A stretch of DNA of 64,000 nucleotides from Thiomicrorhabdus sp. zzn3 (GTDB taxonomy: Bacteria > Pseudomonadota > Gammaproteobacteria > Thiomicrospirales > Thiomicrospiraceae), in contig NZ_JARUQS010000001.1 in the NCBI RefSeq assembly GCF_029767755.1, forward strand, positions 1,240,001-1,304,000, read 5' to 3'. The notes under the pieces are model-generated. The model did no database searches. It saw only the letters and a list, made by a program, of their open reading frames with translations, and was not told the origin of the DNA. A program made the translations under genes and the position numbers. Below are positions 1 through 64,000 of the stretch, piece by piece (the first letter of the stretch is position 1; the number at the start of each line of letters is the position of its first letter).

Positions 1-727
1 CATCCGGATCAACGACATTGATCACGCTGGCCAGCCCTTTGGCGAGCCAATGATAATATCGTTGCATCATGGCTTGCGCCTGGCTGTCGCCCTGTTCGCT
101 GAGTTCCACAATCTGTTCGGCACGCAGTTCCTTGCCACTCTGCAAACGGTAATGCGCTTGAAAACCGCTACCGGAAAGAAAGGTTTCATTGCAGCCTTTT
201 AAGCCGCAATAACACTCCAGCATTGGGTCTTCGGGTTCAGCCCAAGGCAAAGGGTTGTGCCCCCACTCCCCGCCAATGGCATTGACACCATTTAAAATCT
301 GCCCGTTGACGACAATGCCGCCGCCGCAGCCGGTGCCGATAATCACCCCGAATACGACCTCGGCTCCTTGGGCCGCGCCGTCGACCGCTTCGGACAAGGC
401 GAAACAGTTGGCATCGTTCGCCAGTTTTACCGGGCGCGCTAATTGGCGTTGCAGATCGCCTTGCAAATCTTCACCAATCAACCAGGTGGAATTGGCATTT
501 TTGACCCGCCCGGTTTTATGCGAGACTGCCCCCGGAATACCGACACCGACCGAACCAGTCTGCCCCAATTCCTGCTCTGCCTGACGCACTAAACCGCACA
601 TCGCCTCAACCGTCCCCGCATAATCACCTTTAGGCGTGACCACTCTGCGCTGAAGCAAGGTTTCTCCCTGCTCATCCAGTGCAATAATTTCTATTTTCGT
701 GCCACCTAGATCAATTCCTAAACGCAT
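1..727 (-). CDS. ROK-family sugar kinase (fructokinase/glucokinase type), 3' end cut by window
   Basis: The reading frame starts at an ATG at 727 and runs off the left edge, so about 242 N-terminal residues are visible. The start MRLGIDLGGTKIE is the ROK phosphate-binding loop. A second glycine-rich segment (IGTGCGGGIV) and the zinc-binding ROK signature (GH, then CYCGLKGCNE) follow. ROK kinases phosphorylate hexoses such as glucose, fructose or N-acetylglucosamine using ATP in the cytoplasm. The substrate cannot be told from this sequence. The gene is upstream of nothing else visible in its operon; the next gene on the same strand ends 18 bases before its start. A link with the sucrose genes at the other end of the window is possible but only inferred. 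Confidence 0.85.
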   Translation of the reverse strand, partial: MRLGIDLGGTKIEIIALDEQGETLLQRRVVTPKGDYAGTVEAMCGLVRQAEQELGQTGSVGVGIPGAVSHKTGRVKNANSTWLIGEDLQGDLQRQLARPVKLANDANCFALSEAVDGAAQGAEVVFGVIIGTGCGGGIVVNGQILNGVNAIGGEWGHNPLPWAEPEDPMLECYCGLKGCNETFLSGSGFQAHYRLQSGKELRAEQIVELSEQGDSQAQAMMQRYYHWLAKGLASVINVVDPD

Positions 728-744
728 CACCAACTCCCTAAACG

Positions 745-1416
745 CTACTTATGCAGATAAACGGTAAAATCGTTTTCCAGATAGCCTTCCTGCCATCTGA
801 CTGTGTGTGCAAAACCCTGGCAGTAAGTCACCATCTCGTCAGGCAAAAAACTTTGTAAATCGACACGACTTTTCACCCACGGATGCCGGGCATCCAGCAG
901 ATTAAAGGCAACACCGAATCGGCAGGCCTGATACATCCTCCGAATCACCGCCTTGGCATAACGACCTTGGAATTGTGCGGTCTGTTCAACCTCGGTTTCC
1001 ACGACTTCATTCAACGCGCCGGACAAAAAAACGACATCGAAACTGGCGTCGTCTGGATCAAAATCGAACAGATCTCCCTGATGCACTTCAATATTCGGGT
1101 GTTGAAAACGCGCGCTTTGTACCATGTCTGCAGACAGGTCAATTCCACAATACTCAACCGCAATGCCATGTTCATGCAAAAAGCATCTCAAATCCGCAAA
1201 CCCGCAACCGACATCGAGTATTTTCCACGGCCGTTGTACGTCCTGCTCTTCACAGAAAGGGGCAGGCAAAATTTCGACCAATTTTTCAAAGCGGATCTGC
1301 TGGATCTCACGATTGCTCCAGAACAGCGCTTGCGGTTGATAGCCGAACTGTTCAATCGATTGCTTGTGGCGCGTCTGAATACGCAGACGCTGTTTCTCCG
1401 ACAACAAGGACTTCAT
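745..1416 (-). CDS. class I SAM-dependent methyltransferase
   Basis: About 223 residues. The SAM-binding glycine motif LDVGCGFADL and the following acidic strand (YCGIDLSADM) are those of a Rossmann-fold class I methyltransferase. A later DVVFLSGALNEV segment matches motif IV of the fold. The substrate is unknown. The ATG at 1416 overlaps the end of the upstream DUF455 gene (stop at 1422-1424) closely enough for translational coupling. An in-frame TTG at 1425 is an alternative start, but neither has a strong ribosome-binding site. The pairing with a ferritin-like protein suggests the two act together, but I cannot name the process. Confidence 0.75.
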   Translation of the reverse strand: MKSLLSEKQRLRIQTRHKQSIEQFGYQPQALFWSNREIQQIRFEKLVEILPAPFCEEQDVQRPWKILDVGCGFADLRCFLHEHGIAVEYCGIDLSADMVQSARFQHPNIEVHQGDLFDFDPDDASFDVVFLSGALNEVVETEVEQTAQFQGRYAKAVIRRMYQACRFGVAFNLLDARHPWVKSRVDLQSFLPDEMVTYCQGFAHTVRWQEGYLENDFTVYLHK

Positions 1417-1421
1417 GTTTA

Positions 1422-2222
1422 TCAACCGATGCTTTTCAGCCAGTCCAGTTCTTCTTCGGAAAAACCCGCTTGAGCACGCGCTTCGTAATTGAAAGGCCCT
1501 CGTAAATCACCGTGAAAATACCGGTCGATAATATATTGAAACTGTTTGAATGGATTGAGATTACGCTGTGCACATAAATAGCGGAACCAGCGCGTACCGA
1601 CTTCCACATGCCCGATCTCGTCGCGCAGCAAGATTTTCAAAATCTCCACACCACGTTTATCCCCAATTGCACGCAGTTTTTGAATCATTGGCGGCGTCAC
1701 ATCCAAACCTCTCGCTTCCAGAGTTCTCGGCACCAAAGCCATGCGTACCAATGGATCATGATCGGTTTCATAGGTGGTCAGCCACAGGCCATTGTGCGCC
1801 GGCATATCACCGTACTCATACCCCAAATGGTTCAGGTGTTCGCGAACCATTTGAAAGTGATAGGATTCCTCGCCGGCCACCCCGAGCCAGTCACGATAAT
1901 ACTCATAGGGCATGTCCTGGAATCGGTAGACGGCGTCCAAAGCGAGGTTCACCGCATTGAATTCAATATGCGCAATCGAGTGCATCAGAGAAGCGTGACC
2001 TTCCGGCGTCCCCAATCCACGGCGAGGCAACTCTTTGGGAGAAACCAATTGTGGCTGATCCGGGCGCCCCGGATCAGGGATTCTGACAATCTCTTGGGTA
2101 GGCGAAAAGTCAAAGCGGTCTTGTGACCAGTCTTCTTGTAATTGCGAGAGCAACTGCACTTTGCCGTTGAGATTGTTTTCCATCAAACACTGATAAACGG
2201 ATTCAAACAGATTCTTTTTCAT
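1422..2222 (-). CDS. DUF455 family ferritin-like domain protein
   Basis: About 266 residues with the features of DUF455: the segment LPRRGLGTPEGHASLMHSIA, then helices carrying E and H residues (AHIEFNAVNLALD, GEESYHFQMVREHL, RDEIGHVEVGTRW) that would build a ferritin-like di-iron site. Members are uncharacterised cytoplasmic proteins, probably oxidases or hydroxylases related to MiaE. ATG at 2222 is chosen over the TTG at 2231, because the residues from the ATG resemble the usual N-terminus. The gene is first of a two-gene unit with the methyltransferase. Confidence 0.75.
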   Translation of the reverse strand: MKKNLFESVYQCLMENNLNGKVQLLSQLQEDWSQDRFDFSPTQEIVRIPDPGRPDQPQLVSPKELPRRGLGTPEGHASLMHSIAHIEFNAVNLALDAVYRFQDMPYEYYRDWLGVAGEESYHFQMVREHLNHLGYEYGDMPAHNGLWLTTYETDHDPLVRMALVPRTLEARGLDVTPPMIQKLRAIGDKRGVEILKILLRDEIGHVEVGTRWFRYLCAQRNLNPFKQFQYIIDRYFHGDLRGPFNYEARAQAGFSEEELDWLKSIG

Positions 2223-2278
2223 AAAATCCAACAGGGGAGATTGAGAATGATCGAGGAGGCTTATTTTAGGCTAAAAAT

Positions 2279-2305
2279 AAAAAAGCCGGTAAAAACCGGC
2301 TTTTT
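2279..2305 (-). terminator. Rho-independent terminator of the small exported protein gene
   Basis: The stem AAAAGCCGGT/ACCGGCTTTT (2281-2290 with 2294-2303) is followed on the minus strand by a T-rich tract. It lies 23 bases past the stop of the gene ending at 2328. The symmetry of A and T runs means it may also work in the other direction. Confidence 0.8.
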
Positions 2306-2327
2306 AGAACGACTGTCGAACAATCGA

Positions 2328-2681
2328 TTAACGGTAGTAAGCCGCCATGTTGTAACGCGTACCAGTGAATTTCTTAGCATCCACCGCATCGAACAACTTA
2401 GCCCACTTCGCACGATCTTCTGGAGTCATTACTGAAGAAGGGTTACGAGCGATTGTTTTGTCACCGTACTTAGCTTCGATTTTAGCCAATTCAGCCATAC
2501 ATGCTTCAACAGTAGTTTTTTGTTCTACTTCACGAGCAGCGGCACCGCCGTTCGCTTTAGCAGCTGCGATAACCGCTTCTGCATCTGCCAAGCATTGCTC
2601 ATAAGTATCTGCCGCTTGAACGTTCAGAGAAACTGCCGCAAAAGCAGAAATAAACAAAGCTTTTAGTGTTAAGTGTTTCAT
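2328..2681 (-). CDS. small exported protein of unknown function
   Basis: 117 residues. A typical Sec signal peptide (residues 1-23, cleavage after VQA) predicts a mature periplasmic protein of about 94 residues. The mature part is rich in Ala, Glu and Lys, looks helical, and holds two cysteines (30 and 61) that could form a disulfide. I do not recognise a family. It is a single-gene unit, with TGGAG ahead of the ATG and a strong terminator after the stop. Confidence 0.6.
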   Translation of the reverse strand: MKHLTLKALFISAFAAVSLNVQAADTYEQCLADAEAVIAAAKANGGAAAREVEQKTTVEACMAELAKIEAKYGDKTIARNPSSVMTPEDRAKWAKLFDAVDAKKFTGTRYNMAAYYR

Positions 2682-2820
2682 TAATAAACTCCAGGTTTGG
2701 TTTGTCTCTATAACGGGTCAATTCTGACGTTTTTCAATAAAAATTGCAACCCAATCAGGTTAGAAAATAATTAAATGCTTATAAACTTTTTTTATTGAGT
2801 TTTCTGTGATGAATCAAGCC

Positions 2821-3300
2821 TTAGCCAAGGGGCGCTGAATTGTGGTTGATCATGGACTTCAAATTCAACCATGCCCAGACAAGCAGAATGACAATCAACG
2901 CCAAAAAAAGCAGCTGGTAAATACCATGCCACATCATAAAACTCTGCCAAGGCTCCGATGGTGGTGACAAGCCTTGTGGGTGCAGCGCTTTAATCGCTTC
3001 CATCTTCGGCGTCAACCAGAACTCGCTCACTGCGATCAACACCCCACTCAGCCACAGTAGACTCAAATGATGTAAGCCAACACTCTGTTTCTTGCGTCCG
3101 GCCAAGTTTATCAGCAAGACTATCGTCAGACCAATCAGGCCAATCCAGTTACCAATCGTCAATAAGCGACCAACTAACTGGCCGGCCGTGACAGAATCCA
3201 AGGTATCAAACAACAAAGGGGCCACGACATAACCCGTCACGCTCAACCATGTCACCAATGCAATGGCAAATACCGCCGCTAATATTCGCAACCACGCCAT
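2821..3300 (-). CDS. DUF4149 family inner-membrane protein
   Basis: About 159 residues with four hydrophobic stretches. The pattern of an N-terminal helix followed by VAPLLFDTLDS, a GRLLTIGNWIG helix and a conserved tryptophan-rich C-terminus fits DUF4149, a small membrane-protein family often found beside greA, as here. The start at 3300 is preferred because AGGGG lies 7-8 bases upstream; an earlier ATG at 3333 would add 11 non-hydrophobic residues. Function is unknown. Confidence 0.7.
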   Translation of the reverse strand: MAWLRILAAVFAIALVTWLSVTGYVVAPLLFDTLDSVTAGQLVGRLLTIGNWIGLIGLTIVLLINLAGRKKQSVGLHHLSLLWLSGVLIAVSEFWLTPKMEAIKALHPQGLSPPSEPWQSFMMWHGIYQLLFLALIVILLVWAWLNLKSMINHNSAPLG

Positions 3301-3322
3301 GTTTCCCCTACTTCGAGACACA

Positions 3323-3346
3323 TAGGCCTGCAAATAAGCAGGCCTG
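3323..3346 (-). repeat. hairpin made from two AGGCCTG copies between greA and the DUF4149 gene
   Basis: TAGGCCTG at 3323-3330 and CAGGCCTG at 3339-3346 face each other, so the transcript can fold an AGGCCTGC/GCAGGCCT stem with a six-base loop. No T run follows, so it is not a classic terminator. It could be an mRNA processing or stability element. It belongs to the window-wide CAGGCCTG family. Confidence 0.5.
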
Positions 3347-3371
3347 TTAGGTTTGAAACGATCAATCTTAA

Positions 3372-3848
3372 TTAGATATATTGAATCTCGATCACTTCAT
3401 AATCGATATTTCCGCTCGGTGCTTCAACCACAATCTCATCACCTTCTTGCTTGCCAATCAACGCTCGAGCAATCGGAGAATTGACGGAAATCTTGTTATG
3501 CGCTATGTCGGCTTCTTCATTACCAACGATCTTATAAGTCAATTCTTCGTCAGTATCGACATTCAATACCGTGACCGTGGCACCAAATACCACTTTACCG
3601 CCCGGATTCAACTTGGTGACATCAATGATCTGCGCATTGCCCAAAATACTTTCTAGCTGCTTAATACGCGCTTCAACCAAACCTTGCTGTTCACGTGCCG
3701 CATGATATTCTGCATTCTCTTTTAGATCGCCATGCTCACGCGCTTCGGCAATAGCCTCGGTAATACGCGGACGATCTTCTTTCTTAAGCTTATTCAATTC
3801 TGCCTGAAGCGCTTCAGCGCCTTCTTTTGTCATTGGATGCTTATTCAT
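3372..3848 (-). CDS. greA: transcription elongation factor GreA
   Basis: 158 residues. The N-terminal coiled coil carries the acidic tip GDLKENAEY, whose Asp and Glu reach into the RNA polymerase secondary channel and stimulate cleavage of backtracked RNA. The C-terminal FKBP-like domain (GKQEGDEI) follows. The ATG at 3848 has AAGGA at a proper distance; the ORF upstream of it is non-coding extension. The gene follows carB at 99 bases with a hairpin between them. carAB-greA clustering is known in Pseudomonas. Confidence 0.95.
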
Positions 3849-3895
3849 ACTACATTCCTTAAACTGACAACACTTATGTGCCACTATAAATACAA

Positions 3896-3926
3896 ACGCC
3901 AAAGCCCGTCAAACAAGCTTTGGCGT
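3896..3926 (-). terminator. hairpin between carB and greA, probable weak terminator
   Basis: A perfect ten-base stem, ACGCCAAAGC/GCTTTGGCGT (3896-3905 with 3917-3926), has an 11-base loop. The tract after it on the minus strand (TTGTATTT) is only moderately T-rich, so termination may be partial, allowing some carAB readthrough into greA. Confidence 0.55.
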
Positions 3927-3946
3927 TATCAATTAATGGAATAACT

Positions 3947-6900
3947 TTACTGCAGGTCTTGCAGACGGCTAACCGGCTGGTCTTCCAAGAAATCCATTGC
4001 CGCAACCATTGCAAACGCACCAGCAATCGTCGTGGTATAACAGGTTTTGTGCATCAAAGCTTCACGACGGATGCTTGAAGAGTCTTGAATACTGACAGAG
4101 CCATCGGAAGTGTTGACGATCAAATCAATCTCTTCATTGACGATGGAATCGACGATATTCGGGCGCCCTTCAGTCACCTTATTAACCACTTCACACTCAA
4201 TCCCGGCTTCAGTCAATGAACTGGCTGTACCGCGTGTCGCAACAATCTTAAAGCCACGTGCAATCAGCTGCTTGGCCAACTCTACAACACGTACGCGATC
4301 CGCTTTGCGCACACTTAAGAAAGCCGTGCCGGAACGGGGTAAAACGGTACCTGCCGCCAACTGAGCTTTTGAATAGGCCTGAGCAAAGCTGTCGCCAACC
4401 CCCATAACCTCACCGGTTGATTTCATTTCCGGCCCCAGAATCGGATCCACGCCCAGGAACTTGATGAATGGGAAAACCGCTTCTTTCACCGAGTAGTGTG
4501 CAGGCTTGATCTCATCGACAAATTTCTGCTCTTGCAGGCTTTGACCAACCATACAGCGCGCCGCAATTTTAGCCAACGGACGGCCAATCGCTTTCGACAC
4601 AAAGGGGACCGTACGTGAAGCACGCGGATTGACTTCCAATACGTAGATCTCATCACCTTTGATCGCAAATTGAGTATTCATCAACCCAACCACGCCCAAG
4701 GCTTTTGCCATCTTCTCAACCTGAACACGGATTTGATCCTGAACATCAGCAGAAATACTGTATGGTGGCAATGAACACGCCGAGTCACCGGAGTGAATCC
4801 CCGCCTGTTCGATGTGCTCCATGATGCCACCAATCACCACTTGTTCACCATCGCAGATCGCATCCACATCCAATTCCACGGCGTCATCCAAGAAACGATC
4901 CAATAACACCGGAGAGTCATTAGAGACCTTCACCGCTTCCGTCATGTAACGTGACAGGTCGGCATCTGAATAGACAATTTCCATCGCTCGCCCACCCAAT
5001 ACATAGGAAGGACGTACTACCAATGGATAACCGATCTCATTCGCCAATGCCAGCGCTTGCTCTTCACTGCGTGCGGTACGGTTAGGCGGTTGTTGCAATT
5101 CAAGGCTGTGAAGCAGCTGCTGGAAACGCTCGCGGTCTTCCGCCAAGTCAATCGACTCCGGTGATGTACCTACAATCGGCACACCCGCCTCTTCCAGGGC
5201 TTCCGCTAGTTTCAACGGCGTTTGTCCACCGTACTGAACGATCACCCCTTTCGGTTTCTCGACTTCTACGATTTCCAAGACATCTTCCAAGGTTAACGGC
5301 TCGAAGTACAGACGATCGGACGTATCGTAATCGGTTGATACGGTTTCCGGGTTGCAGTTCACCATAATGGTTTCATAACCGTCTTCGCGCATAGCCATCG
5401 CCGCATGCACACAGCAGTAATCAAACTCAATCCCTTGACCAATACGGTTCGGACCACCGCCCAGCACCATGATCTTGTCTTTATCGGTCGGATTCGCTTC
5501 GCACTCTTCATCGTAAGTTGAATACATGTAAGCCGTTGAGGTTTCAAACTCCGCTGCACAGGTATCTACGCGCTTGTAGACTGGACGGATGTTCAGAGTA
5601 TGGCGGAACTTACGGATAAACGCAGCATCAGTATTCAACAGTTGAGCGATACGGTTATCCGAGAATCCTTTGCGCTTCAATTGACGCAATAGCTCCTCAT
5701 CCAATGCATCCAGACCGCGCTGCTTCAGATCGTCCTCGATATCAATCAGGTCTTTAATCTGTGACAAGAACCATGGATCGATCTTACAGGTGTCAAACAC
5801 TTCTTCAAGCGTCCAACCGGCACGGAAAGCGTCCGCTACATACCATAGACGCTCAGGACCAGGATTGCGTAACTCCTGACGCAGTACATCCTTGATCTCT
5901 TTCTCGTCCATCGTCGCCAACGGCATGATTTCATCGAAGCCGTTTTTATCGGTTTCCAAACCGCGCAACGCTTTCTGCACCGACTCCTGGAAGTTACGCC
6001 CCATGGCCATGACTTCACCCACCGACTTCATCTGTGTCGACAGACGCTGTTGTGCTTGTGGGAATTTTTCAAACGTGAAGCGAGGAATCTTAGTCACAAC
6101 GTAATCGATGGTCGGCTCAAATGACGCCGGTGTCGCACCATTGGTGATGTCATTCTGCAACTCATCCAGCGTGTAACCCACGGCCAGTTTCGCGGCCACC
6201 TTGGCAATCGGGAAACCGGTCGCTTTTGAAGCCAGCGCAGATGATCGTGATACACGCGGGTTCATTTCGATAATGATCATGCGCCCGGTATCAGGGTTGA
6301 TCGAGAACTGAACGTTTGATCCACCGGTCTCAACACCGATTTCACGCAGCACCGCCAACGAAGCATTACGCATGATTTGATATTCTTTATCCGTCAACGT
6401 TTGTGCGGGGGCCACTGTAATTGAGTCACCGGTATGCACCCCCATTGGATCCAGGTTTTCGATCGAACAGACGATAATGGCGTTGTCGTTTTTGTCACGA
6501 ACCACTTCCATTTCGTACTCTTTCCAACCGAGAATCGATTCTTCAATCAACAGTTCATTGGTCGGAGACAACTCCAAACCGAATTTACAGATCTGCTCAA
6601 ATTCCGCTTTGTTGTAGGCAATACCACCACCGGAACCACCCAGAGTGAAAGAGGGACGAATAACGGTTGGGAAACCGACTTCCGCTTGAATTTCCCACGC
6701 CTCTTCCATATTATGAGCTACCGCCGATTTCGGCATATCCAAGCCGATTTTTTGCATGGCCTGACGGAAACGGTCACGGTTTTCCGCTTTATCGATCGCA
6801 TCGGCATTTGCACCGATCAATTCAACGTTGTACTTTTCAAGCACACCTTTATCGTGCAGGTCCAATGCACAGTTCAGTGCCGTCTGCCCCCCCATAGTCG

Positions 6901-7162
6901 GCAGAATCGCATCAGGACGTTCTTTGGCAATAATCGTTTCAACCGTTTTCCATTCGATCGGTTCAATATAGGTGGCGTCCGCCAACTCTGGATCGGTCAT
7001 GATCGTGGCCGGGTTAGAGTTGACCAGAATAACACGGTAACCCTCTTCTTTCAGTGCCTTACACGCTTGCACACCCGAGTAGTCGAACTCACAGGCCTGG
7101 CCGATAATGATAGGGCCGGCACCGATGATCAGAATACTTTCAATATCAGTTCTTTTTGGCAT
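3947..7162 (-). CDS. carB: carbamoyl-phosphate synthase large subunit
   Basis: 1071 residues, the usual length. Two homologous ATP-grasp halves are visible: the N-terminal half with [19 protein letters not shown] and the second half with [19 protein letters not shown]. The C-terminal regulatory MGS-like domain ([16 protein letters not shown]) would bind UMP or ornithine. With CarA it makes carbamoyl phosphate from bicarbonate, glutamine and two ATP for pyrimidine and arginine synthesis. It lies 24 bases after carA in the same operon. One CAGGCCTG copy sits inside the coding sequence at 7092-7099. Confidence 0.98.
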
Positions 7163-7186
7163 TTCTTATTTTCCTACTCTTATCGG

Positions 7187-8320
7187 TTATGCTTGTTTAT
7201 AGGCTTTGATGTTGTCGATAAACTGATCAAACAGTGGCGCGACATCATGAGGTCCCGGACTGGCTTCAGGATGACCCTGGAAGCTGAATGCCGCTTTATC
7301 CGTACGCTGAATCCCTTGCAGGGAACCGTCAAACAACGATTTATGCGTCGCTTTCAGGTTAGCAGGTAACGTATTCTCGTCAACGGCAAAACCATGGTTT
7401 TGCGACGTAATCATGACATGCTTACTTTCGGTGTCCTGTACAGGATGGTTAGCACCGTGATGACCAAATTTCATTTTTACGGTTTTGGCGCCGCTGGCCA
7501 GGGCTAATAATTGATGCCCCAAACAAATACCAAATACCGGCACATCGGTTTCCAACACTTTCTGGATGGCTTCGATCGCGTAGTCGCAAGGTTCTGGATC
7601 ACCAGGCCCATTAGACAGAAACACACCGTCCGGATTCATCGCCAACACCTCTTCTGCAGGTGTCTTTGCAGGCACTACAGTCAGTTTACAGCCGCGATCC
7701 GCCAACATGCGCAAAATGTTACGCTTAATACCATAGTCAAAAGCGACAACATGATAATCCTGGTTAGCCGAACAGTCCTGATGGCCTTCACCCAACTTCC
7801 AGGTGCCTTCGGTCCATACATACGTCTCAGCGGTCGTCACTTCCTTAGCCAGATCCAAGCCTTTGAGCCCGCTGAATGCCTTGGCTTTGGCCACCGCATC
7901 ATCCGCATCGATATTGTCACCGGCTACAATCACGCCCGACTGTGCCCCTTTATCGCGCAAAATACGCGTTAATTTACGGGTGTCGATATCGGCAATGGCA
8001 ACGACATTTTGCTCTTTCAGATATTCAGGCAGAGATTTTTCGGCACGGAAGTTACTCATCAACACCGGACAGTCTTTAACCACCAATCCTTGCGCCATAA
8101 TGCGAGGAGACTCTTCATCTTCAGAGTTGACTCCCACATTACCAATATGCGGATAGGTCAGTGTCACAATCTGTTTATAATAGGAAGGATCGGTCAGAAT
8201 TTCCTGATAACCGGTCAGAGAGGTATTAAATACCACCTCTCCCACGGTCTCTCCTTCTGCACCCAGTGATTTCCCCCAGAATAGGGTTCCGTCTTCTAAA
8301 GCCAGTAAAGCCTGTGTCAT
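7187..8320 (-). CDS. carA: carbamoyl-phosphate synthase small (glutaminase) subunit
   Basis: 377 residues from the ATG at 8320 ([16 protein letters not shown]). The frame is open further upstream, but that part overlaps the leader and is not typical of CarA. The class I amidotransferase triad is present: nucleophile in [14 protein letters not shown] and the C-terminal [11 protein letters not shown]. It hydrolyses glutamine and channels ammonia to CarB. Expression is probably set by the attenuator in its 5' leader (8405-8511). Confidence 0.97.
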
Positions 8321-8404
8321 GTAATGTGTCCGCCTGAGATAGATCTGTCTTGGTTTAACCGATAATACGACAATCACGTTCAAGGAGTGGAAACAAATTT
8401 CGCA

Positions 8405-8452
8405 TATAAAAAAACGGAGCCAGCCCCCTTTCAAGGACTCACTCCGTTTTTT
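8405..8452 (-). terminator. terminator in the carA leader (probable attenuator)
   Basis: On the minus strand an ACGGAG/CTCCGT stem (8442-8447 with 8414-8419), extended by an inner AGTCC/GGGCT pairing, is followed by seven T. It sits 85 bases before the carA start and downstream of a promoter and a 13-codon leader ORF, so it controls entry into carA rather than only ending dapB. A competing pairing (GCTCATT at about 8453-8459 with AGTGAGT at about 8438-8444) would break the terminator. That alternative is inferred by eye. Confidence 0.7.
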
Positions 8453-8469
8453 AATGAGCTAAATGACTG

Positions 8470-8511
8470 TCAGTCATCTCTGCGAAATACCCCGTAACCA
8501 CCACTAAACAT
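8470..8511 (-). CDS. candidate carA leader peptide with tandem arginine codons
   Basis: The 13-codon ORF reads MFSGGYGVFRRDD and stops with TGA at 8470-8472. It begins about 25 bases after the predicted transcription start and ends 23 bases before the terminator stem. Two adjacent Arg codons (CGC AGA) lie just before the stop, the position expected for sensing charged tRNA-Arg. Its stop codon sits in a small palindrome (8463-8477). There is no good Shine-Dalgarno, which is the main reason for caution. Confidence 0.5.
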   Translation of the reverse strand: MFSGGYGVFRRDD

Positions 8512-8542
8512 CGTAATTTAGTCGCAAATTTGAATTAGCGGG

Positions 8543-8571
8543 ATTGTACTTGATTTGAGGCAAGTTGTCTA
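8543..8571 (-). promoter_or_regulatory. sigma70-type promoter of carAB
   Basis: TAGACA (8566-8571) and TACAAT (8543-8548) on the minus strand are separated by exactly 17 bases, each one mismatch from consensus. The start of transcription would be near 8536, giving a leader of about 215 bases before carA. Confidence 0.65.
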
Positions 8572-8625
8572 TCCCTGACCGCCCTCAATTCGAGTAAATT
8601 TTATACATCGATTATTTTAATTATA

Positions 8626-9456
<831 letters not shown>

Positions 9457-9493
9457 TCACTGTCTCAATCACTTCACCACCTAACACCTGGCG

Positions 9494-10666
9494 TTAACCG
9501 TTCCAAGGACCGTCCTGGTCTTTATCAGACTTCTTCTTTTCCTCTTCTTCACCGGTAAAGAAGGATTTTACCGTATCGAAGAATGAGTGTTCTTTCGGGC
9601 TGTGCTGTTTATAGTGCTTGCCTTTCAAGCTGGCATCAAACTCTTCAAGCAACTCTTTTTGACGCGCGGTCAACTTGACCGGCGTTTCAATATTCACCTG
9701 AACAATCAAATCACCGGTGTAGGAAGAGCGCACTGATTTGACCCCCTTGCCGGCCAACTTGAAGCGCTGACCGGATTGCGTACCAGCCGGAATCTTCAAA
9801 CTTGCCTTACCGGCCAAGGTAGGCACTTCGATCGAACCGCCCAGAGCAGCGGTTGCGAAACCAAGCGGCATTTCACAGTAAAGCGTATTGCCGTCGCGCT
9901 CGAAGATCGCATGTTTTTTTACCCGGATGCGTACATACAAATCGCCACGTGGCGCACCGGGTTCTCCGGCTTCGCCCTCGCCTTGCAGACGAATACGGTC
10001 ACCATTGTCGACACCGGCTGGAATCTTGACCGATAAGGTTTTATTGCTATGTGTATAGCCTTCGCCGTGACATTTTTTACATGGCGTTTTAATGATCTTG
10101 CCTTGTCCATGACAGGTTGGACAAGTGCGGTTTACTGCAAAGAAACCTTGCTGCATACGCACTTGGCCCGCTCCATGACAGGTTGGACAGGTTTGCACAT
10201 CCGATCCCGGTTCGGCACCGCTGCCGTCACAGGCGTCACAAATATCTTTAGTTGGAATACGAATATCGACGGTCGTACCGGCTACCGCTTCTTCTAAAGA
10301 GATTTCCAGCTCATATTGCAGGTCATTACCCGGCTGCGGGCCGCGATGCCCACCAAAGCCACCGCCGAACATCTCGCTGAAAATGTCACCGAAAGCATCA
10401 CCAAAACCGCCGCCAAAGCCACCGCCATGCCCGGCCTGCCCATCAATCCCAGCATGGCCAAATTGGTCATAAGCGGCACGTTTCTGTGAATCGGACAATA
10501 CTTCGTAAGCTTCTGAGGCCTCTTTAAATTTATTTTCCGCTTCGGCATCATCCGGATTACGATCCGGATGGAACTTCATCGCCAGTCTGCGATAGGCTTT
10601 TTTAATCTCGGCTTCGGAGGCGGTTTTCGACACGCCCAGAACGTCGTAATAATCTCTTTTGCTCAT
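9494..10666 (-). CDS. dnaJ: chaperone protein DnaJ
   Basis: 390 residues. Order of parts: J domain with the HPD motif ([10 protein letters not shown]), Gly/Phe-rich linker (about residues 75-110), a zinc domain with four CxxCxGxG repeats ([32 protein letters not shown]), then substrate-binding beta domains. It stimulates DnaK ATPase and delivers unfolded clients. The lysine-rich tail ([14 protein letters not shown]) is a little longer than in E. coli. dnaJ is separated from dnaK by a terminator, so it probably has its own promoter. Confidence 0.97.
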
Positions 10667-10977
10667 AATGGATTTCGTATTATCAGAATCAGTGAATTAA
10701 TATTCAAAAAGCTAAAACTGAACAGGCCTGCTCACTTTAAATTTTTGAATAGTAACTAAATTTAAGTTAAATAGAAAAACGGGCAACCGTTAAAGTTGCC
10801 CGAATTATACAGAGTTTTTAGCTCAACTGAAAAATCAGTCACAGCAAAAAAACTGCCGTTGGATAGTCGTTTCATAGTGGAGCGAATTCAAGGCGGCACA
10901 TGTGAGGCTACACAGAGTAGCTGACCATTTGCCAACAAAGAAGTCGTCCGCTATGGACAGACTAGGCAACGAGCAGA
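10667..10977. other. dnaK-dnaJ intergenic region
   Basis: It holds one CAGGCCTG (10723-10730) inside a nine-base inverted repeat (ATTCAAAAA at 10702-10710, TTTTTGAAT at 10742-10750) and the dnaK terminator (10780-10802). The 175 bases between that terminator and the dnaK stop show no gene or motif I recognise. Confidence 0.6.
10775..10802 (-). terminator. Rho-independent terminator of dnaK
   Basis: Eight-base stem CGGGCAAC/GTTGCCCG (10780-10787, 10795-10802) with a seven-base loop, followed on the minus strand by TTTTTC. Confidence 0.8.
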
Positions 10978-12894
10978 TTACTTTTTATCGTCAACCTCTT
11001 CAAACTCCGCGTCCACGATATCGTCGTCATCCGCTTTGTTCGAACCTTGTTGATCAGCCTGCGCACCACCTGCTTGCTGCTGAGCTTGCGCTTTCTGAGC
11101 AATAGATTGGCTGGCTTCGGCCATTTTTTGCACTTTTTCTTCAATTGCAGCTTTGTCATCACCCTTAATAGCGTCTTCCACTTCTGCAATCGCTTTTTCA
11201 ACCGCTTCTTTTTCCGCTGCGTCAACCGAGTCACCGGCATCCGTCACCATCTTGCGCGTGGCATGCACCATCGCATCCGCTTGGTTACGTGCTTCAACCA
11301 GCTCTTTCATCTTCGCATCTTCAGCCGCGTGCGCTTCCGCATCTTTCACCATCGCTTCAATCTCTTCTTCAGACAGGCCTGAAGAGGCTTGAATGGTAAT
11401 ATGCTGCTCTTTTCCGGTATTCTTGTCTTTTGCAGACACATTCAAAATACCGTTCGCATCGATGTCAAACGTCACCTCAATTTGTGGCGTTCCACGAGGC
11501 GCTGCTGGGATCTCATCCAGGTTGAATTGACCCAATGACTTATTGCCCGAAGCCATTTCACGCTCACCTTGCAGGACGTGAATGGTCACCGCAGACTGGT
11601 TATCTTCCGCCGTTGAGAATACTTGCGACTTACGCGTTGGGATCGTCGTGTTCTTCTCGATCAACTTCGTCATCACACCGCCCATGGTTTCGATCCCAAG
11701 AGAAAGTGGGGTAACGTCAAGAAGAAGCACGTCATTGACATCACCGGACAGAACACCACCTTGAATCGCTGCCCCCATGGCCACCGCTTCATCCGGGTTC
11801 ACATCTTTACGAGGCTCTTTACCAAAGAACTCTTTCACTTTAGCTTGTACCATTGGCACACGCGTTGACCCACCGACCAGAATCACATCATCAATATCAG
11901 AAGCTGACAGGCCTGCATCTTTCAGCGCAATACGGCATGGCTCGATAGAGCGCTCAACCAAATCTTCAATCAATGATTCGAACTTGGCACGGGTAATCTT
12001 CATATTCAAGTGCTTAGGACCGGTTGCGTCCGCCGTCACATAGGGCAAGTTAATGTCCGTTTGTTCACGTGAAGAAAGCTCGATTTTAGCTTTTTCCGCC
12101 GCTTCACGCACACGCTGCAGGGCCAGCTTATCCAAACGCAAGTCTACGTTCTGATCTTTTTTGAACTCTTCCGCAATGTACTCAACGATCACATTATCGA
12201 AGTCTTCCCCCCCAAGGAAGGTGTCACCATTGGTAGACAAAACCTCAACCTGCTTTTCACCATCCAGATCGGCCACTTCGATAATCGAGATATCAAACGT
12301 CCCCCCACCGAGGTCGTAAACAGCGATTTTGCTGTCGTTGGAAACCTTATCCATTCCATAAGCCAGCGCGGCCGCAGTCGGTTCGTTGATAATACGCTTG
12401 ACTTCCAAACCAGCGATTTTACCGGCATCCTTAGTCGCTTGACGCTGAGAGTCATTAAAGTAAGCCGGAACCGTAATAACCGCTTCAGTCACTTCATGGC
12501 CAAGATAATCTTCCGCCGTCTTTTTCATTTTCATCAATGTACGCGCAGACACTTCTTGAGGAGACAGTTTTTTATCCGCAACTTCGACCCATGCATCACC
12601 GTTGTCAGCGGCAACGATCTTATATGGCACCATATCTTTATCCTTGGTGACCACCGCATCATCTGCACGACGCCCGATGAGACGCTTAATCGCAAACAGC
12701 GTGTTTTCAGGGTTAGTGACCGCCTGACGCTTGGCCGAATCCCCAACCAGGATTTCACCATCCGCGGTATAGGCAACGATAGATGGAGTAGTACGCGCAC
12801 CTTCCGCATTAGGAATAACTTTGACTTCTTTACCTTCCATAATGGCCACGCAAGAGTTGGTGGTCCCTAAGTCAATACCAATGATTTTTCCCAT
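10978..12894 (-). CDS. dnaK: chaperone protein DnaK (Hsp70)
   Basis: 638 residues, normal length. The ATPase domain starts [15 protein letters not shown] and contains [15 protein letters not shown]. The substrate-binding domain contains [14 protein letters not shown], and a helical lid ends with the conserved acidic tail ([16 protein letters not shown]). It refolds proteins with DnaJ and GrpE. A sigma32-like promoter lies 54-81 bases upstream. Two CAGGCCTG copies are inside the gene (11374 and 11908). Confidence 0.98.
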
Positions 12895-12947
12895 TTCATT
12901 TCTCCAGAATAGAAATTTTGATTTTTGAAATTAAAAACTTGTTGGAT

Positions 12948-12975
12948 TTATAGGGCTGTGATTTTGCTTTTCAAG
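12948..12975 (-). promoter_or_regulatory. sigma32-like heat-shock promoter of dnaK
   Basis: On the minus strand CTTGAAA (12969-12975) and CCCTATAA (12948-12955) are 13 bases apart. This closely fits the heat-shock sigma32 consensus (CTTGAAA, 11-15 bases, CCCCATNT), with one mismatch in the -10 core. Confidence 0.6.
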
Positions 12976-13038
12976 CCCGGTTGCATATTTTTTTCGTATT
13001 TTTTCTAAGCGCTTTTTTGGCAGCCCGTTGACAAACAA

Positions 13039-13611
13039 TTACTGGGCGACAATCACGCGAGCAGGACGCACCAAACGCTCATTCAAGGTGTAGCCTTTTT
13101 GAATCACCTGCATCACCGTATTGGAATCATGCTCCGCAGACGGCACCATAGTCATGGCCTCATGCAACTGAGGATCAAACGCTTCATTCAGCGGATCTAC
13201 GCGCTCTACATTAAAGTTTTGCAAGATGTCGACCATTTGCTTGAACGTCATCTCCAAACCTTCGCGAATACTTTCAACACTGGCTTCTTCCTTTTGCGCC
13301 GCTTCCAGCCCCATCTCCATCGAATCCATTGCCGGAATCAAGGCATCAACAAATTTTTCCAAAGCAAACTTATGGGCATTTTCGATATCGATACGGGTAC
13401 GACGGCGCAGGTTTTCCATATCAGCTTGCAAACGCAGCGCCATATCCTTATGCGCGGCCGCTTCTTCTCTTGCCTCTTGCAGCATCGCCTCAATATCTTC
13501 TGCCACCGCTTCTTCAGCTTGCTCTAACGTCTCCTCTTCCACAGCTTCTGCTGCTTTAAGTACTTCGTCTTGAGCATCCATATTCTGTTCAGTTGTTTTG
13601 TTTTCTGCCAC
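13039..13611 (-). CDS. grpE: nucleotide exchange factor GrpE
   Basis: About 190 residues: an acidic N-terminal tail, a long coiled coil (residues about 35-90), and the conserved C-terminal beta domain with FDPQLHEAMTMVPS and GYTLNERLVRPARVIVAQ. It releases ADP from DnaK. The GTG at 13611 has AGGGA upstream and gives a tail of normal length. Longer starts (13707) would add a non-conserved stretch; an ATG at 13581 is the alternative. Confidence 0.93.
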   Translation of the reverse strand: MAENKTTEQNMDAQDEVLKAAEAVEEETLEQAEEAVAEDIEAMLQEAREEAAAHKDMALRLQADMENLRRRTRIDIENAHKFALEKFVDALIPAMDSMEMGLEAAQKEEASVESIREGLEMTFKQMVDILQNFNVERVDPLNEAFDPQLHEAMTMVPSAEHDSNTVMQVIQKGYTLNERLVRPARVIVAQ

Positions 13612-13746
13612 GATACGTTTCCCTATTAAATTGATGCCGGCCATAAACCTGAACCGGCTACGGTGAATAAAATACGTTTTTAATTCGGTTATCAAGCACG
13701 TTTTCAACGCACTTGTGTTAATGCCTAGTTGCTTAAGGGCGCGCCG

Positions 13747-14772
13747 TTATTTTTTCAAGATGGAACTCAAAATTTTTGCGGTCACGTCCACCTTTGGCAC
13801 CACTCTTTCATAGTGCATACGACTCGGGCCGATCACCCCCAGCACCCCCAACACGTCACCATCTACTTCGTAAGGGGTCGTCACCACACTGAAATCCTGA
13901 TAGAGTTCGCTACCGCATTCGCCGCCAATAAAAATCTGCACGCCACGCGCTTGCATACTTTTATCCAGCAGTTTCAGCACATCGGAATGCTGTTCAAACG
14001 CTTGATACAACGCACGCAATTTATCGCCATTGGCCAACTCCTGGAAATTCAGCAAATTGGTTTTGCCTGAAATCAAATACGGAATTTTCTGCTCAAGCTG
14101 CTCACCGAGCACCGAGTCGGTCGCCTCGATCACCGAAAGCATCAACTCATTCATGCTCTGGCGGATGAACTGCATACGCTCAACCAGTTGCCGTTTGGCT
14201 TCGGCCAGCGGCTTACCGACAAACTCTTTATTTAAGTAGTTGGCAATCTGTTGCAACTCGCCAGAACTCACGGGCGTATCCAGCTCGATAATGCGGTTTT
14301 GCACGTCCTGATCGTTAAACACCAGGACCACCAACAGGCGCTTCTCGGCTAAAGGAATAAAGTCAATATGTTTCAAACGCTCTCGTTCCTTGTTCGGCAT
14401 TAACACCATGCTGGTCAAGCCGGTCATCCCGGAAAGCACTTTGGAAGCGTGAGACAGCAGCTCATCCTGATTCAGATTCGGCGACAGTTGCTGCTGAATA
14501 TTGGCAATGGTCTGCTTCGAGATCGGCTGGTACGTCAACATCGCATCAACAAACAGGCGATAGCCTTTTTCTGTCGGCACACGACCCGCAGAGGTGTGCG
14601 GTGACGCAATCAGCCCCATGCTCTCGAGGTCGGCCAAAACATTACGGATGGTAGCGGAACTCAAGCCGATCTCCGGCAACTTCGCTAATGTCGTAGAGCC
14701 TACCGGTTTACCCTCATTAAGGTATAATCCCATTAAGTTTTTAAACAAAAGTTGTGAACGGTCGTTTAACAT
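13747..14772 (-). CDS. hrcA: heat-inducible transcription repressor HrcA
   Basis: 341 residues. The N-terminal winged helix includes GLSSATIRNVLADLE and the segment SPHTSAGRVPTEKGYRLFVD, typical of HrcA. The C-terminal half holds the GAF-like domain ending in VIGPSRMHYERVVP. It represses heat-shock genes by binding CIRCE operators. A CIRCE element lies directly before its start codon, so it should repress itself. The presence of both HrcA and a sigma32-like promoter implies two layers of heat-shock control. Confidence 0.96.
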   Translation of the reverse strand: MLNDRSQLLFKNLMGLYLNEGKPVGSTTLAKLPEIGLSSATIRNVLADLESMGLIASPHTSAGRVPTEKGYRLFVDAMLTYQPISKQTIANIQQQLSPNLNQDELLSHASKVLSGMTGLTSMVLMPNKERERLKHIDFIPLAEKRLLVVLVFNDQDVQNRIIELDTPVSSGELQQIANYLNKEFVGKPLAEAKRQLVERMQFIRQSMNELMLSVIEATDSVLGEQLEQKIPYLISGKTNLLNFQELANGDKLRALYQAFEQHSDVLKLLDKSMQARGVQIFIGGECGSELYQDFSVVTTPYEVDGDVLGVLGVIGPSRMHYERVVPKVDVTAKILSSILKK

Positions 14773-14773
14773 T

Positions 14774-14800
14774 TCAGCACTCTCATAGCTTGAGTGCTAA
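14774..14800 (-). promoter_or_regulatory. CIRCE operator
   Basis: TCAGCACTC, nine bases, GAGTGCTAA: the right arm is a perfect CIRCE half and the left differs at one base. It ends two bases before the hrcA ATG and lies between hrcA and the divergent nadK. Confidence 0.9.
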
Positions 14801-14866
14801 ATTATAGGAACGCAAACGGGTTATTCAAGTCCCGACAGCCACTTTTCTGAATACACAAGGTGACAG

Positions 14867-15742
14867 ATGTTTAACAAAATCGGTATTTTTGGCAAATATG
14901 TGGGGGATCAGTGCTGGGATAACATTGAGGCGCTGATTCAGTTTTTACAATCCAAGTCAAAAACCGTTTTTTTGGATGACACTTCCTGCCACAACTTCCC
15001 AAGCCAGCAGTACAACATCGAAATCGTCCCGCGCAAACAGCTTTCCAAAAAAATCGATTTGGCGATTGTGGTCGGCGGCGACGGCACCTTCCTCGACGTG
15101 GTGCGCAGCATTGTGGATGACGAAGTGCCGATTCTGGGCATCAACCTCGGGCGTCTCGGCTTCCTGACCGACATTTCTCCGGCGGACATGCTTACCAAGC
15201 TGGAAGAAATTCTCTCCGGCCATTATCAGGAAGAGCAACGTAACCTGCTTAAAGTCACCATTTATGAAGATGACAAAATCATTTTTGAAGAACGCGCGTT
15301 TAATGATGTGGTGATTCATAAAACCGACTCACCACGCATGATCGAATTTGAAACCTTTGTCGACGGCCGTTTTTTAAACAGCCAGCGCTCCGACGGCATG
15401 ATCATTTCCACCCCGACCGGTTCCACGGCCTATGCTTTGTCCGCCGGCGGACCGATTCTGGATCCGGATCTGGATGCGATTTCCCTGGTATCCATTAATC
15501 CGCACACCATGAGCACACGCCCTTTTGTGATCTCCGGTGACAGCGAAGTGGAATTACGTCCGCATGAAGAGTGTAACGGCACCGCGCAAATTATCTGCGA
15601 CGGCCAACTCACTCACACCATCTCTTCGATCAATCGGACCTTTGTGACAAGAAACCCCAAGTACATTAAAATGTTGCATCCGATTGGACACGATCATTTT
15701 GAGCTCCTTAGAGCGAAATTACGCTGGGGCGACAAACTCTAA
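14867..15742 (+). CDS. nadK: NAD kinase
   Basis: 291 residues. The phosphate-binding GGDGTFLDVVRS, the NE/D segment FNDVVIH and the TPTGSTAYALSAGGP motif are those of ATP-NAD kinase. It makes NADP from NAD in the cytoplasm. It is divergent from hrcA and followed 60 bases later by recN, an arrangement common in gammaproteobacteria. Confidence 0.96.
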   Translation: MFNKIGIFGKYVGDQCWDNIEALIQFLQSKSKTVFLDDTSCHNFPSQQYNIEIVPRKQLSKKIDLAIVVGGDGTFLDVVRSIVDDEVPILGINLGRLGFLTDISPADMLTKLEEILSGHYQEEQRNLLKVTIYEDDKIIFEERAFNDVVIHKTDSPRMIEFETFVDGRFLNSQRSDGMIISTPTGSTAYALSAGGPILDPDLDAISLVSINPHTMSTRPFVISGDSEVELRPHEECNGTAQIICDGQLTHTISSINRTFVTRNPKYIKMLHPIGHDHFELLRAKLRWGDKL

Positions 15743-15802
15743 GAGTTTAATTAAGTGCTAGACCAAGCGAACAGTTACATAAACGGTTAAAAGGACGCCT
15801 GC

Positions 15803-17470
15803 ATGCTGCTGGAACTTTCGATTCAGAACTTAGCCCTGATTGAAAAACTGACCCTGAACTTCCATTCCGGTTTTACTTCCTTAACCGGTGAAACCGGTGC
15901 CGGTAAATCCATTCTGCTGGATGCGCTTGGACTGGCTTTGGGGGACCGTGCCGACAGCTCTCTGGTACGTCACGGCACCGCACGCGCCGATGTCAGCGCC
16001 CAGTTCGATATTGAAAAGCTTCCAAAGGTTCAACAGTGGCTGGCCGATCAGGAATTGGACGACGACAACCTGTGCTTGTTACGCCGCACCGTCAACCCGG
16101 AGGGGCGTTCCAAAGCCTATATTAACGGCTGTCCGGTTCCTGCCAGCAGTCTGAAAAGCCTCGGCAACCTCCTGGTCGACATTCATGGACAGCATGAACA
16201 CCAATCTCTACTCGCTTCGCAGCAACAGCTCAACCTGTTAGACGCCTATGCCCAGCATGCCGATTTACTGGAACAGAGCAAACAAACCTACCAGGCCTGG
16301 TCTAAACTGCAAAAGCGCTATGAACAGCTGCAAACCGAACAGAGCGACTACCAAAGCAAAGTGGATCTGCTGGAATTTCAAAAAAGCGAGTTTGATCAGG
16401 TTGATCCGCAGCAAGGCGAATTTGAGGCCCTTTCCGAAGAACAGGGGCAATTGTCACACGCCAATGAGATCAAACAGGCCTGCCAATCCGGTTACGAATC
16501 CTTGGAAGGCGAGCAAGGCGCCACCGACTGTGTTCAACACGCTATCCACGCCCTGGAAGGCATCATCGAATACAGTCCGGCGCTGCAGCCTCTTCTAGAA
16601 CAGCTTAACAGCGCATTGATCGACATTCAGGAAGCCGCCGGGGAGATTCAAAACCATGCGGAACGCATCGAACTCGACCCGCATCAACTGCAAGAACTCG
16701 ATGAACGTCTGCATAAGCTGTTCGCTTTGGCGAAAAAATACCATTTGGAACCCGAACAGCTGGTAGAGAAACATGAGCAGATTCGTCAGTCTCTTGCCGA
16801 CCTGCAACATTCCGATGTCGAATTGGAAAATCTGCAACAGGAAATTGAACAGGCCTGGTGCGATTACCAACAGGCGGCGCATAAATTGAGTGAATCACGC
16901 CACAAAGCGGCGCAAAAACTGAGTCGAATCGTCACCGAAGGCATGCACACCCTGGGCATGCCCAACGGTATTTTTGAGGTCGCTTTAACCGAAAACGCAA
17001 CGCCTTCTGTCCACGGCATCAATAAGGCCGAGTTTCAAGTGACCGCCAATAAAGGCCAGCCTTTGCAGCCTTTGGCCAAAGTCGCTTCCGGAGGAGAGCT
17101 GTCGCGCATCAGCCTGGCGATTCAAGTGGCCACCGCCGAAGTCGCCAGCCTGCCTACCCTGATTTTCGACGAAGTCGATGTCGGCATCGGCGGCGGCATT
17201 GCCGAAGTGGTCGGTCAGAAAATGCAGCAGCTCGGTGCGCACAAACAGATCCTTTCCATCACCCATCTCGGCCAGGTGGCGGCGCACGGTCATACCCATC
17301 TTAAAATTGAAAAGCAGACCGAAGGCGAACAGACCTTTACCCATGTCTACGAACTGGATCATCCAGCAAGAATTGAGGAGCTGGCGCGCATGATGGGCGG
17401 TCTGAAACTCACGCAACAGACCTTAAACCATGCCAAAGAGATGCTGGAAACCGCACAGGCCAATCAATAA
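15803..17470 (+). CDS. recN: DNA repair protein RecN
   Basis: 555 residues. SMC-like layout: Walker A (LTGETGAGKSILLDAL) near the N-terminus, a long alpha-helical coiled coil rich in Gln and Glu, then the ABC signature (KVASGGELSRISLAIQ) and Walker B (LIFDEVDVGIGGG). RecN acts in double-strand break repair by recombination. Three CAGGCCTG copies lie in the coiled-coil part (16292, 16475, 16850). Confidence 0.96.
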   Translation: MLLELSIQNLALIEKLTLNFHSGFTSLTGETGAGKSILLDALGLALGDRADSSLVRHGTARADVSAQFDIEKLPKVQQWLADQELDDDNLCLLRRTVNPEGRSKAYINGCPVPASSLKSLGNLLVDIHGQHEHQSLLASQQQLNLLDAYAQHADLLEQSKQTYQAWSKLQKRYEQLQTEQSDYQSKVDLLEFQKSEFDQVDPQQGEFEALSEEQGQLSHANEIKQACQSGYESLEGEQGATDCVQHAIHALEGIIEYSPALQPLLEQLNSALIDIQEAAGEIQNHAERIELDPHQLQELDERLHKLFALAKKYHLEPEQLVEKHEQIRQSLADLQHSDVELENLQQEIEQAWCDYQQAAHKLSESRHKAAQKLSRIVTEGMHTLGMPNGIFEVALTENATPSVHGINKAEFQVTANKGQPLQPLAKVASGGELSRISLAIQVATAEVASLPTLIFDEVDVGIGGGIAEVVGQKMQQLGAHKQILSITHLGQVAAHGHTHLKIEKQTEGEQTFTHVYELDHPARIEELARMMGGLKLTQQTLNHAKEMLETAQANQ

Positions 17471-17841
17471 GTCGTAAAACCGTTTTGGCAGCGATGACCA
17501 GCAGGCCTGTTTGTTTTTTAAAAGCGCTTCTGACTTGAGGGATTGGCGAGCTTCTCAAATTTGCACAGTATCTTCCCCTTCTAAAACGTTCGTGATGACG
17601 GTTAGCAAAGGGCGCGGTAAAAGTTTGCGTTGTTCGAGTGCGTAGCGCGAGTTCGCAAACTTCCGCGCACAAGCCTAGCGCCATAGAACGGTTTAGCAGG
17701 GTGCCTTTTTTCTGGTTACTCTTTTTGGGCACGCAAAAAGAGCAACAAGGGCATTGAACAAATCTCCGAGTTTAAAACAAATATTAATAATGTCCTTAGG
17801 ATCAACAGACCTGTTCAGTTTAAATTGATCAAGACTGCAAA
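17471..17841. other. recN-fhs intergenic region with a repeat-like small ORF
   Basis: The region contains CAGGCCTG (17502-17509) followed by a T run that may help end recN transcription. On the minus strand a GTG-started frame from 17732 reads MPKKSNQKKGTLLN and continues into the recN 3' end. Frames with this SNQKK-type start are, from memory, annotated as scattered hypothetical proteins in many proteobacteria, and they look more like an intergenic repeat than a gene. A degenerate motif copy (CAGACCTG) lies at about 17806-17813. Confidence 0.4.
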
Positions 17842-19518
17842 CTAGAACAGTCCGGTAATCACTCCTTCGTCGGAAATATCAATTTTCTCTGCCGTCGGCA
17901 CTTTCGGCAGTCCCGGCATGGTCATCATATTGCCGGCAATGGCGACGATGAACCCGGCTCCATTTTCCAATTTAACATCGCTGATCTCGACCACATGCCC
18001 GCTTGGCGCACCACGTAACGTGGGATCGGTTGAAAATGACATCTGCGTCTTCGCCATGCAGATCGGCAAATCGCCGTAATGTTCTTGAAGACGGTCGATC
18101 TCTTTTTTCACCTTGGCACTGGCGACAATTTCCTTGGCGCCATACAACTTGGTGGCAATGGTTTCGATTTTGTTCCAGATCGGCAGTTCGCTGTCGTAGA
18201 GATACTCGAAATCCGCTTCGCGGTTATCAGCGATTTCCAGTACCGCCTGCGCCAGCTCCTCAGCTCCGGCACCGCCTTCGGCCCAGTGTTTGGAAACCAC
18301 ACACTGAACCCCCAACTCGGCACACTTGTCCATTAACAACTGGGTTTCATCATCGGAATCGTAGGTAAAATGATTGATACACACCACGGCCGGCAAGCCG
18401 TAATTCACGGTGACATTATAAATATGACGTTCCAGGTTGGCGAAACCGGCTTCCAAGGCGGCGAGATTTTCCTGGTTCAAATGATCACGCTCAACACCAC
18501 CATGGTATTTCAACGCGCGTACCGTCGCCACCAACACGACCGCGGAGGGTTTCAGCTTGGCAGAGCGGCATTTGATATTGAGAAATTTCTCAGCGCCCAG
18601 GTCGGCGCCAAAGCCAGCTTCGGTCACCGCATAGTCGGCCAGTTTCAATGCCGTTTTAGTGGCGGTCACCGAATTGCAACCATGGGCAATGTTGGCGAAT
18701 GGGCCACCGTGCACAATCGCCAGATTATTTTCCAACGTCTGCACAATATTCGGTTTAATCGCATCTTTCAACAAAGCGGCCATCGCCCCGTGCGCCTTCA
18801 GATCACTGGCATAAACCGGGGTCACACCATCGTTTTTGTAACCAATAATAATGCGGCCCAAACGCTCCTTAAGATCAGCACGGTTGGTCGCCAGGCAGAG
18901 AATCGCCATGACTTCTGAGGCGACCACAATATCAAAGCCATCTTCACGTAGAAAACCGTTGATCACACCGCCCTGACCGACGGTAATCTGACGCAACGCG
19001 CGATCATTCATATCCACCACACGCTTCCATTTGATACGTCGCGCATCAATGTCCAACGCGTTGCCTTGATGAATGTGGTTATCGATCATCGCGGCCAACA
19101 GATTGTGCGCCACACCGATGGCGTGGAAATCTCCGGTAAAGTGCAGATTGATGTCCTCCATCGGCACCACCTGGGAATAACCGCCCCCGGCCGCCCCGCC
19201 TTTCATACCGAAACACGGTCCCAGAGAAGGTTCACGCAGGCAGATCAGGGTCTTTTTGCCCAGCCGGTTCAAAGCGTCACCCAGGCCAACGGTAGTGGTG
19301 GTTTTCCCCTCTCCGGCCGGGGTCGGGCTGATCGCAGTCACCAGAATCAATTTGCCCTCTTCCTTTTTATGCGACAGGTTGTCGACGTATTCCAAGGAGA
19401 GCTTGGCTTTATAGTGGCCGTATGGATCCAGGTGTTCAGCAGGAATGCCAAACGCTTCATTCGCCAATTCAATAATCGGTTTCATTTTGGCGTTTTGTGC
19501 AATTTCAATATCCGACAT
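17842..19518 (-). CDS. fhs: formate-tetrahydrofolate ligase
   Basis: 558 residues. The ATP-binding [18 protein letters not shown] and the downstream [20 protein letters not shown] are characteristic of 10-formyl-THF synthetase. It activates formate with ATP onto tetrahydrofolate. Its neighbours glcDEF and a glyoxylate aminotransferase suggest a role in glycolate and one-carbon salvage. PurU, encoded at 51696-52547, runs the opposite half-reaction by releasing formate, so the two could balance the formyl-THF pool. Confidence 0.97.
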
Positions 19519-19574
19519 AGGTTGTCCTCGATTGCTGTTACCTCAGCCCCCCGAAGCCGAGCGATGGTTAACAT

Positions 19575-19594
19575 TTTGAAACCTCAGTTTCAAA
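19575..19594. repeat. small inverted repeat between glcF and fhs
   Basis: TTTGAAAC, four bases, GTTTCAAA. It lies between the glcF stop and the fhs start. It may be a weak hairpin or a protein-binding site; there is no convincing T run. Confidence 0.3.
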
Positions 19595-19620
19595 CTTTAA
19601 ATGGTTTTAAGTGGCAAACT

Positions 19621-20805
19621 TTATAAAAGTTCAATCCAGTGTTTAACCGGCGTTTTTGTGCCTTTTTGCAGATGCATCAAACAGCCGATATTGGCGGTGA
19701 CAATGACGCTGGGTTCGTGTTCATGCAGATTCTGTAACTTGTTGTCACGCAGCTGTTCGGAAAGCGACTTCTGAAAAATGGAATAGGTTCCCGCCGAACC
19801 GCAGCATAGGTGAGCGTCTTTCACCGGGCTGACTTCAAACCCCAAGGATTTGAGTGTGGTTTCCACCAGGCCTGCCAGTTTTTGCCCGTGCTGCAAGGTA
19901 CACGGCGACTGAAAGACGATCTTCTGATGTTTACGGCGCTGCAATGGGGTTAAATCCTGTTTCAGCAGGTACTCGGAAATATCCTGAGTATGCGCAACAA
20001 TCCGCCGGGCTTTTTCGGCATACTCGGCGTCGTCTTTCAACAGGTGCGCGTAATCCTTAATCATCACCCCACAGCCACTGGCATTAGAAATGATCGCTTC
20101 CACGCCGTGATCAAGCTCAGCGCACCAAGCGTCAATATTTCTTTTCACCTGCTTCAGCGCATCCTGACTGCCGGATAAGTGATGATCAATCGCCCCGCAA
20201 CATTGGGATTGAGGGGTTTCAATAACCCCAATACCGAGCTTGTGCAATACATTCCGTGTCGCCAGATTAATGTTTGGCGCCAAAGCTGGCTGCACACAAC
20301 CGCTGACCAGCAACACCTGCTTTTGAAATGGCTGTTTACTCGCTGCTTCGACCAATTTCTTCAATTGAGCATTTTCTAAAGAGTGTTTGGCAAACGGCCA
20401 CAGCGCGGTCAAGGCATTAAACAACCACGGAGTGCCTAAAGTTTTGCGCAACGACCAACGAAACAGACGCTGATGCCAAGGACGCGGACTCTTTTCTTCG
20501 ATCAAATCCCGTCCAATATCCAATAAATGCCCATACTCCACCCCCGATGGACAAGTGGTTTCACAGGAACGACAGGTCAAACAGCGATCCAGATGGATCA
20601 GAGAGTTTTCGGATACAGCATTACCTTCCAGTGCATTTTTAATCAAATAAATGCGTCCGCGCGGTGAATCCAGTTCATCTCCTAAAATCCCATAAGTCGG
20701 ACAAGCCGACAGACAGAAACCGCAATGCACACAGGAGCGCAGAATTTTATCGGCAGTTTGCCCCTGTGGGGTATTGAGTAAATCAACGGGAATATGAGTT
20801 TGCAT
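19621..20805 (-). CDS. glcF: glycolate oxidase iron-sulfur subunit GlcF
   Basis: 394 residues. Two 4Fe-4S clusters are marked by CVHCGFCLSACPTY and CLTCRSCETTCPSG near the N-terminus. Two CCG domains follow (QCCGAIDHH and LCCGSAGTYS). It passes electrons from the flavin subunits to the membrane quinone pool. It is the third gene of glcDEF, 14 bases after glcE. A CAGGCCTG copy lies at 19867-19874. Confidence 0.93.
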   Translation of the reverse strand: MQTHIPVDLLNTPQGQTADKILRSCVHCGFCLSACPTYGILGDELDSPRGRIYLIKNALEGNAVSENSLIHLDRCLTCRSCETTCPSGVEYGHLLDIGRDLIEEKSPRPWHQRLFRWSLRKTLGTPWLFNALTALWPFAKHSLENAQLKKLVEAASKQPFQKQVLLVSGCVQPALAPNINLATRNVLHKLGIGVIETPQSQCCGAIDHHLSGSQDALKQVKRNIDAWCAELDHGVEAIISNASGCGVMIKDYAHLLKDDAEYAEKARRIVAHTQDISEYLLKQDLTPLQRRKHQKIVFQSPCTLQHGQKLAGLVETTLKSLGFEVSPVKDAHLCCGSAGTYSIFQKSLSEQLRDNKLQNLHEHEPSVIVTANIGCLMHLQKGTKTPVKHWIELL

Positions 20806-20819
20806 GGTAAAAAATAAAA

Positions 20820-21779
20820 CTATAGATCTTTAAAGACGTTGTGCGGATCAAACACCCGTTTTAACCCGCTCTTGATTCTGGAAATCGCCGGCGTATCGTT
20901 ATGACGGGCGGCAAAATAGCTCTGCCACAAGGTGGAGTATGGCGCCGGAGGCTCATCACTCACCACCCAACGACGCTGACCACACATCCCCACTGCAATG
21001 GTGTTTGGAATCGACGGATGCGGCCCTTCGGTATCCACGCGCCAAAGCTTTTGATTATGCCCCAGTTTAGGCTGGAACGGATTCAAAGTCAGCCAAACAC
21101 TGTTATCGCAGGGCGTGGCATCATACTGTTTAGGATGCTCTCCAAAAACCCGATAATAAAAACGTCCCTCAAAGTAGGCGCAGCCGGACAGAGGCAAGGT
21201 CGTCCCCGCCATCTTGTTCATCAGCACAATCGCCTCGTCTTCTGACATCTCTTTATAGTAGGTGACCTCATCCACCAGCGGAATGACGCGCAGGCTCAGC
21301 TCGGTCACCACCGCCATTGAACCTTTGGAACCGGCCATCATGCGCGATACATCATAACCGGCAACGTTTTTGATCATCTGGCCACCAAAGGTCAGTTCCT
21401 GTCCGCGTCCATCCACCATTTTAGTGCCGAGCACAAAATCGCGCAGCACCCCACGGAATGGACGAGAAGGCCCTGTCAATGCACAGGCGTAAGTGCCACC
21501 GATGGTTGAATCACCGTAATCCGGCGGCTCAAAACCCAGCATTTGATTGTGCTCGGCCAAGGCCGCTTTCAGGTCGGTGAGCTTGGTTCCAGACTTGACC
21601 GTCACCACCAATTCCGAAGGTTCGTAGGCGACAATCCCGCTGTTTTCCTGCATGCAGATCAATTCCGCCTCCGCCTCTACGGGCACTTTACTGCGGCTGC
21701 CTGCCACCTGCAGGGTACGCTTTTCGGAAATAGCTTGCTTGATCTGTTCGGACACCTGTTGCGTGAAAGGGGTACTCAT
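20820..21779 (-). CDS. glcE: glycolate oxidase FAD-binding subunit GlcE
   Basis: 319 residues. FAD-binding PCMH-type fold with GFEPPDYGDSTIGGTYACA and QMIKNVAGYDVSRMMAGS, typical of the short GlcE subunit. It is required with GlcD and GlcF for oxidation of glycolate to glyoxylate. Its ATG overlaps the last base of the glcD stop codon, so the two are translationally coupled. Confidence 0.92.
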   Translation of the reverse strand: MSTPFTQQVSEQIKQAISEKRTLQVAGSRSKVPVEAEAELICMQENSGIVAYEPSELVVTVKSGTKLTDLKAALAEHNQMLGFEPPDYGDSTIGGTYACALTGPSRPFRGVLRDFVLGTKMVDGRGQELTFGGQMIKNVAGYDVSRMMAGSKGSMAVVTELSLRVIPLVDEVTYYKEMSEDEAIVLMNKMAGTTLPLSGCAYFEGRFYYRVFGEHPKQYDATPCDNSVWLTLNPFQPKLGHNQKLWRVDTEGPHPSIPNTIAVGMCGQRRWVVSDEPPAPYSTLWQSYFAARHNDTPAISRIKSGLKRVFDPHNVFKDL

Positions 21780-23215
21780 TAGAAACGCTCCAGTTCCGGG
21801 AAAGGAAGTTGATTATTGTGGACATGCATCTGACCGACTTCAGCACAACGATGCAACGTCGGTACGGCTTTCCCCGGATTCATCAGACCACTGTCGTCAA
21901 ACACGGCTTTGATCGCATGGAAAATCTCCAGCTCCGGCGTCGCAAACTGATGACACATTGAATCCAGTTTTTCAACCCCTACACCGTGTTCTCCGGTAAT
22001 GGTTCCTCCCACTTCCAGACACAGTTTCAGAATTTCCGCACCGAATTTTTCCGTCTCTTCCAGTTCGCCCGGCTTGTTTGCATCATACAGAATCAACGGA
22101 TGCAAATTACCGTCTCCGGCATGGAATACATTCGCCACCTTCAAGCTGTATTTCTGAGACAGCTTTTCAATTTCTTCCAATACGTAAGCCAGACGCTTTC
22201 GCGGAATGGTGCCGTCCATACAATAATAATCAGGTGAATAGCGTCCTACCGCCGGAAAGGCATTCTTACGCCCCTGCCACAAAGCAATACGCTCGGCTTC
22301 GTTTTGCGACACGGTAATCGAGGTCGCACCGCTGTTCTTTAAAATATCGGTAATGCGCTGAGTATCGACTTTGACCTGATCGAAACTGCCGTCCACCTCG
22401 CAGAGTAGCAAGGCCTCGGCTTCCAGCGGATAACCGACCTGCGCATACTCTTCGGCCGCCTTGATGGAAAAATGGTCCATCATCTCCAGGCCGGCAGGAA
22501 TAATCCCCTCTTCCAACACGTGCGTCACGGCATCCGCACAGGCCGTCACCGAATCAAACCCGGCCATCACCAGCTGAGCGGTATCCGGTTTCGGCAACAG
22601 CTTGACCTTCACTTCAACGATCACGCCCAACAGGCCTTCTGAGCCATTGAGCAGCGCCAACAGGTCCACACCATCGTCTTTCTCGTCGAGGATCAGCATT
22701 TCGCCGTCCATATTGACCACGGTAATGGATAGCACATTATGGACGGTTAAACCGTATTTAAGACAGTGAACGCCGCCGGAATTCTCCGCGACATTGCCGC
22801 CAATCGAACAGGCCACCTGAGAAGAAGGGTCCGGTGCATAGTAAAGTCCGTAAGGCTCAACCGCCTGGGTCACAGAAATATTGCGCACCCCCGGCTGAAG
22901 AATCGCGGTACGTGCCAAGGGATCAATATCCAGAATTTGATTCATTTTAGAAAGGCCAAGAACAATGCCATCTTTCAACGGCAAAGCCCCCCCGGCCAAG
23001 CCGGTGCCAGAACCGCGCGTGATCACCGGAACCTTATGTTGCTTACAAATACGCAATGCCGCCCTGACTTCTTCGACATTGGCCGGCAATACAACGGCCA
23101 ATGGTTTTTCCCGATAAGCGGAAAGCCCATCGCATTCATATGGTGTACACTGCTCTGTGTCGGCGATCACACTGCCTTCTGTAAAGGCTTCGATCAGTTC
23201 TTGTATAACAATCAT
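21779..23215 (-). CDS. glcD: glycolate oxidase catalytic subunit GlcD
   Basis: 478 residues. FAD-binding motifs PVITRGSGTGLAGGALP and GGNVAENSGGVHCLKYG are followed by the C-terminal NVFHAGDGNLHPLI and GEHGVGVEK, all typical of GlcD. It oxidises glycolate to glyoxylate at the membrane. In an organism with RuBisCO the natural source of glycolate is 2-phosphoglycolate from oxygenation. A perfect FNR-type box lies 15 bases upstream of the start codon. Confidence 0.96.
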   Translation of the reverse strand: MIVIQELIEAFTEGSVIADTEQCTPYECDGLSAYREKPLAVVLPANVEEVRAALRICKQHKVPVITRGSGTGLAGGALPLKDGIVLGLSKMNQILDIDPLARTAILQPGVRNISVTQAVEPYGLYYAPDPSSQVACSIGGNVAENSGGVHCLKYGLTVHNVLSITVVNMDGEMLILDEKDDGVDLLALLNGSEGLLGVIVEVKVKLLPKPDTAQLVMAGFDSVTACADAVTHVLEEGIIPAGLEMMDHFSIKAAEEYAQVGYPLEAEALLLCEVDGSFDQVKVDTQRITDILKNSGATSITVSQNEAERIALWQGRKNAFPAVGRYSPDYYCMDGTIPRKRLAYVLEEIEKLSQKYSLKVANVFHAGDGNLHPLILYDANKPGELEETEKFGAEILKLCLEVGGTITGEHGVGVEKLDSMCHQFATPELEIFHAIKAVFDDSGLMNPGKAVPTLHRCAEVGQMHVHNNQLPFPELERF

Positions 23216-23229
23216 GGTTGAGATTATAA

Positions 23230-23243
23230 TTGATTTAAATCAA
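23230..23243. promoter_or_regulatory. FNR/Anr-type operator between glcD and the aminotransferase gene
   Basis: TTGATTTAAATCAA matches the FNR consensus TTGAT-N4-ATCAA at every position. It lies 15 bases before the glcD start, where binding would block transcription. Relative to the plus-strand gene its centre is 69 bases before the start codon, a distance compatible with activation. Which gene is controlled, and in which sense, is inference. Confidence 0.6.
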
Positions 23244-23305
23244 GTTTCATCTAATTTTTTTATAACCCTACATAAATAGTAGGAATTAAATTTAAAGGGC
23301 ATATT

Positions 23306-24421
23306 ATGCAATCATTCAACCCTCCAATTCGCACCTTGATGGGTCCCGGCCCATCTGATGTTCACCCTCGCATTCTGTCTGCAATGGCGCGCCCAACGAT
23401 TGGCCACCTGGATCCAGAATTCGTCGGCATGATGGATGAAGTGAAATCCTTGCTGAAATATGCCTTCCAAACTGAAAACGAAATGACCATGCCGGTTTCC
23501 GCTCCAGGTTCAGCGGGAATGGAGACCTGTTTTGCCAATCTGGTCGAACCAGGTGATAAGGTTATTGTGTGCATCAACGGTGTCTTTGGCACCCGTATGA
23601 AAGAGAACGTTGAGCGCACCGGCGGTATCTGCATTGAAGTACACGACGACTGGGGAAGCGCGGTTTCTCCTGACAAAGTGGAAGCCGCTTTAAACGAACA
23701 CTCAGACGCTAAAATCGTTGCTTTCGTACATGCAGAAACCTCTACCGGCGCCTGCTCTGACGTCAAGGCGATCTGTGACATCGCACACAAATACGACTGC
23801 TTAACGATTGTTGATGCCGTGACCTCTCTGGGTGGCGTTGAACTGCGCGTTGACGACTGGGGGGTGGATGCGATCTACTCAGGTACCCAAAAATGTCTTT
23901 CTTGTACCCCTGGCCTGTCTCCAGTGAGCTTCAACGAACGCGCTTTGGATAAAGTTCGCAACCGCAAGACCAAAGTGCAAAGCTGGTTCCTGGATCTGAA
24001 CTTGGTGATGGGCTATTGGGGAGAAGGAGCCAAACGCGCTTACCACCATACCGCGCCGATCAACGCACTGTATGCGTTGCATGAATCATTGGTCATGTTG
24101 AAAGAAGAAGGGCTAGAAAACTCTTGGGCGCGCCACGCCGCCATGCATGAAAAGCTGAAAGCCGGCCTTGCCGAAATGGGCATTGAATTTGTTGTTGATG
24201 AAGCGGTTCGCTTGCCTCAACTGAACTCAGTCTGGATTCCGGAAGGCTTTAACGATGCTGAAGTGCGTGCCGAACTGTTGAACACTTACAACTTGGAAAT
24301 CGGTGCCGGGCTGGGCGATTTCGCCGGAAAAGTATGGCGTATTGGTCTAATGGGCTTCTCCGCCAAGGAAGAGAACGTTCTCTTCTGCCTATCTGCCCTT
24401 AAAAAGGTGTTGGGTAAATAA
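23306..24421 (+). CDS. alanine/serine-glyoxylate aminotransferase (class V, PLP)
   Basis: 371 residues. Class V aminotransferase fold: GPGPSDVHPRIL at the N-terminus, the cofactor-contacting DAVTSLGGVEL, and the PLP lysine (Lys196) in SGTQKCLSCTPG. It converts glyoxylate to glycine with alanine or serine as donor. It stands divergent from glcDEF, so the pair forms the glycolate to glyoxylate to glycine branch of photorespiratory salvage. AAAGGG precedes the ATG. Confidence 0.92.
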   Translation: MQSFNPPIRTLMGPGPSDVHPRILSAMARPTIGHLDPEFVGMMDEVKSLLKYAFQTENEMTMPVSAPGSAGMETCFANLVEPGDKVIVCINGVFGTRMKENVERTGGICIEVHDDWGSAVSPDKVEAALNEHSDAKIVAFVHAETSTGACSDVKAICDIAHKYDCLTIVDAVTSLGGVELRVDDWGVDAIYSGTQKCLSCTPGLSPVSFNERALDKVRNRKTKVQSWFLDLNLVMGYWGEGAKRAYHHTAPINALYALHESLVMLKEEGLENSWARHAAMHEKLKAGLAEMGIEFVVDEAVRLPQLNSVWIPEGFNDAEVRAELLNTYNLEIGAGLGDFAGKVWRIGLMGFSAKEENVLFCLSALKKVLGK

Positions 24422-24434
24422 GCCTTCACCGCCC

Positions 24435-24481
24435 TTCTCATCAGGCCTGTTGAGTCTTGAATCCAACAGGCCTGATGAGAA
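24435..24481 (+). repeat. 18-base inverted repeat built from two CAGGCCTG motifs
   Basis: Two perfect arms (24435-24452 and 24464-24481) with an 11-base loop contain CAGGCCTG at 24442-24449 and 24467-24474. It starts 14 bases after the aminotransferase stop. It resembles the inverted uptake-sequence pairs that end genes in Neisseria and Haemophilus. Confidence 0.85.
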
Positions 24482-24499
24482 ACAGCCTAAACAGGCAAT

Positions 24500-24539
24500 A
24501 AAAAAGCCGCTATTGAAAGGATTCAATAGCGGCTTTTTT
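24500..24539. terminator. bidirectional terminator between the aminotransferase gene and fur
   Basis: An 18-base perfect stem with a four-base loop (AGGA) is flanked by six A on one side and six T on the other. It serves the plus-strand gene ending at 24421 and the minus-strand fur ending at 24570. Confidence 0.9.
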
Positions 24540-24569
24540 ATTGACAGCTAAGAGCCAGCCGTTTGGTGC

Positions 24570-24977
24570 TTACTGCTCTTTTAGCGTACCGTAGACCACC
24601 AAATTGTGGCCGGACACATCGTAACCGTTTTCCTTGGCAATCTCTTTAATGCGTTCTTCAATAATTGGATCCACAAACTCTTTCACTTTGCCACTTTTCA
24701 GACACACCAAATGATCGTGATTATCCCCGGTATCCAGTTCAAAGATTGAGATGTTATTTTCAAAATTGAGGCGACGCACAATGCCTGCCTGTTCAAACTG
24801 AGTCAGCACGCGGTAAACGGTCGCCAAACCGACTTCTTCACCCTGCTCCAACAGAATTTTATAGACATCTTCTGCCGTTAAATGGTGATCTTCCCCTGCG
24901 CCTTCCAGGATCTCCAAAATTTTCAATCTTGGCAAGGTGACTTTCAAACCTACCTTTTTCAGTTCCGCTCCGCTCAT
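24570..24977 (-). CDS. fur: ferric uptake regulator Fur
   Basis: 135 residues. The N-terminal winged helix (LKVTLPRLKILEIL, EEVGLATVYRVLTQFEQAG) and the metal-site segment GDNHDHLVCLKSGK are Fur. The structural zinc motif CxxC of E. coli Fur is reduced to one cysteine and no C-terminal cysteines are present. From memory, Pseudomonas Fur shares this state. It represses iron-uptake genes when iron is sufficient. It is divergent from bamE. Confidence 0.94.
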   Translation of the reverse strand: MSGAELKKVGLKVTLPRLKILEILEGAGEDHHLTAEDVYKILLEQGEEVGLATVYRVLTQFEQAGIVRRLNFENNISIFELDTGDNHDHLVCLKSGKVKEFVDPIIEERIKEIAKENGYDVSGHNLVVYGTLKEQ

Positions 24978-25082
24978 TTAAACCTCGATACTTAACTCAT
25001 TCTTGTTATATTATTGGTCAGACGCATCCACATCTCGGAATAGAGTGTATAATAAACTATTTTAACGCCAACTAGAATATTA

Positions 25083-25493
25083 ATGAAAATGATTCCAACC
25101 TGTAACTCGGCGACCCCATTCATTCAATCCCTCAAACAGCTTGGCAAAAGCTTTAAACATCCGATTTTGGCAATCGGTTTCAGTGCAGCCATACTCAGTG
25201 GCTGCTCTTGGCTGGAACCTTATAAAGCGACTTTAACGCAGGGAACCATTATTCCACCGGAGTCAATCGAGCTGTTGCAGGAAGGCCTGACGAAAGATCA
25301 GGCACGTCAACTGTTTGGACCGCCACTTGGCGAAGACCCATTCAATCCAAACCACTGGGATTACGCTTTTTATACAACCGACGATAGCTTCCATCCGAAT
25401 GCCATCAAACGCCTGTCGATCACTTTCGACAAGGACAATATGATTAAATCCTGGACCATCTCGGACAAGCCGATCGAAATTCAGCGCGACTAA
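25083..25493 (+). CDS. bamE: outer membrane assembly lipoprotein BamE (SmpA/OmlA)
   Basis: 136 residues. A long N-terminal signal ends in the lipobox LSGC, so the mature protein is lipid-anchored. The mature part contains LLQEGLTKDQARQLFGPP and HWDYAFY, diagnostic for BamE, which supports the BamA complex that inserts outer-membrane proteins. A TATAAT at 25048-25053 is the likely -10. Pairing with fur is conserved in gammaproteobacteria. Confidence 0.93.
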   Translation: MKMIPTCNSATPFIQSLKQLGKSFKHPILAIGFSAAILSGCSWLEPYKATLTQGTIIPPESIELLQEGLTKDQARQLFGPPLGEDPFNPNHWDYAFYTTDDSFHPNAIKRLSITFDKDNMIKSWTISDKPIEIQRD

Positions 25494-25567
25494 AAGAGCC
25501 ATCCCCTCGGCCGAACTGAATATAAGACGCTAGATTCGGCGGAGAACATATCGATCACGCACAACAT

Positions 25568-25849
25568 TCAAGATTTTACGCTACGGCGCTCGTTCTCGAC
25601 CTGCTTACGGCGCCGCTCTCGTGGATCGGCTTTCAGCGGCCGATAAATCTCAATACGATCCCCTTCTCTAAGCTCCGTCTCTTTAGAGACCGGTTTGCCA
25701 AAAATACCCACTTTATCGGTATTGATGTCGGGCATCTCCTTAAGCAACTTGCATTGCTGCAAGGCCTGTTCTACGGTACACCCTTCTTCCACCTCTTCTG
25801 TGTAGAGGAACTGTTCTTCCGGCAAGGCATAAGCCACTTCAATTCGCAT
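25568..25849 (-). CDS. rnfH: RnfH family ubiquitin-like protein
   Basis: 93 residues, with IEVAYALPEEQ at the N-terminus and VGIFGKPVSKETELREGDRIEIYRPL near the end. These are hallmarks of RnfH, a small beta-grasp protein usually encoded beside ratA. Its biochemical role is not settled. A CAGGCCTG-like AAGGCCTG lies in the gene. Confidence 0.88.
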   Translation of the reverse strand: MRIEVAYALPEEQFLYTEEVEEGCTVEQALQQCKLLKEMPDINTDKVGIFGKPVSKETELREGDRIEIYRPLKADPRERRRKQVENERRSVKS

Positions 25850-25905
25850 ACATGATTCCTTTACAGAGAGCTTTGCATGAGTGGGACGCGAAGAAAAAAT
25901 GTGAC

Positions 25906-25990
25906 AAAATTTGGCTGCTTGAGGCGAACAATGCAGCTAATAGCTGGCTATTAGCAAGTTTTTTAACAAGAAGCAGGCGAATTTTAGCCA
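25906..25990. repeat. palindromic element between ratA and rnfH
   Basis: The core GCTAATAG, CTGG, CTATTAGC (25936-25955) is flanked by partly complementary GC-rich segments (GGCTGCTTGAGGCGAA on the left, AAGCAGGCGAATTTT on the right). It could fold as one long imperfect hairpin in either strand. It resembles an intergenic repeat I believe occurs in other gammaproteobacteria, but I cannot confirm that here. Confidence 0.45.
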
Positions 25991-26028
25991 TTTTTACTCG
26001 TGTATTCATCTCGTACAAAGCTCTCTTA

Positions 26029-26463
26029 CTAATAAACCTGCTTCGCGCGTTCGCAAAAAGCGTCCACCAAGGTATTGGCGATCTGTTCAAAAATCGGACC
26101 GATTGCGGCATTCAACAATCCGCTGCTGACCTCAAACTCGACTTCAAACAGAATCTTGCAAGCATCCACATCCAAAGGTTTAAATTGCCATTCACCACGT
26201 AGAGATTTAAATGGTCCGTCAACCAAGTGCATCTCAATACGCTGACCGGGCACCAAATGATTCCGGGTTTCGAATGTCTGAGAAATACCGGCTTTGGCAA
26301 TGGTCACCTTCGCCTGCATTTCCAGATCGGTTTGCGACACCACTTCGGCTCCACCGCACCATGGCAAAAACTCTGGGTAAGCGGCGACATCATTGACCAA
26401 GTCATACACCTTTTGTGCAGAATAAGGCAATAGTGCGCTGCGACTGATTTTTTTGATACTCAT
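26029..26463 (-). CDS. ratA: RatA-type START/COQ10 domain protein
   Basis: 144 residues from the ATG at 26463; earlier in-frame codons give unrelated sequence. The start MSIKKISRSALLPYSAQKVY and the following DVAAYPEFLPWC are typical of the RatA/COQ10 family. E. coli RatA was described as a toxin that binds 50S subunits, while the COQ10 homologues bind ubiquinone, so its real role is open. It sits with rnfH, opposite smpB, as usual. A TGGTATAAT extended -10 lies upstream at about 26567-26575. Confidence 0.88.
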   Translation of the reverse strand: MSIKKISRSALLPYSAQKVYDLVNDVAAYPEFLPWCGGAEVVSQTDLEMQAKVTIAKAGISQTFETRNHLVPGQRIEMHLVDGPFKSLRGEWQFKPLDVDACKILFEVEFEVSSGLLNAAIGPIFEQIANTLVDAFCERAKQVY

Positions 26464-26665
26464 TAACTCGTAAACTCCAACTCGCGAATTGAGAGCGCCT
26501 CGATGTACCCCAGGTTGAATTCCGCGAGGCGCCCTTGAGTCTATTTCTAATTTGTCGAGCATTATACCAGAGGCTTAGGTCGGCTCATGGTATCCCGTTC
26601 CACGAATGCTATAATGCGAAGAGACCGCATTACTCAGCGTGGATGATGAGCAAGGGAGAAGCGCA

Positions 26666-27400
26666 ATGAATCGTATGGCTAAATACTCGGCAACGGCCTG
26701 TTTCTTAAGTCTGTTTGGCAGCGTACACGCTGGCGACTATCGCGAGATCGAACACCCCCCAAGCGGCACGAGTAAACTGATCAAAGACAGTTACGTGGTT
26801 GAGTACAGCGCCGACGACTTTACCGACAAAATAGAAGAAGCCAAAGTGCTGTTTATTCCCCAGGATTTTCGCAGCCAAGCCGCCTTTTTTCTGCGCTGCC
26901 GTCCCTACTACACCAATTTCAGCGTGCAGTTTCTGGAACGGGAAGACGCCTTAAAAAACAGGGACGGCTCGCTCACCAACGAATCGGCCAAATTCGCTAA
27001 ACACGGTTATGTCTATAACACCAAGCACGATCTCAAGCTCATTAGCAGCGGCAACAGCGCCACCATTGACGCCGATGTCGGAGGACAGACTAACCACCTT
27101 ACCCAGCTCTTCAAAACCGATGTGGAAAAAACACCAGGCCTGCTGGGAATGAGCTTTCACTTTACCTTCAACTACACGGAAATGCCCGATTTCCGATCGG
27201 CCTCCAACACCTCTGCGGCCATAACCACTTTTAACATTCTGACACAGGCCATCCAAAGCGGCGAGACACTGACCCTACAACTGGACGGCCGCCGAGGCCC
27301 CGATCGCACCTTTATTCTGGATACCCAAAGAATGCGCAGCGCCGTTCCACAGGAAGTGCTTGAATTCTGTCTGCTGAATCGCCAGTTAATTGATGACTGA
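26666..27400 (+). CDS. exported protein of unknown function
   Basis: 244 residues from the ATG at 26666, chosen because AGGGAG lies upstream and a signal peptide (residues 1-22, ending SVHA) follows at once. The mature protein is periplasmic by prediction and has two cysteines (in FLRCRPYY and LEFCLL). I recognise no domain. A motif copy lies at 27135-27142. It is a single gene between ratA and smpB. Confidence 0.55.
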   Translation: MNRMAKYSATACFLSLFGSVHAGDYREIEHPPSGTSKLIKDSYVVEYSADDFTDKIEEAKVLFIPQDFRSQAAFFLRCRPYYTNFSVQFLEREDALKNRDGSLTNESAKFAKHGYVYNTKHDLKLISSGNSATIDADVGGQTNHLTQLFKTDVEKTPGLLGMSFHFTFNYTEMPDFRSASNTSAAITTFNILTQAIQSGETLTLQLDGRRGPDRTFILDTQRMRSAVPQEVLEFCLLNRQLIDD

Positions 27401-27437
27401 TTTACCCGAGCGCAATCACCGGAGCGTTTAAGAATTC

Positions 27438-27446
27438 TGGTATAAT
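27438..27446 (+). promoter_or_regulatory. extended -10 promoter of smpB
   Basis: TGGTATAAT, a TGn-TATAAT extended -10, ends 43 bases before the smpB start. Confidence 0.55.
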
Positions 27447-27489
27447 GCGGCGTTTACTAATCCATTGATAACAGGTCGTCAGATCGTTT

Positions 27490-27972
27490 ATGGCCAAGAA
27501 AAAGACTAAAAAGGACACCTCCAATCAAATCGCGCAAAACAAAAAAGCGCGCCACGATTATTTTATTGAAGAAGTCCACGAAGCGGGCTTGTCCCTGCAA
27601 GGCTGGGAAATTAAAAGCATCCGCGCCGGCAAGGTGAATATCAAAGAGAGCTATATCCTACTCAAAGATAATGAAGCTTGGTTGTTTGGTGCCCAGATTA
27701 CGCCTTTAATTACCGCATCAAGCCATAGCGAACACGACCCGCTTCGCCTGCGCAAACTGCTTCTGCACCGCCGTGAACTGGATCGTTTGATGGGACAGGT
27801 AGATCGCGGAGGTTACACCATCGTCCCGCTGGACATGCACTGGAGCAAAAACGGTAAAGTGAAATGCGACATCGGTCTGGCCAAAGGTAAAAAGCAGCAC
27901 GACAAACGCGCCACCGAAAAAGAACGCGAATGGAATCGTGACAAGCAGCGTATTCTGAAAATGGCGCGTTAA
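27490..27972 (+). CDS. smpB: SsrA-binding protein SmpB
   Basis: 160 residues. [29 protein letters not shown] and the C-terminal [20 protein letters not shown] are the conserved SmpB segments. It binds tmRNA and carries it to stalled ribosomes. The gene for its partner tmRNA lies 239 bases downstream on the same strand. Confidence 0.97.
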
Positions 27973-28005
27973 ATTTTGTCAGATTCAAATTTGTTAGATT
28001 GAAAC

Positions 28006-28036
28006 TTGAAAAACAATTTGGCAAACCCTATATAAT
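28006..28036 (+). promoter_or_regulatory. candidate tmRNA promoter
   Basis: TTGAAA (28006-28011) and a perfect TATAAT (28031-28036) are 19 bases apart, slightly wide. A second candidate, TTGACA at 28087-28092, has only a weak -10. Start at about 28043 would give a 5' precursor of about 170 bases. Confidence 0.4.
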
Positions 28037-28080
28037 ACTCAGCCGATGATCGGAATTGAAAAAACGCTCATCGCGCTAAA

Positions 28081-28119
28081 CGCTCTTTGACAATTTGGAA
28101 ACCTTTTTATTCTAAATAA
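28081..28119 (+). promoter_or_regulatory. boxA-like sequence followed by a hairpin in the tmRNA leader
   Basis: CGCTCTTTGACAA at 28081-28093 matches 11 of 13 positions of the rRNA boxA antitermination element TGCTCTTTAACAA. A hairpin (GAAACCTTT pairing with AAAGGTTTC) follows immediately. The order boxA then hairpin is like a phage nut site. Confidence 0.4.
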
Positions 28120-28211
28120 AGGTTTCTCACGACTTGAAACCATCACGGCCGTTAATATTGAACAGGCCTGATGTTCGTTTCGAGTCACGTCAATCGACAC
28201 ATACCCGATTC

Positions 28212-28566
28212 GGGGGTGTACTGGTTTCGACGGGGAGACTGAAGTTTAAAATGCATGTCGTGCCTGAGCGATGCACGTAAATCTTAGTTCATTTAGTTAT
28301 AGTTGCAAACGACGATAACTACGCTCTAGCGGCTTAATCCCGCTGGTGCAGCACAGGCCCGTTGCCTATGGCCCCTGCCGCTGTATCGACTTACATAGGA
28401 TCGTATTGAGTACGTGTTTGGGTGCTTGATATTAAACTTTACAAACTCGTCGGTTGTGATCCCTGCTGGTCGGGCAGCAATCGGTTAAATCAATAGACCA
28501 AATAAACATGTAGAGTTTTAGATGGATGCTTTCCGGACGGCGGTTCGATTCCGCCCACCTCCACCA
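28212..28566 (+). ncRNA. ssrA: transfer-messenger RNA (tmRNA)
   Basis: 355 bases. The 5' end GGGGGTGTACTGGTTTCGAC and 3' end GGTTCGATTCCGCCCACCTCCACCA pair as the alanine-tRNA-like acceptor and T arm; CCA is encoded. The tag frame at 28305-28337 reads GCA AAC GAC GAT AAC TAC GCT CTA GCG GCT TAA, giving ANDDNYALAA. With SmpB it rescues stalled ribosomes and marks the product for proteolysis. Confidence 0.97.
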
Positions 28567-28656
28567 AATTAGCCGATTAAACGCACACTATCTTCTGTAT
28601 TTCAGATCATAGTGAACGCTTTAATTTACCCTCATAAATCAGACTGTTTTTCTAAC

Positions 28657-28693
28657 ATAAAAAAAGCGATCCGAGCGCAACCCGAACCGCTTA
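28657..28693 (-). terminator. terminator of the 28726-29262 gene
   Basis: On the minus strand AAGCG-G-TTCG pairs with CGGA-T-CGCTT and is followed by seven T. Confidence 0.65.
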
Positions 28694-28725
28694 AAATCAT
28701 GCTCGAAAAATCGCTTGGTATTGTT

Positions 28726-29262
28726 TTATTCAATGCAACTGAAACGGCAGACGTTGACACTGATGTATTCTTCATAAGCCGTGCCGGACTGAACCCAGTT
28801 TTTCACTTTATTGCTGATCGCTTGCGGCAACATTTTTTCTTTGAGGTGCAGGTTAAAGCCATACTTAAAACGTGGGCTTTCAGGGCCTTCCGCAACCAAT
28901 TTGCCATTCTCGCAAAACAGTTTTAATTTTGCCTCTTGGCCTGGCATGGAAACAAAGGCGTTTTCGTCATTTTCATTGATGAGATCCATCAAAGACTGAT
29001 TAAAAAACATCTTGCTCAGCGGGTTGTACTGATAATACTCTTGCAGCATTTCTTCTGCCTGCTCAAGCAAATGGGCTTTGAGCGCATCTACACTATCGAA
29101 TTGGTCGTCACCCAATTCATAAATCACATACGCTTCATCGGGTTTACCAAGCGTCAAAGCCTTATCTTGAAAAACAACCAACGCGGCATCGTCTTCCAAG
29201 ATGGCCTGATAATCGTCGTTTGACAGCTCGTTTAATGCTTGTTTATAGGTTTCAACATTCAT
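28726..29262 (-). CDS. conserved-looking cytoplasmic protein of unknown function
   Basis: 178 residues, acidic, without signal peptide or membrane segment. The first half is helical and rich in Glu, Asp and Gln; the second half ends with two cysteines (NVCRFSC). I do not recognise the family. It has its own terminator and stands alone between ssrA and the cbb operon, so context says little. Confidence 0.5.
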   Translation of the reverse strand: MNVETYKQALNELSNDDYQAILEDDAALVVFQDKALTLGKPDEAYVIYELGDDQFDSVDALKAHLLEQAEEMLQEYYQYNPLSKMFFNQSLMDLINENDENAFVSMPGQEAKLKLFCENGKLVAEGPESPRFKYGFNLHLKEKMLPQAISNKVKNWVQSGTAYEEYISVNVCRFSCIE

Positions 29263-29398
29263 TTATGTGCGCTCCTAATTTTCAGTGTGCTTATAGTAGC
29301 CGATTCTGAAAATTGAAATCATAGGTTTCTTTTATACACATCATTACCGTTAGTATTACGATACCTAAACCGCAATAGGACAATGACGTTCTAAAAAT

Positions 29399-29434
29399 AA
29401 AAAAATCCCCAGTGGAAAACTCCACCAGGGATTA
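29399..29434 (-). terminator. terminator of the cbb operon
   Basis: A stem formed by AATCCC-GGTGGA and TCCAC-GGGGATT is followed on the minus strand by seven T, 52 bases past the cbbO stop. A CAGGCCTG copy (29438-29445) lies between the stop codon and the stem. Confidence 0.75.
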
Positions 29435-29485
29435 AAGCAGGCCTGCTCAGTTTTATGAACACGCCTTTGAGACTTACAATGCCAA

Positions 29486-31819
29486 TTAAGTGGTTAAGTT
29501 TGCAAACAGGGTCGGCAGTTTTTCCGGCAGACGCATCACATCATCTACAATCGCGTAACGGTTCTGACCGAAAATGTTCTGCACGTACTTGTCGGCATAC
29601 TGGTCAATGGTCAAACAGTAAGAGTAAATGCCTTTGGATTGCAGCTCTTCGACTGCTTTTTTGGCATCTTGTTTGAGGTATTGACCATCTTTTTCATCAA
29701 TATCTGCCGGCTCACCATCGGTAATCACCAACAACAATTTCTGTTTACTGGACTGATGTTCCAGATAATGACCGGCATGACGCATGGCTGCCCCCATACG
29801 CGTGGACAGTCCGCCCTGCATCCCTGCCAATTTAGCATGTACATCGGCATCAAACGGTTCATCAAACTGTTTGAAGCGTGTGTACTGCACGTCATGACGT
29901 CCGTCAGACGAGAAGCCGTGCACTGCAAACTGGTCACCGATACCGTTAATGGCATGCGAGACCAGAATCGCGGCTTCCTGGGTCACCTCAAGAATGGTTT
30001 TCTCTTCTCCACCCACAAACTCATTGGTCGATTCTGACAAATCAAGCAGAATCACCACCGATACTTCTCGGGTACGGATCACATTCTTCATGGTAATACG
30101 CGGATCCGGCTCTTGCCCCATGCGAATGTCGGTAATCGCTTCCACACAGGCGTTCAGATCCAGTTCGTCACCATCTTCCAGACGTCGAATTCGTTGCAGA
30201 CCAACCGCCTGAAGCTTATCGACAATCTGTTTGATACGGTGCGCAATCCCTTTATTGGCTTCCAAAATACGATCGTAAATTTCCGGGTCGCCTTTCTTGG
30301 CACGATGCTCGTAAAGCGTTACCCAGTTCGGACGGTGCAACTGCACACGGTAATCCCACTCATGGTAGTGGAACGGATCGGAAATCGGTTCCACCCCTTC
30401 CATTTCGTTATAGGAAATACCGTTGTCTTCGTACGGGAAGAACTCAGAGCCCAACACCCAAACTTCATCATGGTCAACGTCCACCATTTCGGAGTCGATC
30501 TCATTGATCATCTCCATCACCGACACGTATTTACGCACGGTTTCTTTATAACCGCTTCCGCCGCCATCCATTTCGGCCCACTCTTCGGAGGCCCACACCA
30601 GACGGTTGTCATCGCGGTAGGCAAAACGCAGACGGCTGATCTCCGTTAACGATTCCCACTTGCTGGTAGCTTGGTTAAGAACGTTGTACAACAAAATCCC
30701 TAAATCCCAAGACCACTTTTCATTATCCAGGTTGTCTTCAATCTGGCTATGGAAGCGCTCTGCCACCACTTCCATTTGTGGATCGTCGAGTTCGAACTCT
30801 GGATCCATTAGCGCCAGTGCCAATTGCTCCAAGCGCGCGGCCGTGGAACGCGGATCCAACTCACGCTCTTCCATACTCGCACGAATCACTTTCATCCACA
30901 GGTTCTTCAATCCAGGGAAGTTCTTAATGGCGTTATATTCAACACGCGCATCCTCAATCAATTCAATAAAGAACATCTGCTGAGGGTTCAACTGTTCCAT
31001 GGAAATCGCATCTTTGGTGTAAGCAATATGCGAAGCCAGGTGAGCCGCCATGGCACGGTACAAATCCACCCCTTTGATGTCACCCAAATCATTTAGGGCA
31101 TCCGGAAGGTGCAGGGCCATTTTTTCAAAATAAGGCTTAAAGTCATCATGATCCGCCGCTGCTGGACGAATAAAGAAATCTCTTGCCCAAAACGCACGCA
31201 GATAGAAGTTGATCGAACGGTGGTGATCAATAAACAGAGAGCCTTTACGCTGCTGCTGAAAAACTGCCTTGGAATCTTCTGATTCCAGTGCGAAATACTT
31301 GAGCTGCGCTTCAAAATTACGCGCATGCGCCTGTGCCCCCCATTGCGCCCAGCGACGCAGACCGGATACCGTCAGCTTAGACATCAAATCGTCAATGATA
31401 TTCAACATCGGACGCAGACCGCGCGGCGTTTTGGAACCGATCTGATAAATCAGCGCCAAATATTGTCTCAGCAGATCAATGTCTTGCGTTCTTTCAGCGA
31501 TCAACGGTAAAGAATCCAGCATCAAAGCGACCACTTCACCGGACGTCACCGAGGAAAGCTTCATGATGGTTTCCAGAATATCATCCAGAATTTCATCTTC
31601 GACTTTAGAAATCACTTGCGGCACGGCTTCCAGATAACTGATAACTACCTGCTGCCCTTTGCCCAGATAAGCAATCCCCTGCGCATTTTGCAGCCAAGTC
31701 TCACGCGTCGCCTCGTTCATGTAATGAGAGGCTTCTTGAATCAGTGAGTCCAGCATCTCCTCAAGCTGAGGTACGCTTTCATACAAGGAAGCTTTTACTT
31801 CTTCTAGATCAAAACTCAT
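29486..31819 (-). CDS. cbbO: RuBisCO activation protein CbbO
   Basis: 777 residues. The C-terminal von Willebrand A domain has the metal-binding MIDAS motif DLSESTN and the later ITDGEPADID. The long N-terminal part is helical, as in the NorD/CbbO family. With the AAA+ ATPase CbbQ it forms a motor that removes inhibitory sugar phosphates from RuBisCO. It is the last gene of cbbLS-cbbQ-cbbO. Confidence 0.93.
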   Translation of the reverse strand: MSFDLEEVKASLYESVPQLEEMLDSLIQEASHYMNEATRETWLQNAQGIAYLGKGQQVVISYLEAVPQVISKVEDEILDDILETIMKLSSVTSGEVVALMLDSLPLIAERTQDIDLLRQYLALIYQIGSKTPRGLRPMLNIIDDLMSKLTVSGLRRWAQWGAQAHARNFEAQLKYFALESEDSKAVFQQQRKGSLFIDHHRSINFYLRAFWARDFFIRPAAADHDDFKPYFEKMALHLPDALNDLGDIKGVDLYRAMAAHLASHIAYTKDAISMEQLNPQQMFFIELIEDARVEYNAIKNFPGLKNLWMKVIRASMEERELDPRSTAARLEQLALALMDPEFELDDPQMEVVAERFHSQIEDNLDNEKWSWDLGILLYNVLNQATSKWESLTEISRLRFAYRDDNRLVWASEEWAEMDGGGSGYKETVRKYVSVMEMINEIDSEMVDVDHDEVWVLGSEFFPYEDNGISYNEMEGVEPISDPFHYHEWDYRVQLHRPNWVTLYEHRAKKGDPEIYDRILEANKGIAHRIKQIVDKLQAVGLQRIRRLEDGDELDLNACVEAITDIRMGQEPDPRITMKNVIRTREVSVVILLDLSESTNEFVGGEEKTILEVTQEAAILVSHAINGIGDQFAVHGFSSDGRHDVQYTRFKQFDEPFDADVHAKLAGMQGGLSTRMGAAMRHAGHYLEHQSSKQKLLLVITDGEPADIDEKDGQYLKQDAKKAVEELQSKGIYSYCLTIDQYADKYVQNIFGQNRYAIVDDVMRLPEKLPTLFANLTT

Positions 31820-31938
31820 AGTGCTTTCTCTTATGTTAGGTAATAGTTTGCATTGCCTCCACCCTTTAGAACTGGCCTGTTAGGTTTCGTTTTCAAGGAA
31901 CAAAACCATGCTGCCAAAAGCGTGTGGTCATCAAGCTA

Positions 31939-32757
31939 TTACTCGAAGAAAGTATCCACTGTAGTCAATAGAGTATCCAGAATGTCATCATCATCTGTCA
32001 GTGGAGTGATCAGAGCCATCGTACAGGCTTTCTTAGGATCAACACCTTTATTGATTAGCTGTCCTGCGTAAACCAATAGACGCGTTGAAATCCCTTCATC
32101 CAGTCCATGCCCTTTCAGGTTACGAGAGCGTTGCGCGATTTGCACCAGTTTCTCAGCAATACCTTTATCGATTCCGGCTTCTTTGGCAACGATATCCGCT
32201 TCTACCGCTTCTTCAGGATAGTCAAACTTGAACCCACCAAAACGTTGTTTAGTCGATTGTTTCAGGTCTTTCATCATTGACTGGTAACCAGGGTTATAAG
32301 AGATAACCAACTGGAAGTCAGGGTGCGCTTCAACCAATTCACCTTTCTTATCCAAAGGCAATACGCGACGGTGGTCGGTCAACGGGTGAATCACAACCGT
32401 CGTATCTTGGCGGGCTTCAACCACCTCATCCAGGTAACAGATCGCACCGATACGTGCTGCGACCGTCAAAGGACCATCCTGCCAGCGAGTCCCGTTGATG
32501 TCGATCAGGTAACGACCAACCAAATCCGATGCCGTCATATCTTCGTTACACGCTACGGTGATTAACGGCTTGCCAAGTTTGTGTGCCATGTACTCAACAA
32601 AACGTGATTTACCACACCCTGTTGGCCCTTTAAGCATGATCGGCATGCGTGAAGCGTAGCCCGATTCAAACAGCTCAACTTCATCCGCTACCGGACGGTA
32701 AAAAGGTTCTTCTTTAATCAGATATTGTTGTGGATCAAGAGCGTTGATTTCAGACAT
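31939..32757 (-). CDS. cbbQ: RuBisCO activation AAA+ ATPase CbbQ
   Basis: 272 residues from the ATG at 32757, which has GGAGAA upstream. MoxR-type AAA+ with Walker [11 protein letters not shown], Walker B segment [10 protein letters not shown] and sensor segment [10 protein letters not shown]. It forms hexamers that bind CbbO and use ATP to remodel RuBisCO. It lies between cbbS and cbbO and is separated from cbbS by a terminator-like hairpin. Confidence 0.95.
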
Positions 32758-32873
32758 CAGATTTCTCCATTTTAAAGTCACTTAGAGTTGCCGACTTATC
32801 AGTCAAATCAGCAAGTCTAAATTTATTTGTTATATCGAACGGTTCATTTACTAAACGTCACCGATTCGTATAT

Positions 32874-32942
32874 AAAAAAGGCCAACCGGTTTCGGGGCCG
32901 GTTGACCGTTTTTACCCGGGCAGGAGGTAAGGGTCTGCCCAA
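32874..32942 (-). terminator. terminator hairpin between cbbS and cbbQ, with a second hairpin before it
   Basis: On the minus strand, GGTCAACCGG pairs with CCGGTTGGCC and is followed by six T (32874-32902). Just upstream, GGGCAG/CTGCCC makes another hairpin (about 32919-32942). The pair lies in a 290-base gap after cbbS and would leave cbbQO with lower expression than cbbLS. Confidence 0.75.
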
Positions 32943-33047
32943 GTAAACGGGCTTATAAACAAGGGAAATTCTCAATTGAATCCCCTCATTTAAAAATTCG
33001 GTTAGGTGCACAGCAGTCGGGGAACCGCTGCGCAACCTTAGGCAATA

Positions 33048-33398
33048 TTAGATATCGCCGCGCTTGACCAACATGTTCGCACCTTGAGATTGTGCGAAGT
33101 TGTCATAACCAATCAAACGAACGTGGTTGTTTGGGTTGGCTTTGATACAAGCGTTTACTTCTTCCAATACCGCGTCAGCAGAAGTTTCACCGAACATTGG
33201 AAGCTTCCACATATACCAGTAGTAACCGAAAGCGTTCTCTGGCTCAGTGTGCTCGATAGCAGGGTTCCAACCTTTGCTGATGATGTACTCAACCTGAGCT
33301 TTGATTTGCTCGTCAGTCATCTTTGGCAGGTAAGAGAAAGTCTCAGCCTTACGTGACTTAGGATCAGAAAGGCGTGATGGGTAATCTTGAATACTCAT
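33048..33398 (-). CDS. cbbS: ribulose bisphosphate carboxylase small subunit
   Basis: 116 residues. The segments [21 protein letters not shown] and [15 protein letters not shown] are typical of form I small subunits. Eight copies join eight large subunits in the holoenzyme. It follows cbbL at 22 bases. Confidence 0.97.
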
Positions 33399-33420
33399 TT
33401 ATATTTCTCCTAAATTCAAA

Positions 33421-34839
33421 TTACTTATGCTTAACGTCAAGCTTGTCAACAGTATCGAATTCGAACTTGATTTCTTTCCAAGTTTCCATTGCGATCTTAA
33501 GCTCTGGGCTGTGTTTAGCCGCTTCAGTCAGCACTTCTTTACCAACTTTCTCAACTTCTTTACCTTCGTTACGTGCTTGTACACACGCTTCCAAAGCAAC
33601 ACGGTTAGCAGCCGCACCCGCAGCGTTACCCCATGGGTGACCTAGAGTACCACCACCGAACTGAAGTACAGAGTCATCACCAAAGATGTTAACAAGAGCA
33701 GGCATGTGCCATACGTGGATACCACCAGAAGCAACTGGGATAACACCTGGCAAGTGACCGAAGTCTTGGTCGAACATGATTCCACGATCACGGTTCTCTG
33801 GGATGAAGCTATCACGCATGATGTCGATCCAACCTAGAGTTGCTTCACGGTCACCTTCAAGCTTACCAACAACGGTACCTGAGTGCAGGTGATCACCACC
33901 AGATAGACGCAATGCTTTAGCCAAGACGCGGAAGTGGATACCGTGCATTGGGTTACGGTCGATTACACCGTGCATCGCGCGGTGAATGTGAAGTAATAGA
34001 CCGTTCTTACGGCAGTAGTTAGCCAAACCAGTGTTCGCTGTGAAACCACCAGTCAAGAAGTCGTGCATGATGATCGGAGTACCGATCTCTTTAGCGAACT
34101 CAGCACGCTCGTACATTTCTTCTGGAGTACCAGCAGTAACGTTTAGGTAGTGACCTTTACGCTCACCAGTTTCTGCTTCAGCTTTCTCGATCGCTTCTTG
34201 ACAGAACATGAAGCGATCTCTCCAGCGCATGAATGGCTGAGAAGTAACGTTTTCATCATCCTTAGTGAAGTCAAGACCACCACGCAGACACTCATAAACT
34301 GCACGACCGTAGTTTTTAGCAGATAGACCTAGCTTAGGCTTGATAGTACAACCTAGCATTGGACGACCGTACTTATCCATTTTGTCACGCTCAACTTGGA
34401 TACCATGTGGAGGTCCACCACAAGTTGTTACGTAGGCTAGTGGGAAACGGATATCTTCAAGACGGCAAGAACGCAATGCCTTGAATCCGAATACGTTACC
34501 TACCAAAGAAGTCATAACAGAAACGATTGAACCTTCTTCGAACAGGTCTAGTGGATAAGCGATGAATGCGTAGAATGCAGAGTCGTCACCTGGAACGTCT
34601 TCGATTCTGTAAGCACGACCTTTGTAGTAGTCAAGGTCAGTCAACAAGTCAGTCCATACAGTAGTCCACGTACCTGTTGAAGACTCAGCCGCTACCGCAG
34701 CCGCACACTCTTCACGAGGAACACCTTCCTGTGGAACAACTTTAAAACACGCCAAAAAGTCAGAATCTTTAGGCTCGTAATCTGGCATCCAATATGTTTC
34801 GCGGTATTCTTTTACACCGGCATTATAAGTCTTAGCCAT
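33421..34839 (-). CDS. cbbL: ribulose bisphosphate carboxylase large subunit (form I)
   Basis: 472 residues. Active-site segments are intact: [18 protein letters not shown] (catalytic lysine), [11 protein letters not shown] (carbamylated lysine), and the loop 6 region [12 protein letters not shown]. It fixes CO2 onto ribulose bisphosphate in the Calvin-Benson cycle. No carboxysome shell genes are near, and cbbQO follow, so it is probably the free cytoplasmic enzyme of this group. Base use is noticeably more biased than in neighbours, as expected for a very highly expressed gene. Confidence 0.98.
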
Positions 34840-35057
34840 CTTTTACCTCTTTGTAGATTGATAGTAAAAATGAGTCTGAATTAGCAATCTGCTAAGGACC
34901 GAAAAAAATCCTTGCTTGCCTTCAGTGGTTTGTATCTTAGGTCAAAGAATCTATGGAATCTCACACGGTTTGTAATACAATTTATATACATTTGTTTATT
35001 CAAAAACAAAATAACCTTAAATAACAACAACTTAATTTTTGCCGAGTTCAGAAAAAA
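34840..35057. promoter_or_regulatory. cbbR-cbbL control region
   Basis: An AT-rich 218-base divergent region. A palindrome TTAGC-N5-GCTAA (34881-34895) has the LysR-type T-N11-A form but lies in the probable cbbL leader. Other A/T-rich candidate half-sites occur at about 34985-35040. CbbR binding here is expected from the family, but I cannot place the sites firmly. Confidence 0.5.
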
Positions 35058-35984
35058 ATGCAAAACTTACACATCACCGCACAACAAATTCGCATTTTTG
35101 AGGCCGTAGCTCGCCACAAAAGCTTCACCAAAGCAGCCGAAGAACTCAACCTAACCCAACCTGCTGTTTCTATTCAAATCAAAAGGTTAGAGGAAAACAA
35201 CGATATTAAGCTGATCGAGGTGGTGGGAAAAAAACTCTTCCTAACTCGCCCCGGCAAAGAGATGTATAAAAGTTGTGAAAAAATTTTAGGTGAATTACGC
35301 GAACTGACCACCCATATTAGAGCGCAACAGGAAAAGGTCGAAGGTGAGCTGGTACTCGCGGTAGTGACCCCGGCCAAGTATTTCATGCCCTATATTTTGA
35401 AATCGTTTTTAAACCGCTATCCGGGTGTAGTTCCCAGAATTACGGTAATCAATCGCCGCCGCATTATCGATGAACTGAAAACCAATCAATACGACCTTTC
35501 CGTTATGGGTCGCGTGCCGGAAGAACTGAAGATGGAGGCCTATCCATTTTTTAAAAGTGAGCTGGTCGTTGCTGCCCCACCTAAACACCCGCTCTCCAGG
35601 CAGAAAAATATTCCCCTCAAACAGCTGGCCGATGAACCCTTCTTGATTCGAGAAAAAGGTTCAGGAAGCCGAATGGCGATTGAAGAACTGTTTCATAAAG
35701 AGGACATCGAAATCGAGCCTTTTATGGAGCTAGGAAGTACTGAATCGATTAAACAAGCGGTAATGGCTGGCCTAGGGATTTCGGTACTGCCAAAACATGC
35801 CATTCGCATTGAAACCAAGTTCGGCTATATTGAAACCTTGGATGTACAAGGCTTTCCACTTAGCCGAGACTGGTATGTAGCCAAAGGCCAGGACCGTGCC
35901 CTGCTCCCACCGGCCGCTGCTTTCCTCGAGTTTTTACAAACGGTGGATATCAATAAACTGTTAGCCATGTCCGACACCCGCTAA
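35058..35984 (+). CDS. cbbR: LysR-type regulator CbbR
   Basis: 308 residues. N-terminal winged helix (RIFEAVARHKSFTKAAEELN, LTQPAVSIQIKRLE) and a periplasmic-binding-like effector domain. Divergent transcription from cbbL is the standard CbbR arrangement; it would activate the cbb operon in response to metabolites such as ribulose bisphosphate or NADPH. Confidence 0.93.
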   Translation: MQNLHITAQQIRIFEAVARHKSFTKAAEELNLTQPAVSIQIKRLEENNDIKLIEVVGKKLFLTRPGKEMYKSCEKILGELRELTTHIRAQQEKVEGELVLAVVTPAKYFMPYILKSFLNRYPGVVPRITVINRRRIIDELKTNQYDLSVMGRVPEELKMEAYPFFKSELVVAAPPKHPLSRQKNIPLKQLADEPFLIREKGSGSRMAIEELFHKEDIEIEPFMELGSTESIKQAVMAGLGISVLPKHAIRIETKFGYIETLDVQGFPLSRDWYVAKGQDRALLPPAAAFLEFLQTVDINKLLAMSDTR

Positions 35985-36009
35985 CCAACAATATAGCCTC
36001 ATACACTTA

Positions 36010-36243
36010 ATGACTGTAGACGAAGCCTTAAACTTGCTGCCCGAAATTCTAAAGCGCAACTTAGAACGCAACCTTTGCGTTTGCAACGAAGTGCCTAAAA
36101 TCAATGTAATTAAAGCCATCACGGAAGGTGCGGACACCCTGGAAAAAGTACGCGCCAAAACCTATGCTTCAGATGGCAACGGCTGTTGCCGACGCCAGAT
36201 TGAAGACCTATTAGAATGCTTGGTGCCAGAACATGACAGTTGA
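36010..36243 (+). CDS. BFD-like [2Fe-2S]-binding small protein
   Basis: 77 residues. LCVCNEVPK and the later GNGCCRRQIEDLLE match the BFD-like ferredoxin fold (CxC, about 33 residues, then CxxC). The second pair here is adjacent (Cys59-Cys60) instead of CxxC, so cluster binding may differ. Such domains occur in bacterioferritin-associated ferredoxin and nitrite reductase. It starts 25 bases after cbbR and may be co-transcribed with it. Confidence 0.65.
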   Translation: MTVDEALNLLPEILKRNLERNLCVCNEVPKINVIKAITEGADTLEKVRAKTYASDGNGCCRRQIEDLLECLVPEHDS

Positions 36244-36385
36244 CGCCATACACCTTTCTATCTAAACCGCCTCCCTTTCATGTATAACAAATATTAATAA
36301 ACAAGAAACGATAACCGTTTGCCCGGGGACGATCCCATACGATGTGGTATATAATTTATTCAGACACAGTATCGAGAACGAACAC

Positions 36386-36982
36386 ATGACTGAAAAAGAA
36401 CATCACAGCCTAGATGTATATATTGGCAAAACCATCAACACAGTCAGAAAAAAACAAGGTTTGACGATTGCTGAAGTATCCGAACAATCCGGTATCAGTC
36501 GAGGCATGCTCAGCAAAATTGAAAACGGCCAAGTCTCGCCAAGCCTAGATTCTTTGCTGAAAGTATCTAAAGCCCTAGGCATCCCCATTTCCGCTTTTTT
36601 TAAAGAATTTGATACTGAGGAAGGTGGGGCGCAACACATAAAAGCCGACGAGCGCTTGGAAGTTGTTCGACGCGGCACCAAGGTTGGACATACTTACCAC
36701 CTATTGGCCTATGACAACGGGCCGAAAAAACGCTTTGAGCCCTTCTTGATCTCTCTCGACAACCAAAGTGAAATCTTTCCCTCCTTCTCACATGAAGGCT
36801 ACGTTTTCATGTATTTACTGGAAGGTGAAATGATTTATCGCCACGGCAAACAGACCTACCATATGAAGCCGGGAGACTCTTTGACCTATAACGCGCAAAT
36901 CTCACACGGCCCGGAAGAACTTATTCAGGTACCGATCCGTTTTCTCAATGTCATCGTCTACGGAGAAAATGCACCAACATAG
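36386..36982 (+). CDS. XRE-family regulator with C-terminal cupin domain
   Basis: 198 residues from the ATG at 36386. Helix-turn-helix with RKKQGLTIAEVSEQSGISRGML and the linked SKIENGQVSPSLDSLLKVSKAL, then a cupin fold (MKPGDSLTYNAQISHGPEEL). Members of this class often sense small amines or amino acids. Its neighbours are glnK-amtB, so a role in nitrogen or methylamine control is a fair guess, not shown. Confidence 0.8.
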   Translation: MTEKEHHSLDVYIGKTINTVRKKQGLTIAEVSEQSGISRGMLSKIENGQVSPSLDSLLKVSKALGIPISAFFKEFDTEEGGAQHIKADERLEVVRRGTKVGHTYHLLAYDNGPKKRFEPFLISLDNQSEIFPSFSHEGYVFMYLLEGEMIYRHGKQTYHMKPGDSLTYNAQISHGPEELIQVPIRFLNVIVYGENAPT

Positions 36983-37207
36983 ATCATTCGGTGCACTCAT
37001 TCATTAACGAAATCGCCCAAATACCCGACCCTTTCGACATTAAACACCCCCATCCTATTGTTTTAAAATAAAAAAAAATTACTGGCATTAAACTATCTTT
37101 CCTTGGTAATCGGTATTTGTTCCATACCAATACGGCCAAATCACTTTTTCGTTTTAAGGTGATTTGGCTCCTTATTCTTTTCTAAATTAAAACGTGGGGG
37201 TCGCAAC
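36983..37207. other. glnK upstream region
   Basis: AT-rich, 225 bases. I looked for a sigma54 promoter, and the best match (TGGCATTAAACTATC near 37082) lacks the -12 GC. No confident regulatory element. Confidence 0.3.
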
Positions 37208-37546
37208 ATGAAAATAATTCAAGCGATCATCAACCCTTATGCACTTGATAACGTCCGGGAAGCCCTATCTGAACTTGGGGAATTCGGCATGACAGCAACT
37301 GAAGTTAAGGGTTATGGTCGTCAGAAAGGTCACACAGAAACCTATAGAGGAACCGAGTATGAAATTTCTTACGTTCCTAAAATAATGATCGAAATCGCTG
37401 CTTCAGATGATCAAGTTGATGACATCGTACAGTGCATAATCGGAGGAGCCAAAAGCGAAAAAATCGGTGCAGGAAAAATCTTTATCTTACCGTTAGAGGA
37501 AGTCGTGAGAGTTCGAACCTCTGAAACGGGTGATAGCGCCATTTAG
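37208..37546 (+). CDS. glnK: nitrogen regulatory protein P-II
   Basis: 112 residues. The T-loop carries the uridylylation tyrosine (Tyr51) in RGTEYEISYVPK, and the B-loop GGAKSEKIGAGKIFILPLEE is conserved. As the gene 22 bases ahead of amtB, it is GlnK, which plugs the ammonium channel when nitrogen is plentiful. Confidence 0.93.
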   Translation: MKIIQAIINPYALDNVREALSELGEFGMTATEVKGYGRQKGHTETYRGTEYEISYVPKIMIEIAASDDQVDDIVQCIIGGAKSEKIGAGKIFILPLEEVVRVRTSETGDSAI

Positions 37547-37568
37547 CTTTATCAACACGGAGTAAATC

Positions 37569-38819
37569 ATGGAAGGAAACATTCTACAATTATCCTATGC
37601 ATTGGATACTTTTTATTTTCTAGTCAGTGCCGTCCTCGTCATGTGGATGGCGGCTGGTTTTGCTATGCTGGAAGCGGGTCTTGTCCGTAGCAAAAACACA
37701 GTTGAAATCCTAACCAAAAACGCACTGCTTTACAGTGTGGCCTGCACGATGTACCTGATTGTTGGTTACAACATCATGTACCCTGGCGATCCTATTAGCG
37801 CTTATCTGCCAAACCTAAGCTTCTTCCTGGGGGCGGACAACACAGTTGACGCGGTTATTGCCGGTGGTGATGATGCACCTTACTACTCAGGCATGTCAGA
37901 CTTCATCTTCCAAGCGGTATTTGCTGCGGCTACCATGTCTATCGTTTCAGGGGCGATTGCCGAACGTATGAAACTATGGCCATTCCTGGTATTTGCCGTT
38001 GTTATGACTGCTGTTATCTACCCAATGGAAGGTTACTGGAAATGGGGCGGAGGCTGGTTAGATCAGCTTGGCTTCCAAGACTTTGCAGGTTCTGTTGTGG
38101 TTCACATGGCCGGTGCCTCTGCTGCTTTAGCCGCAGTTATTATGGTTGGTCCACGTCTCGGTAAATACGGTGAGAATGGAAAAGTCAACGCTATTCCAGG
38201 TGCAAACCTACCAATGGCCACCCTAGGTATGTTCATCCTGTGGATGGGATGGTTTGGTTTCAACGGTGGTTCTGAACTGATGGTTTCTAACGTTGATGAA
38301 TCTAACGCTGTTGCTGCTATCTTCGTCAACACCAACGCCGCGGCAGCGGCCGGTATGATTGCGGCTGCACTTTTAGGTCGCTTCATGTTCGGTAAAACGG
38401 ATTTGACCATGGTCATCAACGGTGCCCTAGCTGGTCTGGTTGCGATTACTGCAGAACCGCTTGCGCCAACGCCTGGTCTGGCTCTGTTTATCGGTGCCGT
38501 GGGTGGAATCATCGTGGTGCTTTCAGTGGTATTCCTGGACAAACTAAAACTGGATGACCCAGTTGGTGCCATCTCTGTACACGGTACTGTCGGTATCTGG
38601 GGTATCTTCGCTGTCTTGTTCAGCAACTCAGATGCAACATTCTTCGGCCAGTTGGTTGGAACCGTGGCCACCTTTGCATGGATGTTTATCGCTTCCCTGA
38701 TTGTTCTATTCATCTTGGATAAAACAATGGGACTACGTCCAACCAAAGAAGAAGAGTTGGAAGGTATGGATATGAAAGAGTGTGGTATGGAAGCCTACCC
38801 TGAGTTCGATCAAAAATAA
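37569..38819 (+). CDS. amtB: ammonium transporter
   Basis: 416 residues with about 11 membrane helices. GFAMLEAGLVRSKNTVEIL, FNGGSELMVSNVD and SVHGTVGIWGIFAVLFS are Amt signatures; the pore histidines (first in VVHMAGASAALAA, second in SVHGTVG) are in place. Amt proteins carry ammonium and also methylammonium, which links this gene to the methylamine operon downstream. Confidence 0.95.
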   Translation: MEGNILQLSYALDTFYFLVSAVLVMWMAAGFAMLEAGLVRSKNTVEILTKNALLYSVACTMYLIVGYNIMYPGDPISAYLPNLSFFLGADNTVDAVIAGGDDAPYYSGMSDFIFQAVFAAATMSIVSGAIAERMKLWPFLVFAVVMTAVIYPMEGYWKWGGGWLDQLGFQDFAGSVVVHMAGASAALAAVIMVGPRLGKYGENGKVNAIPGANLPMATLGMFILWMGWFGFNGGSELMVSNVDESNAVAAIFVNTNAAAAAGMIAAALLGRFMFGKTDLTMVINGALAGLVAITAEPLAPTPGLALFIGAVGGIIVVLSVVFLDKLKLDDPVGAISVHGTVGIWGIFAVLFSNSDATFFGQLVGTVATFAWMFIASLIVLFILDKTMGLRPTKEEELEGMDMKECGMEAYPEFDQK

Positions 38820-38844
38820 TTCGAACTTATCCAAACTTTTCTCA

Positions 38845-38875
38845 AAAAAACCGCATCCAATGATGCGGTTTTTTT
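38845..38875 (+). terminator. terminator of glnK-amtB
   Basis: AAAAAACCGCATC, CAAT loop, GATGCGGTTTTTT; strong stem and T run 26 bases past the amtB stop. It may also serve the minus-strand gene ending at 38902. Confidence 0.85.
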
Positions 38876-38901
38876 ATTTTAAAAGCCTCAAAAAAGATAA
38901 C

Positions 38902-39342
38902 TTACATCCGTTTTCTTAATGGCATCATAGACGAAGTTTCAAAACCGTGACGCGCATAAAACTTCTGCGCACCTACATTGTCTGAATCGGTTAATAGCGT
39001 TGCCCTCAAACACCCTTTTTGCTTAATAAATTCCAGTGCAAAACTGAGCAACTCGGAACCTAACTGCTTTCCTCTATAGGCCTGATCAACGACCATATCT
39101 TCAATCAACGCTACCTCACCCCCCAGTGCCGTGGAGACCGTGTAGAGTGCGCTCACCATCCCCACTATCTTGCCTTCATGCTCTACCACAAAAAGATGAC
39201 CTATGCGTTCATCGGCAAGAATTTCAGCCAACGCCTTTTCATGTAGTGCCCTATTAGGCTGAAATTCCACCTCTTGGGTAAACAGGGAGATTAACAGCGG
39301 CATCAGAGCTTCCAAATCTTCCACTGTGGCGACCCGAACCAT
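38902..39342 (-). CDS. GNAT-family N-acetyltransferase
   Basis: 146 residues. Acetyl-CoA-binding motif A is seen in IEDMVVDQAYRGKQLGSELL, followed by the C-terminal AQKFYARHGFE. Substrate unknown. It follows the amidotransferase gene at 11 bases and is probably in the same unit. Confidence 0.82.
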   Translation of the reverse strand: MVRVATVEDLEALMPLLISLFTQEVEFQPNRALHEKALAEILADERIGHLFVVEHEGKIVGMVSALYTVSTALGGEVALIEDMVVDQAYRGKQLGSELLSFALEFIKQKGCLRATLLTDSDNVGAQKFYARHGFETSSMMPLRKRM

Positions 39343-39353
39343 ACATCTTCTCC

Positions 39354-40037
39354 TTAAGAAACCAGATAATCCAATAAACGCTCCATCGCCTTCTGTGAAT
39401 CTTCATAAAAAGCTGCCGGCGTTTTCTGTAACTCTTCAACAGACTGAATATAAGGGCCTTCTGGGAGCTTACCGTCAACATCCTTTAGCCAATGATCAAT
39501 GGTCTCTGGAATCACCTCTAAATGATATTGCAGACCAATAATCTTATCTCCCAGCTGAAAGGCCTGATTTTCACAGGCGCGACTGCTCATTAGTCGGATC
39601 GCACCTTCGGGCAGATAAAAGGTTTCGCCATGCCAGTGAAACACGGGCTTAGACAACGTGATCTGAATACCTTGACCATTGGATACATTGTCCACCGGAT
39701 ACCAGCCGATCTCCTGATGCTCGCCCTGAACCACATCCGCGCCCAACACATTGGCAATCATTTGCGCCCCCAAACAAATCCCCAGCAAAGGGATTCCATC
39801 TTCAACCACTTCTGCCAGGCAACTTTTCTCCGTTTTGAGCCAAGCATAATCGTCTTCGTCATTAACGCTCATCAGACCGCCCAAGACAATCACCAGGTCG
39901 AACTCCTTGACAGGCGGAAACTCCGGATTTGGCTCAAATAGCTTCACATAGGTCAGATCAGCCTGATGCGATGCCATCCAAGACGCCATATTACCAATAC
40001 CCTCATTAGGCTCGTGTTGAAACACCAGAACTTTCAC
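39354..40037 (-). CDS. class I glutamine amidotransferase (GMP synthase-like)
   Basis: 227 residues. The nucleophile elbow LLGICLGAQMIANVLGAD and a histidine in GLQYHLEV show a GATase1 fold; it lacks a synthetase partner domain. Relatives of this type cleave gamma-glutamyl compounds. In a window with gamma-glutamylmethylamide synthesis that is suggestive but unproven. Confidence 0.75.
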   Translation of the reverse strand: MKVLVFQHEPNEGIGNMASWMASHQADLTYVKLFEPNPEFPPVKEFDLVIVLGGLMSVNDEDDYAWLKTEKSCLAEVVEDGIPLLGICLGAQMIANVLGADVVQGEHQEIGWYPVDNVSNGQGIQITLSKPVFHWHGETFYLPEGAIRLMSSRACENQAFQLGDKIIGLQYHLEVIPETIDHWLKDVDGKLPEGPYIQSVEELQKTPAAFYEDSQKAMERLLDYLVS

Positions 40038-40094
40038 GTTTAAAACTCCAAGTTGTTGTATTAATTAAAAATAACATTACCAAAAAATGCAAAA

Positions 40095-40120
40095 CGCCAA
40101 TGAGACCAGTCTCATTGACG
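40095..40120 (-). terminator. terminator of the chemoreceptor gene
   Basis: CAATGAGAC/GTCTCATTG (40098-40117) with a two-base centre, extended by CGT/GCG, is followed on the minus strand by T-rich sequence. Confidence 0.7.
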
Positions 40121-40178
40121 CTAGAAAACTTCAAAACCTGCCCCAGGATGGGCTTAACGACGTCCTCACATAAAAACG

Positions 40179-42260
40179 CTACAACCGAATCGCTTCCATA
40201 TTCTTTTGTAACTCGTTTGCACGCTCGATCACCGAGTGCGTTAACTGATTAGACTGGTCCGATAAGGCCGCATTCTCTTGGGTAAACTGATCGAGCTGCG
40301 CAATCGCCTGGTTAACGTGCTCAATACTGGTGATCTCTTCTTCCGCTGCAGAGCGAATGGTTGAAACAATCTCGATCAGTTTATCCATATTGTCGTTAAT
40401 GTCTTCCAAGGCCTTGGTCGAATCTTGAGAAAGGCTTTCACCATGACTCACCAAGGCCAAATTTTGCTCGACCAGCTGGCGAATCTCACCGGAAGACTCT
40501 GCGGCTCTCATGGCCAAATTTCTGACTTCTCCGGCTACCACGGCAAACCCTCTACCATGCTCTCCAGCGCGCGCTGATTCAACCGAGGCATTCAGAGCCA
40601 ACAGATTGGTTTGGAACGAAATCCCTTCCATCAATTCCACAATGCCTTCAATTTTGCGACTGGCCTCATTGATTTGCCCCATCGCTTCACGCGATTGATT
40701 CACAATGTCACTGCCTTTAACGATGTGATCTTTGACTACCTGCCCAAGCTCCATGGCCGTGTTGGATTCATGAGAGGTATTGCGGATGGTGTTTGCCAGT
40801 TCCTCCATACTTGCAGCCGTTTGCTCCAGCGAGGCCGCTTGCTGCTGGGTTCGCCCATTAAGATTCTCATTGTCTTTACCCAAAGCTCCCATGTTCTGAA
40901 CCACAATGCGACTGGTGTCCGCCGTTTGCGCCAGCAACCCCCTGAGGTTTTGCATGGCTTGATTAATCCCCGCCTTCAAACGCTCCAGATCTCCCTGGTA
41001 GGCTCCAAGAATGGTTTGTGTCATATCGCCTTGGGAAAAGGCCTCCATCACCTGATTAATCTCTTTAAAGGCGCCATCCAGTGAAGAAGCACTGTCATTG
41101 ACCGCCCCTTTAAGGTCAGACAAGTCACCCGGTAACGCCTCTTCAACCCGATATGAAAATTGTCCGTTCGCCATAAAGAACATCACCCTAGTCACCGCTG
41201 CCAACGCACTTTTAATAGTCAACATCGACGCGACCCCCTGTCTGACCGTTTCAGCCTCCTCTTCACTCAAGCCAATTGACAAAGCATCCAAATGCTTGGA
41301 CAAAGAAATATCAATACCGGCCACACCCACGACTTTTCCTTGATCGATAATCGGTGTGACCACGCTGGTGATCAAGAACTCTTGGTCCCCGACCGGATAC
41401 ATATACGGATCCACCACTTGTGGCTGTTGCGTTTGCAGCGGTTTAAGATAAAAGTCCCCCAAACCGGGCACTTCGTAATCCACCAAAGGCTCCAGAGCCA
41501 GCTGACCGTTTTCTCCACGCCCCCAGAAAGGCATAAATCTGCCCGTTGAATCATGCCAATCAACGCTCTTAAACTGCTCGTCTTTGCCATCAAATGCGCC
41601 GGGTTCCCAACCGCTCCAACAGGCCAGAAAGTTTGGATGGTCTTGCAGTTTGCCATGAATAAGCTGCAACGCTTCTTTTCGTGAAGCGCCCTGACGACGA
41701 GACTCCAATAACGCTTGCGCCATCTCAGCCACCACTTGCTGCGCCTGCGCAATGTCATCCGTCGCTTTGGCTAAAGTTAATTGGCCACCAAAGTCTCCGT
41801 CTTGAATCGCACCGACCACCTGCTTGATCACCTTGCGTGCCTGTTTATTTTGACGAATGGACTCCGCCAACTTCTCTTTGAATTCATCGGGAACCGCTTG
41901 ATCAAGCTCATGAATGCGGCGCTCACTCTCCTGCTTCATCGCCAGCCATAATGCATCAAACACCTCTGTGTGTGGTTTTTGCTCACGTAAAAGCGACTCC
42001 AACTCTCTCTTCACCCCTTCTGGAAACGTTTCCGGTAGAGTACCCTCGGCCAAATACTGTTGAACAGCAGCCTGATGGACTCGAAGCAGACGAGTATAAA
42101 AAAACACCACCGAAGCCAAAGAGGTCAAAACGATCGCAGCCATCAGCCCCCCGCTATCGATCGGCATTTGCGCACTTTTCTCCCAGAGCAGTGCACCGCC
42201 GACGACCAGTAGATTGATGACTATGACACCTAAAATCGCAAGCTGCATTTTCACCCTCAA
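40179..42260 (-). CDS. methyl-accepting chemotaxis protein with an apparently cytoplasmic Cache domain
   Basis: 693 residues. Two membrane helices lie at about 6-25 and 38-57 with only a short loop between. A Cache-type sensor (about 175-322: ACWSGWEPGAFDGKD, GRFMPFWGR, VDPYMYPVGDQEFLITS, GVAGIDISL) comes after the second helix, and no further helix follows. HAMP-like linkers and the methyl-accepting signalling hairpin (NLLALNASVESARAGEHGRGFAVVAGEVRNLAMRAA region) complete it. Normally Cache domains lie outside the membrane, so this would sense something inside the cell. Ligand unknown. Confidence 0.85.
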   Translation of the reverse strand: MRVKMQLAILGVIVINLLVVGGALLWEKSAQMPIDSGGLMAAIVLTSLASVVFFYTRLLRVHQAAVQQYLAEGTLPETFPEGVKRELESLLREQKPHTEVFDALWLAMKQESERRIHELDQAVPDEFKEKLAESIRQNKQARKVIKQVVGAIQDGDFGGQLTLAKATDDIAQAQQVVAEMAQALLESRRQGASRKEALQLIHGKLQDHPNFLACWSGWEPGAFDGKDEQFKSVDWHDSTGRFMPFWGRGENGQLALEPLVDYEVPGLGDFYLKPLQTQQPQVVDPYMYPVGDQEFLITSVVTPIIDQGKVVGVAGIDISLSKHLDALSIGLSEEEAETVRQGVASMLTIKSALAAVTRVMFFMANGQFSYRVEEALPGDLSDLKGAVNDSASSLDGAFKEINQVMEAFSQGDMTQTILGAYQGDLERLKAGINQAMQNLRGLLAQTADTSRIVVQNMGALGKDNENLNGRTQQQAASLEQTAASMEELANTIRNTSHESNTAMELGQVVKDHIVKGSDIVNQSREAMGQINEASRKIEGIVELMEGISFQTNLLALNASVESARAGEHGRGFAVVAGEVRNLAMRAAESSGEIRQLVEQNLALVSHGESLSQDSTKALEDINDNMDKLIEIVSTIRSAAEEEITSIEHVNQAIAQLDQFTQENAALSDQSNQLTHSVIERANELQKNMEAIRL

Positions 42261-42495
42261 TAAAATTTATTTCTTTTCCAACTAATAGCAAAGGCTATTC
42301 TGAATCTGAAAAGTCTTTAAAAATAAAGCAAATAGCGTCTTTCCTATTGTTTTATTTAAGAAAAATTAAAATAACTGATTCACTTTGGTGCGATAAAAAA
42401 CAGGCCTGTCAAAATGGAACAGGCCTGGTAAGTTTGCAGAACAAGCAAGCCTGAGCTGAAACTGATCAGGCCTGATGAAATCAGAAATTAAAAAA
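42261..42495. other. gap between the chemoreceptor gene and mgsC with three CAGGCCTG copies
   Basis: The copies are at 42401-42408, 42420-42427 and 42467-42474. The first two form the mgsC terminator. A half-site (CAAGCCTGAG at about 42446-42455) also occurs. The rest is AT-rich with no gene. Confidence 0.7.
42395..42427 (-). terminator. terminator of the purU-mgd-gmaS-mgs operon, built from CAGGCCTG motifs
   Basis: On the minus strand CAGGCCTGT and ACAGGCCTG form a nine-base stem around a nine-base loop, followed directly by six T. It lies 69 bases past the mgsC stop. Confidence 0.8.
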
Positions 42496-43818
42496 TCAAT
42501 AAGAATGTCTGCCCGGAATCCAATCGGTTCCGGCAAGCGGTACACCGGCCATCGCCGCCGCTTCCACATTCAATGCCACCAAATCTTCCGGTTCCAAGTT
42601 ATGCAGATGGGATTTTCCACACGCTCTCGCCAGCGTTTGCGCTTCCATGGTCAATACATTCAAATAATTGGCGAGACGGCGTCCGGCCAGCTCCGGATCC
42701 AACCTTGCAGCCAGCTCCGGATCTTGGGTAGAGATCCCCGCCGGACATTTACCTTCGTGATAATCGTCGTAATACCCCGCGGCAGAACCGATCTTTTGAT
42801 ACTCTTCATCCCACTTGGGATGATTACAACCCAATGCAATCAGCGCCGCCGTTCCAATGGCGACCGCATCGGCGCCCAGCGCCATACACTTGGCCACATC
42901 GGCCCCGCTGCGAATCCCACCGGAGACGATCAGCTGCACTTTGCGATGCATATCCATCTCTTGCAAGGCACGTACCGCCTGAGGAATCGCCGCCATCGTT
43001 GGAATCCCCACATGTTCGATAAAAACGTCCTGCGTCGCCGCAGTACCGCCTTGCATACCATCCAGTACGATCACGTCCGCCCCGGCTTTCACTGCCAGTT
43101 TGACATCATAGTAAGTACGGGTCGCGCCGATCTTGACGTAAATTGGCACATTCCAGTCAGTGATCTCTCTCAGTTCCTGAATCTTGATGGCCAGATCATC
43201 CGGCCCGGTCCAGTCCGGATGACGGCAGGCACTGCGCTGATCAATACCTTTTGGCAAGTCGCGCATTTTGGCCACACGGTCGGTGATTTTCTGCCCCAGC
43301 AACATACCGCCGCCGCCGGGTTTGGCACCTTGCCCCAAAACCACTTCAATCGCATCCGCTTTACGTAAATCGTCCGGGTTCATACCGTAGCGAGAGGGTA
43401 AATATTGATAGACCAGAGTTTTGGAGGTTTTACGCTCTTCCGGAGTCATTCCGCCGTCTCCGGTCGTAGTTGAGGTTCCGGCCATATTCGCGCCGCGTCC
43501 CAAAGCTTCTTTGGCATTGGCCGACAAAGCACCGAAACTCATCCCGGCAATAGTCACTACCGTATCCAGTTTGATCGGGTTCTTGGCAAAACGCGTGCCC
43601 AAAGTCACGTCGGTACCGCACTTCTCACGATACCCCTCCAGAGGGTAGCGCGACATACTCGCCCCCAAAAACAACAGGTCGTCAAAATGCGGAACTTTGC
43701 GCTTGGCGCCGAACCCTCTAATGTCGTAAATTCCGGTATCCGCCGCCCGTTGAATTTCGTTGATGACATCGCGACTGAACGTGGCCGACTCAATTAATCC
43801 TGGCTGTTTCTCACTCAT
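42496..43818 (-). CDS. mgsC: N-methylglutamate synthase subunit C (glutamate synthase FMN domain)
   Basis: 440 residues. It matches the FMN-binding domain of the large glutamate synthase subunit: GAKPGGGGMLLGQKIT, VIVLDGMQGGTAATQDVF and SGGIRSGADVAKCMALGADAVAIGTA. Cysteines in ALGCNH and GKCPAGISTQD would hold a 3Fe-4S cluster. In the N-methylglutamate pathway it transfers the methylamine group to glutamate. The alternative name GlxD (glutamate synthase-like) fits if the operon serves sarcosine. Last gene of the operon. Confidence 0.8.
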   Translation of the reverse strand: MSEKQPGLIESATFSRDVINEIQRAADTGIYDIRGFGAKRKVPHFDDLLFLGASMSRYPLEGYREKCGTDVTLGTRFAKNPIKLDTVVTIAGMSFGALSANAKEALGRGANMAGTSTTTGDGGMTPEERKTSKTLVYQYLPSRYGMNPDDLRKADAIEVVLGQGAKPGGGGMLLGQKITDRVAKMRDLPKGIDQRSACRHPDWTGPDDLAIKIQELREITDWNVPIYVKIGATRTYYDVKLAVKAGADVIVLDGMQGGTAATQDVFIEHVGIPTMAAIPQAVRALQEMDMHRKVQLIVSGGIRSGADVAKCMALGADAVAIGTAALIALGCNHPKWDEEYQKIGSAAGYYDDYHEGKCPAGISTQDPELAARLDPELAGRRLANYLNVLTMEAQTLARACGKSHLHNLEPEDLVALNVEAAAMAGVPLAGTDWIPGRHSY

Positions 43819-43839
43819 AACCGATTCCTTCTGCTTAAC

Positions 43840-44523
43840 TTAGTACGCTGATGCATTATCAACTTTGAATGTATAGAGCTGACGGGCTGATCCGTAGCGG
43901 GTAAATTCAGCCGGATCATCCTCACAGCCTGCTTCTTTTAAAAGCTGACTCAACTCTTCCAGGTGCTCCGCACGCATCTCTTTTTTGACGCAGTCCGCTC
44001 CTAAAGATTCCACACGGCCTTTGACATAAATATGCACTTCATACAGCGAGTCCCCGAGGGCTTCACCGGCATCGCCGCACACAACCAAACACCCGGACTG
44101 TCCCATAAAGGCACTCATGTGGCCGACCGAGCCTTTGACGACAATATCGACCCCTTTCATGGAAATGCCGCAACGTGCCGCGGCATCGCCATCAATCACC
44201 AGCAGGCCGCCATGAGCGGTTGCTCCGGCGGATTGACTGGCATTTCCCTTTACATGCACCTTACCGGACATCATGTTCTCCGCCACACCCTGACCGGCAT
44301 TACCGTTGATAACCACTTCGGCTTTCTGGTTCATCCCGGCGCAGTAATAACCGGCATGTCCGTTCAGATTCACGCTAATCGGCTGATCCAGACCCACGGC
44401 GACATTATGTTCACCCATCAGGTTATCCACGTTAATTTCGTCCGTTGCGTCCTTTGGTAAATCGTGCAAGGCTTGATTTAACTCTCTTACCGTCTGTTGT
44501 TTCAAATCAAATTTCATCGTCAT
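43840..44523 (-). CDS. mgsB: N-methylglutamate synthase subunit B (GXGXG domain)
   Basis: 227 residues with repeated Gly-rich turns (GHAGYYCAGMNQKAEVVINGNAG type) forming the beta-helix GXGXG domain of glutamate synthase C-termini. It is one of three small proteins (with MgsA and MgsC) that replace the single-chain enzyme. It is 20 bases after mgsA. Confidence 0.78.
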   Translation of the reverse strand: MTMKFDLKQQTVRELNQALHDLPKDATDEINVDNLMGEHNVAVGLDQPISVNLNGHAGYYCAGMNQKAEVVINGNAGQGVAENMMSGKVHVKGNASQSAGATAHGGLLVIDGDAAARCGISMKGVDIVVKGSVGHMSAFMGQSGCLVVCGDAGEALGDSLYEVHIYVKGRVESLGADCVKKEMRAEHLEELSQLLKEAGCEDDPAEFTRYGSARQLYTFKVDNASAY

Positions 44524-44542
44524 TCCCTCTTACCTCAACCCC

Positions 44543-45442
44543 TTAATCACGTCCCCAGAAATAGACTTTTCCCGGATCAGGCTCCCACAAATTGGCTTGT
44601 TCAATACCCGGCAAGGTCGTTAACGCATGGTATTCGGACGACATGGCGACATAGTCGTCGGTTTCCGCAATCACCGCCGGCTTGCAGGCGATCGGGTCGC
44701 GAATCACCGCAAAGCCGTTACGCGTGCCGATAGTGAAAGTAAAGAAGCCGTCCAAATCATCAAGTGCGGCCGTCAGAGCTTCTTCCACGCTGTCTCCGGA
44801 CTGCAGGCGATGGGTCAGATAACCGGCGGCCACTTCGGAGTCGTTTTCCGTCTCAAAGACAATGCCTTTTTTCTTCAACTCTTCACGCAGACGGTTGTGG
44901 TTGGAGAGAGAGCCGTTGTGCACCAGACACAAATCCATGCCGGTTGAAAACGGATGTGATCCCTCCATGGTCACGCCACTTTCTGTTGCCATACGCGTAT
45001 GGCCGATGATGTGCGAGCCTTTCATTCCCTTCAGATTGAATTTGCCCGCAATCTCTTCCGGTAGACCAATCGACTTTAAAATCTCAATCGAATGGCCAAC
45101 ACTCATGATTTTCACGTCAGGCGCTTGATCGGTAATGAAGCCGCGCACGCCGGCTTCGTCGGCGTTGATCTTAAACACCGCGGCATTGGCGTTATGGAGT
45201 ACCGACACAGAGGCATCAAATGCTTCTTCCAGCTGACCGGCCAATTCATGCCAGTGGTAATGAGGATCTTCGTGCTGCAAGGTCAGCTTCACCATGTCCT
45301 CACCGACTTCATCCCCGTAAATGGCAAAGCCAGCACTGTCCGGACCGCGATCGGTCATCGCAATCAACATCGGTTCGAACAACGCACCCAACTGATCTTG
45401 CAGCGCATCATTTTTCAAATAAAGGCCCACAATTCCGCACAT
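44543..45442 (-). CDS. mgsA: N-methylglutamate synthase subunit A (class II amidotransferase)
   Basis: 299 residues. Nucleophilic Cys2 is at the start (MCGIVGLYLKN), and GHTRMATESGVT plus LCLVHNGSLSNHN are the class II amidotransferase signatures. In MgsABC it would release methylamine from gamma-glutamylmethylamide. It stands directly after gmaS, 11 bases apart. Confidence 0.8.
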   Translation of the reverse strand: MCGIVGLYLKNDALQDQLGALFEPMLIAMTDRGPDSAGFAIYGDEVGEDMVKLTLQHEDPHYHWHELAGQLEEAFDASVSVLHNANAAVFKINADEAGVRGFITDQAPDVKIMSVGHSIEILKSIGLPEEIAGKFNLKGMKGSHIIGHTRMATESGVTMEGSHPFSTGMDLCLVHNGSLSNHNRLREELKKKGIVFETENDSEVAAGYLTHRLQSGDSVEEALTAALDDLDGFFTFTIGTRNGFAVIRDPIACKPAVIAETDDYVAMSSEYHALTTLPGIEQANLWEPDPGKVYFWGRD

Positions 45443-45453
45443 ACGATTTCTCC

Positions 45454-46785
45454 TTAAAAATATTCGGCGTAACGATCCACTTCCCAGTCAGAAACATGTC
45501 GCTGGTACTCCACCCACTCCATGCGTTTGATCTCGATGAACTCTTTGACGAATTTCTCGCCGAACTGTTCGTGGAAGAGCGTGCTGTTTTCCAGCTCGTT
45601 TATCGCCTCTGAAAGCGATTGCGGCAAGGTATCGATGCCCAACTCTTTCAGTTCGTCAAACGACAGTTTGTAGTGATTTAAATTACGCGGTTCACCCGGA
45701 TTCATTGTTTTCTCAATTCCGTCCAGGCCGGCGGCAATAATCGCAGCCGTGACCAGGTAAGGATTGCATCCCGCATCGGGAAGACGGAATTCCAGGCGCC
45801 CGTATGGCACTCGAACCATCGCCGTTCGGTTGTTGTCGCCATAGCTGATAAAGGCTGGCGCCCAGGTAGCACCGGATAATGAACGCCCAACCACCAGACG
45901 CTTGTAGGAGTTCACCGACGGCGCGGCAAAAGCACACAACGCTTTGGCGTGATGCATCAATCCGCCCAGGAAGTGGTAAGCCATTTCCGACAGGCCGAGG
46001 TTATTGGGATCGGCATCGTCACCAAACAGGTTATTGCCCGCTTGGTCGCAAACCGAAAGGTGGAAGTGGAAACCGTTACCGGTTCGGTTCGGATTCGGTT
46101 TCGGCATAAACGAACAGGTCAACCCCATCTCATTGGCGATTTCACTGCCGGCCATTCGCACAAAGGTGATACGATCTGCCGAGGTTTTGGCATCGGTGTA
46201 GGTGTAGTTAATCTCAAATTGGCCGTTGGCGTCTTCATGGTCAATCTGGTAAACATCAAATCCGACCTGCTGCAGCGAATCGACAAACTTTTCCAAAAAC
46301 GCGCGTGAGCGTGACAATCCCTTGTAGTCGTAACAGGGCTTATCCAAGGTGTCGGTGTCGTCATAAGGCACCAGTTTGCCGTCACTGCGTTTCAACAGGC
46401 TAAACTCCGGCTCAATCCCGGTATTCAAGGTCCAACCCTTTTCAGACAGGCGTTCAATCTGCTGGAGCATAATGTGACGCGAATCAAACTCATAGGGTTC
46501 ATCATTGACATAACCGGTACAGGCGATTCGGGCATACCCTTTCTGCCAAGGCACCAGACTCAGCGTGCTCAAATCCCCTCTGGCCATATAGTCGGCTTCA
46601 TGCGGTTCAAGCCCTAATCCCCACACGGCAAATCCGGCAAACCCGGCACCGCTTTCCACCACATCTTCCAAACAATGTGCCGGAACCGATTTGGTTTTGG
46701 CGACACCGTGAATATCGACAAACTGGGCCAAGATGAACTTAACGTCGTTCTCTTTGAGAAACTGTTTTGCTTCTTCCAAGGTCAT
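45454..46785 (-). CDS. gmaS: gamma-glutamylmethylamide synthetase
   Basis: 443 residues of the glutamine synthetase III-like (GlnT) family: [36 protein letters not shown] and the C-terminal [15 protein letters not shown]. The segments EDANGQF and MEWVEY are those I know as the targets of gmaS-specific primers, favouring GmaS over ordinary glutamine synthetase. It joins methylamine to glutamate with ATP, the first step of the N-methylglutamate pathway. It is placed between mgdABCD and mgsABC, which it serves. Confidence 0.85.
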
Positions 46786-46788
46786 TTT

Positions 46789-47262
46789 TTACACTCCAAT
46801 TTTCAGAAAGGGGGATGAATCGATCTGTTTCTGTAGCGTCGTTAGCAGATAATGGCCATAGGTCGGATCACAGCCGACAACCAACGGGGCATCATCCGAA
46901 ATGAGCATCCATACTGAAACGCCTGCGACGGAAACCATCACAAAATCACCAGGAGAGGCCTGCCTGAAATCGTAAATACATACTTCGGACATCAAGGCGC
47001 GCCAGTCACCTGACAATTCAAACACCACATCCCCTCGTTGGAATGCATACTGTTTTTGATTTAAAACTTTGGAATCAAAGTTATTGAGATTGATTAAAAA
47101 CTCTTCGACACCCAAACGGGCAATAAACTGATGGGTCGCAACCTTGCGATAAGAGAAAACCAGCATTTCATCTCCGCCCTCCTCTGTCAACGCCTGTGAT
47201 ATTTTCTGACCTCTTAAATGCAGCAGGCCTGGCATCGATAATTCGGTTATCTGTACGCTCAT
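46789..47262 (-). CDS. mgdD: N-methylglutamate dehydrogenase subunit D (sarcosine oxidase gamma type)
   Basis: 157 residues, related to the gamma subunit of heterotetrameric sarcosine oxidase: it begins with a short strand and contains FLINLNNFDSKVLNQ and DAPLVVGCDPTYGHYLL-like segments. The ATG overlaps the mgdC stop by four bases (ATGA). It likely supports the folate-binding half of the complex. Confidence 0.7.
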   Translation of the reverse strand: MSVQITELSMPGLLHLRGQKISQALTEEGGDEMLVFSYRKVATHQFIARLGVEEFLINLNNFDSKVLNQKQYAFQRGDVVFELSGDWRALMSEVCIYDFRQASPGDFVMVSVAGVSVWMLISDDAPLVVGCDPTYGHYLLTTLQKQIDSSPFLKIGV

Positions 47263-50165
47263 GCTGCGGCTCCTTTCGGGTTTTCGACCGGGTGCTGCCT
47301 GCTGCCATCCGGGTCATAAAAAGGCGTTGCCACCACTGAAGCGGAGACAAACGAACCGTCAGTCAACTTGATCTGGAATGAGCTCCCAACATCGGAAAGA
47401 TCTTGGCGAATATCCGCCAAACCGATCACTTTTTGCAGTGCCGGACTGAATCCGACACTGGTGACGCGCCCCACCATCTCGCCTTGTTCGATAATCAGGT
47501 TGGATTCCAAAGGCCTGCGGGCAGCATCGTTGACCTGCAACTCAAACCCAACCAAAGTCCGCGAGGTGGACTGTTTCAGTTTGGCCAGACTTTTCTTGCC
47601 GATAAAATACGGTTTCTTCAGGTGAACCGCCCACGGCATGCCCGCCTCAAACGGGTTCATCAAGCCATCGGTATCCTGACCGACAATGATATGGCCTTTT
47701 TCCAGACGCAACAGACGCTGCGCCTCAACCCCGAAAGGCTGAATGCCATAGGCTTTACCGGCCTGCATCATCGCCTGCCAAACGGTTGCGGAGTCGTTGG
47801 CATTGACATGGATTTCATAGCCCAACTCACCAACAAAGCCCACGCGGATCAAAGTGGCCTGGCAACCGGCCACTGGAGCCTGACGCATCGCCAGATAAGG
47901 GAAGCCATCGTTGCTTAAATCAATGTCCGTCAGCTCGGCCAGAATTCTGCGGCTGTTTGGGCCAGCCAGATTCATCGCCGCCAACTGCCCGGTGCGATTG
48001 ACCACGGTCACGTTCAGCCCCCATTCCAGGATCTTTTTCTGAATCAGGCGGTAAGCGGCATCCGAGGTGCCGGTGGTGGTGGTGACATAAAAGTGTTCTT
48101 CTGCATAACGCACCGCGACGCCGTCATCGGTAATAATGCCGGCATCGTCCACCATCAGCGCGTATCGGCTGCTGCCCAACTTCATATTGGACATATTCAT
48201 GGTGTAAAGACGATCCATTAACGCCGCCGCATCTGGCCCAAAGACTTCCAGCTTACCTAAGGTGGAGACGTCTACCAGGCCTGCCGAACTTCTCACCGCA
48301 CTCACTTCCGCTTCGACACAGGCCTGCTTGGTTTCGGCGGTTTGATAATATTCCGGTCTCAGCCAATTACCTGCTTCCATGAACTTGGCATTGGCTTCGC
48401 GGTGAAAATCGTGCAACACCGTCATACGTTCCGGTCTGAAACGCATGCCCGCCAGATGCGAAACCGGCACCGGATGGAACATCGGGCGCGCGGTGGTGGA
48501 ACCGGTTTCATCGATACTCTTAGCGGTTAGACGCGCCAGAATACGAATCCCGTTCATATTGCTGTGTTTGCCTTGACTTGGCCCCATACCGATCGTCGAA
48601 AAGCGCTTCATCAGTTCGATATTGTCAAACCCCTGGGCAATGGCGCCTTTCAAATCTTTAAGCTGAATATCCTCGTCAAAATCGACAAAGTTTTTACCTT
48701 TAGGGTGTTCCCAAATCGGGTAATGATGCGAGTGAGCGCTCACTTCTCGATATCGAGTCACCACCGAATTTTCGCTCTCGGTTTTAGAAGTCCCGTGGGA
48801 AGTGACATACTGAGCCGCCATTTCACCCGCCAGTTTTCCGTCTTCGATCTGGTGGCCGATTTCATGCACGCCGTTAAGGCGTCCACAAGCAAACATACCG
48901 TCCGGCAAGACGCTCGGCAATAACTGGTGCGCAGTCGCGTCATAAGAAAACTTGCCTCCGGCCTGATAAACCAAAGCACCCGCCGGTGCCCAGCCGACAC
49001 TCATTAGCAAACCGTCACATGCAATTTCGTATTCACCGCCCGCGGCTTTAAATACCAATCCTTTAAGTTGTTTTTTACCCAGTGCTTCAACAATTTCCGC
49101 ATATTTATATACTGGGATTCCTTTGGTTAGAACTTTTTGGACCCACTTATGAGAGACCTCTCCGGTATCGACAATGGCGCCAACCTCCACGCCGGAAGCG
49201 AGCAAATCCAAAGCCGCCCGATAGCCTTCTGGATTGGAGGTTAACACCACCGCTTCTTTGCAAGGCGCCACCCCATAACGCGCAATCAGGCGTTGTGCCG
49301 CACTGGCGTTCATCACTCCGGGCAGATCGTTATTTCGGAATACCGCCGGTTGCTCAAACACGCCCGTTGCCGCTATAACCGCTTGCGCAGACAGTTTGAT
49401 CAAACCTTGGGAAGTATTGACCGCCAACCAGTGATCGCCGTAATAACCGGCCACCGTGCTGTCAGTAAGCACCTGTATGTTGGGATGGCTGAAAACCGCG
49501 GCCTTCAAACGGTTACGGCTGGCGAACACGGTTTCTTCATTGGCAAACTGATAATCCAGACTGCCGCCGATAAACGGATTTTCATCAATCAGGCAGACCT
49601 CCACTCCGTTCTCGGCCGCTTCCAACGCCGCAGCCATACCGGAAGGCCCGGCTCCGACCACCGCGACGTCACAGTAGTGGTAACGCTTGGGCTGACGCTG
49701 CTCGCTCCAACCGGTATCGACAGTACCCAATCCCGCCATATGTCTGATCAGCGATTCCCACTTAGGAAACAAGAACCTGGGCGAATAGAACGCGCGATAA
49801 TAAAAACCGACCGGCAGGAATTTACCGATCCATTCCACTAGCGATCCCTTGTCGGATTTGAGCGAACCGAAGGTATTGACCGCTTGCAAAGAGTGGTTTT
49901 CGTCAATTGTCACCACATCACCGCGTACATTCGGGCGGTCTTGCCCCTGGAACAACGCGTTCACATCGTGGTTGGCAAAACTGAGCAGGCCTCTCCGGCG
50001 GTGATATTTGAAGCTGCGCCCAAGCACCTTAACACCGTTGGCCCACAGTGCGCTGCTGATCACATCGCCTTTGAAACCGGTATAGGTTTTACCTTCAAAT
50101 TCAAACGACACCGTTTCGTTGCGATCGATCCATTCCAAAGGTTGTGGAGGCAATCTAAGCGTCAT
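47259..50165 (-). CDS. mgdC: N-methylglutamate dehydrogenase subunit C (sarcosine oxidase alpha type)
   Basis: 968 residues from the ATG at 50165 (AGGAG upstream). Order: an N-terminal ferredoxin-like segment (FEFEGKTYTGFKGDVI), a Rossmann dinucleotide domain (VAVVGAGPSGMAAALEAAENG), then a C-terminal aminomethyltransferase (GcvT-like) domain with GELGYEIHV and EAQRLLRLEKGHIIVGQDTDG. It oxidises N-methylglutamate and hands the methyl carbon to tetrahydrofolate. Two CAGGCCTG copies lie in the middle (48276, 48319). Confidence 0.88.
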   Translation of the reverse strand: MTLRLPPQPLEWIDRNETVSFEFEGKTYTGFKGDVISSALWANGVKVLGRSFKYHRRRGLLSFANHDVNALFQGQDRPNVRGDVVTIDENHSLQAVNTFGSLKSDKGSLVEWIGKFLPVGFYYRAFYSPRFLFPKWESLIRHMAGLGTVDTGWSEQRQPKRYHYCDVAVVGAGPSGMAAALEAAENGVEVCLIDENPFIGGSLDYQFANEETVFASRNRLKAAVFSHPNIQVLTDSTVAGYYGDHWLAVNTSQGLIKLSAQAVIAATGVFEQPAVFRNNDLPGVMNASAAQRLIARYGVAPCKEAVVLTSNPEGYRAALDLLASGVEVGAIVDTGEVSHKWVQKVLTKGIPVYKYAEIVEALGKKQLKGLVFKAAGGEYEIACDGLLMSVGWAPAGALVYQAGGKFSYDATAHQLLPSVLPDGMFACGRLNGVHEIGHQIEDGKLAGEMAAQYVTSHGTSKTESENSVVTRYREVSAHSHHYPIWEHPKGKNFVDFDEDIQLKDLKGAIAQGFDNIELMKRFSTIGMGPSQGKHSNMNGIRILARLTAKSIDETGSTTARPMFHPVPVSHLAGMRFRPERMTVLHDFHREANAKFMEAGNWLRPEYYQTAETKQACVEAEVSAVRSSAGLVDVSTLGKLEVFGPDAAALMDRLYTMNMSNMKLGSSRYALMVDDAGIITDDGVAVRYAEEHFYVTTTTGTSDAAYRLIQKKILEWGLNVTVVNRTGQLAAMNLAGPNSRRILAELTDIDLSNDGFPYLAMRQAPVAGCQATLIRVGFVGELGYEIHVNANDSATVWQAMMQAGKAYGIQPFGVEAQRLLRLEKGHIIVGQDTDGLMNPFEAGMPWAVHLKKPYFIGKKSLAKLKQSTSRTLVGFELQVNDAARRPLESNLIIEQGEMVGRVTSVGFSPALQKVIGLADIRQDLSDVGSSFQIKLTDGSFVSASVVATPFYDPDGSRQHPVENPKGAAA

Positions 50166-50424
50166 TGACAGCTCCTTTCTGTGCCATACGGATCGACTCA
50201 ATGCGATCCGTCAGGGTATCTCTTTCAAATACAAACCATATACCGGTCGGGCGGTGATACCACCATTCGAATTGAATCTGGGGATCACTGTGGCGGTAAA
50301 AAACAAACTGGGCCCACTCCCGATCCGTCACCGATTCCAAATCCGGTTCGGATTTGACTACGCCGCCATAGGTAAACTCACTCAACGCGCGCTTACCGAT
50401 TAAAGGACAATTCACAAATTTCAT
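50155..50424 (-). CDS. mgdB: N-methylglutamate dehydrogenase subunit B (sarcosine oxidase delta type)
   Basis: 89 residues. MKFVNCPLIGKRALSEFTYGG and WWYHRPTGIWFVFERDT match the delta subunit. Two of the four zinc ligands known in sarcosine oxidase (cysteines near 9 and 63) are missing; only Cys6 and His57 remain. It overlaps mgdC by 11 bases. Confidence 0.78.
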   Translation of the reverse strand: MKFVNCPLIGKRALSEFTYGGVVKSEPDLESVTDREWAQFVFYRHSDPQIQFEWWYHRPTGIWFVFERDTLTDRIESIRMAQKGAVNDA

Positions 50425-50444
50425 AATCGATCCTCAACGCCTCT

Positions 50445-51686
50445 CTAGTGCCCAACCGAAGCCGCGCCTTTTTCACCCACCAACTTGAAATTCTCAAACC
50501 GGTCTAAGGCAAAAGGTTTAATCAGTTCGTGAACCTGGTCATGGGCTACGGTATGCGCCATGGTCTTGCCGCTGATCGGCGTCGCCTTAAATCCCCAGGT
50601 TCCCCAACCGCTGTCCAGATAGAATCCCTCTACCGGCGTTTTTCCCATAATCGGCGCAAAATCCGGAGTAATGTCACTCATGCCGGCCCATTGACGCATG
50701 ATTTTCAGGCGGCTGGTAAACGGAAACAGGTCCATCATTTGATCGGTCAGCCCTTCGACAAAATCAAGCGTGGAACGGGTAGAGTGCAGCTCTGCCGGAT
50801 CCACCGACGCCCCCATCACCAGCTCACCGCGTGACGATTGACTGACATAGACGTGCAAACTTCCGGAAACCACAATCGTATTCATAAACGGCTTCACCGG
50901 TTCGGTCACACACGCTTGCAGCGGAAAGACCTCAATCGGGGTTGGAATGTCAAGCATGCGGGTAATGCGCGGCGTAGAACCCGCCACCATCGAGATCACC
51001 TTATTGGTTTGAATATCGCCGCGGTTGGTCTGCACGCCTACGACCTTACCGCCCTGGGTTTGGATGCCGGTAACCTGAGTTTTCTGGTGAATCTCCACCC
51101 CGCGCAGTTGCGCACCGCGTGCATAGCCCCAGGCGACCGCATCATGACGGGCCACCGCGCCCGGTTCGTGATAGAGTGCGCCCATAACCGGATGCTGACC
51201 GTTGCATTCCACATTCATATAGGGAATGTCTTTTTGAATGGTTTCCACATCCACGACGTCACTTCTGATGCCGTGGTGCTTATTCACTTCCGCGCGCCAG
51301 CGCATGGTACGCATTGCGCTGTCGGTATGCGCCAAGGTAAAGTGGCCGCGAGTGGAATAGAAGATATTAAGGTCAAAGTCCTCGCTCAAATCTTCAAATA
51401 ACTTGAGACTGGCATCATAAAACTTGACCCCTTCCGAAGTCAGGTAGTTGGAGCGTACAATCGTGGTATTGCGCCCGGTATTGCCGCCGCCGATATAGCC
51501 CTGTTCCAGCACGGCGACATTGGTTATGCCATGCTCTTTCGCCAAGTAATAGGCGCAGGCCATGCCATGTCCGCCACCGCCGATAATCACAGCGTCGTAA
51601 GACTGTTTAAGCGGTTTCTCGCTTGGAAAAAAGCGCAACTCCTCTTCCGGTTTCTTCCAAGCGTATTTCAACAACCTTAACGGCAT
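50445..51686 (-). CDS. mgdA: N-methylglutamate dehydrogenase subunit A (sarcosine oxidase beta type)
   Basis: 413 residues. FAD-binding motif VIIGGGGHGMACAYYLAKEHG and the flavin-contacting GGGNTGRNTTIVRSNY with the later GTWGFKATPISGK are typical of the beta subunit and related DAO-fold amine oxidases. It carries the catalytic flavin that oxidises the N-methyl amine. It follows purU at nine bases. Confidence 0.87.
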   Translation of the reverse strand: MPLRLLKYAWKKPEEELRFFPSEKPLKQSYDAVIIGGGGHGMACAYYLAKEHGITNVAVLEQGYIGGGNTGRNTTIVRSNYLTSEGVKFYDASLKLFEDLSEDFDLNIFYSTRGHFTLAHTDSAMRTMRWRAEVNKHHGIRSDVVDVETIQKDIPYMNVECNGQHPVMGALYHEPGAVARHDAVAWGYARGAQLRGVEIHQKTQVTGIQTQGGKVVGVQTNRGDIQTNKVISMVAGSTPRITRMLDIPTPIEVFPLQACVTEPVKPFMNTIVVSGSLHVYVSQSSRGELVMGASVDPAELHSTRSTLDFVEGLTDQMMDLFPFTSRLKIMRQWAGMSDITPDFAPIMGKTPVEGFYLDSGWGTWGFKATPISGKTMAHTVAHDQVHELIKPFALDRFENFKLVGEKGAASVGH

Positions 51687-51695
51687 ACTCCACTC

Positions 51696-52547
51696 CTAGG
51701 CGAATACAACGGTTTTATTGCCGGTAACAATGACGCGGTCTTCAATGTGATATCTGAGACCACGCGCCAAGGCATTCTTTTCAACGTCTTTCCCGAGCAC
51801 CACCATCTCCTCGGCCGATTCGCTGTGCGAGACGCGCGCGACTTCCTGCTCGATAATCGGCCCCGCATCCAACTCCTCGGTCACATAATGACAAGTTGCA
51901 CCGATAAGCTTCACCCCTCTCTCATACGCTTGGTGATAAGGTTTAGCCCCGATAAACGAGGGCAGGAAGCTGTGGTGGATATTAATGATCTGTCCTGGGT
52001 ACTTCTGGCACAGGTCGGGAGGAATAATTTGCATATAACGCGCCAACACAATGGTGTCCGCCTCATAGTGTTCGACCCACTTGACCACTTCCGAAAATGC
52101 AAAAGGCTTATTCTCTGGTGTCACCGGAATGTGGATATAAGGAATGCCGTGCCATTCAACCAGTTCCTTCAGATCAGGATGATTGGAAATCACGCATGGA
52201 ATCTCAAAATCCATCTCTTTGGATTTCCAGCGATACAGCAGGTCATACAGACAATGGTCCTGCTTACTGACCATAATCACCACACGTTTTTTCCTATTGA
52301 GCGGGGATAATTTCCAATCCATGGAAAACGCTTCGGCAATTTCAGAGAACTTATCCCTGAACTCCTCCTCAGACATTTGCATATCGGAAATTTCATTGCG
52401 CATAAAAAAACGTCCCAGATCGGCATCGGCATGATGGTTGGCCTCCTTGATCATGCAGCCGTTATCCGCCAGAAATTTAGACGTACTCGCCACAATCCCC
52501 ACCACATCCGGACAGGAAACAGTCAACACAAACGCGTTATCGCTCAC
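51696..52547 (-). CDS. purU: formyltetrahydrofolate deformylase
   Basis: About 283 residues from a GTG at 52547, preceded by AAAGGA; the ATG at 52589 lies upstream of the -10 and is unlikely. An N-terminal ACT-type domain (VLTVSCPDVVGIVA) is followed by the formyltransferase domain with NIHHSFLPSFIGAKPYHQAYERG and the VKLIGATCHYVTEELDAGPIIEQ region. It hydrolyses 10-formyl-THF to formate and THF. As the first gene before mgdABCD it regenerates free folate while the methyl carbon is being removed. Confidence 0.94.
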   Translation of the reverse strand: MSDNAFVLTVSCPDVVGIVASTSKFLADNGCMIKEANHHADADLGRFFMRNEISDMQMSEEEFRDKFSEIAEAFSMDWKLSPLNRKKRVVIMVSKQDHCLYDLLYRWKSKEMDFEIPCVISNHPDLKELVEWHGIPYIHIPVTPENKPFAFSEVVKWVEHYEADTIVLARYMQIIPPDLCQKYPGQIINIHHSFLPSFIGAKPYHQAYERGVKLIGATCHYVTEELDAGPIIEQEVARVSHSESAEEMVVLGKDVEKNALARGLRYHIEDRVIVTGNKTVVFA

Positions 52548-52580
52548 CGTTAAGATTCCTTTAATGAACTTTTGATTCTT

Positions 52581-52608
52581 ATAATACACCTCAATTATTT
52601 CATTTCAA
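52581..52608 (-). promoter_or_regulatory. promoter of the purU-mgd-gmaS-mgs operon
   Basis: TTGAAA (52603-52608) and TATTAT (52581-52586) on the minus strand, 16 bases apart. Transcription would start at about 52574, leaving a 27-base leader with the AAAGGA site before the GTG. Confidence 0.6.
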
Positions 52609-52716
52609 GAAAATTATTTTATTTTTATTAACTTTTTTTTAAACTGAGTAAAAAAATCATTTTCTACAGAACCTTATTTTTGAGCGCAAACCGATAAAGT
52701 CGCCAACGCCGGGAAC

Positions 52717-52751
52717 AAAAAAAGCCCGCCACGTCCAAGACGAGGCGGGCC
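52717..52751 (-). terminator. terminator upstream of the purU promoter
   Basis: GCCCGCC/GGCGGGC stem with a 13-base loop and seven T on the minus strand. No known gene on that strand ends here, so it implies an unlabelled transcript (see 52717-52926). Confidence 0.8.
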
Positions 52752-52926
52752 TATCCACTCTGATTATTCTAGTTGCAGCTTTAATGCAGCTTAAACCAAT
52801 CCAAAAACCAAATATTCAAATAAATTCAAAAAGTTACTAACACAAACAGCCAATCAGGGCACTGTGACAAACAGCAATCTGTTTAACTCCTGCACCAAAA
52901 GAAACAAATATTGACCAAATTCGATT
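52717..52926 (-). ncRNA. candidate small RNA
   Basis: A strong minus-strand terminator closes a stretch with no convincing ORF. A possible promoter, TTGGCT then TATAAG 16 bases later (about 52935-52962), lies about 200 bases upstream. The putative transcript has no long hairpin apart from the terminator. It lies between the purU operon and ppiC. Confidence 0.3.
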
Positions 52927-52971
52927 CAAAATTCTTATAATTTTCAAAACCTTAAAGCCAAGGAAGAATCC

Positions 52972-53262
52972 ATGTTTTCTAGTGACCAACGAGCCCGTGC
53001 TTACCACATCTTGGTAGATGACGAATCGCTCTGCCAACAAATCAAAGAGCAAATCCACCATTTTGAAGACTTTGACCGATTAGCGAGAGAACATTCACTA
53101 TGCCCTTCAGGAAAGGTTGGCGGGGACATTGGAATCTTTGGTCCGGGAAAAATGATGCCCGAATTTGATAAAGTCGTCTTTAACGAAGAACTTTGCCAAG
53201 TGCATGGCCCGGTCAAAACTCCCTACGGCTACCACCTAATCTGGATTGCCAGACGCAAATAA
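52972..53262 (+). CDS. ppiC: parvulin-type peptidyl-prolyl isomerase (PpiC)
   Basis: 96 residues: RAYHILVDDESLC, the SLCPSGKVGGDIGIFGPGKM core and VKTPYGYHLIWI are the parvulin fold. It is a single-domain cytoplasmic isomerase without signal peptide. AAGGAAG precedes the ATG. Confidence 0.9.
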   Translation: MFSSDQRARAYHILVDDESLCQQIKEQIHHFEDFDRLAREHSLCPSGKVGGDIGIFGPGKMMPEFDKVVFNEELCQVHGPVKTPYGYHLIWIARRK

Positions 53263-53336
53263 AGGCCTCAGCGCACTTTAGACCAAGAAAAACCGTCCAA
53301 AATCCAAAAGCCACTGCCACTTAACAAAGGTGTCAA

Positions 53337-55292
53337 TTACATTTCGCGCAGCCAATAAAAACTGAAGCTCGGTATCACCAGGGTGTTGTTATAAATTTCA
53401 GGTTGTTGACGAGTGTGTAGATCGAACAACTGTCCTTGAGCGTAACTTCCCCAGCTGGTTACATCTTCCAAGTCCAACTTTTGCGGTTTATCGTTAAAGT
53501 TAGCCACTACCAAAACGCGGTCGTTCGATTTTTGAGGATTGAAGCGACTGAAGACAAACAGGTTCGGATTCCCCACATCAACCAGTTCACGGTTATTGAA
53601 ATCGGCAAAGACATTGATCTCCTTGCGGATCGTAATCATTTTTTTAATCCCGCTGAAGATCTCGTATTCAATCGTGCCGGGGCTATGCCGTTTTTGGGCT
53701 TTTTCCCAATCTATTTGGGGACGGTGAACCCAACGGTTATCATTGACCTTATCGGGATCATCCAGGTAGGAATCATCATTCAGTGTGCCAATTTCGTCCC
53801 CGTAGTAAAGCAAGGGTATTCCGCCGAACGAAAGAATCATACTGTTTAGCAATAGAATCAGTTTAACGGCACTCTCTTGTGCTTCGATATCACCCGATTC
53901 AATCGCATACTGCAACCCCACCAGAGAGGCTAATGAACCTGAAATCCGCGAATCCCCTGTTTTGAAATTTTCGGCAAAAGGCAAGCCCCTTGCATGGGAG
54001 TTGTCGAAACGTCCGGTTAAGTAATCGATTAAAAAGCGTCGGTGGGCTTGCGGTTCATAGCCCGCCTGAATAATATCTTTATCGTCAAACCCCAAGCCGA
54101 TGTCATCATGACAACGAATATAATTCAACCAGGTAGCGCGTTCCAATTTAACCGGTAGGTTTTTTATCCCTTGGGTCAACAGCTTGGCGTTTTTGGTCGC
54201 CACTGCATCCCAAAGCAGGGCCATCAAGGTGGCGTTGTAAGCAATCTCACACTCTTTGGCAATGACCGCATCTTCCCCGAAATACTTGGTCACCTCAGAC
54301 GGCGCCACAATCGCTTCCGCAATAAAAAGTACACCTGGCGCGGTCACCTGGCAACAGTCCTTCATCAACTGTAAAATCAGATGCGCTTCATGTTCGTTCT
54401 GGCAGGTACTGCCAAGCTTCTTCCATAAAAACGCGACCGCATCCAAGCGCAGTATGTCCGCCCCCTGATTGGCCCAATAAAGGATTACATCAAGCATTTC
54501 AATAAAGACCGCAGGATTGTTGTAATTTAAATCCCACTGATTGTGATTGAACACCGTCATGACCCAACGCTGCATTTTTTCATCCCAGGTAAAATTTCCC
54601 GGCGCCGTTTCGGGAAAAACCTCCAGCATGCTTTCTTCAAACATATCCGGGATGTTGCGGGATTCAAAGGTGTAATAATAATCTTGATAAGTGGGGTCCC
54701 CTTCCCGGGCTTTTTCCGCCCACTCATGCTCATCGGAGGTATGATTTAAAACCACATCCAAAGCCAACAGCATTTCGCGTGAACGCATCTCTTTTGCGAG
54801 GTTTTGCAGGTCTTCTAATGTCCCGGCACGCTCATCGACTTCACGGAAATCACTCACTGCATAGCCACCATCACTCTGCCCTTTCGGGCACTTCATAATC
54901 GGCATGATATGGACAAGGTTAACGCCAAGTTCCTGAAAATAGCTCAAGTGGTCCTGCATGTCTTTCAGGTCTTCTGCAAAACCATTGACATATAACGCCA
55001 TGCCCACCCATTTTTGATGCAGAAACCAGTTGTGATCCCGCTCACGCTCCAAATCCAGCTGTTTTAATTCGTCCGGGCGTTTAATATATTTCCTCGCCAT
55101 GGTTTCGACTAATTTTTGTGCCTGCTGGTCAAAGTCCGGCCGATTCCCATACAACTTTGCAAATAAACCGTGAATCGCATAAAAGTTTGCGCCCAGTCGG
55201 GTATAAAAGTGACGTAGGTCTTTTTTATAAATATCCGGTTTGATCTGATTAAGGATATCGTTTAACAGTGAATGAGATATTTGCTCGTACAT
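53337..55292 (-). CDS. amylosucrase (GH13 family)
   Basis: 651 residues, the usual length. An N-terminal helical domain precedes the (beta/alpha)8 barrel with LALDVVLNHTSDEHEW, GADILRLDAVAFLW (nucleophile), LFIAEAIVAP (acid/base) and IRCHDDIGLG. The sequence fits amylosucrase, which builds glucan from sucrose and releases fructose, better than alpha-amylase. Last gene of the sucrose cluster. In halophilic methanotrophs a similar sps-fruK-ams cluster serves sucrose as a compatible solute. Confidence 0.88.
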   Translation of the reverse strand: MYEQISHSLLNDILNQIKPDIYKKDLRHFYTRLGANFYAIHGLFAKLYGNRPDFDQQAQKLVETMARKYIKRPDELKQLDLERERDHNWFLHQKWVGMALYVNGFAEDLKDMQDHLSYFQELGVNLVHIMPIMKCPKGQSDGGYAVSDFREVDERAGTLEDLQNLAKEMRSREMLLALDVVLNHTSDEHEWAEKAREGDPTYQDYYYTFESRNIPDMFEESMLEVFPETAPGNFTWDEKMQRWVMTVFNHNQWDLNYNNPAVFIEMLDVILYWANQGADILRLDAVAFLWKKLGSTCQNEHEAHLILQLMKDCCQVTAPGVLFIAEAIVAPSEVTKYFGEDAVIAKECEIAYNATLMALLWDAVATKNAKLLTQGIKNLPVKLERATWLNYIRCHDDIGLGFDDKDIIQAGYEPQAHRRFLIDYLTGRFDNSHARGLPFAENFKTGDSRISGSLASLVGLQYAIESGDIEAQESAVKLILLLNSMILSFGGIPLLYYGDEIGTLNDDSYLDDPDKVNDNRWVHRPQIDWEKAQKRHSPGTIEYEIFSGIKKMITIRKEINVFADFNNRELVDVGNPNLFVFSRFNPQKSNDRVLVVANFNDKPQKLDLEDVTSWGSYAQGQLFDLHTRQQPEIYNNTLVIPSFSFYWLREM

Positions 55293-55367
55293 AGGCCAAA
55301 AACTTTAATAATGGATTTAGGTGTTAAAGTATTGCGGGTGATTTTTGCTGTTTATACTCAATCAAAG

Positions 55368-56270
55368 TTAACCGAGACACTGATAAAAACTTTGATCATG
55401 AGGTGTCGCACCGCGAATACCCACCACTTTGCTGGCAAACGTCTGTGCGGTTGAAAGCGTTTTCTCAATAGGCCAGTTTTTGATTAGGCCGTGAATATAA
55501 ATGGCGGTAAAAGCGTCTCCAGCCCCCACCGTATCAACAAACCGATCCACTCTTTCAGGCTTTATGCCGAAAAAGCCGGTTGGCGTCAGCACCAAAGCAC
55601 CATCCGCTCCCTGGGTCACAATGACCTGCTCACAACCAAACTGGCCCATAAAAGCGTGCATCGCCAATTTGAGATCAGGTTGCATAAAGCCCAACTCACG
55701 AAGCTCGTCAACATTCAGCTTGATCCACCGAGCCTGTCCTAACCACTCAAATAGAGACTCCCGATCCCACCAAGGGGCTCTTAGATTGACATCCACAAAC
55801 ATCTCCCACTGACCGGCTTCAACCAACAAACGAAATTGCTGTTTGGCATAATCGCTTCTTAACGCGAGGGAGCCATGATACAGAATGCCTGTTGCCTGAT
55901 TCAGCTTGGTACAGGCCTGTTCAATAAAATCGTAGGCGCTGTCCGCCTTAATATCATAATGGGGTTCATTATCGATTAAAGAGACTTGAACCTGTCCGGT
56001 CGGGTGCTGCTTATCCTGTTGAATATTATCCGTTGAAATTCCCCAGGAGCGGGCCTGTTGCAAAATCTGTTCACCGAGTTGATCTTCCCCGACACGAGAA
56101 ATAAAAATCGGTTGGTCGCCTAGCGCCTGCAAATGCCAACAGACGTTAAAAGGTGCGCCGCCCAGCACTCGTTCAGCTTGATCGGCTTGCCCCGCCCGCT
56201 CACTGCGGTTAAAACAGTCAAATAAGACTTCGCCATAGATGGTAATTTGCCTTGTCTGAGATTCAGTCAT
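55368..56270 (-). CDS. PfkB-family fructokinase
   Basis: 300 residues. It has the N-terminal LGGAPFNVCWHLQALG and the C-terminal signature DTVGAGDAFTAIYIHGL of PfkB carbohydrate kinases. Position between amylosucrase and the sucrose-phosphate phosphatase suggests it phosphorylates the fructose released from sucrose. A motif copy lies at 55912-55919. Confidence 0.87.
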   Translation of the reverse strand: MTESQTRQITIYGEVLFDCFNRSERAGQADQAERVLGGAPFNVCWHLQALGDQPIFISRVGEDQLGEQILQQARSWGISTDNIQQDKQHPTGQVQVSLIDNEPHYDIKADSAYDFIEQACTKLNQATGILYHGSLALRSDYAKQQFRLLVEAGQWEMFVDVNLRAPWWDRESLFEWLGQARWIKLNVDELRELGFMQPDLKLAMHAFMGQFGCEQVIVTQGADGALVLTPTGFFGIKPERVDRFVDTVGAGDAFTAIYIHGLIKNWPIEKTLSTAQTFASKVVGIRGATPHDQSFYQCLG

Positions 56271-56288
56271 ATCATTTGTCTCTTCAGA

Positions 56289-57131
56289 TTAATTCCCCGT
56301 TGACGAAGGCTTAAGTTCAGGCAAATAATGAAACACGCCTTGTAAAATGCCAGCGCTGTAATTGCCATCGTTGTTTGATCGGTTTTGCGCCTGATAGAAC
56401 TGTTGTTGCGTGCCTTGCTGTTTTGCCAACTGCACCGCTTGTCGCTTCACCGCTTCTGTCGCATTCGCAACCAAAACGGATTGAATCGGACTCACCAAAA
56501 CAGGCAGATCATTACCACTGTCACCGGCAAAGACAACCTCTGCCTCCCCATAATGCAAAAATTGCTTAAGAAATTCAATGGCATGCAGCTTATTGGCTTT
56601 GGGTGGCAAAATATCCAGCAGGCCTTTATGGCTGGTTTCATCAATGCTCCAAATCAAATTCGATTGGATCTTTAAAGAGGCCATCATGGCCTCCACTAAT
56701 GACAAACAACGGGGTTCATCCAACTGATCCAAGTCAACATAAAAACTCACTTTATGCGCATTCTGTTTTTCCGCTTCCTGCAGCTTGAGTCCTTTGACAT
56801 CTGCCAACAACTCAATGATCTGTTTCGGTTCGACATTCAACCAGGCCTGATCAATTTCATTTTGCCAGCCACTCATTGAATGCCACCGGTTCTCTCTTTG
56901 GTGATAGATACGGGTTCCAACATCGGTAATGGCGTAATCCGGCTGCGGTAATTGGAATTCCTGTATCGCCTCTTGCATCAGCGCAAGGTGACGACCGGTG
57001 ACATACACTAGAGTAACCCAAGGCTGGGCGCAAAACTCAGCAAACGCTTGACGGGCGTTAAGCGCCTCCTCCTGCCGGCCGTTTGGAATCACCGTTCGAT
57101 CCATGTCCGTGCACAAAAGCAGCCTGCTCAT
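56289..57131 (-). CDS. sucrose-6-phosphate phosphatase
   Basis: 280 residues, HAD superfamily. The catalytic motif LLCTDMDRTVIPNG has Asp9 and Asp11, with Thr13 in place; GDSGNDLPVL is the metal-binding motif IV. It removes phosphate from sucrose-6-phosphate. Its ATG overlaps the SPS stop by four bases. A motif copy lies at 56842-56849. Confidence 0.9.
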   Translation of the reverse strand: MSRLLLCTDMDRTVIPNGRQEEALNARQAFAEFCAQPWVTLVYVTGRHLALMQEAIQEFQLPQPDYAITDVGTRIYHQRENRWHSMSGWQNEIDQAWLNVEPKQIIELLADVKGLKLQEAEKQNAHKVSFYVDLDQLDEPRCLSLVEAMMASLKIQSNLIWSIDETSHKGLLDILPPKANKLHAIEFLKQFLHYGEAEVVFAGDSGNDLPVLVSPIQSVLVANATEAVKRQAVQLAKQQGTQQQFYQAQNRSNNDGNYSAGILQGVFHYLPELKPSSTGN

Positions 57132-59314
57132 ATTGCCTCTTTTTTGCCTGCCAACGGGTCACTGTTGTTGGTTTCTGGTGAGCAACATGCTCCAAAGAAG
57201 TCGTAGTAGTCAATCGCTTCGAGAATCCCCTCTTCATAGCTGCGTTCGGCAAAATAAATACGCTCTATATCCGTCAATTGAAACAGCTCTTCATCATGGC
57301 GGTTGGCGACGACGGCTGCCAACGTATTGCCGCGCATCATATCCTCATCCGACCCGGAGCCCCCTGCAACCAGGATTCTTTCCAATGGAATCTGCCACCG
57401 ATCGGCAATGTAACGCAAAGCCATTCCTTTGGAAGCACGTATCGGCAAAACATCCAAATATTGACCAAATGAAAACTGCACATTGGCGGTCAAATCTTCC
57501 TGAAGCAGCTGAGCTTTAATCTCCTCGACATCCGTAAGGCGGGTATCCAGAAGATAACTGATCTTGAAATACGTCTGCTCGGATTTGGGCTGCAAAGTCA
57601 GGCCAGGGTAATCATCCAACAGATTACGCACCTTATGGTGAACCCAGTGGTAATCAATATGTTTTTGCCAATGGGTATCCGTCGTAAGCTTGGGGGCATA
57701 ATGGATTTCGGCTCCGCCACTGGTCATCAGCACATCGGGTTCGGGAATATTGTAATGCTTTAACAGACGCAGAGCCGAATCCAGCCGCCGGCCAGTGGCC
57801 ACAATAAACAGTGTGGACTTGCGATGCTGTTTCAGCAAAGCCAACAGCTTGCTTAATGCATCCGGACACCCCATTAAATTTTGATCCAGACTGGTGACCA
57901 ATGCCCGATCTTTATAGAGTGCGGAACGTCGGGCAATCGGTCGTCTCGGCAAACGTTCCGATTCCTTGATAATCGGGCAAATTAATTTCAGATAACGTTC
58001 GGCATGTGCCTGCCAAGCATAGTGCTCCTGCACTCCTTTTAGGCCACGCTCGATCATCTGCTGCTTTTGGGCTTCGTCCCTAAAAAGGGTTAATAAGGCG
58101 TCCGTGATGGTTTTAGGTTCCAGCGGGTCGATCAAAATCCCATTCTGACAGTTCGCAGCAATGTCCCTTGGACCGCCATCTTCGGTCGCCACCACCGGCA
58201 GACCGGAAGCAATCGCTTCAATAATCGTCAATCCGAACGGTTCAGTGAGCGCCGGATTAACAAAAACGCCTCCGGAAGCCGCAGCTATTCGATAAATAAA
58301 CGGCACCTCGTCGCGGCTATGATGTTTAGGCAGTGCCACTTTTCCATAAAGGTCATAACGATCAATCGCCAACCAAATTTCATGAAATACCTGCTGGGCA
58401 CCAGACTCTAAATCGTCTACATCATCCCGGTTTCCGGCCACGATCACCAGATTGGCCTTCTCTTGCAGCTCCGGGGATTGGCCATAAGCGACGATCAAAG
58501 CGGTGATGTTTTTGCGGGTATCGGGACGGGAAAGCGCCAAAATAATGGGTTTTTGTGGACTGGCAAGCGAATAGGTAAGGCGTCGAAAAAGTAAGGAGCT
58601 TAGCTCCCCCCCTAAGGGTGGTTTAAATTGACTCAGATTGGTTCCGGGCGGGAGCACGCGCATTTGCTCGGGGTGGTAAAAATCATAAATTTCGTATTGT
58701 TCTTCAATCTCTTGATGCGTGCTGGTAATCACCCTTTCCGCCGTTGCCAACACATATTCTTCGGCGTCCACCCGCCTGATCATGTTATAGCGGGTATCAA
58801 TTTCCTGTGGAGAGACACCGTTAGCAATTAAGCGCGCCCGTTTAACCCGACCCAATGAATGGCCGGTATGAATCAAGGGGATCGATAATTGATTGGCTAA
58901 CTGACTGCCCACATAACCGGCATCCGCGTAGTGACTGTGCAAAATATCCGGATAACGATTCCGCTGGCGGAAATAATCCACCATATTGTCAGAGAAAGTG
59001 TCCAGATGGTCCCAGAGTTGTTCCTTAAAAATATACTCTTCAGGCCCCGCCTCAATCCGCACAATCGTCAACTTGTCAGAGACCTTCTCAATGGGCTGGG
59101 CATAATCCGCATCGACCGATTCATCTTTCACCAAACGAGTAAAGAGTTCTACCCTGCTCACCTCAGGTTTTTCGGCCAAAGCCTGTGCCAATTCAAGCAC
59201 ATACAGCGTTTGACCACCCGTATCGGCATCTCGACCCAATTCCAGGTTTTGACCACGAATCAGCCCATGGACGCTGATTAAGGCAATAGAAATATCACCT
59301 TGCTGTTCATTCAT
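57128..59314 (-). CDS. sucrose-phosphate synthase with a degenerate phosphatase domain
   Basis: 728 residues. N-terminal GT4 part: ISVHGLIRGQNLELGRDADTGGQT and EPFGLTIIEAIASGLPVVATEDGGP are the acceptor and UDP-glucose motifs. C-terminal part (from about residue 465) is a HAD phosphatase-like domain, but motif I reads VTSLDQN: the nucleophile Asp is Ser475 and the Thr is Asn, so it is probably inactive. That agrees with a separate phosphatase gene next to it. First gene of the sucrose cluster. Confidence 0.9.
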   Translation of the reverse strand: MNEQQGDISIALISVHGLIRGQNLELGRDADTGGQTLYVLELAQALAEKPEVSRVELFTRLVKDESVDADYAQPIEKVSDKLTIVRIEAGPEEYIFKEQLWDHLDTFSDNMVDYFRQRNRYPDILHSHYADAGYVGSQLANQLSIPLIHTGHSLGRVKRARLIANGVSPQEIDTRYNMIRRVDAEEYVLATAERVITSTHQEIEEQYEIYDFYHPEQMRVLPPGTNLSQFKPPLGGELSSLLFRRLTYSLASPQKPIILALSRPDTRKNITALIVAYGQSPELQEKANLVIVAGNRDDVDDLESGAQQVFHEIWLAIDRYDLYGKVALPKHHSRDEVPFIYRIAAASGGVFVNPALTEPFGLTIIEAIASGLPVVATEDGGPRDIAANCQNGILIDPLEPKTITDALLTLFRDEAQKQQMIERGLKGVQEHYAWQAHAERYLKLICPIIKESERLPRRPIARRSALYKDRALVTSLDQNLMGCPDALSKLLALLKQHRKSTLFIVATGRRLDSALRLLKHYNIPEPDVLMTSGGAEIHYAPKLTTDTHWQKHIDYHWVHHKVRNLLDDYPGLTLQPKSEQTYFKISYLLDTRLTDVEEIKAQLLQEDLTANVQFSFGQYLDVLPIRASKGMALRYIADRWQIPLERILVAGGSGSDEDMMRGNTLAAVVANRHDEELFQLTDIERIYFAERSYEEGILEAIDYYDFFGACCSPETNNSDPLAGKKEAI

Positions 59315-59773
59315 ATCAATCTCGTTTGTCTAAAACAGAATCGTCAATTCAAATTAGACAGAGTTGCAGAAACCAGAAATTATTTTTTGTTTTAATCGCT
59401 TAATGTCTTCTTAAGAGACTCAAAAACAAAGATATTTTCGTAAATACATTATTTACTCTACTTATATGAACAGCAGAAAACAAGGTGAGTTCTATAATCT
59501 CAATGACATTACCTCTATAGTACAAGGTCTGTCAGAACATCAAAATAGACCATATCAGCCGCATGCTCAGCGCTATTTCAGAAGAAAGGTCAACCCACCA
59601 GTTCACTGAATTATTTACCGCCATCGGTTTTTTGCGAAACAGTTGGCATGAAAAATCTCATCGAGGCTATGGTACTAATTCAGGGGAAGGTCACCAACTC
59701 TCACCAGTTGAATTCGAGAAGCAGTACGAAATGAGGCTAAAAAGTCTCTAGGATTTTAGTGGCGATTCAAACC
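59315..59773. other. gap between the sucrose cluster and the restriction genes
   Basis: AT-rich, 459 bases. It contains the sps upstream region, an IS-like fragment (59563-59751) and no motif copy. There is no terminator obvious for either side. Confidence 0.4.
59563..59751 (+). pseudogene. possible IS3-family transposase remnant
   Basis: A 62-codon frame ends in HQLSPVEFEKQYEMRLKSL, which resembles the last residues of IS3-family transposase OrfB (usually LxPxEFExxY). The upstream catalytic part is missing and preceding frames are broken, so this would be a decayed fragment. Recognition is by eye and uncertain. Confidence 0.35.
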
Positions 59774-62700
59774 TTACCTAAAAGTATTCATTAGCTTCTG
59801 AATATAAGATGGATCTTCAGCAAACAGAATATTCCAACTTTCCATCAATTCCTGTGTTACCGGTTGACCTTCAAACTCCCAGTCACTTTCAAGCGCTGCT
59901 GCCGGAGTATTTGATATTAAAAAGGCATCCAGTTGAACATGGTTTTCCGATGGTGATTCTTTATGTAAAAGTGCTTCTGTCTCTTTAATTTTTTCAAAAA
60001 ACCGGACCTTAGAGCTATTTGGTGTCAAATTCCGCAGCCCTTTTGGATCAATAAAAACGATATGCTGCTTGTGGTCGTTTTTCAGCCAAAGAATAAAATC
60101 TGGCTGGAATCCGCCCTCTATAAAGAATCCGACAGCATCCTGACCAGAAACATTACGCAACAAGAAAACATCAAAACCATCAAAAACACCTGATGCAAAC
60201 GCCGCTTGTATGTCTTTGACAAAATCCATTTCACCTTTATTTAACTGAACCGGTGAAATCTTGATTCCATCTAAACCTTGAACTGCCGCTATCAGTGGTT
60301 GATAAGCATGCCTTTCGCACCACAAGAACTCCATACCTTCAATCACGCGGTTATGCCAGGCAACGTCATCTACTTTAATTTGCTCATTCAAATCATTCAG
60401 TTGAGTGATGACATGCTCGTGGCGTACTCGATCCAAAGTAATATGGTGCGCCCCATTTGGCGTAGCTTTTGACTGATTCGGCAAATAACGCTGATCTTTG
60501 GTTAAGCTCACAAACTCAAGCTTATCCGATTCCCATTGCTTTCTTCTGAAGGTATAGAAAGCTTCAACATACTTTTTAAGCAGCGCGACGGCTATCTGAT
60601 GCCAGATTCGTTGATTGATTAAACCTTTCAATTCAAATATTTCTGGAGGAGCATAGAGAACATACCAACCGACATCATTCAATAGGTTTTGAAGCGTCTC
60701 TAAATCAAAGTTCAAATTGTGCCAACGCTTATCTCTCTTGAAGCCCTGTAGATCAAAATAAACCCTATCCCAGTCCAGCATGGCTAAATGCAAACTCGAT
60801 AATGTTTCACTATTCTGTCTTACTTCATTTTTGCCTGATCCATCAGTGGCAAAGCCTTTCACCTGTGGAAACCAATCCAATACAATTCTTGCCGGGTTAA
60901 CAAAGTAACCTTTTTCGGCTGTGGTTGATAACTGGTTTGGTGTTTTCAATAAAACCTGTTCTGCCAACTGGCTAAACGCACTTCCCTGACCACCAATGGC
61001 TCGTCCGTTAATATCTTCTTTCAAACGAATCACATTCAGATCACTTGGAATACCGCGCATCGGCTTCAAAGGAACAACAAATTCTTCTAATCCTTCGTTG
61101 ACTGGAATCTCTTCTTTTTCCAGCTCTTTTTTAAAGTCTGCAACATAGTCTGCATTCACACCAAAAATGTTTAGCGTCTCAAGAAAATAAATAGACTTTG
61201 GTCTCTCAATCTTGGCCTTAGTCAAATCAGTCATTAACTCAGCTGAGCGCTTCAATGAAGACTGCCAACCTTTTAATCGAACACCCCTACCAAACAACTG
61301 GATAATTTGTGCGCCATTATTCTTGCCCACATTAAGCAAGGTCATACAGCTAACACGCCATGAGTTCCACCCCGCACTAAAACGTTTAGAGCCAAATAAA
61401 AGGTTAACCGTTGAGTCTTTGTCTTTAATTGAATTGAATAGAGAACCTTTAAAACGACAATCCTGGCTTGCTAAGCCATGTTCTTCACATAACTTAATGA
61501 GCTTGGCATCATCGCCCACATTAATCACACCAAACACCTTGTCTGATGTTCCTGCGCGCAATGCGATTTCCCCCGCCTCACCGACAATATTTTCAAGATA
61601 CAAGTGTCCACCTGCACTATTGAATACTCGCTCGAGTAGATCGTCGTAAATCGCCTGAGCTGATTTAGATAAACCTTTTAGGTAGTTAAAACGCCCATGC
61701 AGATAGTCAGTACCACCGGCACCTTGAAAACCATGGGTTAGAATTGAGTGGATTGCTGTTTCTGAAGCGTTTCGATCCGTCAAAACCTGATTGATAAACT
61801 GTAACGCCAGCACCATATCGTTTGCTTCTTTGGTATCAAAGCCCTTGGTGACACTCGAACTGACAAACACCCACAACGGCTTTTCAATATTGAATGGTTT
61901 TAGCTCTGTTTCATGGTCGCTAAACACTACAAGCTGCTGATAAAAGGCTAACAGTGAAGCCATATGATATTTAAAATCCTGACCTTTCACCGTGCCTTTA
62001 TCAATATTCAATATTTGCGACTGCTTACCGTAACCATCGGCATAAAAGTGGCGGTAGGAATAATCAAAAAGAATCGACTTTGTATAGTCTTGACGTATGT
62101 TTTCGTTCTTAAGTGCAGACTGAGCAAAGGTCGCCGAATACTCAAAGCTAAAGCCTTTTTCACATAACGCATTACGCTGTTTCAGCCATTTGCCACCACC
62201 GCTCGCCGTCCCTAGATGACCTTCATCAACCAGAAGCAGATTATTGGATAGTAAAGAAGCGGTACTGATTGTTTTATCTTTACCCTCGTCTTCGAGCTTG
62301 TGAATATCAATCACAACCACTTCAGACTTAAACATCTCACCCTGATTAGCTCGAAACTCACTGGCATTGATACCAGATAACTCAAACTCTTCTAAGTGCT
62401 GACGACTTAAACCTTCATTAGGAGTAAGTAGGATGACTTTGTTAATGTCTTTAGGGTTTGCATAGGTTTTTAAATAATGCAGATACTGCAAGATATTGGC
62501 GTGCATAATCAGCGTTTTACCCGAACCGGTCGCACTCCAAAAAGCGACTTTATTCAGCTGATATTTAACTTCTTCAGTATCATCAAGCTTCTCAATTGGT
62601 GAAACTTTTGCTGTTGCCTTCCAATCCCCAATTTTTTCATTCCAAGCATCGATACGTTCATTAAGTGCCTGCAACAACGCATCTGGACGATTAAAAAACC

Positions 62701-63088
62701 AATCCAAATAGACCTCAGTAAACATCAACATCAAATACTGAAAGTACTTCCATTCAAATGCGTCAGAGCTATGTTCTTTGCGGCTTTCATTTAACCTTTC
62801 AGTAATGGCTTTGATATTACGGTCATATTCTCGCAACTGATCTTCGGTAAGCTTTAGATCACTCGCGCCATGCTGCAAAATTTGCATTAAAACTTCGTGT
62901 TCACCGGTGGCTTCATCACGTTTTGAGGCTTCACCGACAATCTGAAAACGCTCACGGAACACTTCCAAGATCGGCGCTTCTTTTTTATGTGCTTCCAGGC
63001 GACCATTTAAAGAGTCTAAGCCAAACAATGACCAGATCCACTGATTAAGAACAAGTTGATAACTAAATGGTAAATTCTCTTTAGCCAT
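59774..63088 (-). CDS. type III-like restriction helicase with C-terminal nuclease motif
   Basis: 1104 residues. Superfamily 2 helicase motifs: Walker A SATGSGKT (residues 185-192), DExH box LLVDEGHLG, and motif VI QLFGRGVRLKG. Near the C-terminus PDFILW (Pro996-Asp997) and FIDPKG (Asp1014, Lys1016) form a PD-(D/E)xK-type nuclease site. It would translocate on and cut unmodified DNA together with the methyltransferase ending one base upstream. It may be a phage defence system. Confidence 0.82.
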   Translation of the reverse strand: MAKENLPFSYQLVLNQWIWSLFGLDSLNGRLEAHKKEAPILEVFRERFQIVGEASKRDEATGEHEVLMQILQHGASDLKLTEDQLREYDRNIKAITERLNESRKEHSSDAFEWKYFQYLMLMFTEVYLDWFFNRPDALLQALNERIDAWNEKIGDWKATAKVSPIEKLDDTEEVKYQLNKVAFWSATGSGKTLIMHANILQYLHYLKTYANPKDINKVILLTPNEGLSRQHLEEFELSGINASEFRANQGEMFKSEVVVIDIHKLEDEGKDKTISTASLLSNNLLLVDEGHLGTASGGGKWLKQRNALCEKGFSFEYSATFAQSALKNENIRQDYTKSILFDYSYRHFYADGYGKQSQILNIDKGTVKGQDFKYHMASLLAFYQQLVVFSDHETELKPFNIEKPLWVFVSSSVTKGFDTKEANDMVLALQFINQVLTDRNASETAIHSILTHGFQGAGGTDYLHGRFNYLKGLSKSAQAIYDDLLERVFNSAGGHLYLENIVGEAGEIALRAGTSDKVFGVINVGDDAKLIKLCEEHGLASQDCRFKGSLFNSIKDKDSTVNLLFGSKRFSAGWNSWRVSCMTLLNVGKNNGAQIIQLFGRGVRLKGWQSSLKRSAELMTDLTKAKIERPKSIYFLETLNIFGVNADYVADFKKELEKEEIPVNEGLEEFVVPLKPMRGIPSDLNVIRLKEDINGRAIGGQGSAFSQLAEQVLLKTPNQLSTTAEKGYFVNPARIVLDWFPQVKGFATDGSGKNEVRQNSETLSSLHLAMLDWDRVYFDLQGFKRDKRWHNLNFDLETLQNLLNDVGWYVLYAPPEIFELKGLINQRIWHQIAVALLKKYVEAFYTFRRKQWESDKLEFVSLTKDQRYLPNQSKATPNGAHHITLDRVRHEHVITQLNDLNEQIKVDDVAWHNRVIEGMEFLWCERHAYQPLIAAVQGLDGIKISPVQLNKGEMDFVKDIQAAFASGVFDGFDVFLLRNVSGQDAVGFFIEGGFQPDFILWLKNDHKQHIVFIDPKGLRNLTPNSSKVRFFEKIKETEALLHKESPSENHVQLDAFLISNTPAAALESDWEFEGQPVTQELMESWNILFAEDPSYIQKLMNTFR

Positions 63089-63089
63089 A

Positions 63090-64000
63090 TCAAATCAACC
63101 CTTCATCTGTCGCAAACATTAAACGATGGAATGTTTCTTCAATATTCTGCACACGCGCTTGTAGCAGTTCACCATCTTTACGTTTAGGCACCGTGATATT
63201 GTGGTCGCCATTCACATACACCAACTCAATTTCATCATCCGGGCTTTCCGTTAGGCGTACTTTAAGCTTATCCAGCATCACCGCTTCAAGAACAGCATTG
63301 TCCAAAACCAAACCGTTCTCTTTACCTGCAGCCGTTTTAGGTAAGTTTCGCCATACCACAAGAACTGTTTGCCCTTTTCGATTAACCCCATAAACCGTTC
63401 TAAACCACCATTGACCTTCAGAGGATCGTTTAACGCTTGCTTGCCAACGCCCTAAATCCGTTTGTTCGAACTCTGCCTCAAAATAAATTGGCGCAGCGAT
63501 ATGTTCAACCTGAAGACCAAGCAACCAGTTAAAGGTTTCAATCAAATCGACATTGACCAACTTAGTCTCGTCACCTGATGCTGAACGCACTTTTAATTGA
63601 TAGGCCATTGGATCGGTAAATTGAGTGATATTCAAAAGAGAAGCAGAACCACGGCTTTCTACTTCAAGCATATAGTTCATTAAATAATCTTCACGAGCTG
63701 AATCCAAATCAGGATTTTGTGAATTAAACATGTCTGATTGAATTTGAGCTGGACGGTTTAAGGCCAAATTACCCAAAGTGTCTTCATAGGATTCAAGGCG
63801 AATGTATTTAAAACACTGTGAAACACCATTGACGCGTCCTTCTTTATCAGACAACGGTTTACCGCCTTTCCAATCTTTTGAATAAATAACTTTTTGAATG
63901 CGTGGTTTTGTTACCGAATCAAAATAGGCACCCATTTCACAAAGGATGTATTTTCGGTTACCTTGGTCTTCACGGTTTAGGTTGATAACTGCATGACCTG
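63090..64000 (-). CDS. C-terminal part of a DNA N6-adenine methyltransferase (Mod-like)
   Basis: The frame is open to the right edge of the window, so the start lies outside; about 303 residues are visible. They read HAVINLNREDQGNRKYILCEMG at the edge (split here as HAVINLNRED and KYILCEMG), then LESYEDTLGNLAL and LIETFNWLLGLQVEHI, which are conserved in the tail of type III Mod subunits. Catalytic DPPY and AdoMet motifs are beyond the window. The partner helicase starts one base downstream. Confidence 0.75.
   Translation of the reverse strand, partial: GHAVINLNREDQGNRKYILCEMGAYFDSVTKPRIQKVIYSKDWKGGKPLSDKEGRVNGVSQCFKYIRLESYEDTLGNLALNRPAQIQSDMFNSQNPDLDSAREDYLMNYMLEVESRGSASLLNITQFTDPMAYQLKVRSASGDETKLVNVDLIETFNWLLGLQVEHIAAPIYFEAEFEQTDLGRWQASVKRSSEGQWWFRTVYGVNRKGQTVLVVWRNLPKTAAGKENGLVLDNAVLEAVMLDKLKVRLTESPDDEIELVYVNGDHNITVPKRKDGELLQARVQNIEETFHRLMFATDEGLI

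Follow-up and report, generated by a model that had tools for sequence, protein, structure and literature searches.

Gene content of the locus

The window, by which we mean the whole stretch of 64,000 nucleotides analysed from a Thiomicrorhabdus genome, carries nine complete open reading frames on its minus strand, from 52589 down to 42496, in the order purU-mgdA-mgdB-mgdC-mgdD-gmaS-mgsA-mgsB-mgsC and with intergenic gaps of -47 to +21 bases. A first-pass annotation of this DNA had proposed that purU, mgdABCD, gmaS and mgsABC make up one operon, and all nine frames are indeed open, in that order and on that strand. The features of the operon and its surroundings are the following:

51696..52589, minus strand: purU, formyltetrahydrofolate deformylase, first gene of the operon (TIGR00655, 354 bits, cut-off 286); alternative GTG start at 52547
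50445..51686, minus strand: mgdA, N-methylglutamate dehydrogenase subunit, a flavoprotein like the sarcosine oxidase beta subunit (soxB model, TSOX beta alignment)
50155..50424, minus strand: mgdB, delta-like small subunit (Pfam SoxD; TIGR01374 under its cut-off)
47259..50201, minus strand: mgdC, alpha-like subunit with a C-terminal tetrahydrofolate (GcvT-like) domain (soxA model, TSOX alpha, GcvT)
46789..47262, minus strand: mgdD, divergent gamma-like subunit, named by its position
45454..46785, minus strand: gmaS, gamma-glutamylmethylamide synthetase (9qur match, tree, residues)
44543..45442, minus strand: mgsA, N-methylglutamate synthase subunit of the class II glutamine amidotransferase type, starting with MCGIVG (model match; adjoins gmaS in relatives)
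43840..44523, minus strand: mgsB, N-methylglutamate synthase subunit (weak model matches, position, 77-83% identity in relatives)
42496..43818, minus strand: mgsC, N-methylglutamate synthase FMN subunit, last gene of the operon (glutamate synthase models and structures)
40179-42260: chemoreceptor gene
37569..38819, plus strand: second marine-type Amt (TIGR03644, 672 bits, over the cut-off)
37208..37546, plus strand: P-II protein, paired with the Amt gene (Pfam P-II)
36344..36982, plus strand: XRE-cupin transcriptional regulator (HTH_3 and Cupin_2)
34839-29486: RuBisCO large and small subunits, CbbQ and a VWA protein
17842..19518, minus strand: formate-tetrahydrofolate ligase (Pfam FTHFS, 889 bits), 23 kb from the operon and not counted as linked to it

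The in-frame ATG at 50165 seems a likelier start for mgdC than position 50201. A terminator-like hairpin of 10 pairs followed by a T run (42427-42401) lies directly past mgsC; over the region such sites are not enriched (12 found versus a mean of 13.3 in shuffles), and neither are promoter-like sites (8 versus a mean of 9.8).

The ligase and the Mgs and Mgd subunits

GmaS reaches 677 bits with the type III glutamate-ammonia ligase model (cut-off 470). Compared with solved structures, it scores 657 bits to the glutamate-methylamine ligase 9qur, 331 bits to 7cql and at most 264 bits to other glutamine synthetases. A gmaS phylogeny had been suggested as a check in the first-pass annotation. The one made here, a quick tree without bootstrap, includes 121 rows (114 of them different): 95 GmaS, 16 paralogues and 10 GlnA, the last confirmed by BLAST. 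The GmaS rows are split from the 26 others (branch support = 97) and do not group with true glutamine synthetases, while the paralogues (99) and GlnA (100) form clusters of their own. The GmaS of this genome belongs to a 22-row cluster (99) made up entirely of members of its own family, and the same genome also encodes a 41%-identical paralogue that is separate from GmaS in the tree. An identity as type I glutamine synthetase was rejected: Ala and Trp replace Asp50 and the glutamate of the Glu-flap, the TIGR00653 score (350 bits) is under the cut-off (429), and the protein stands apart from GlnA in the tree.

Pocket and catalytic residues have been named for RhGmaS in PMC7948447. K30, A48, Y147, Q175, D177, E179, E186, N188, W300 and R312 from that source are kept in 95 of the 95 GmaS rows, some of which are duplicate records, with a numbering carried over by hand from the 7cql alignment. 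The paralogues deviate at three of these positions, having Ser for Gln175, Asp for Asn188 and Thr for Ala48. The segments EDANGQF and MEWVEY, previously taken for GmaS signatures, are both present and neither is diagnostic: the former was found in 76 of the 95 GmaS rows and also in 4 of the 16 paralogue rows, the paralogue of this genome among them, and the latter in 64/95 and 0/16, respectively.

A complete mgsABC set adjoins gmaS in this genome, and all three genes are present in 77 of the 80 named gmaS loci that make up the best 80 of 389 matches. MgsA matches class II glutamine amidotransferases and resembles the amidotransferase part of glutamate synthase, and its gene is a neighbour of gmaS in the relatives too. 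MgsB is identified mainly by position; it reaches 60 bits with a beta-helix subunit model, under the cut-off, and shows a faint match (18 bits) to the C-terminus of glutamate synthase. MgsC, which is 92-96% identical in the relatives, scores 152 bits with the glutamate synthase large-subunit model over its FMN part and also matches glutamate synthase structures.

Three subunits of the four-subunit MgdABCD are recognised (A, B and C, including the tetrahydrofolate-binding alpha-type subunit) and MgdD is placed by position. MgdA, MgdB and MgdC share their subunit plan and folds with the heterotetrameric sarcosine oxidase (SoxBDAG/TSOX; 2gag, 1vrq), from which they differ in their linkage to gmaS-mgsABC and in scores under the curated cut-offs: 825 bits of 1164 for MgdC with soxA, 488 of 529 for MgdA with soxB and 58 of 116.5 for MgdB with TIGR01374 (soxD). 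MgdA aligns over its full length to the TSOX beta chain and conserves one particular histidine, which we take to be the covalent FMN site of that chain. MgdB matches Pfam SoxD with 77 bits. MgdC, the sole full-length SoxA-type protein of the genome, matches TSOX alpha chains with 390 bits and GcvT structures across residues 593-964. Given the likeness of these three proteins to sarcosine oxidase, one scenario is that the dehydrogenase works in the breakdown of sarcosine or betaine, and not of methylamine. This scenario is extremely improbable: apart from the sub-cut-off scores of all three, the mgd genes keep a co-linear arrangement with gmaS and mgsABC in all 15 genomes, and sarcosine use would need neither gmaS nor mgsABC.

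MgdD had no match in NCBIfam, in Pfam or, as a 16-sequence profile, in the PDB, so that no relation to the gamma subunit could be detected. This missing link counts against the reading favored below, in which methylamine serves as a nitrogen source. The homologues of MgdD occupy the same slot between mgdC and gmaS and have 16 invariant columns. According to PMC5023235, mgdD is the divergent subunit of Methyloversatilis universalis FAM5 as well, and its divergence is described among bacteria with the N-methylglutamate (NMG) pathway.

Distribution of the operon, its linked genes and the source of nitrogen

The distribution of the pathway was studied in 62 genomes of the order, whose carriers are related and not independent. 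The type III ligase exceeds its cut-off in 21 of them. Judged by identity to the protein of the window, the GmaS type together with the whole operon occurs in 15 genomes, counting the one studied here, the 41% paralogue in 16 and both in 10. All nine operon genes keep the same order in the loci of 14/14 relatives. The XRE-cupin gene lies beside the operon in all 14, and a close Amt with P-II in 13, the pair of the remaining genome (G013) being elsewhere. A GATase gene is found near the operon in 12 of the 14 relatives and a GNAT gene in 13. The closest named gmaS loci among the best 80 of 389 matches come from Thiomicrorhabdus, Thiomicrospira and Hydrogenovibrio; in Thiomicrorhabdus chilensis DSM 12352, GmaS has 86% identity to the protein studied here.

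A strong match to the regulator was found in 16 of the 62 genomes, namely the 15 with the operon and G035, and in two of these 16 matches a stop codon falls inside the aligned stretch. Exactly the same 16 genomes have two Amt genes that pass the TIGR03644 cut-off, while at least one such gene is present in 53/62 and a single copy is the usual state; the two copies of this genome are 65% identical. G035 is a fragmentary assembly in which a 3.9 kb contig contains the Amt, the P-II, the regulator and a purU fragment that runs off the end. Because the genomes with the operon are kin, these counts of co-occurrence overstate the evidence. Outside the family, among the 73 named gmaS loci (7 others being of the own family) in the best 80 of 389 matches, 64 have the regulator with at least 45% identity, and 7 have an Amt with at least 70%. 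From these neighbourhoods, it seems likely that the XRE-cupin protein is the regulator of the pathway, and the second Amt is a candidate methylammonium/ammonium transporter for it.

In 13 of the 14 relatives the locus includes another folD, whose product shares 55-60% identity with the housekeeping FolD of the genome studied here. Contrary to these, the locus studied here has no linked folD, which counts against the nitrogen-source reading, and the chemoreceptor gene occupies its place. The linked folD of the relatives also bears on the nature of the substrate. GMAS enzymes glutamylate ethylamine too, according to PMC7677707, and a broad GmaS could in truth be handling ethylamine or another primary amine longer than methylamine. 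Yet a one-carbon unit is indicated by PurU, by that folD and by the tetrahydrofolate domain in MgdC, and the methylamine pocket described for RhGmaS is fully kept, which makes a longer amine very improbable.

The first-pass annotation had also suggested that methylamine may serve as a nitrogen source. Since the same operon and XRE-cupin regulator recur in the relatives, and two marine-type Amt genes are restricted to those 16 of 62 genomes, a role in nitrogen supply is the best reading. Taken together, homology, residues, phylogeny and neighbourhood agree with that suggestion and indicate that the locus most plausibly encodes a complete methylamine (NMG) pathway used for nitrogen. We consider it highly probable that this operon lets a chemolithoautotroph of the Thiomicrorhabdus type draw nitrogen from monomethylamine, with formate excreted or salvaged and with a gain other than CO2 for RuBisCO. 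The route would proceed as follows, with the steps of GmaS, MgsABC and MgdABCD assigned by homology to studied enzymes. Methylammonium would probably enter through the linked second Amt, and GmaS would use ATP to form gamma-glutamylmethylamide, from which MgsABC would make N-methylglutamate. MgdABCD would then oxidise this compound, returning glutamate and passing the methyl carbon to tetrahydrofolate. FolD would convert methylene-tetrahydrofolate to formyl-tetrahydrofolate, from which PurU would release formate and free the tetrahydrofolate. The net gain would be nitrogen, some electrons and one-carbon units.

The operon is a complete and ordinary NMG operon, found here in a CO2-fixing Thiomicrorhabdus-type host; as the pathway itself is well known, the surprise is modest. 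The route had been presented as one known from methylotrophs, which is true and incomplete: its use for nitrogen by non-methylotrophs is in print in PMC5023228, for non-methylotrophic proteobacteria, and in PMC7574528. The FAM5 pathway (PMC5023235) is alike in gmaS, mgsABC, mgdABCD and the methylene-tetrahydrofolate product. In contrast to FAM5, the host is here of the CO2-fixing, sulfur-oxidiser type, purU heads the operon and no formate dehydrogenase was found. The Rhodobacteraceae treated in PMC7574528 have gmaS-mgs-mgd with folD and purU and use methylamine as a nitrogen and not a carbon source, as would be the case here, and Donghicola sp. KarMa is described in PMC5313617 as a non-methylotroph using its NMG cluster for nitrogen. 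These organisms are heterotrophs, whereas the operon of the window belongs to a presumed autotroph and stands near a P-II-Amt pair and the gene of an XRE-cupin regulator. A cyanobacterial GmaS appears in a figure legend of PMC7948447. For the family studied here, no description of the NMG pathway was found in literature titles and abstract openings, a coverage from which subscription journals are mostly absent. The locus would bring sulfur-oxidising autotrophs into the range of organisms that obtain nitrogen from methylamine.

RuBisCO and the fate of the methyl carbon

The operon had been reported to stand 8 kb from a RuBisCO operon, and the distance from the end of cbbL to mgsC is 7.7 kb; 359 bases separate the end of cbbR from the XRE-cupin gene. 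The genome has two form I RuBisCO small-subunit genes. This proximity, together with FolD and PurU, which lead to formate, could suggest that methylamine supplements carbon in addition to supplying nitrogen, its methyl group being oxidised to CO2 that the nearby RuBisCO then fixes again. Nevertheless, cbbL and cbbR are absent from the operon loci of 14/14 relatives, within flanks that extend 1.1-4.6 kb beyond the regulator gene. Nor is form I RuBisCO in excess with GmaS among 370 genomes sampled from the class, where it occurs in 6 of the 12 GmaS carriers (E up to 1e-150), two of the six being of the own genus, versus 148 of the 358 others. A link between the operon and RuBisCO was rejected on these grounds: their pairing is not seen to hold its position across the relatives, and its frequency is not out of the ordinary.

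Refixation would also require the oxidation of formate. None of the 62 genomes of the order, this one included, passes the cut-off (666) of the formate dehydrogenase model, compared with 5 of 14 control genomes; its sole match in this genome (72.6 bits) is NuoG, whose identity was checked. The formate dehydrogenase that full methyl oxidation, as a mark of methylotrophy, would involve was thus not found here. The best score for the metal-free type of the enzyme in this genome is 130 bits (cut-off 329), in the range of 2-hydroxyacid dehydrogenases, with a model that none of the 14 controls passes and that therefore has no positive control. Many relatives have sub-cut-off TIGR01591 matches of 450-540 bits. 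In the one case examined (G015), such a match was rejected as a formate dehydrogenase, the protein being an assimilatory nitrate reductase with a Fer2_BFD end, 448 bits to NasC (under the cut-off) and a gene located between nirB and cysG. Another match, in G004, reaches 544 bits, also sub-cut-off, in a frame of 1380 residues. Oxidation to CO2 and refixation is accordingly improbable, and the earlier idea that the methyl carbon is fed to CO2 fixation finds no support in either the formate dehydrogenase search or the RuBisCO comparisons.

For the preferred reading, in which methylamine supplies nitrogen, the carbon can be followed as far as formate. The search for folD and formate dehydrogenase genes proposed in the first-pass annotation succeeded for the former, found outside the window at L158:7980-8840 (C1:1311980-1312840), and gave no formate dehydrogenase in this genome, for which reason the traced chain stops at formate. 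Two PurU copies pass the cut-off in this genome, that of the operon among them. Across the order, PurU does so in 57 of the 62 genomes. Membership of this family is therefore no mark of the pathway, a point that counts against the nitrogen-source reading. The methyl carbon probably ends as formate, released or salvaged. Since no formate dehydrogenase was found, the formate would most likely be excreted, or else returned by formate-tetrahydrofolate ligase to one-carbon needs such as purines; the ligase encoded in the window is a possible salvage route for the formate made by PurU.

A broader and more tentative proposal, to which we give slightly less than an even chance, is that some autotrophs of the Thiomicrospiraceae carry a methylammonium-harvesting island and, for lack of formate dehydrogenase, discard the methyl carbon as formate, feeding their neighbours. 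The island would consist of the XRE-cupin regulator, its own P-II and Amt pair, the NMG operon and, usually, a private folD. If this is true, dark CO2 fixers would convert methylated amines to formate for neighbours, and the question is raised whether such CO2 fixers use methylamine nitrogen and let formate leak out. The co-occurring second Amt and regulator are two genes with directly testable roles.

The GmaS-like paralogue and its gene cluster

Besides the GmaS of the N-methylglutamate operon, the genome encodes a GmaS-like paralogue that is 41% identical to it and whose amine pocket is altered, as judged by sequence comparison. The paralogue belongs to a cluster with counterparts in the fetched loci L049-L063:

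C1:268480-275507 of the own genome (L034:4480-11507), GmaS-like paralogue cluster

The cluster encodes an FA_desaturase-type membrane enzyme, a metallo-beta-lactamase-fold hydrolase, a TIM-barrel protein, an EamA permease, an NMT1/SsuA-type binding protein and a creatininase-family protein. The creatininase gene adjoins the paralogue in all the loci (16/16), and an allophanate hydrolase is found inside the fetched locus in 12 of the 16. This uncharacterised cluster may represent a second route for organic nitrogen. The own genome may lack assimilatory nitrate reduction: relatives such as G015 have a molybdopterin match of nitrate-reductase size, whereas none was found here, the top score (72.6 bits) corresponding to NuoG.

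Surroundings of the operon

Window 38902-40037, GATase gene and GNAT gene, in the stretch that separates Amt from the operon
Window 40179-42260, chemoreceptor gene

The GATase is PRK07053-like, with a score under the cut-off; its gene is retained in the operon loci of 12 of the 14 relatives and the GNAT gene in 13. The chemoreceptor gene, a close match to which is absent from these 14 loci, occupies the position of a linked folD in 13 of them. The G035 assembly, from the same order, probably carries the operon, since a 3.9 kb contig (C122, L157) bears Amt, P-II, the XRE-cupin regulator and the beginning of purU; no GmaS was found in this assembly.

Other genes of the window

A ResIII/SWI2-SNF2-type helicase protein of 1104 residues (window 59774-63088) adjoins a 281-residue protein for which the Pfam search returned no match. 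The window also contains a sucrose (osmolyte) gene group:

Window 53337-59314, sucrose-phosphate synthase/phosphatase, second S6PP-type phosphatase, PfkB kinase and alpha-amylase-family enzyme
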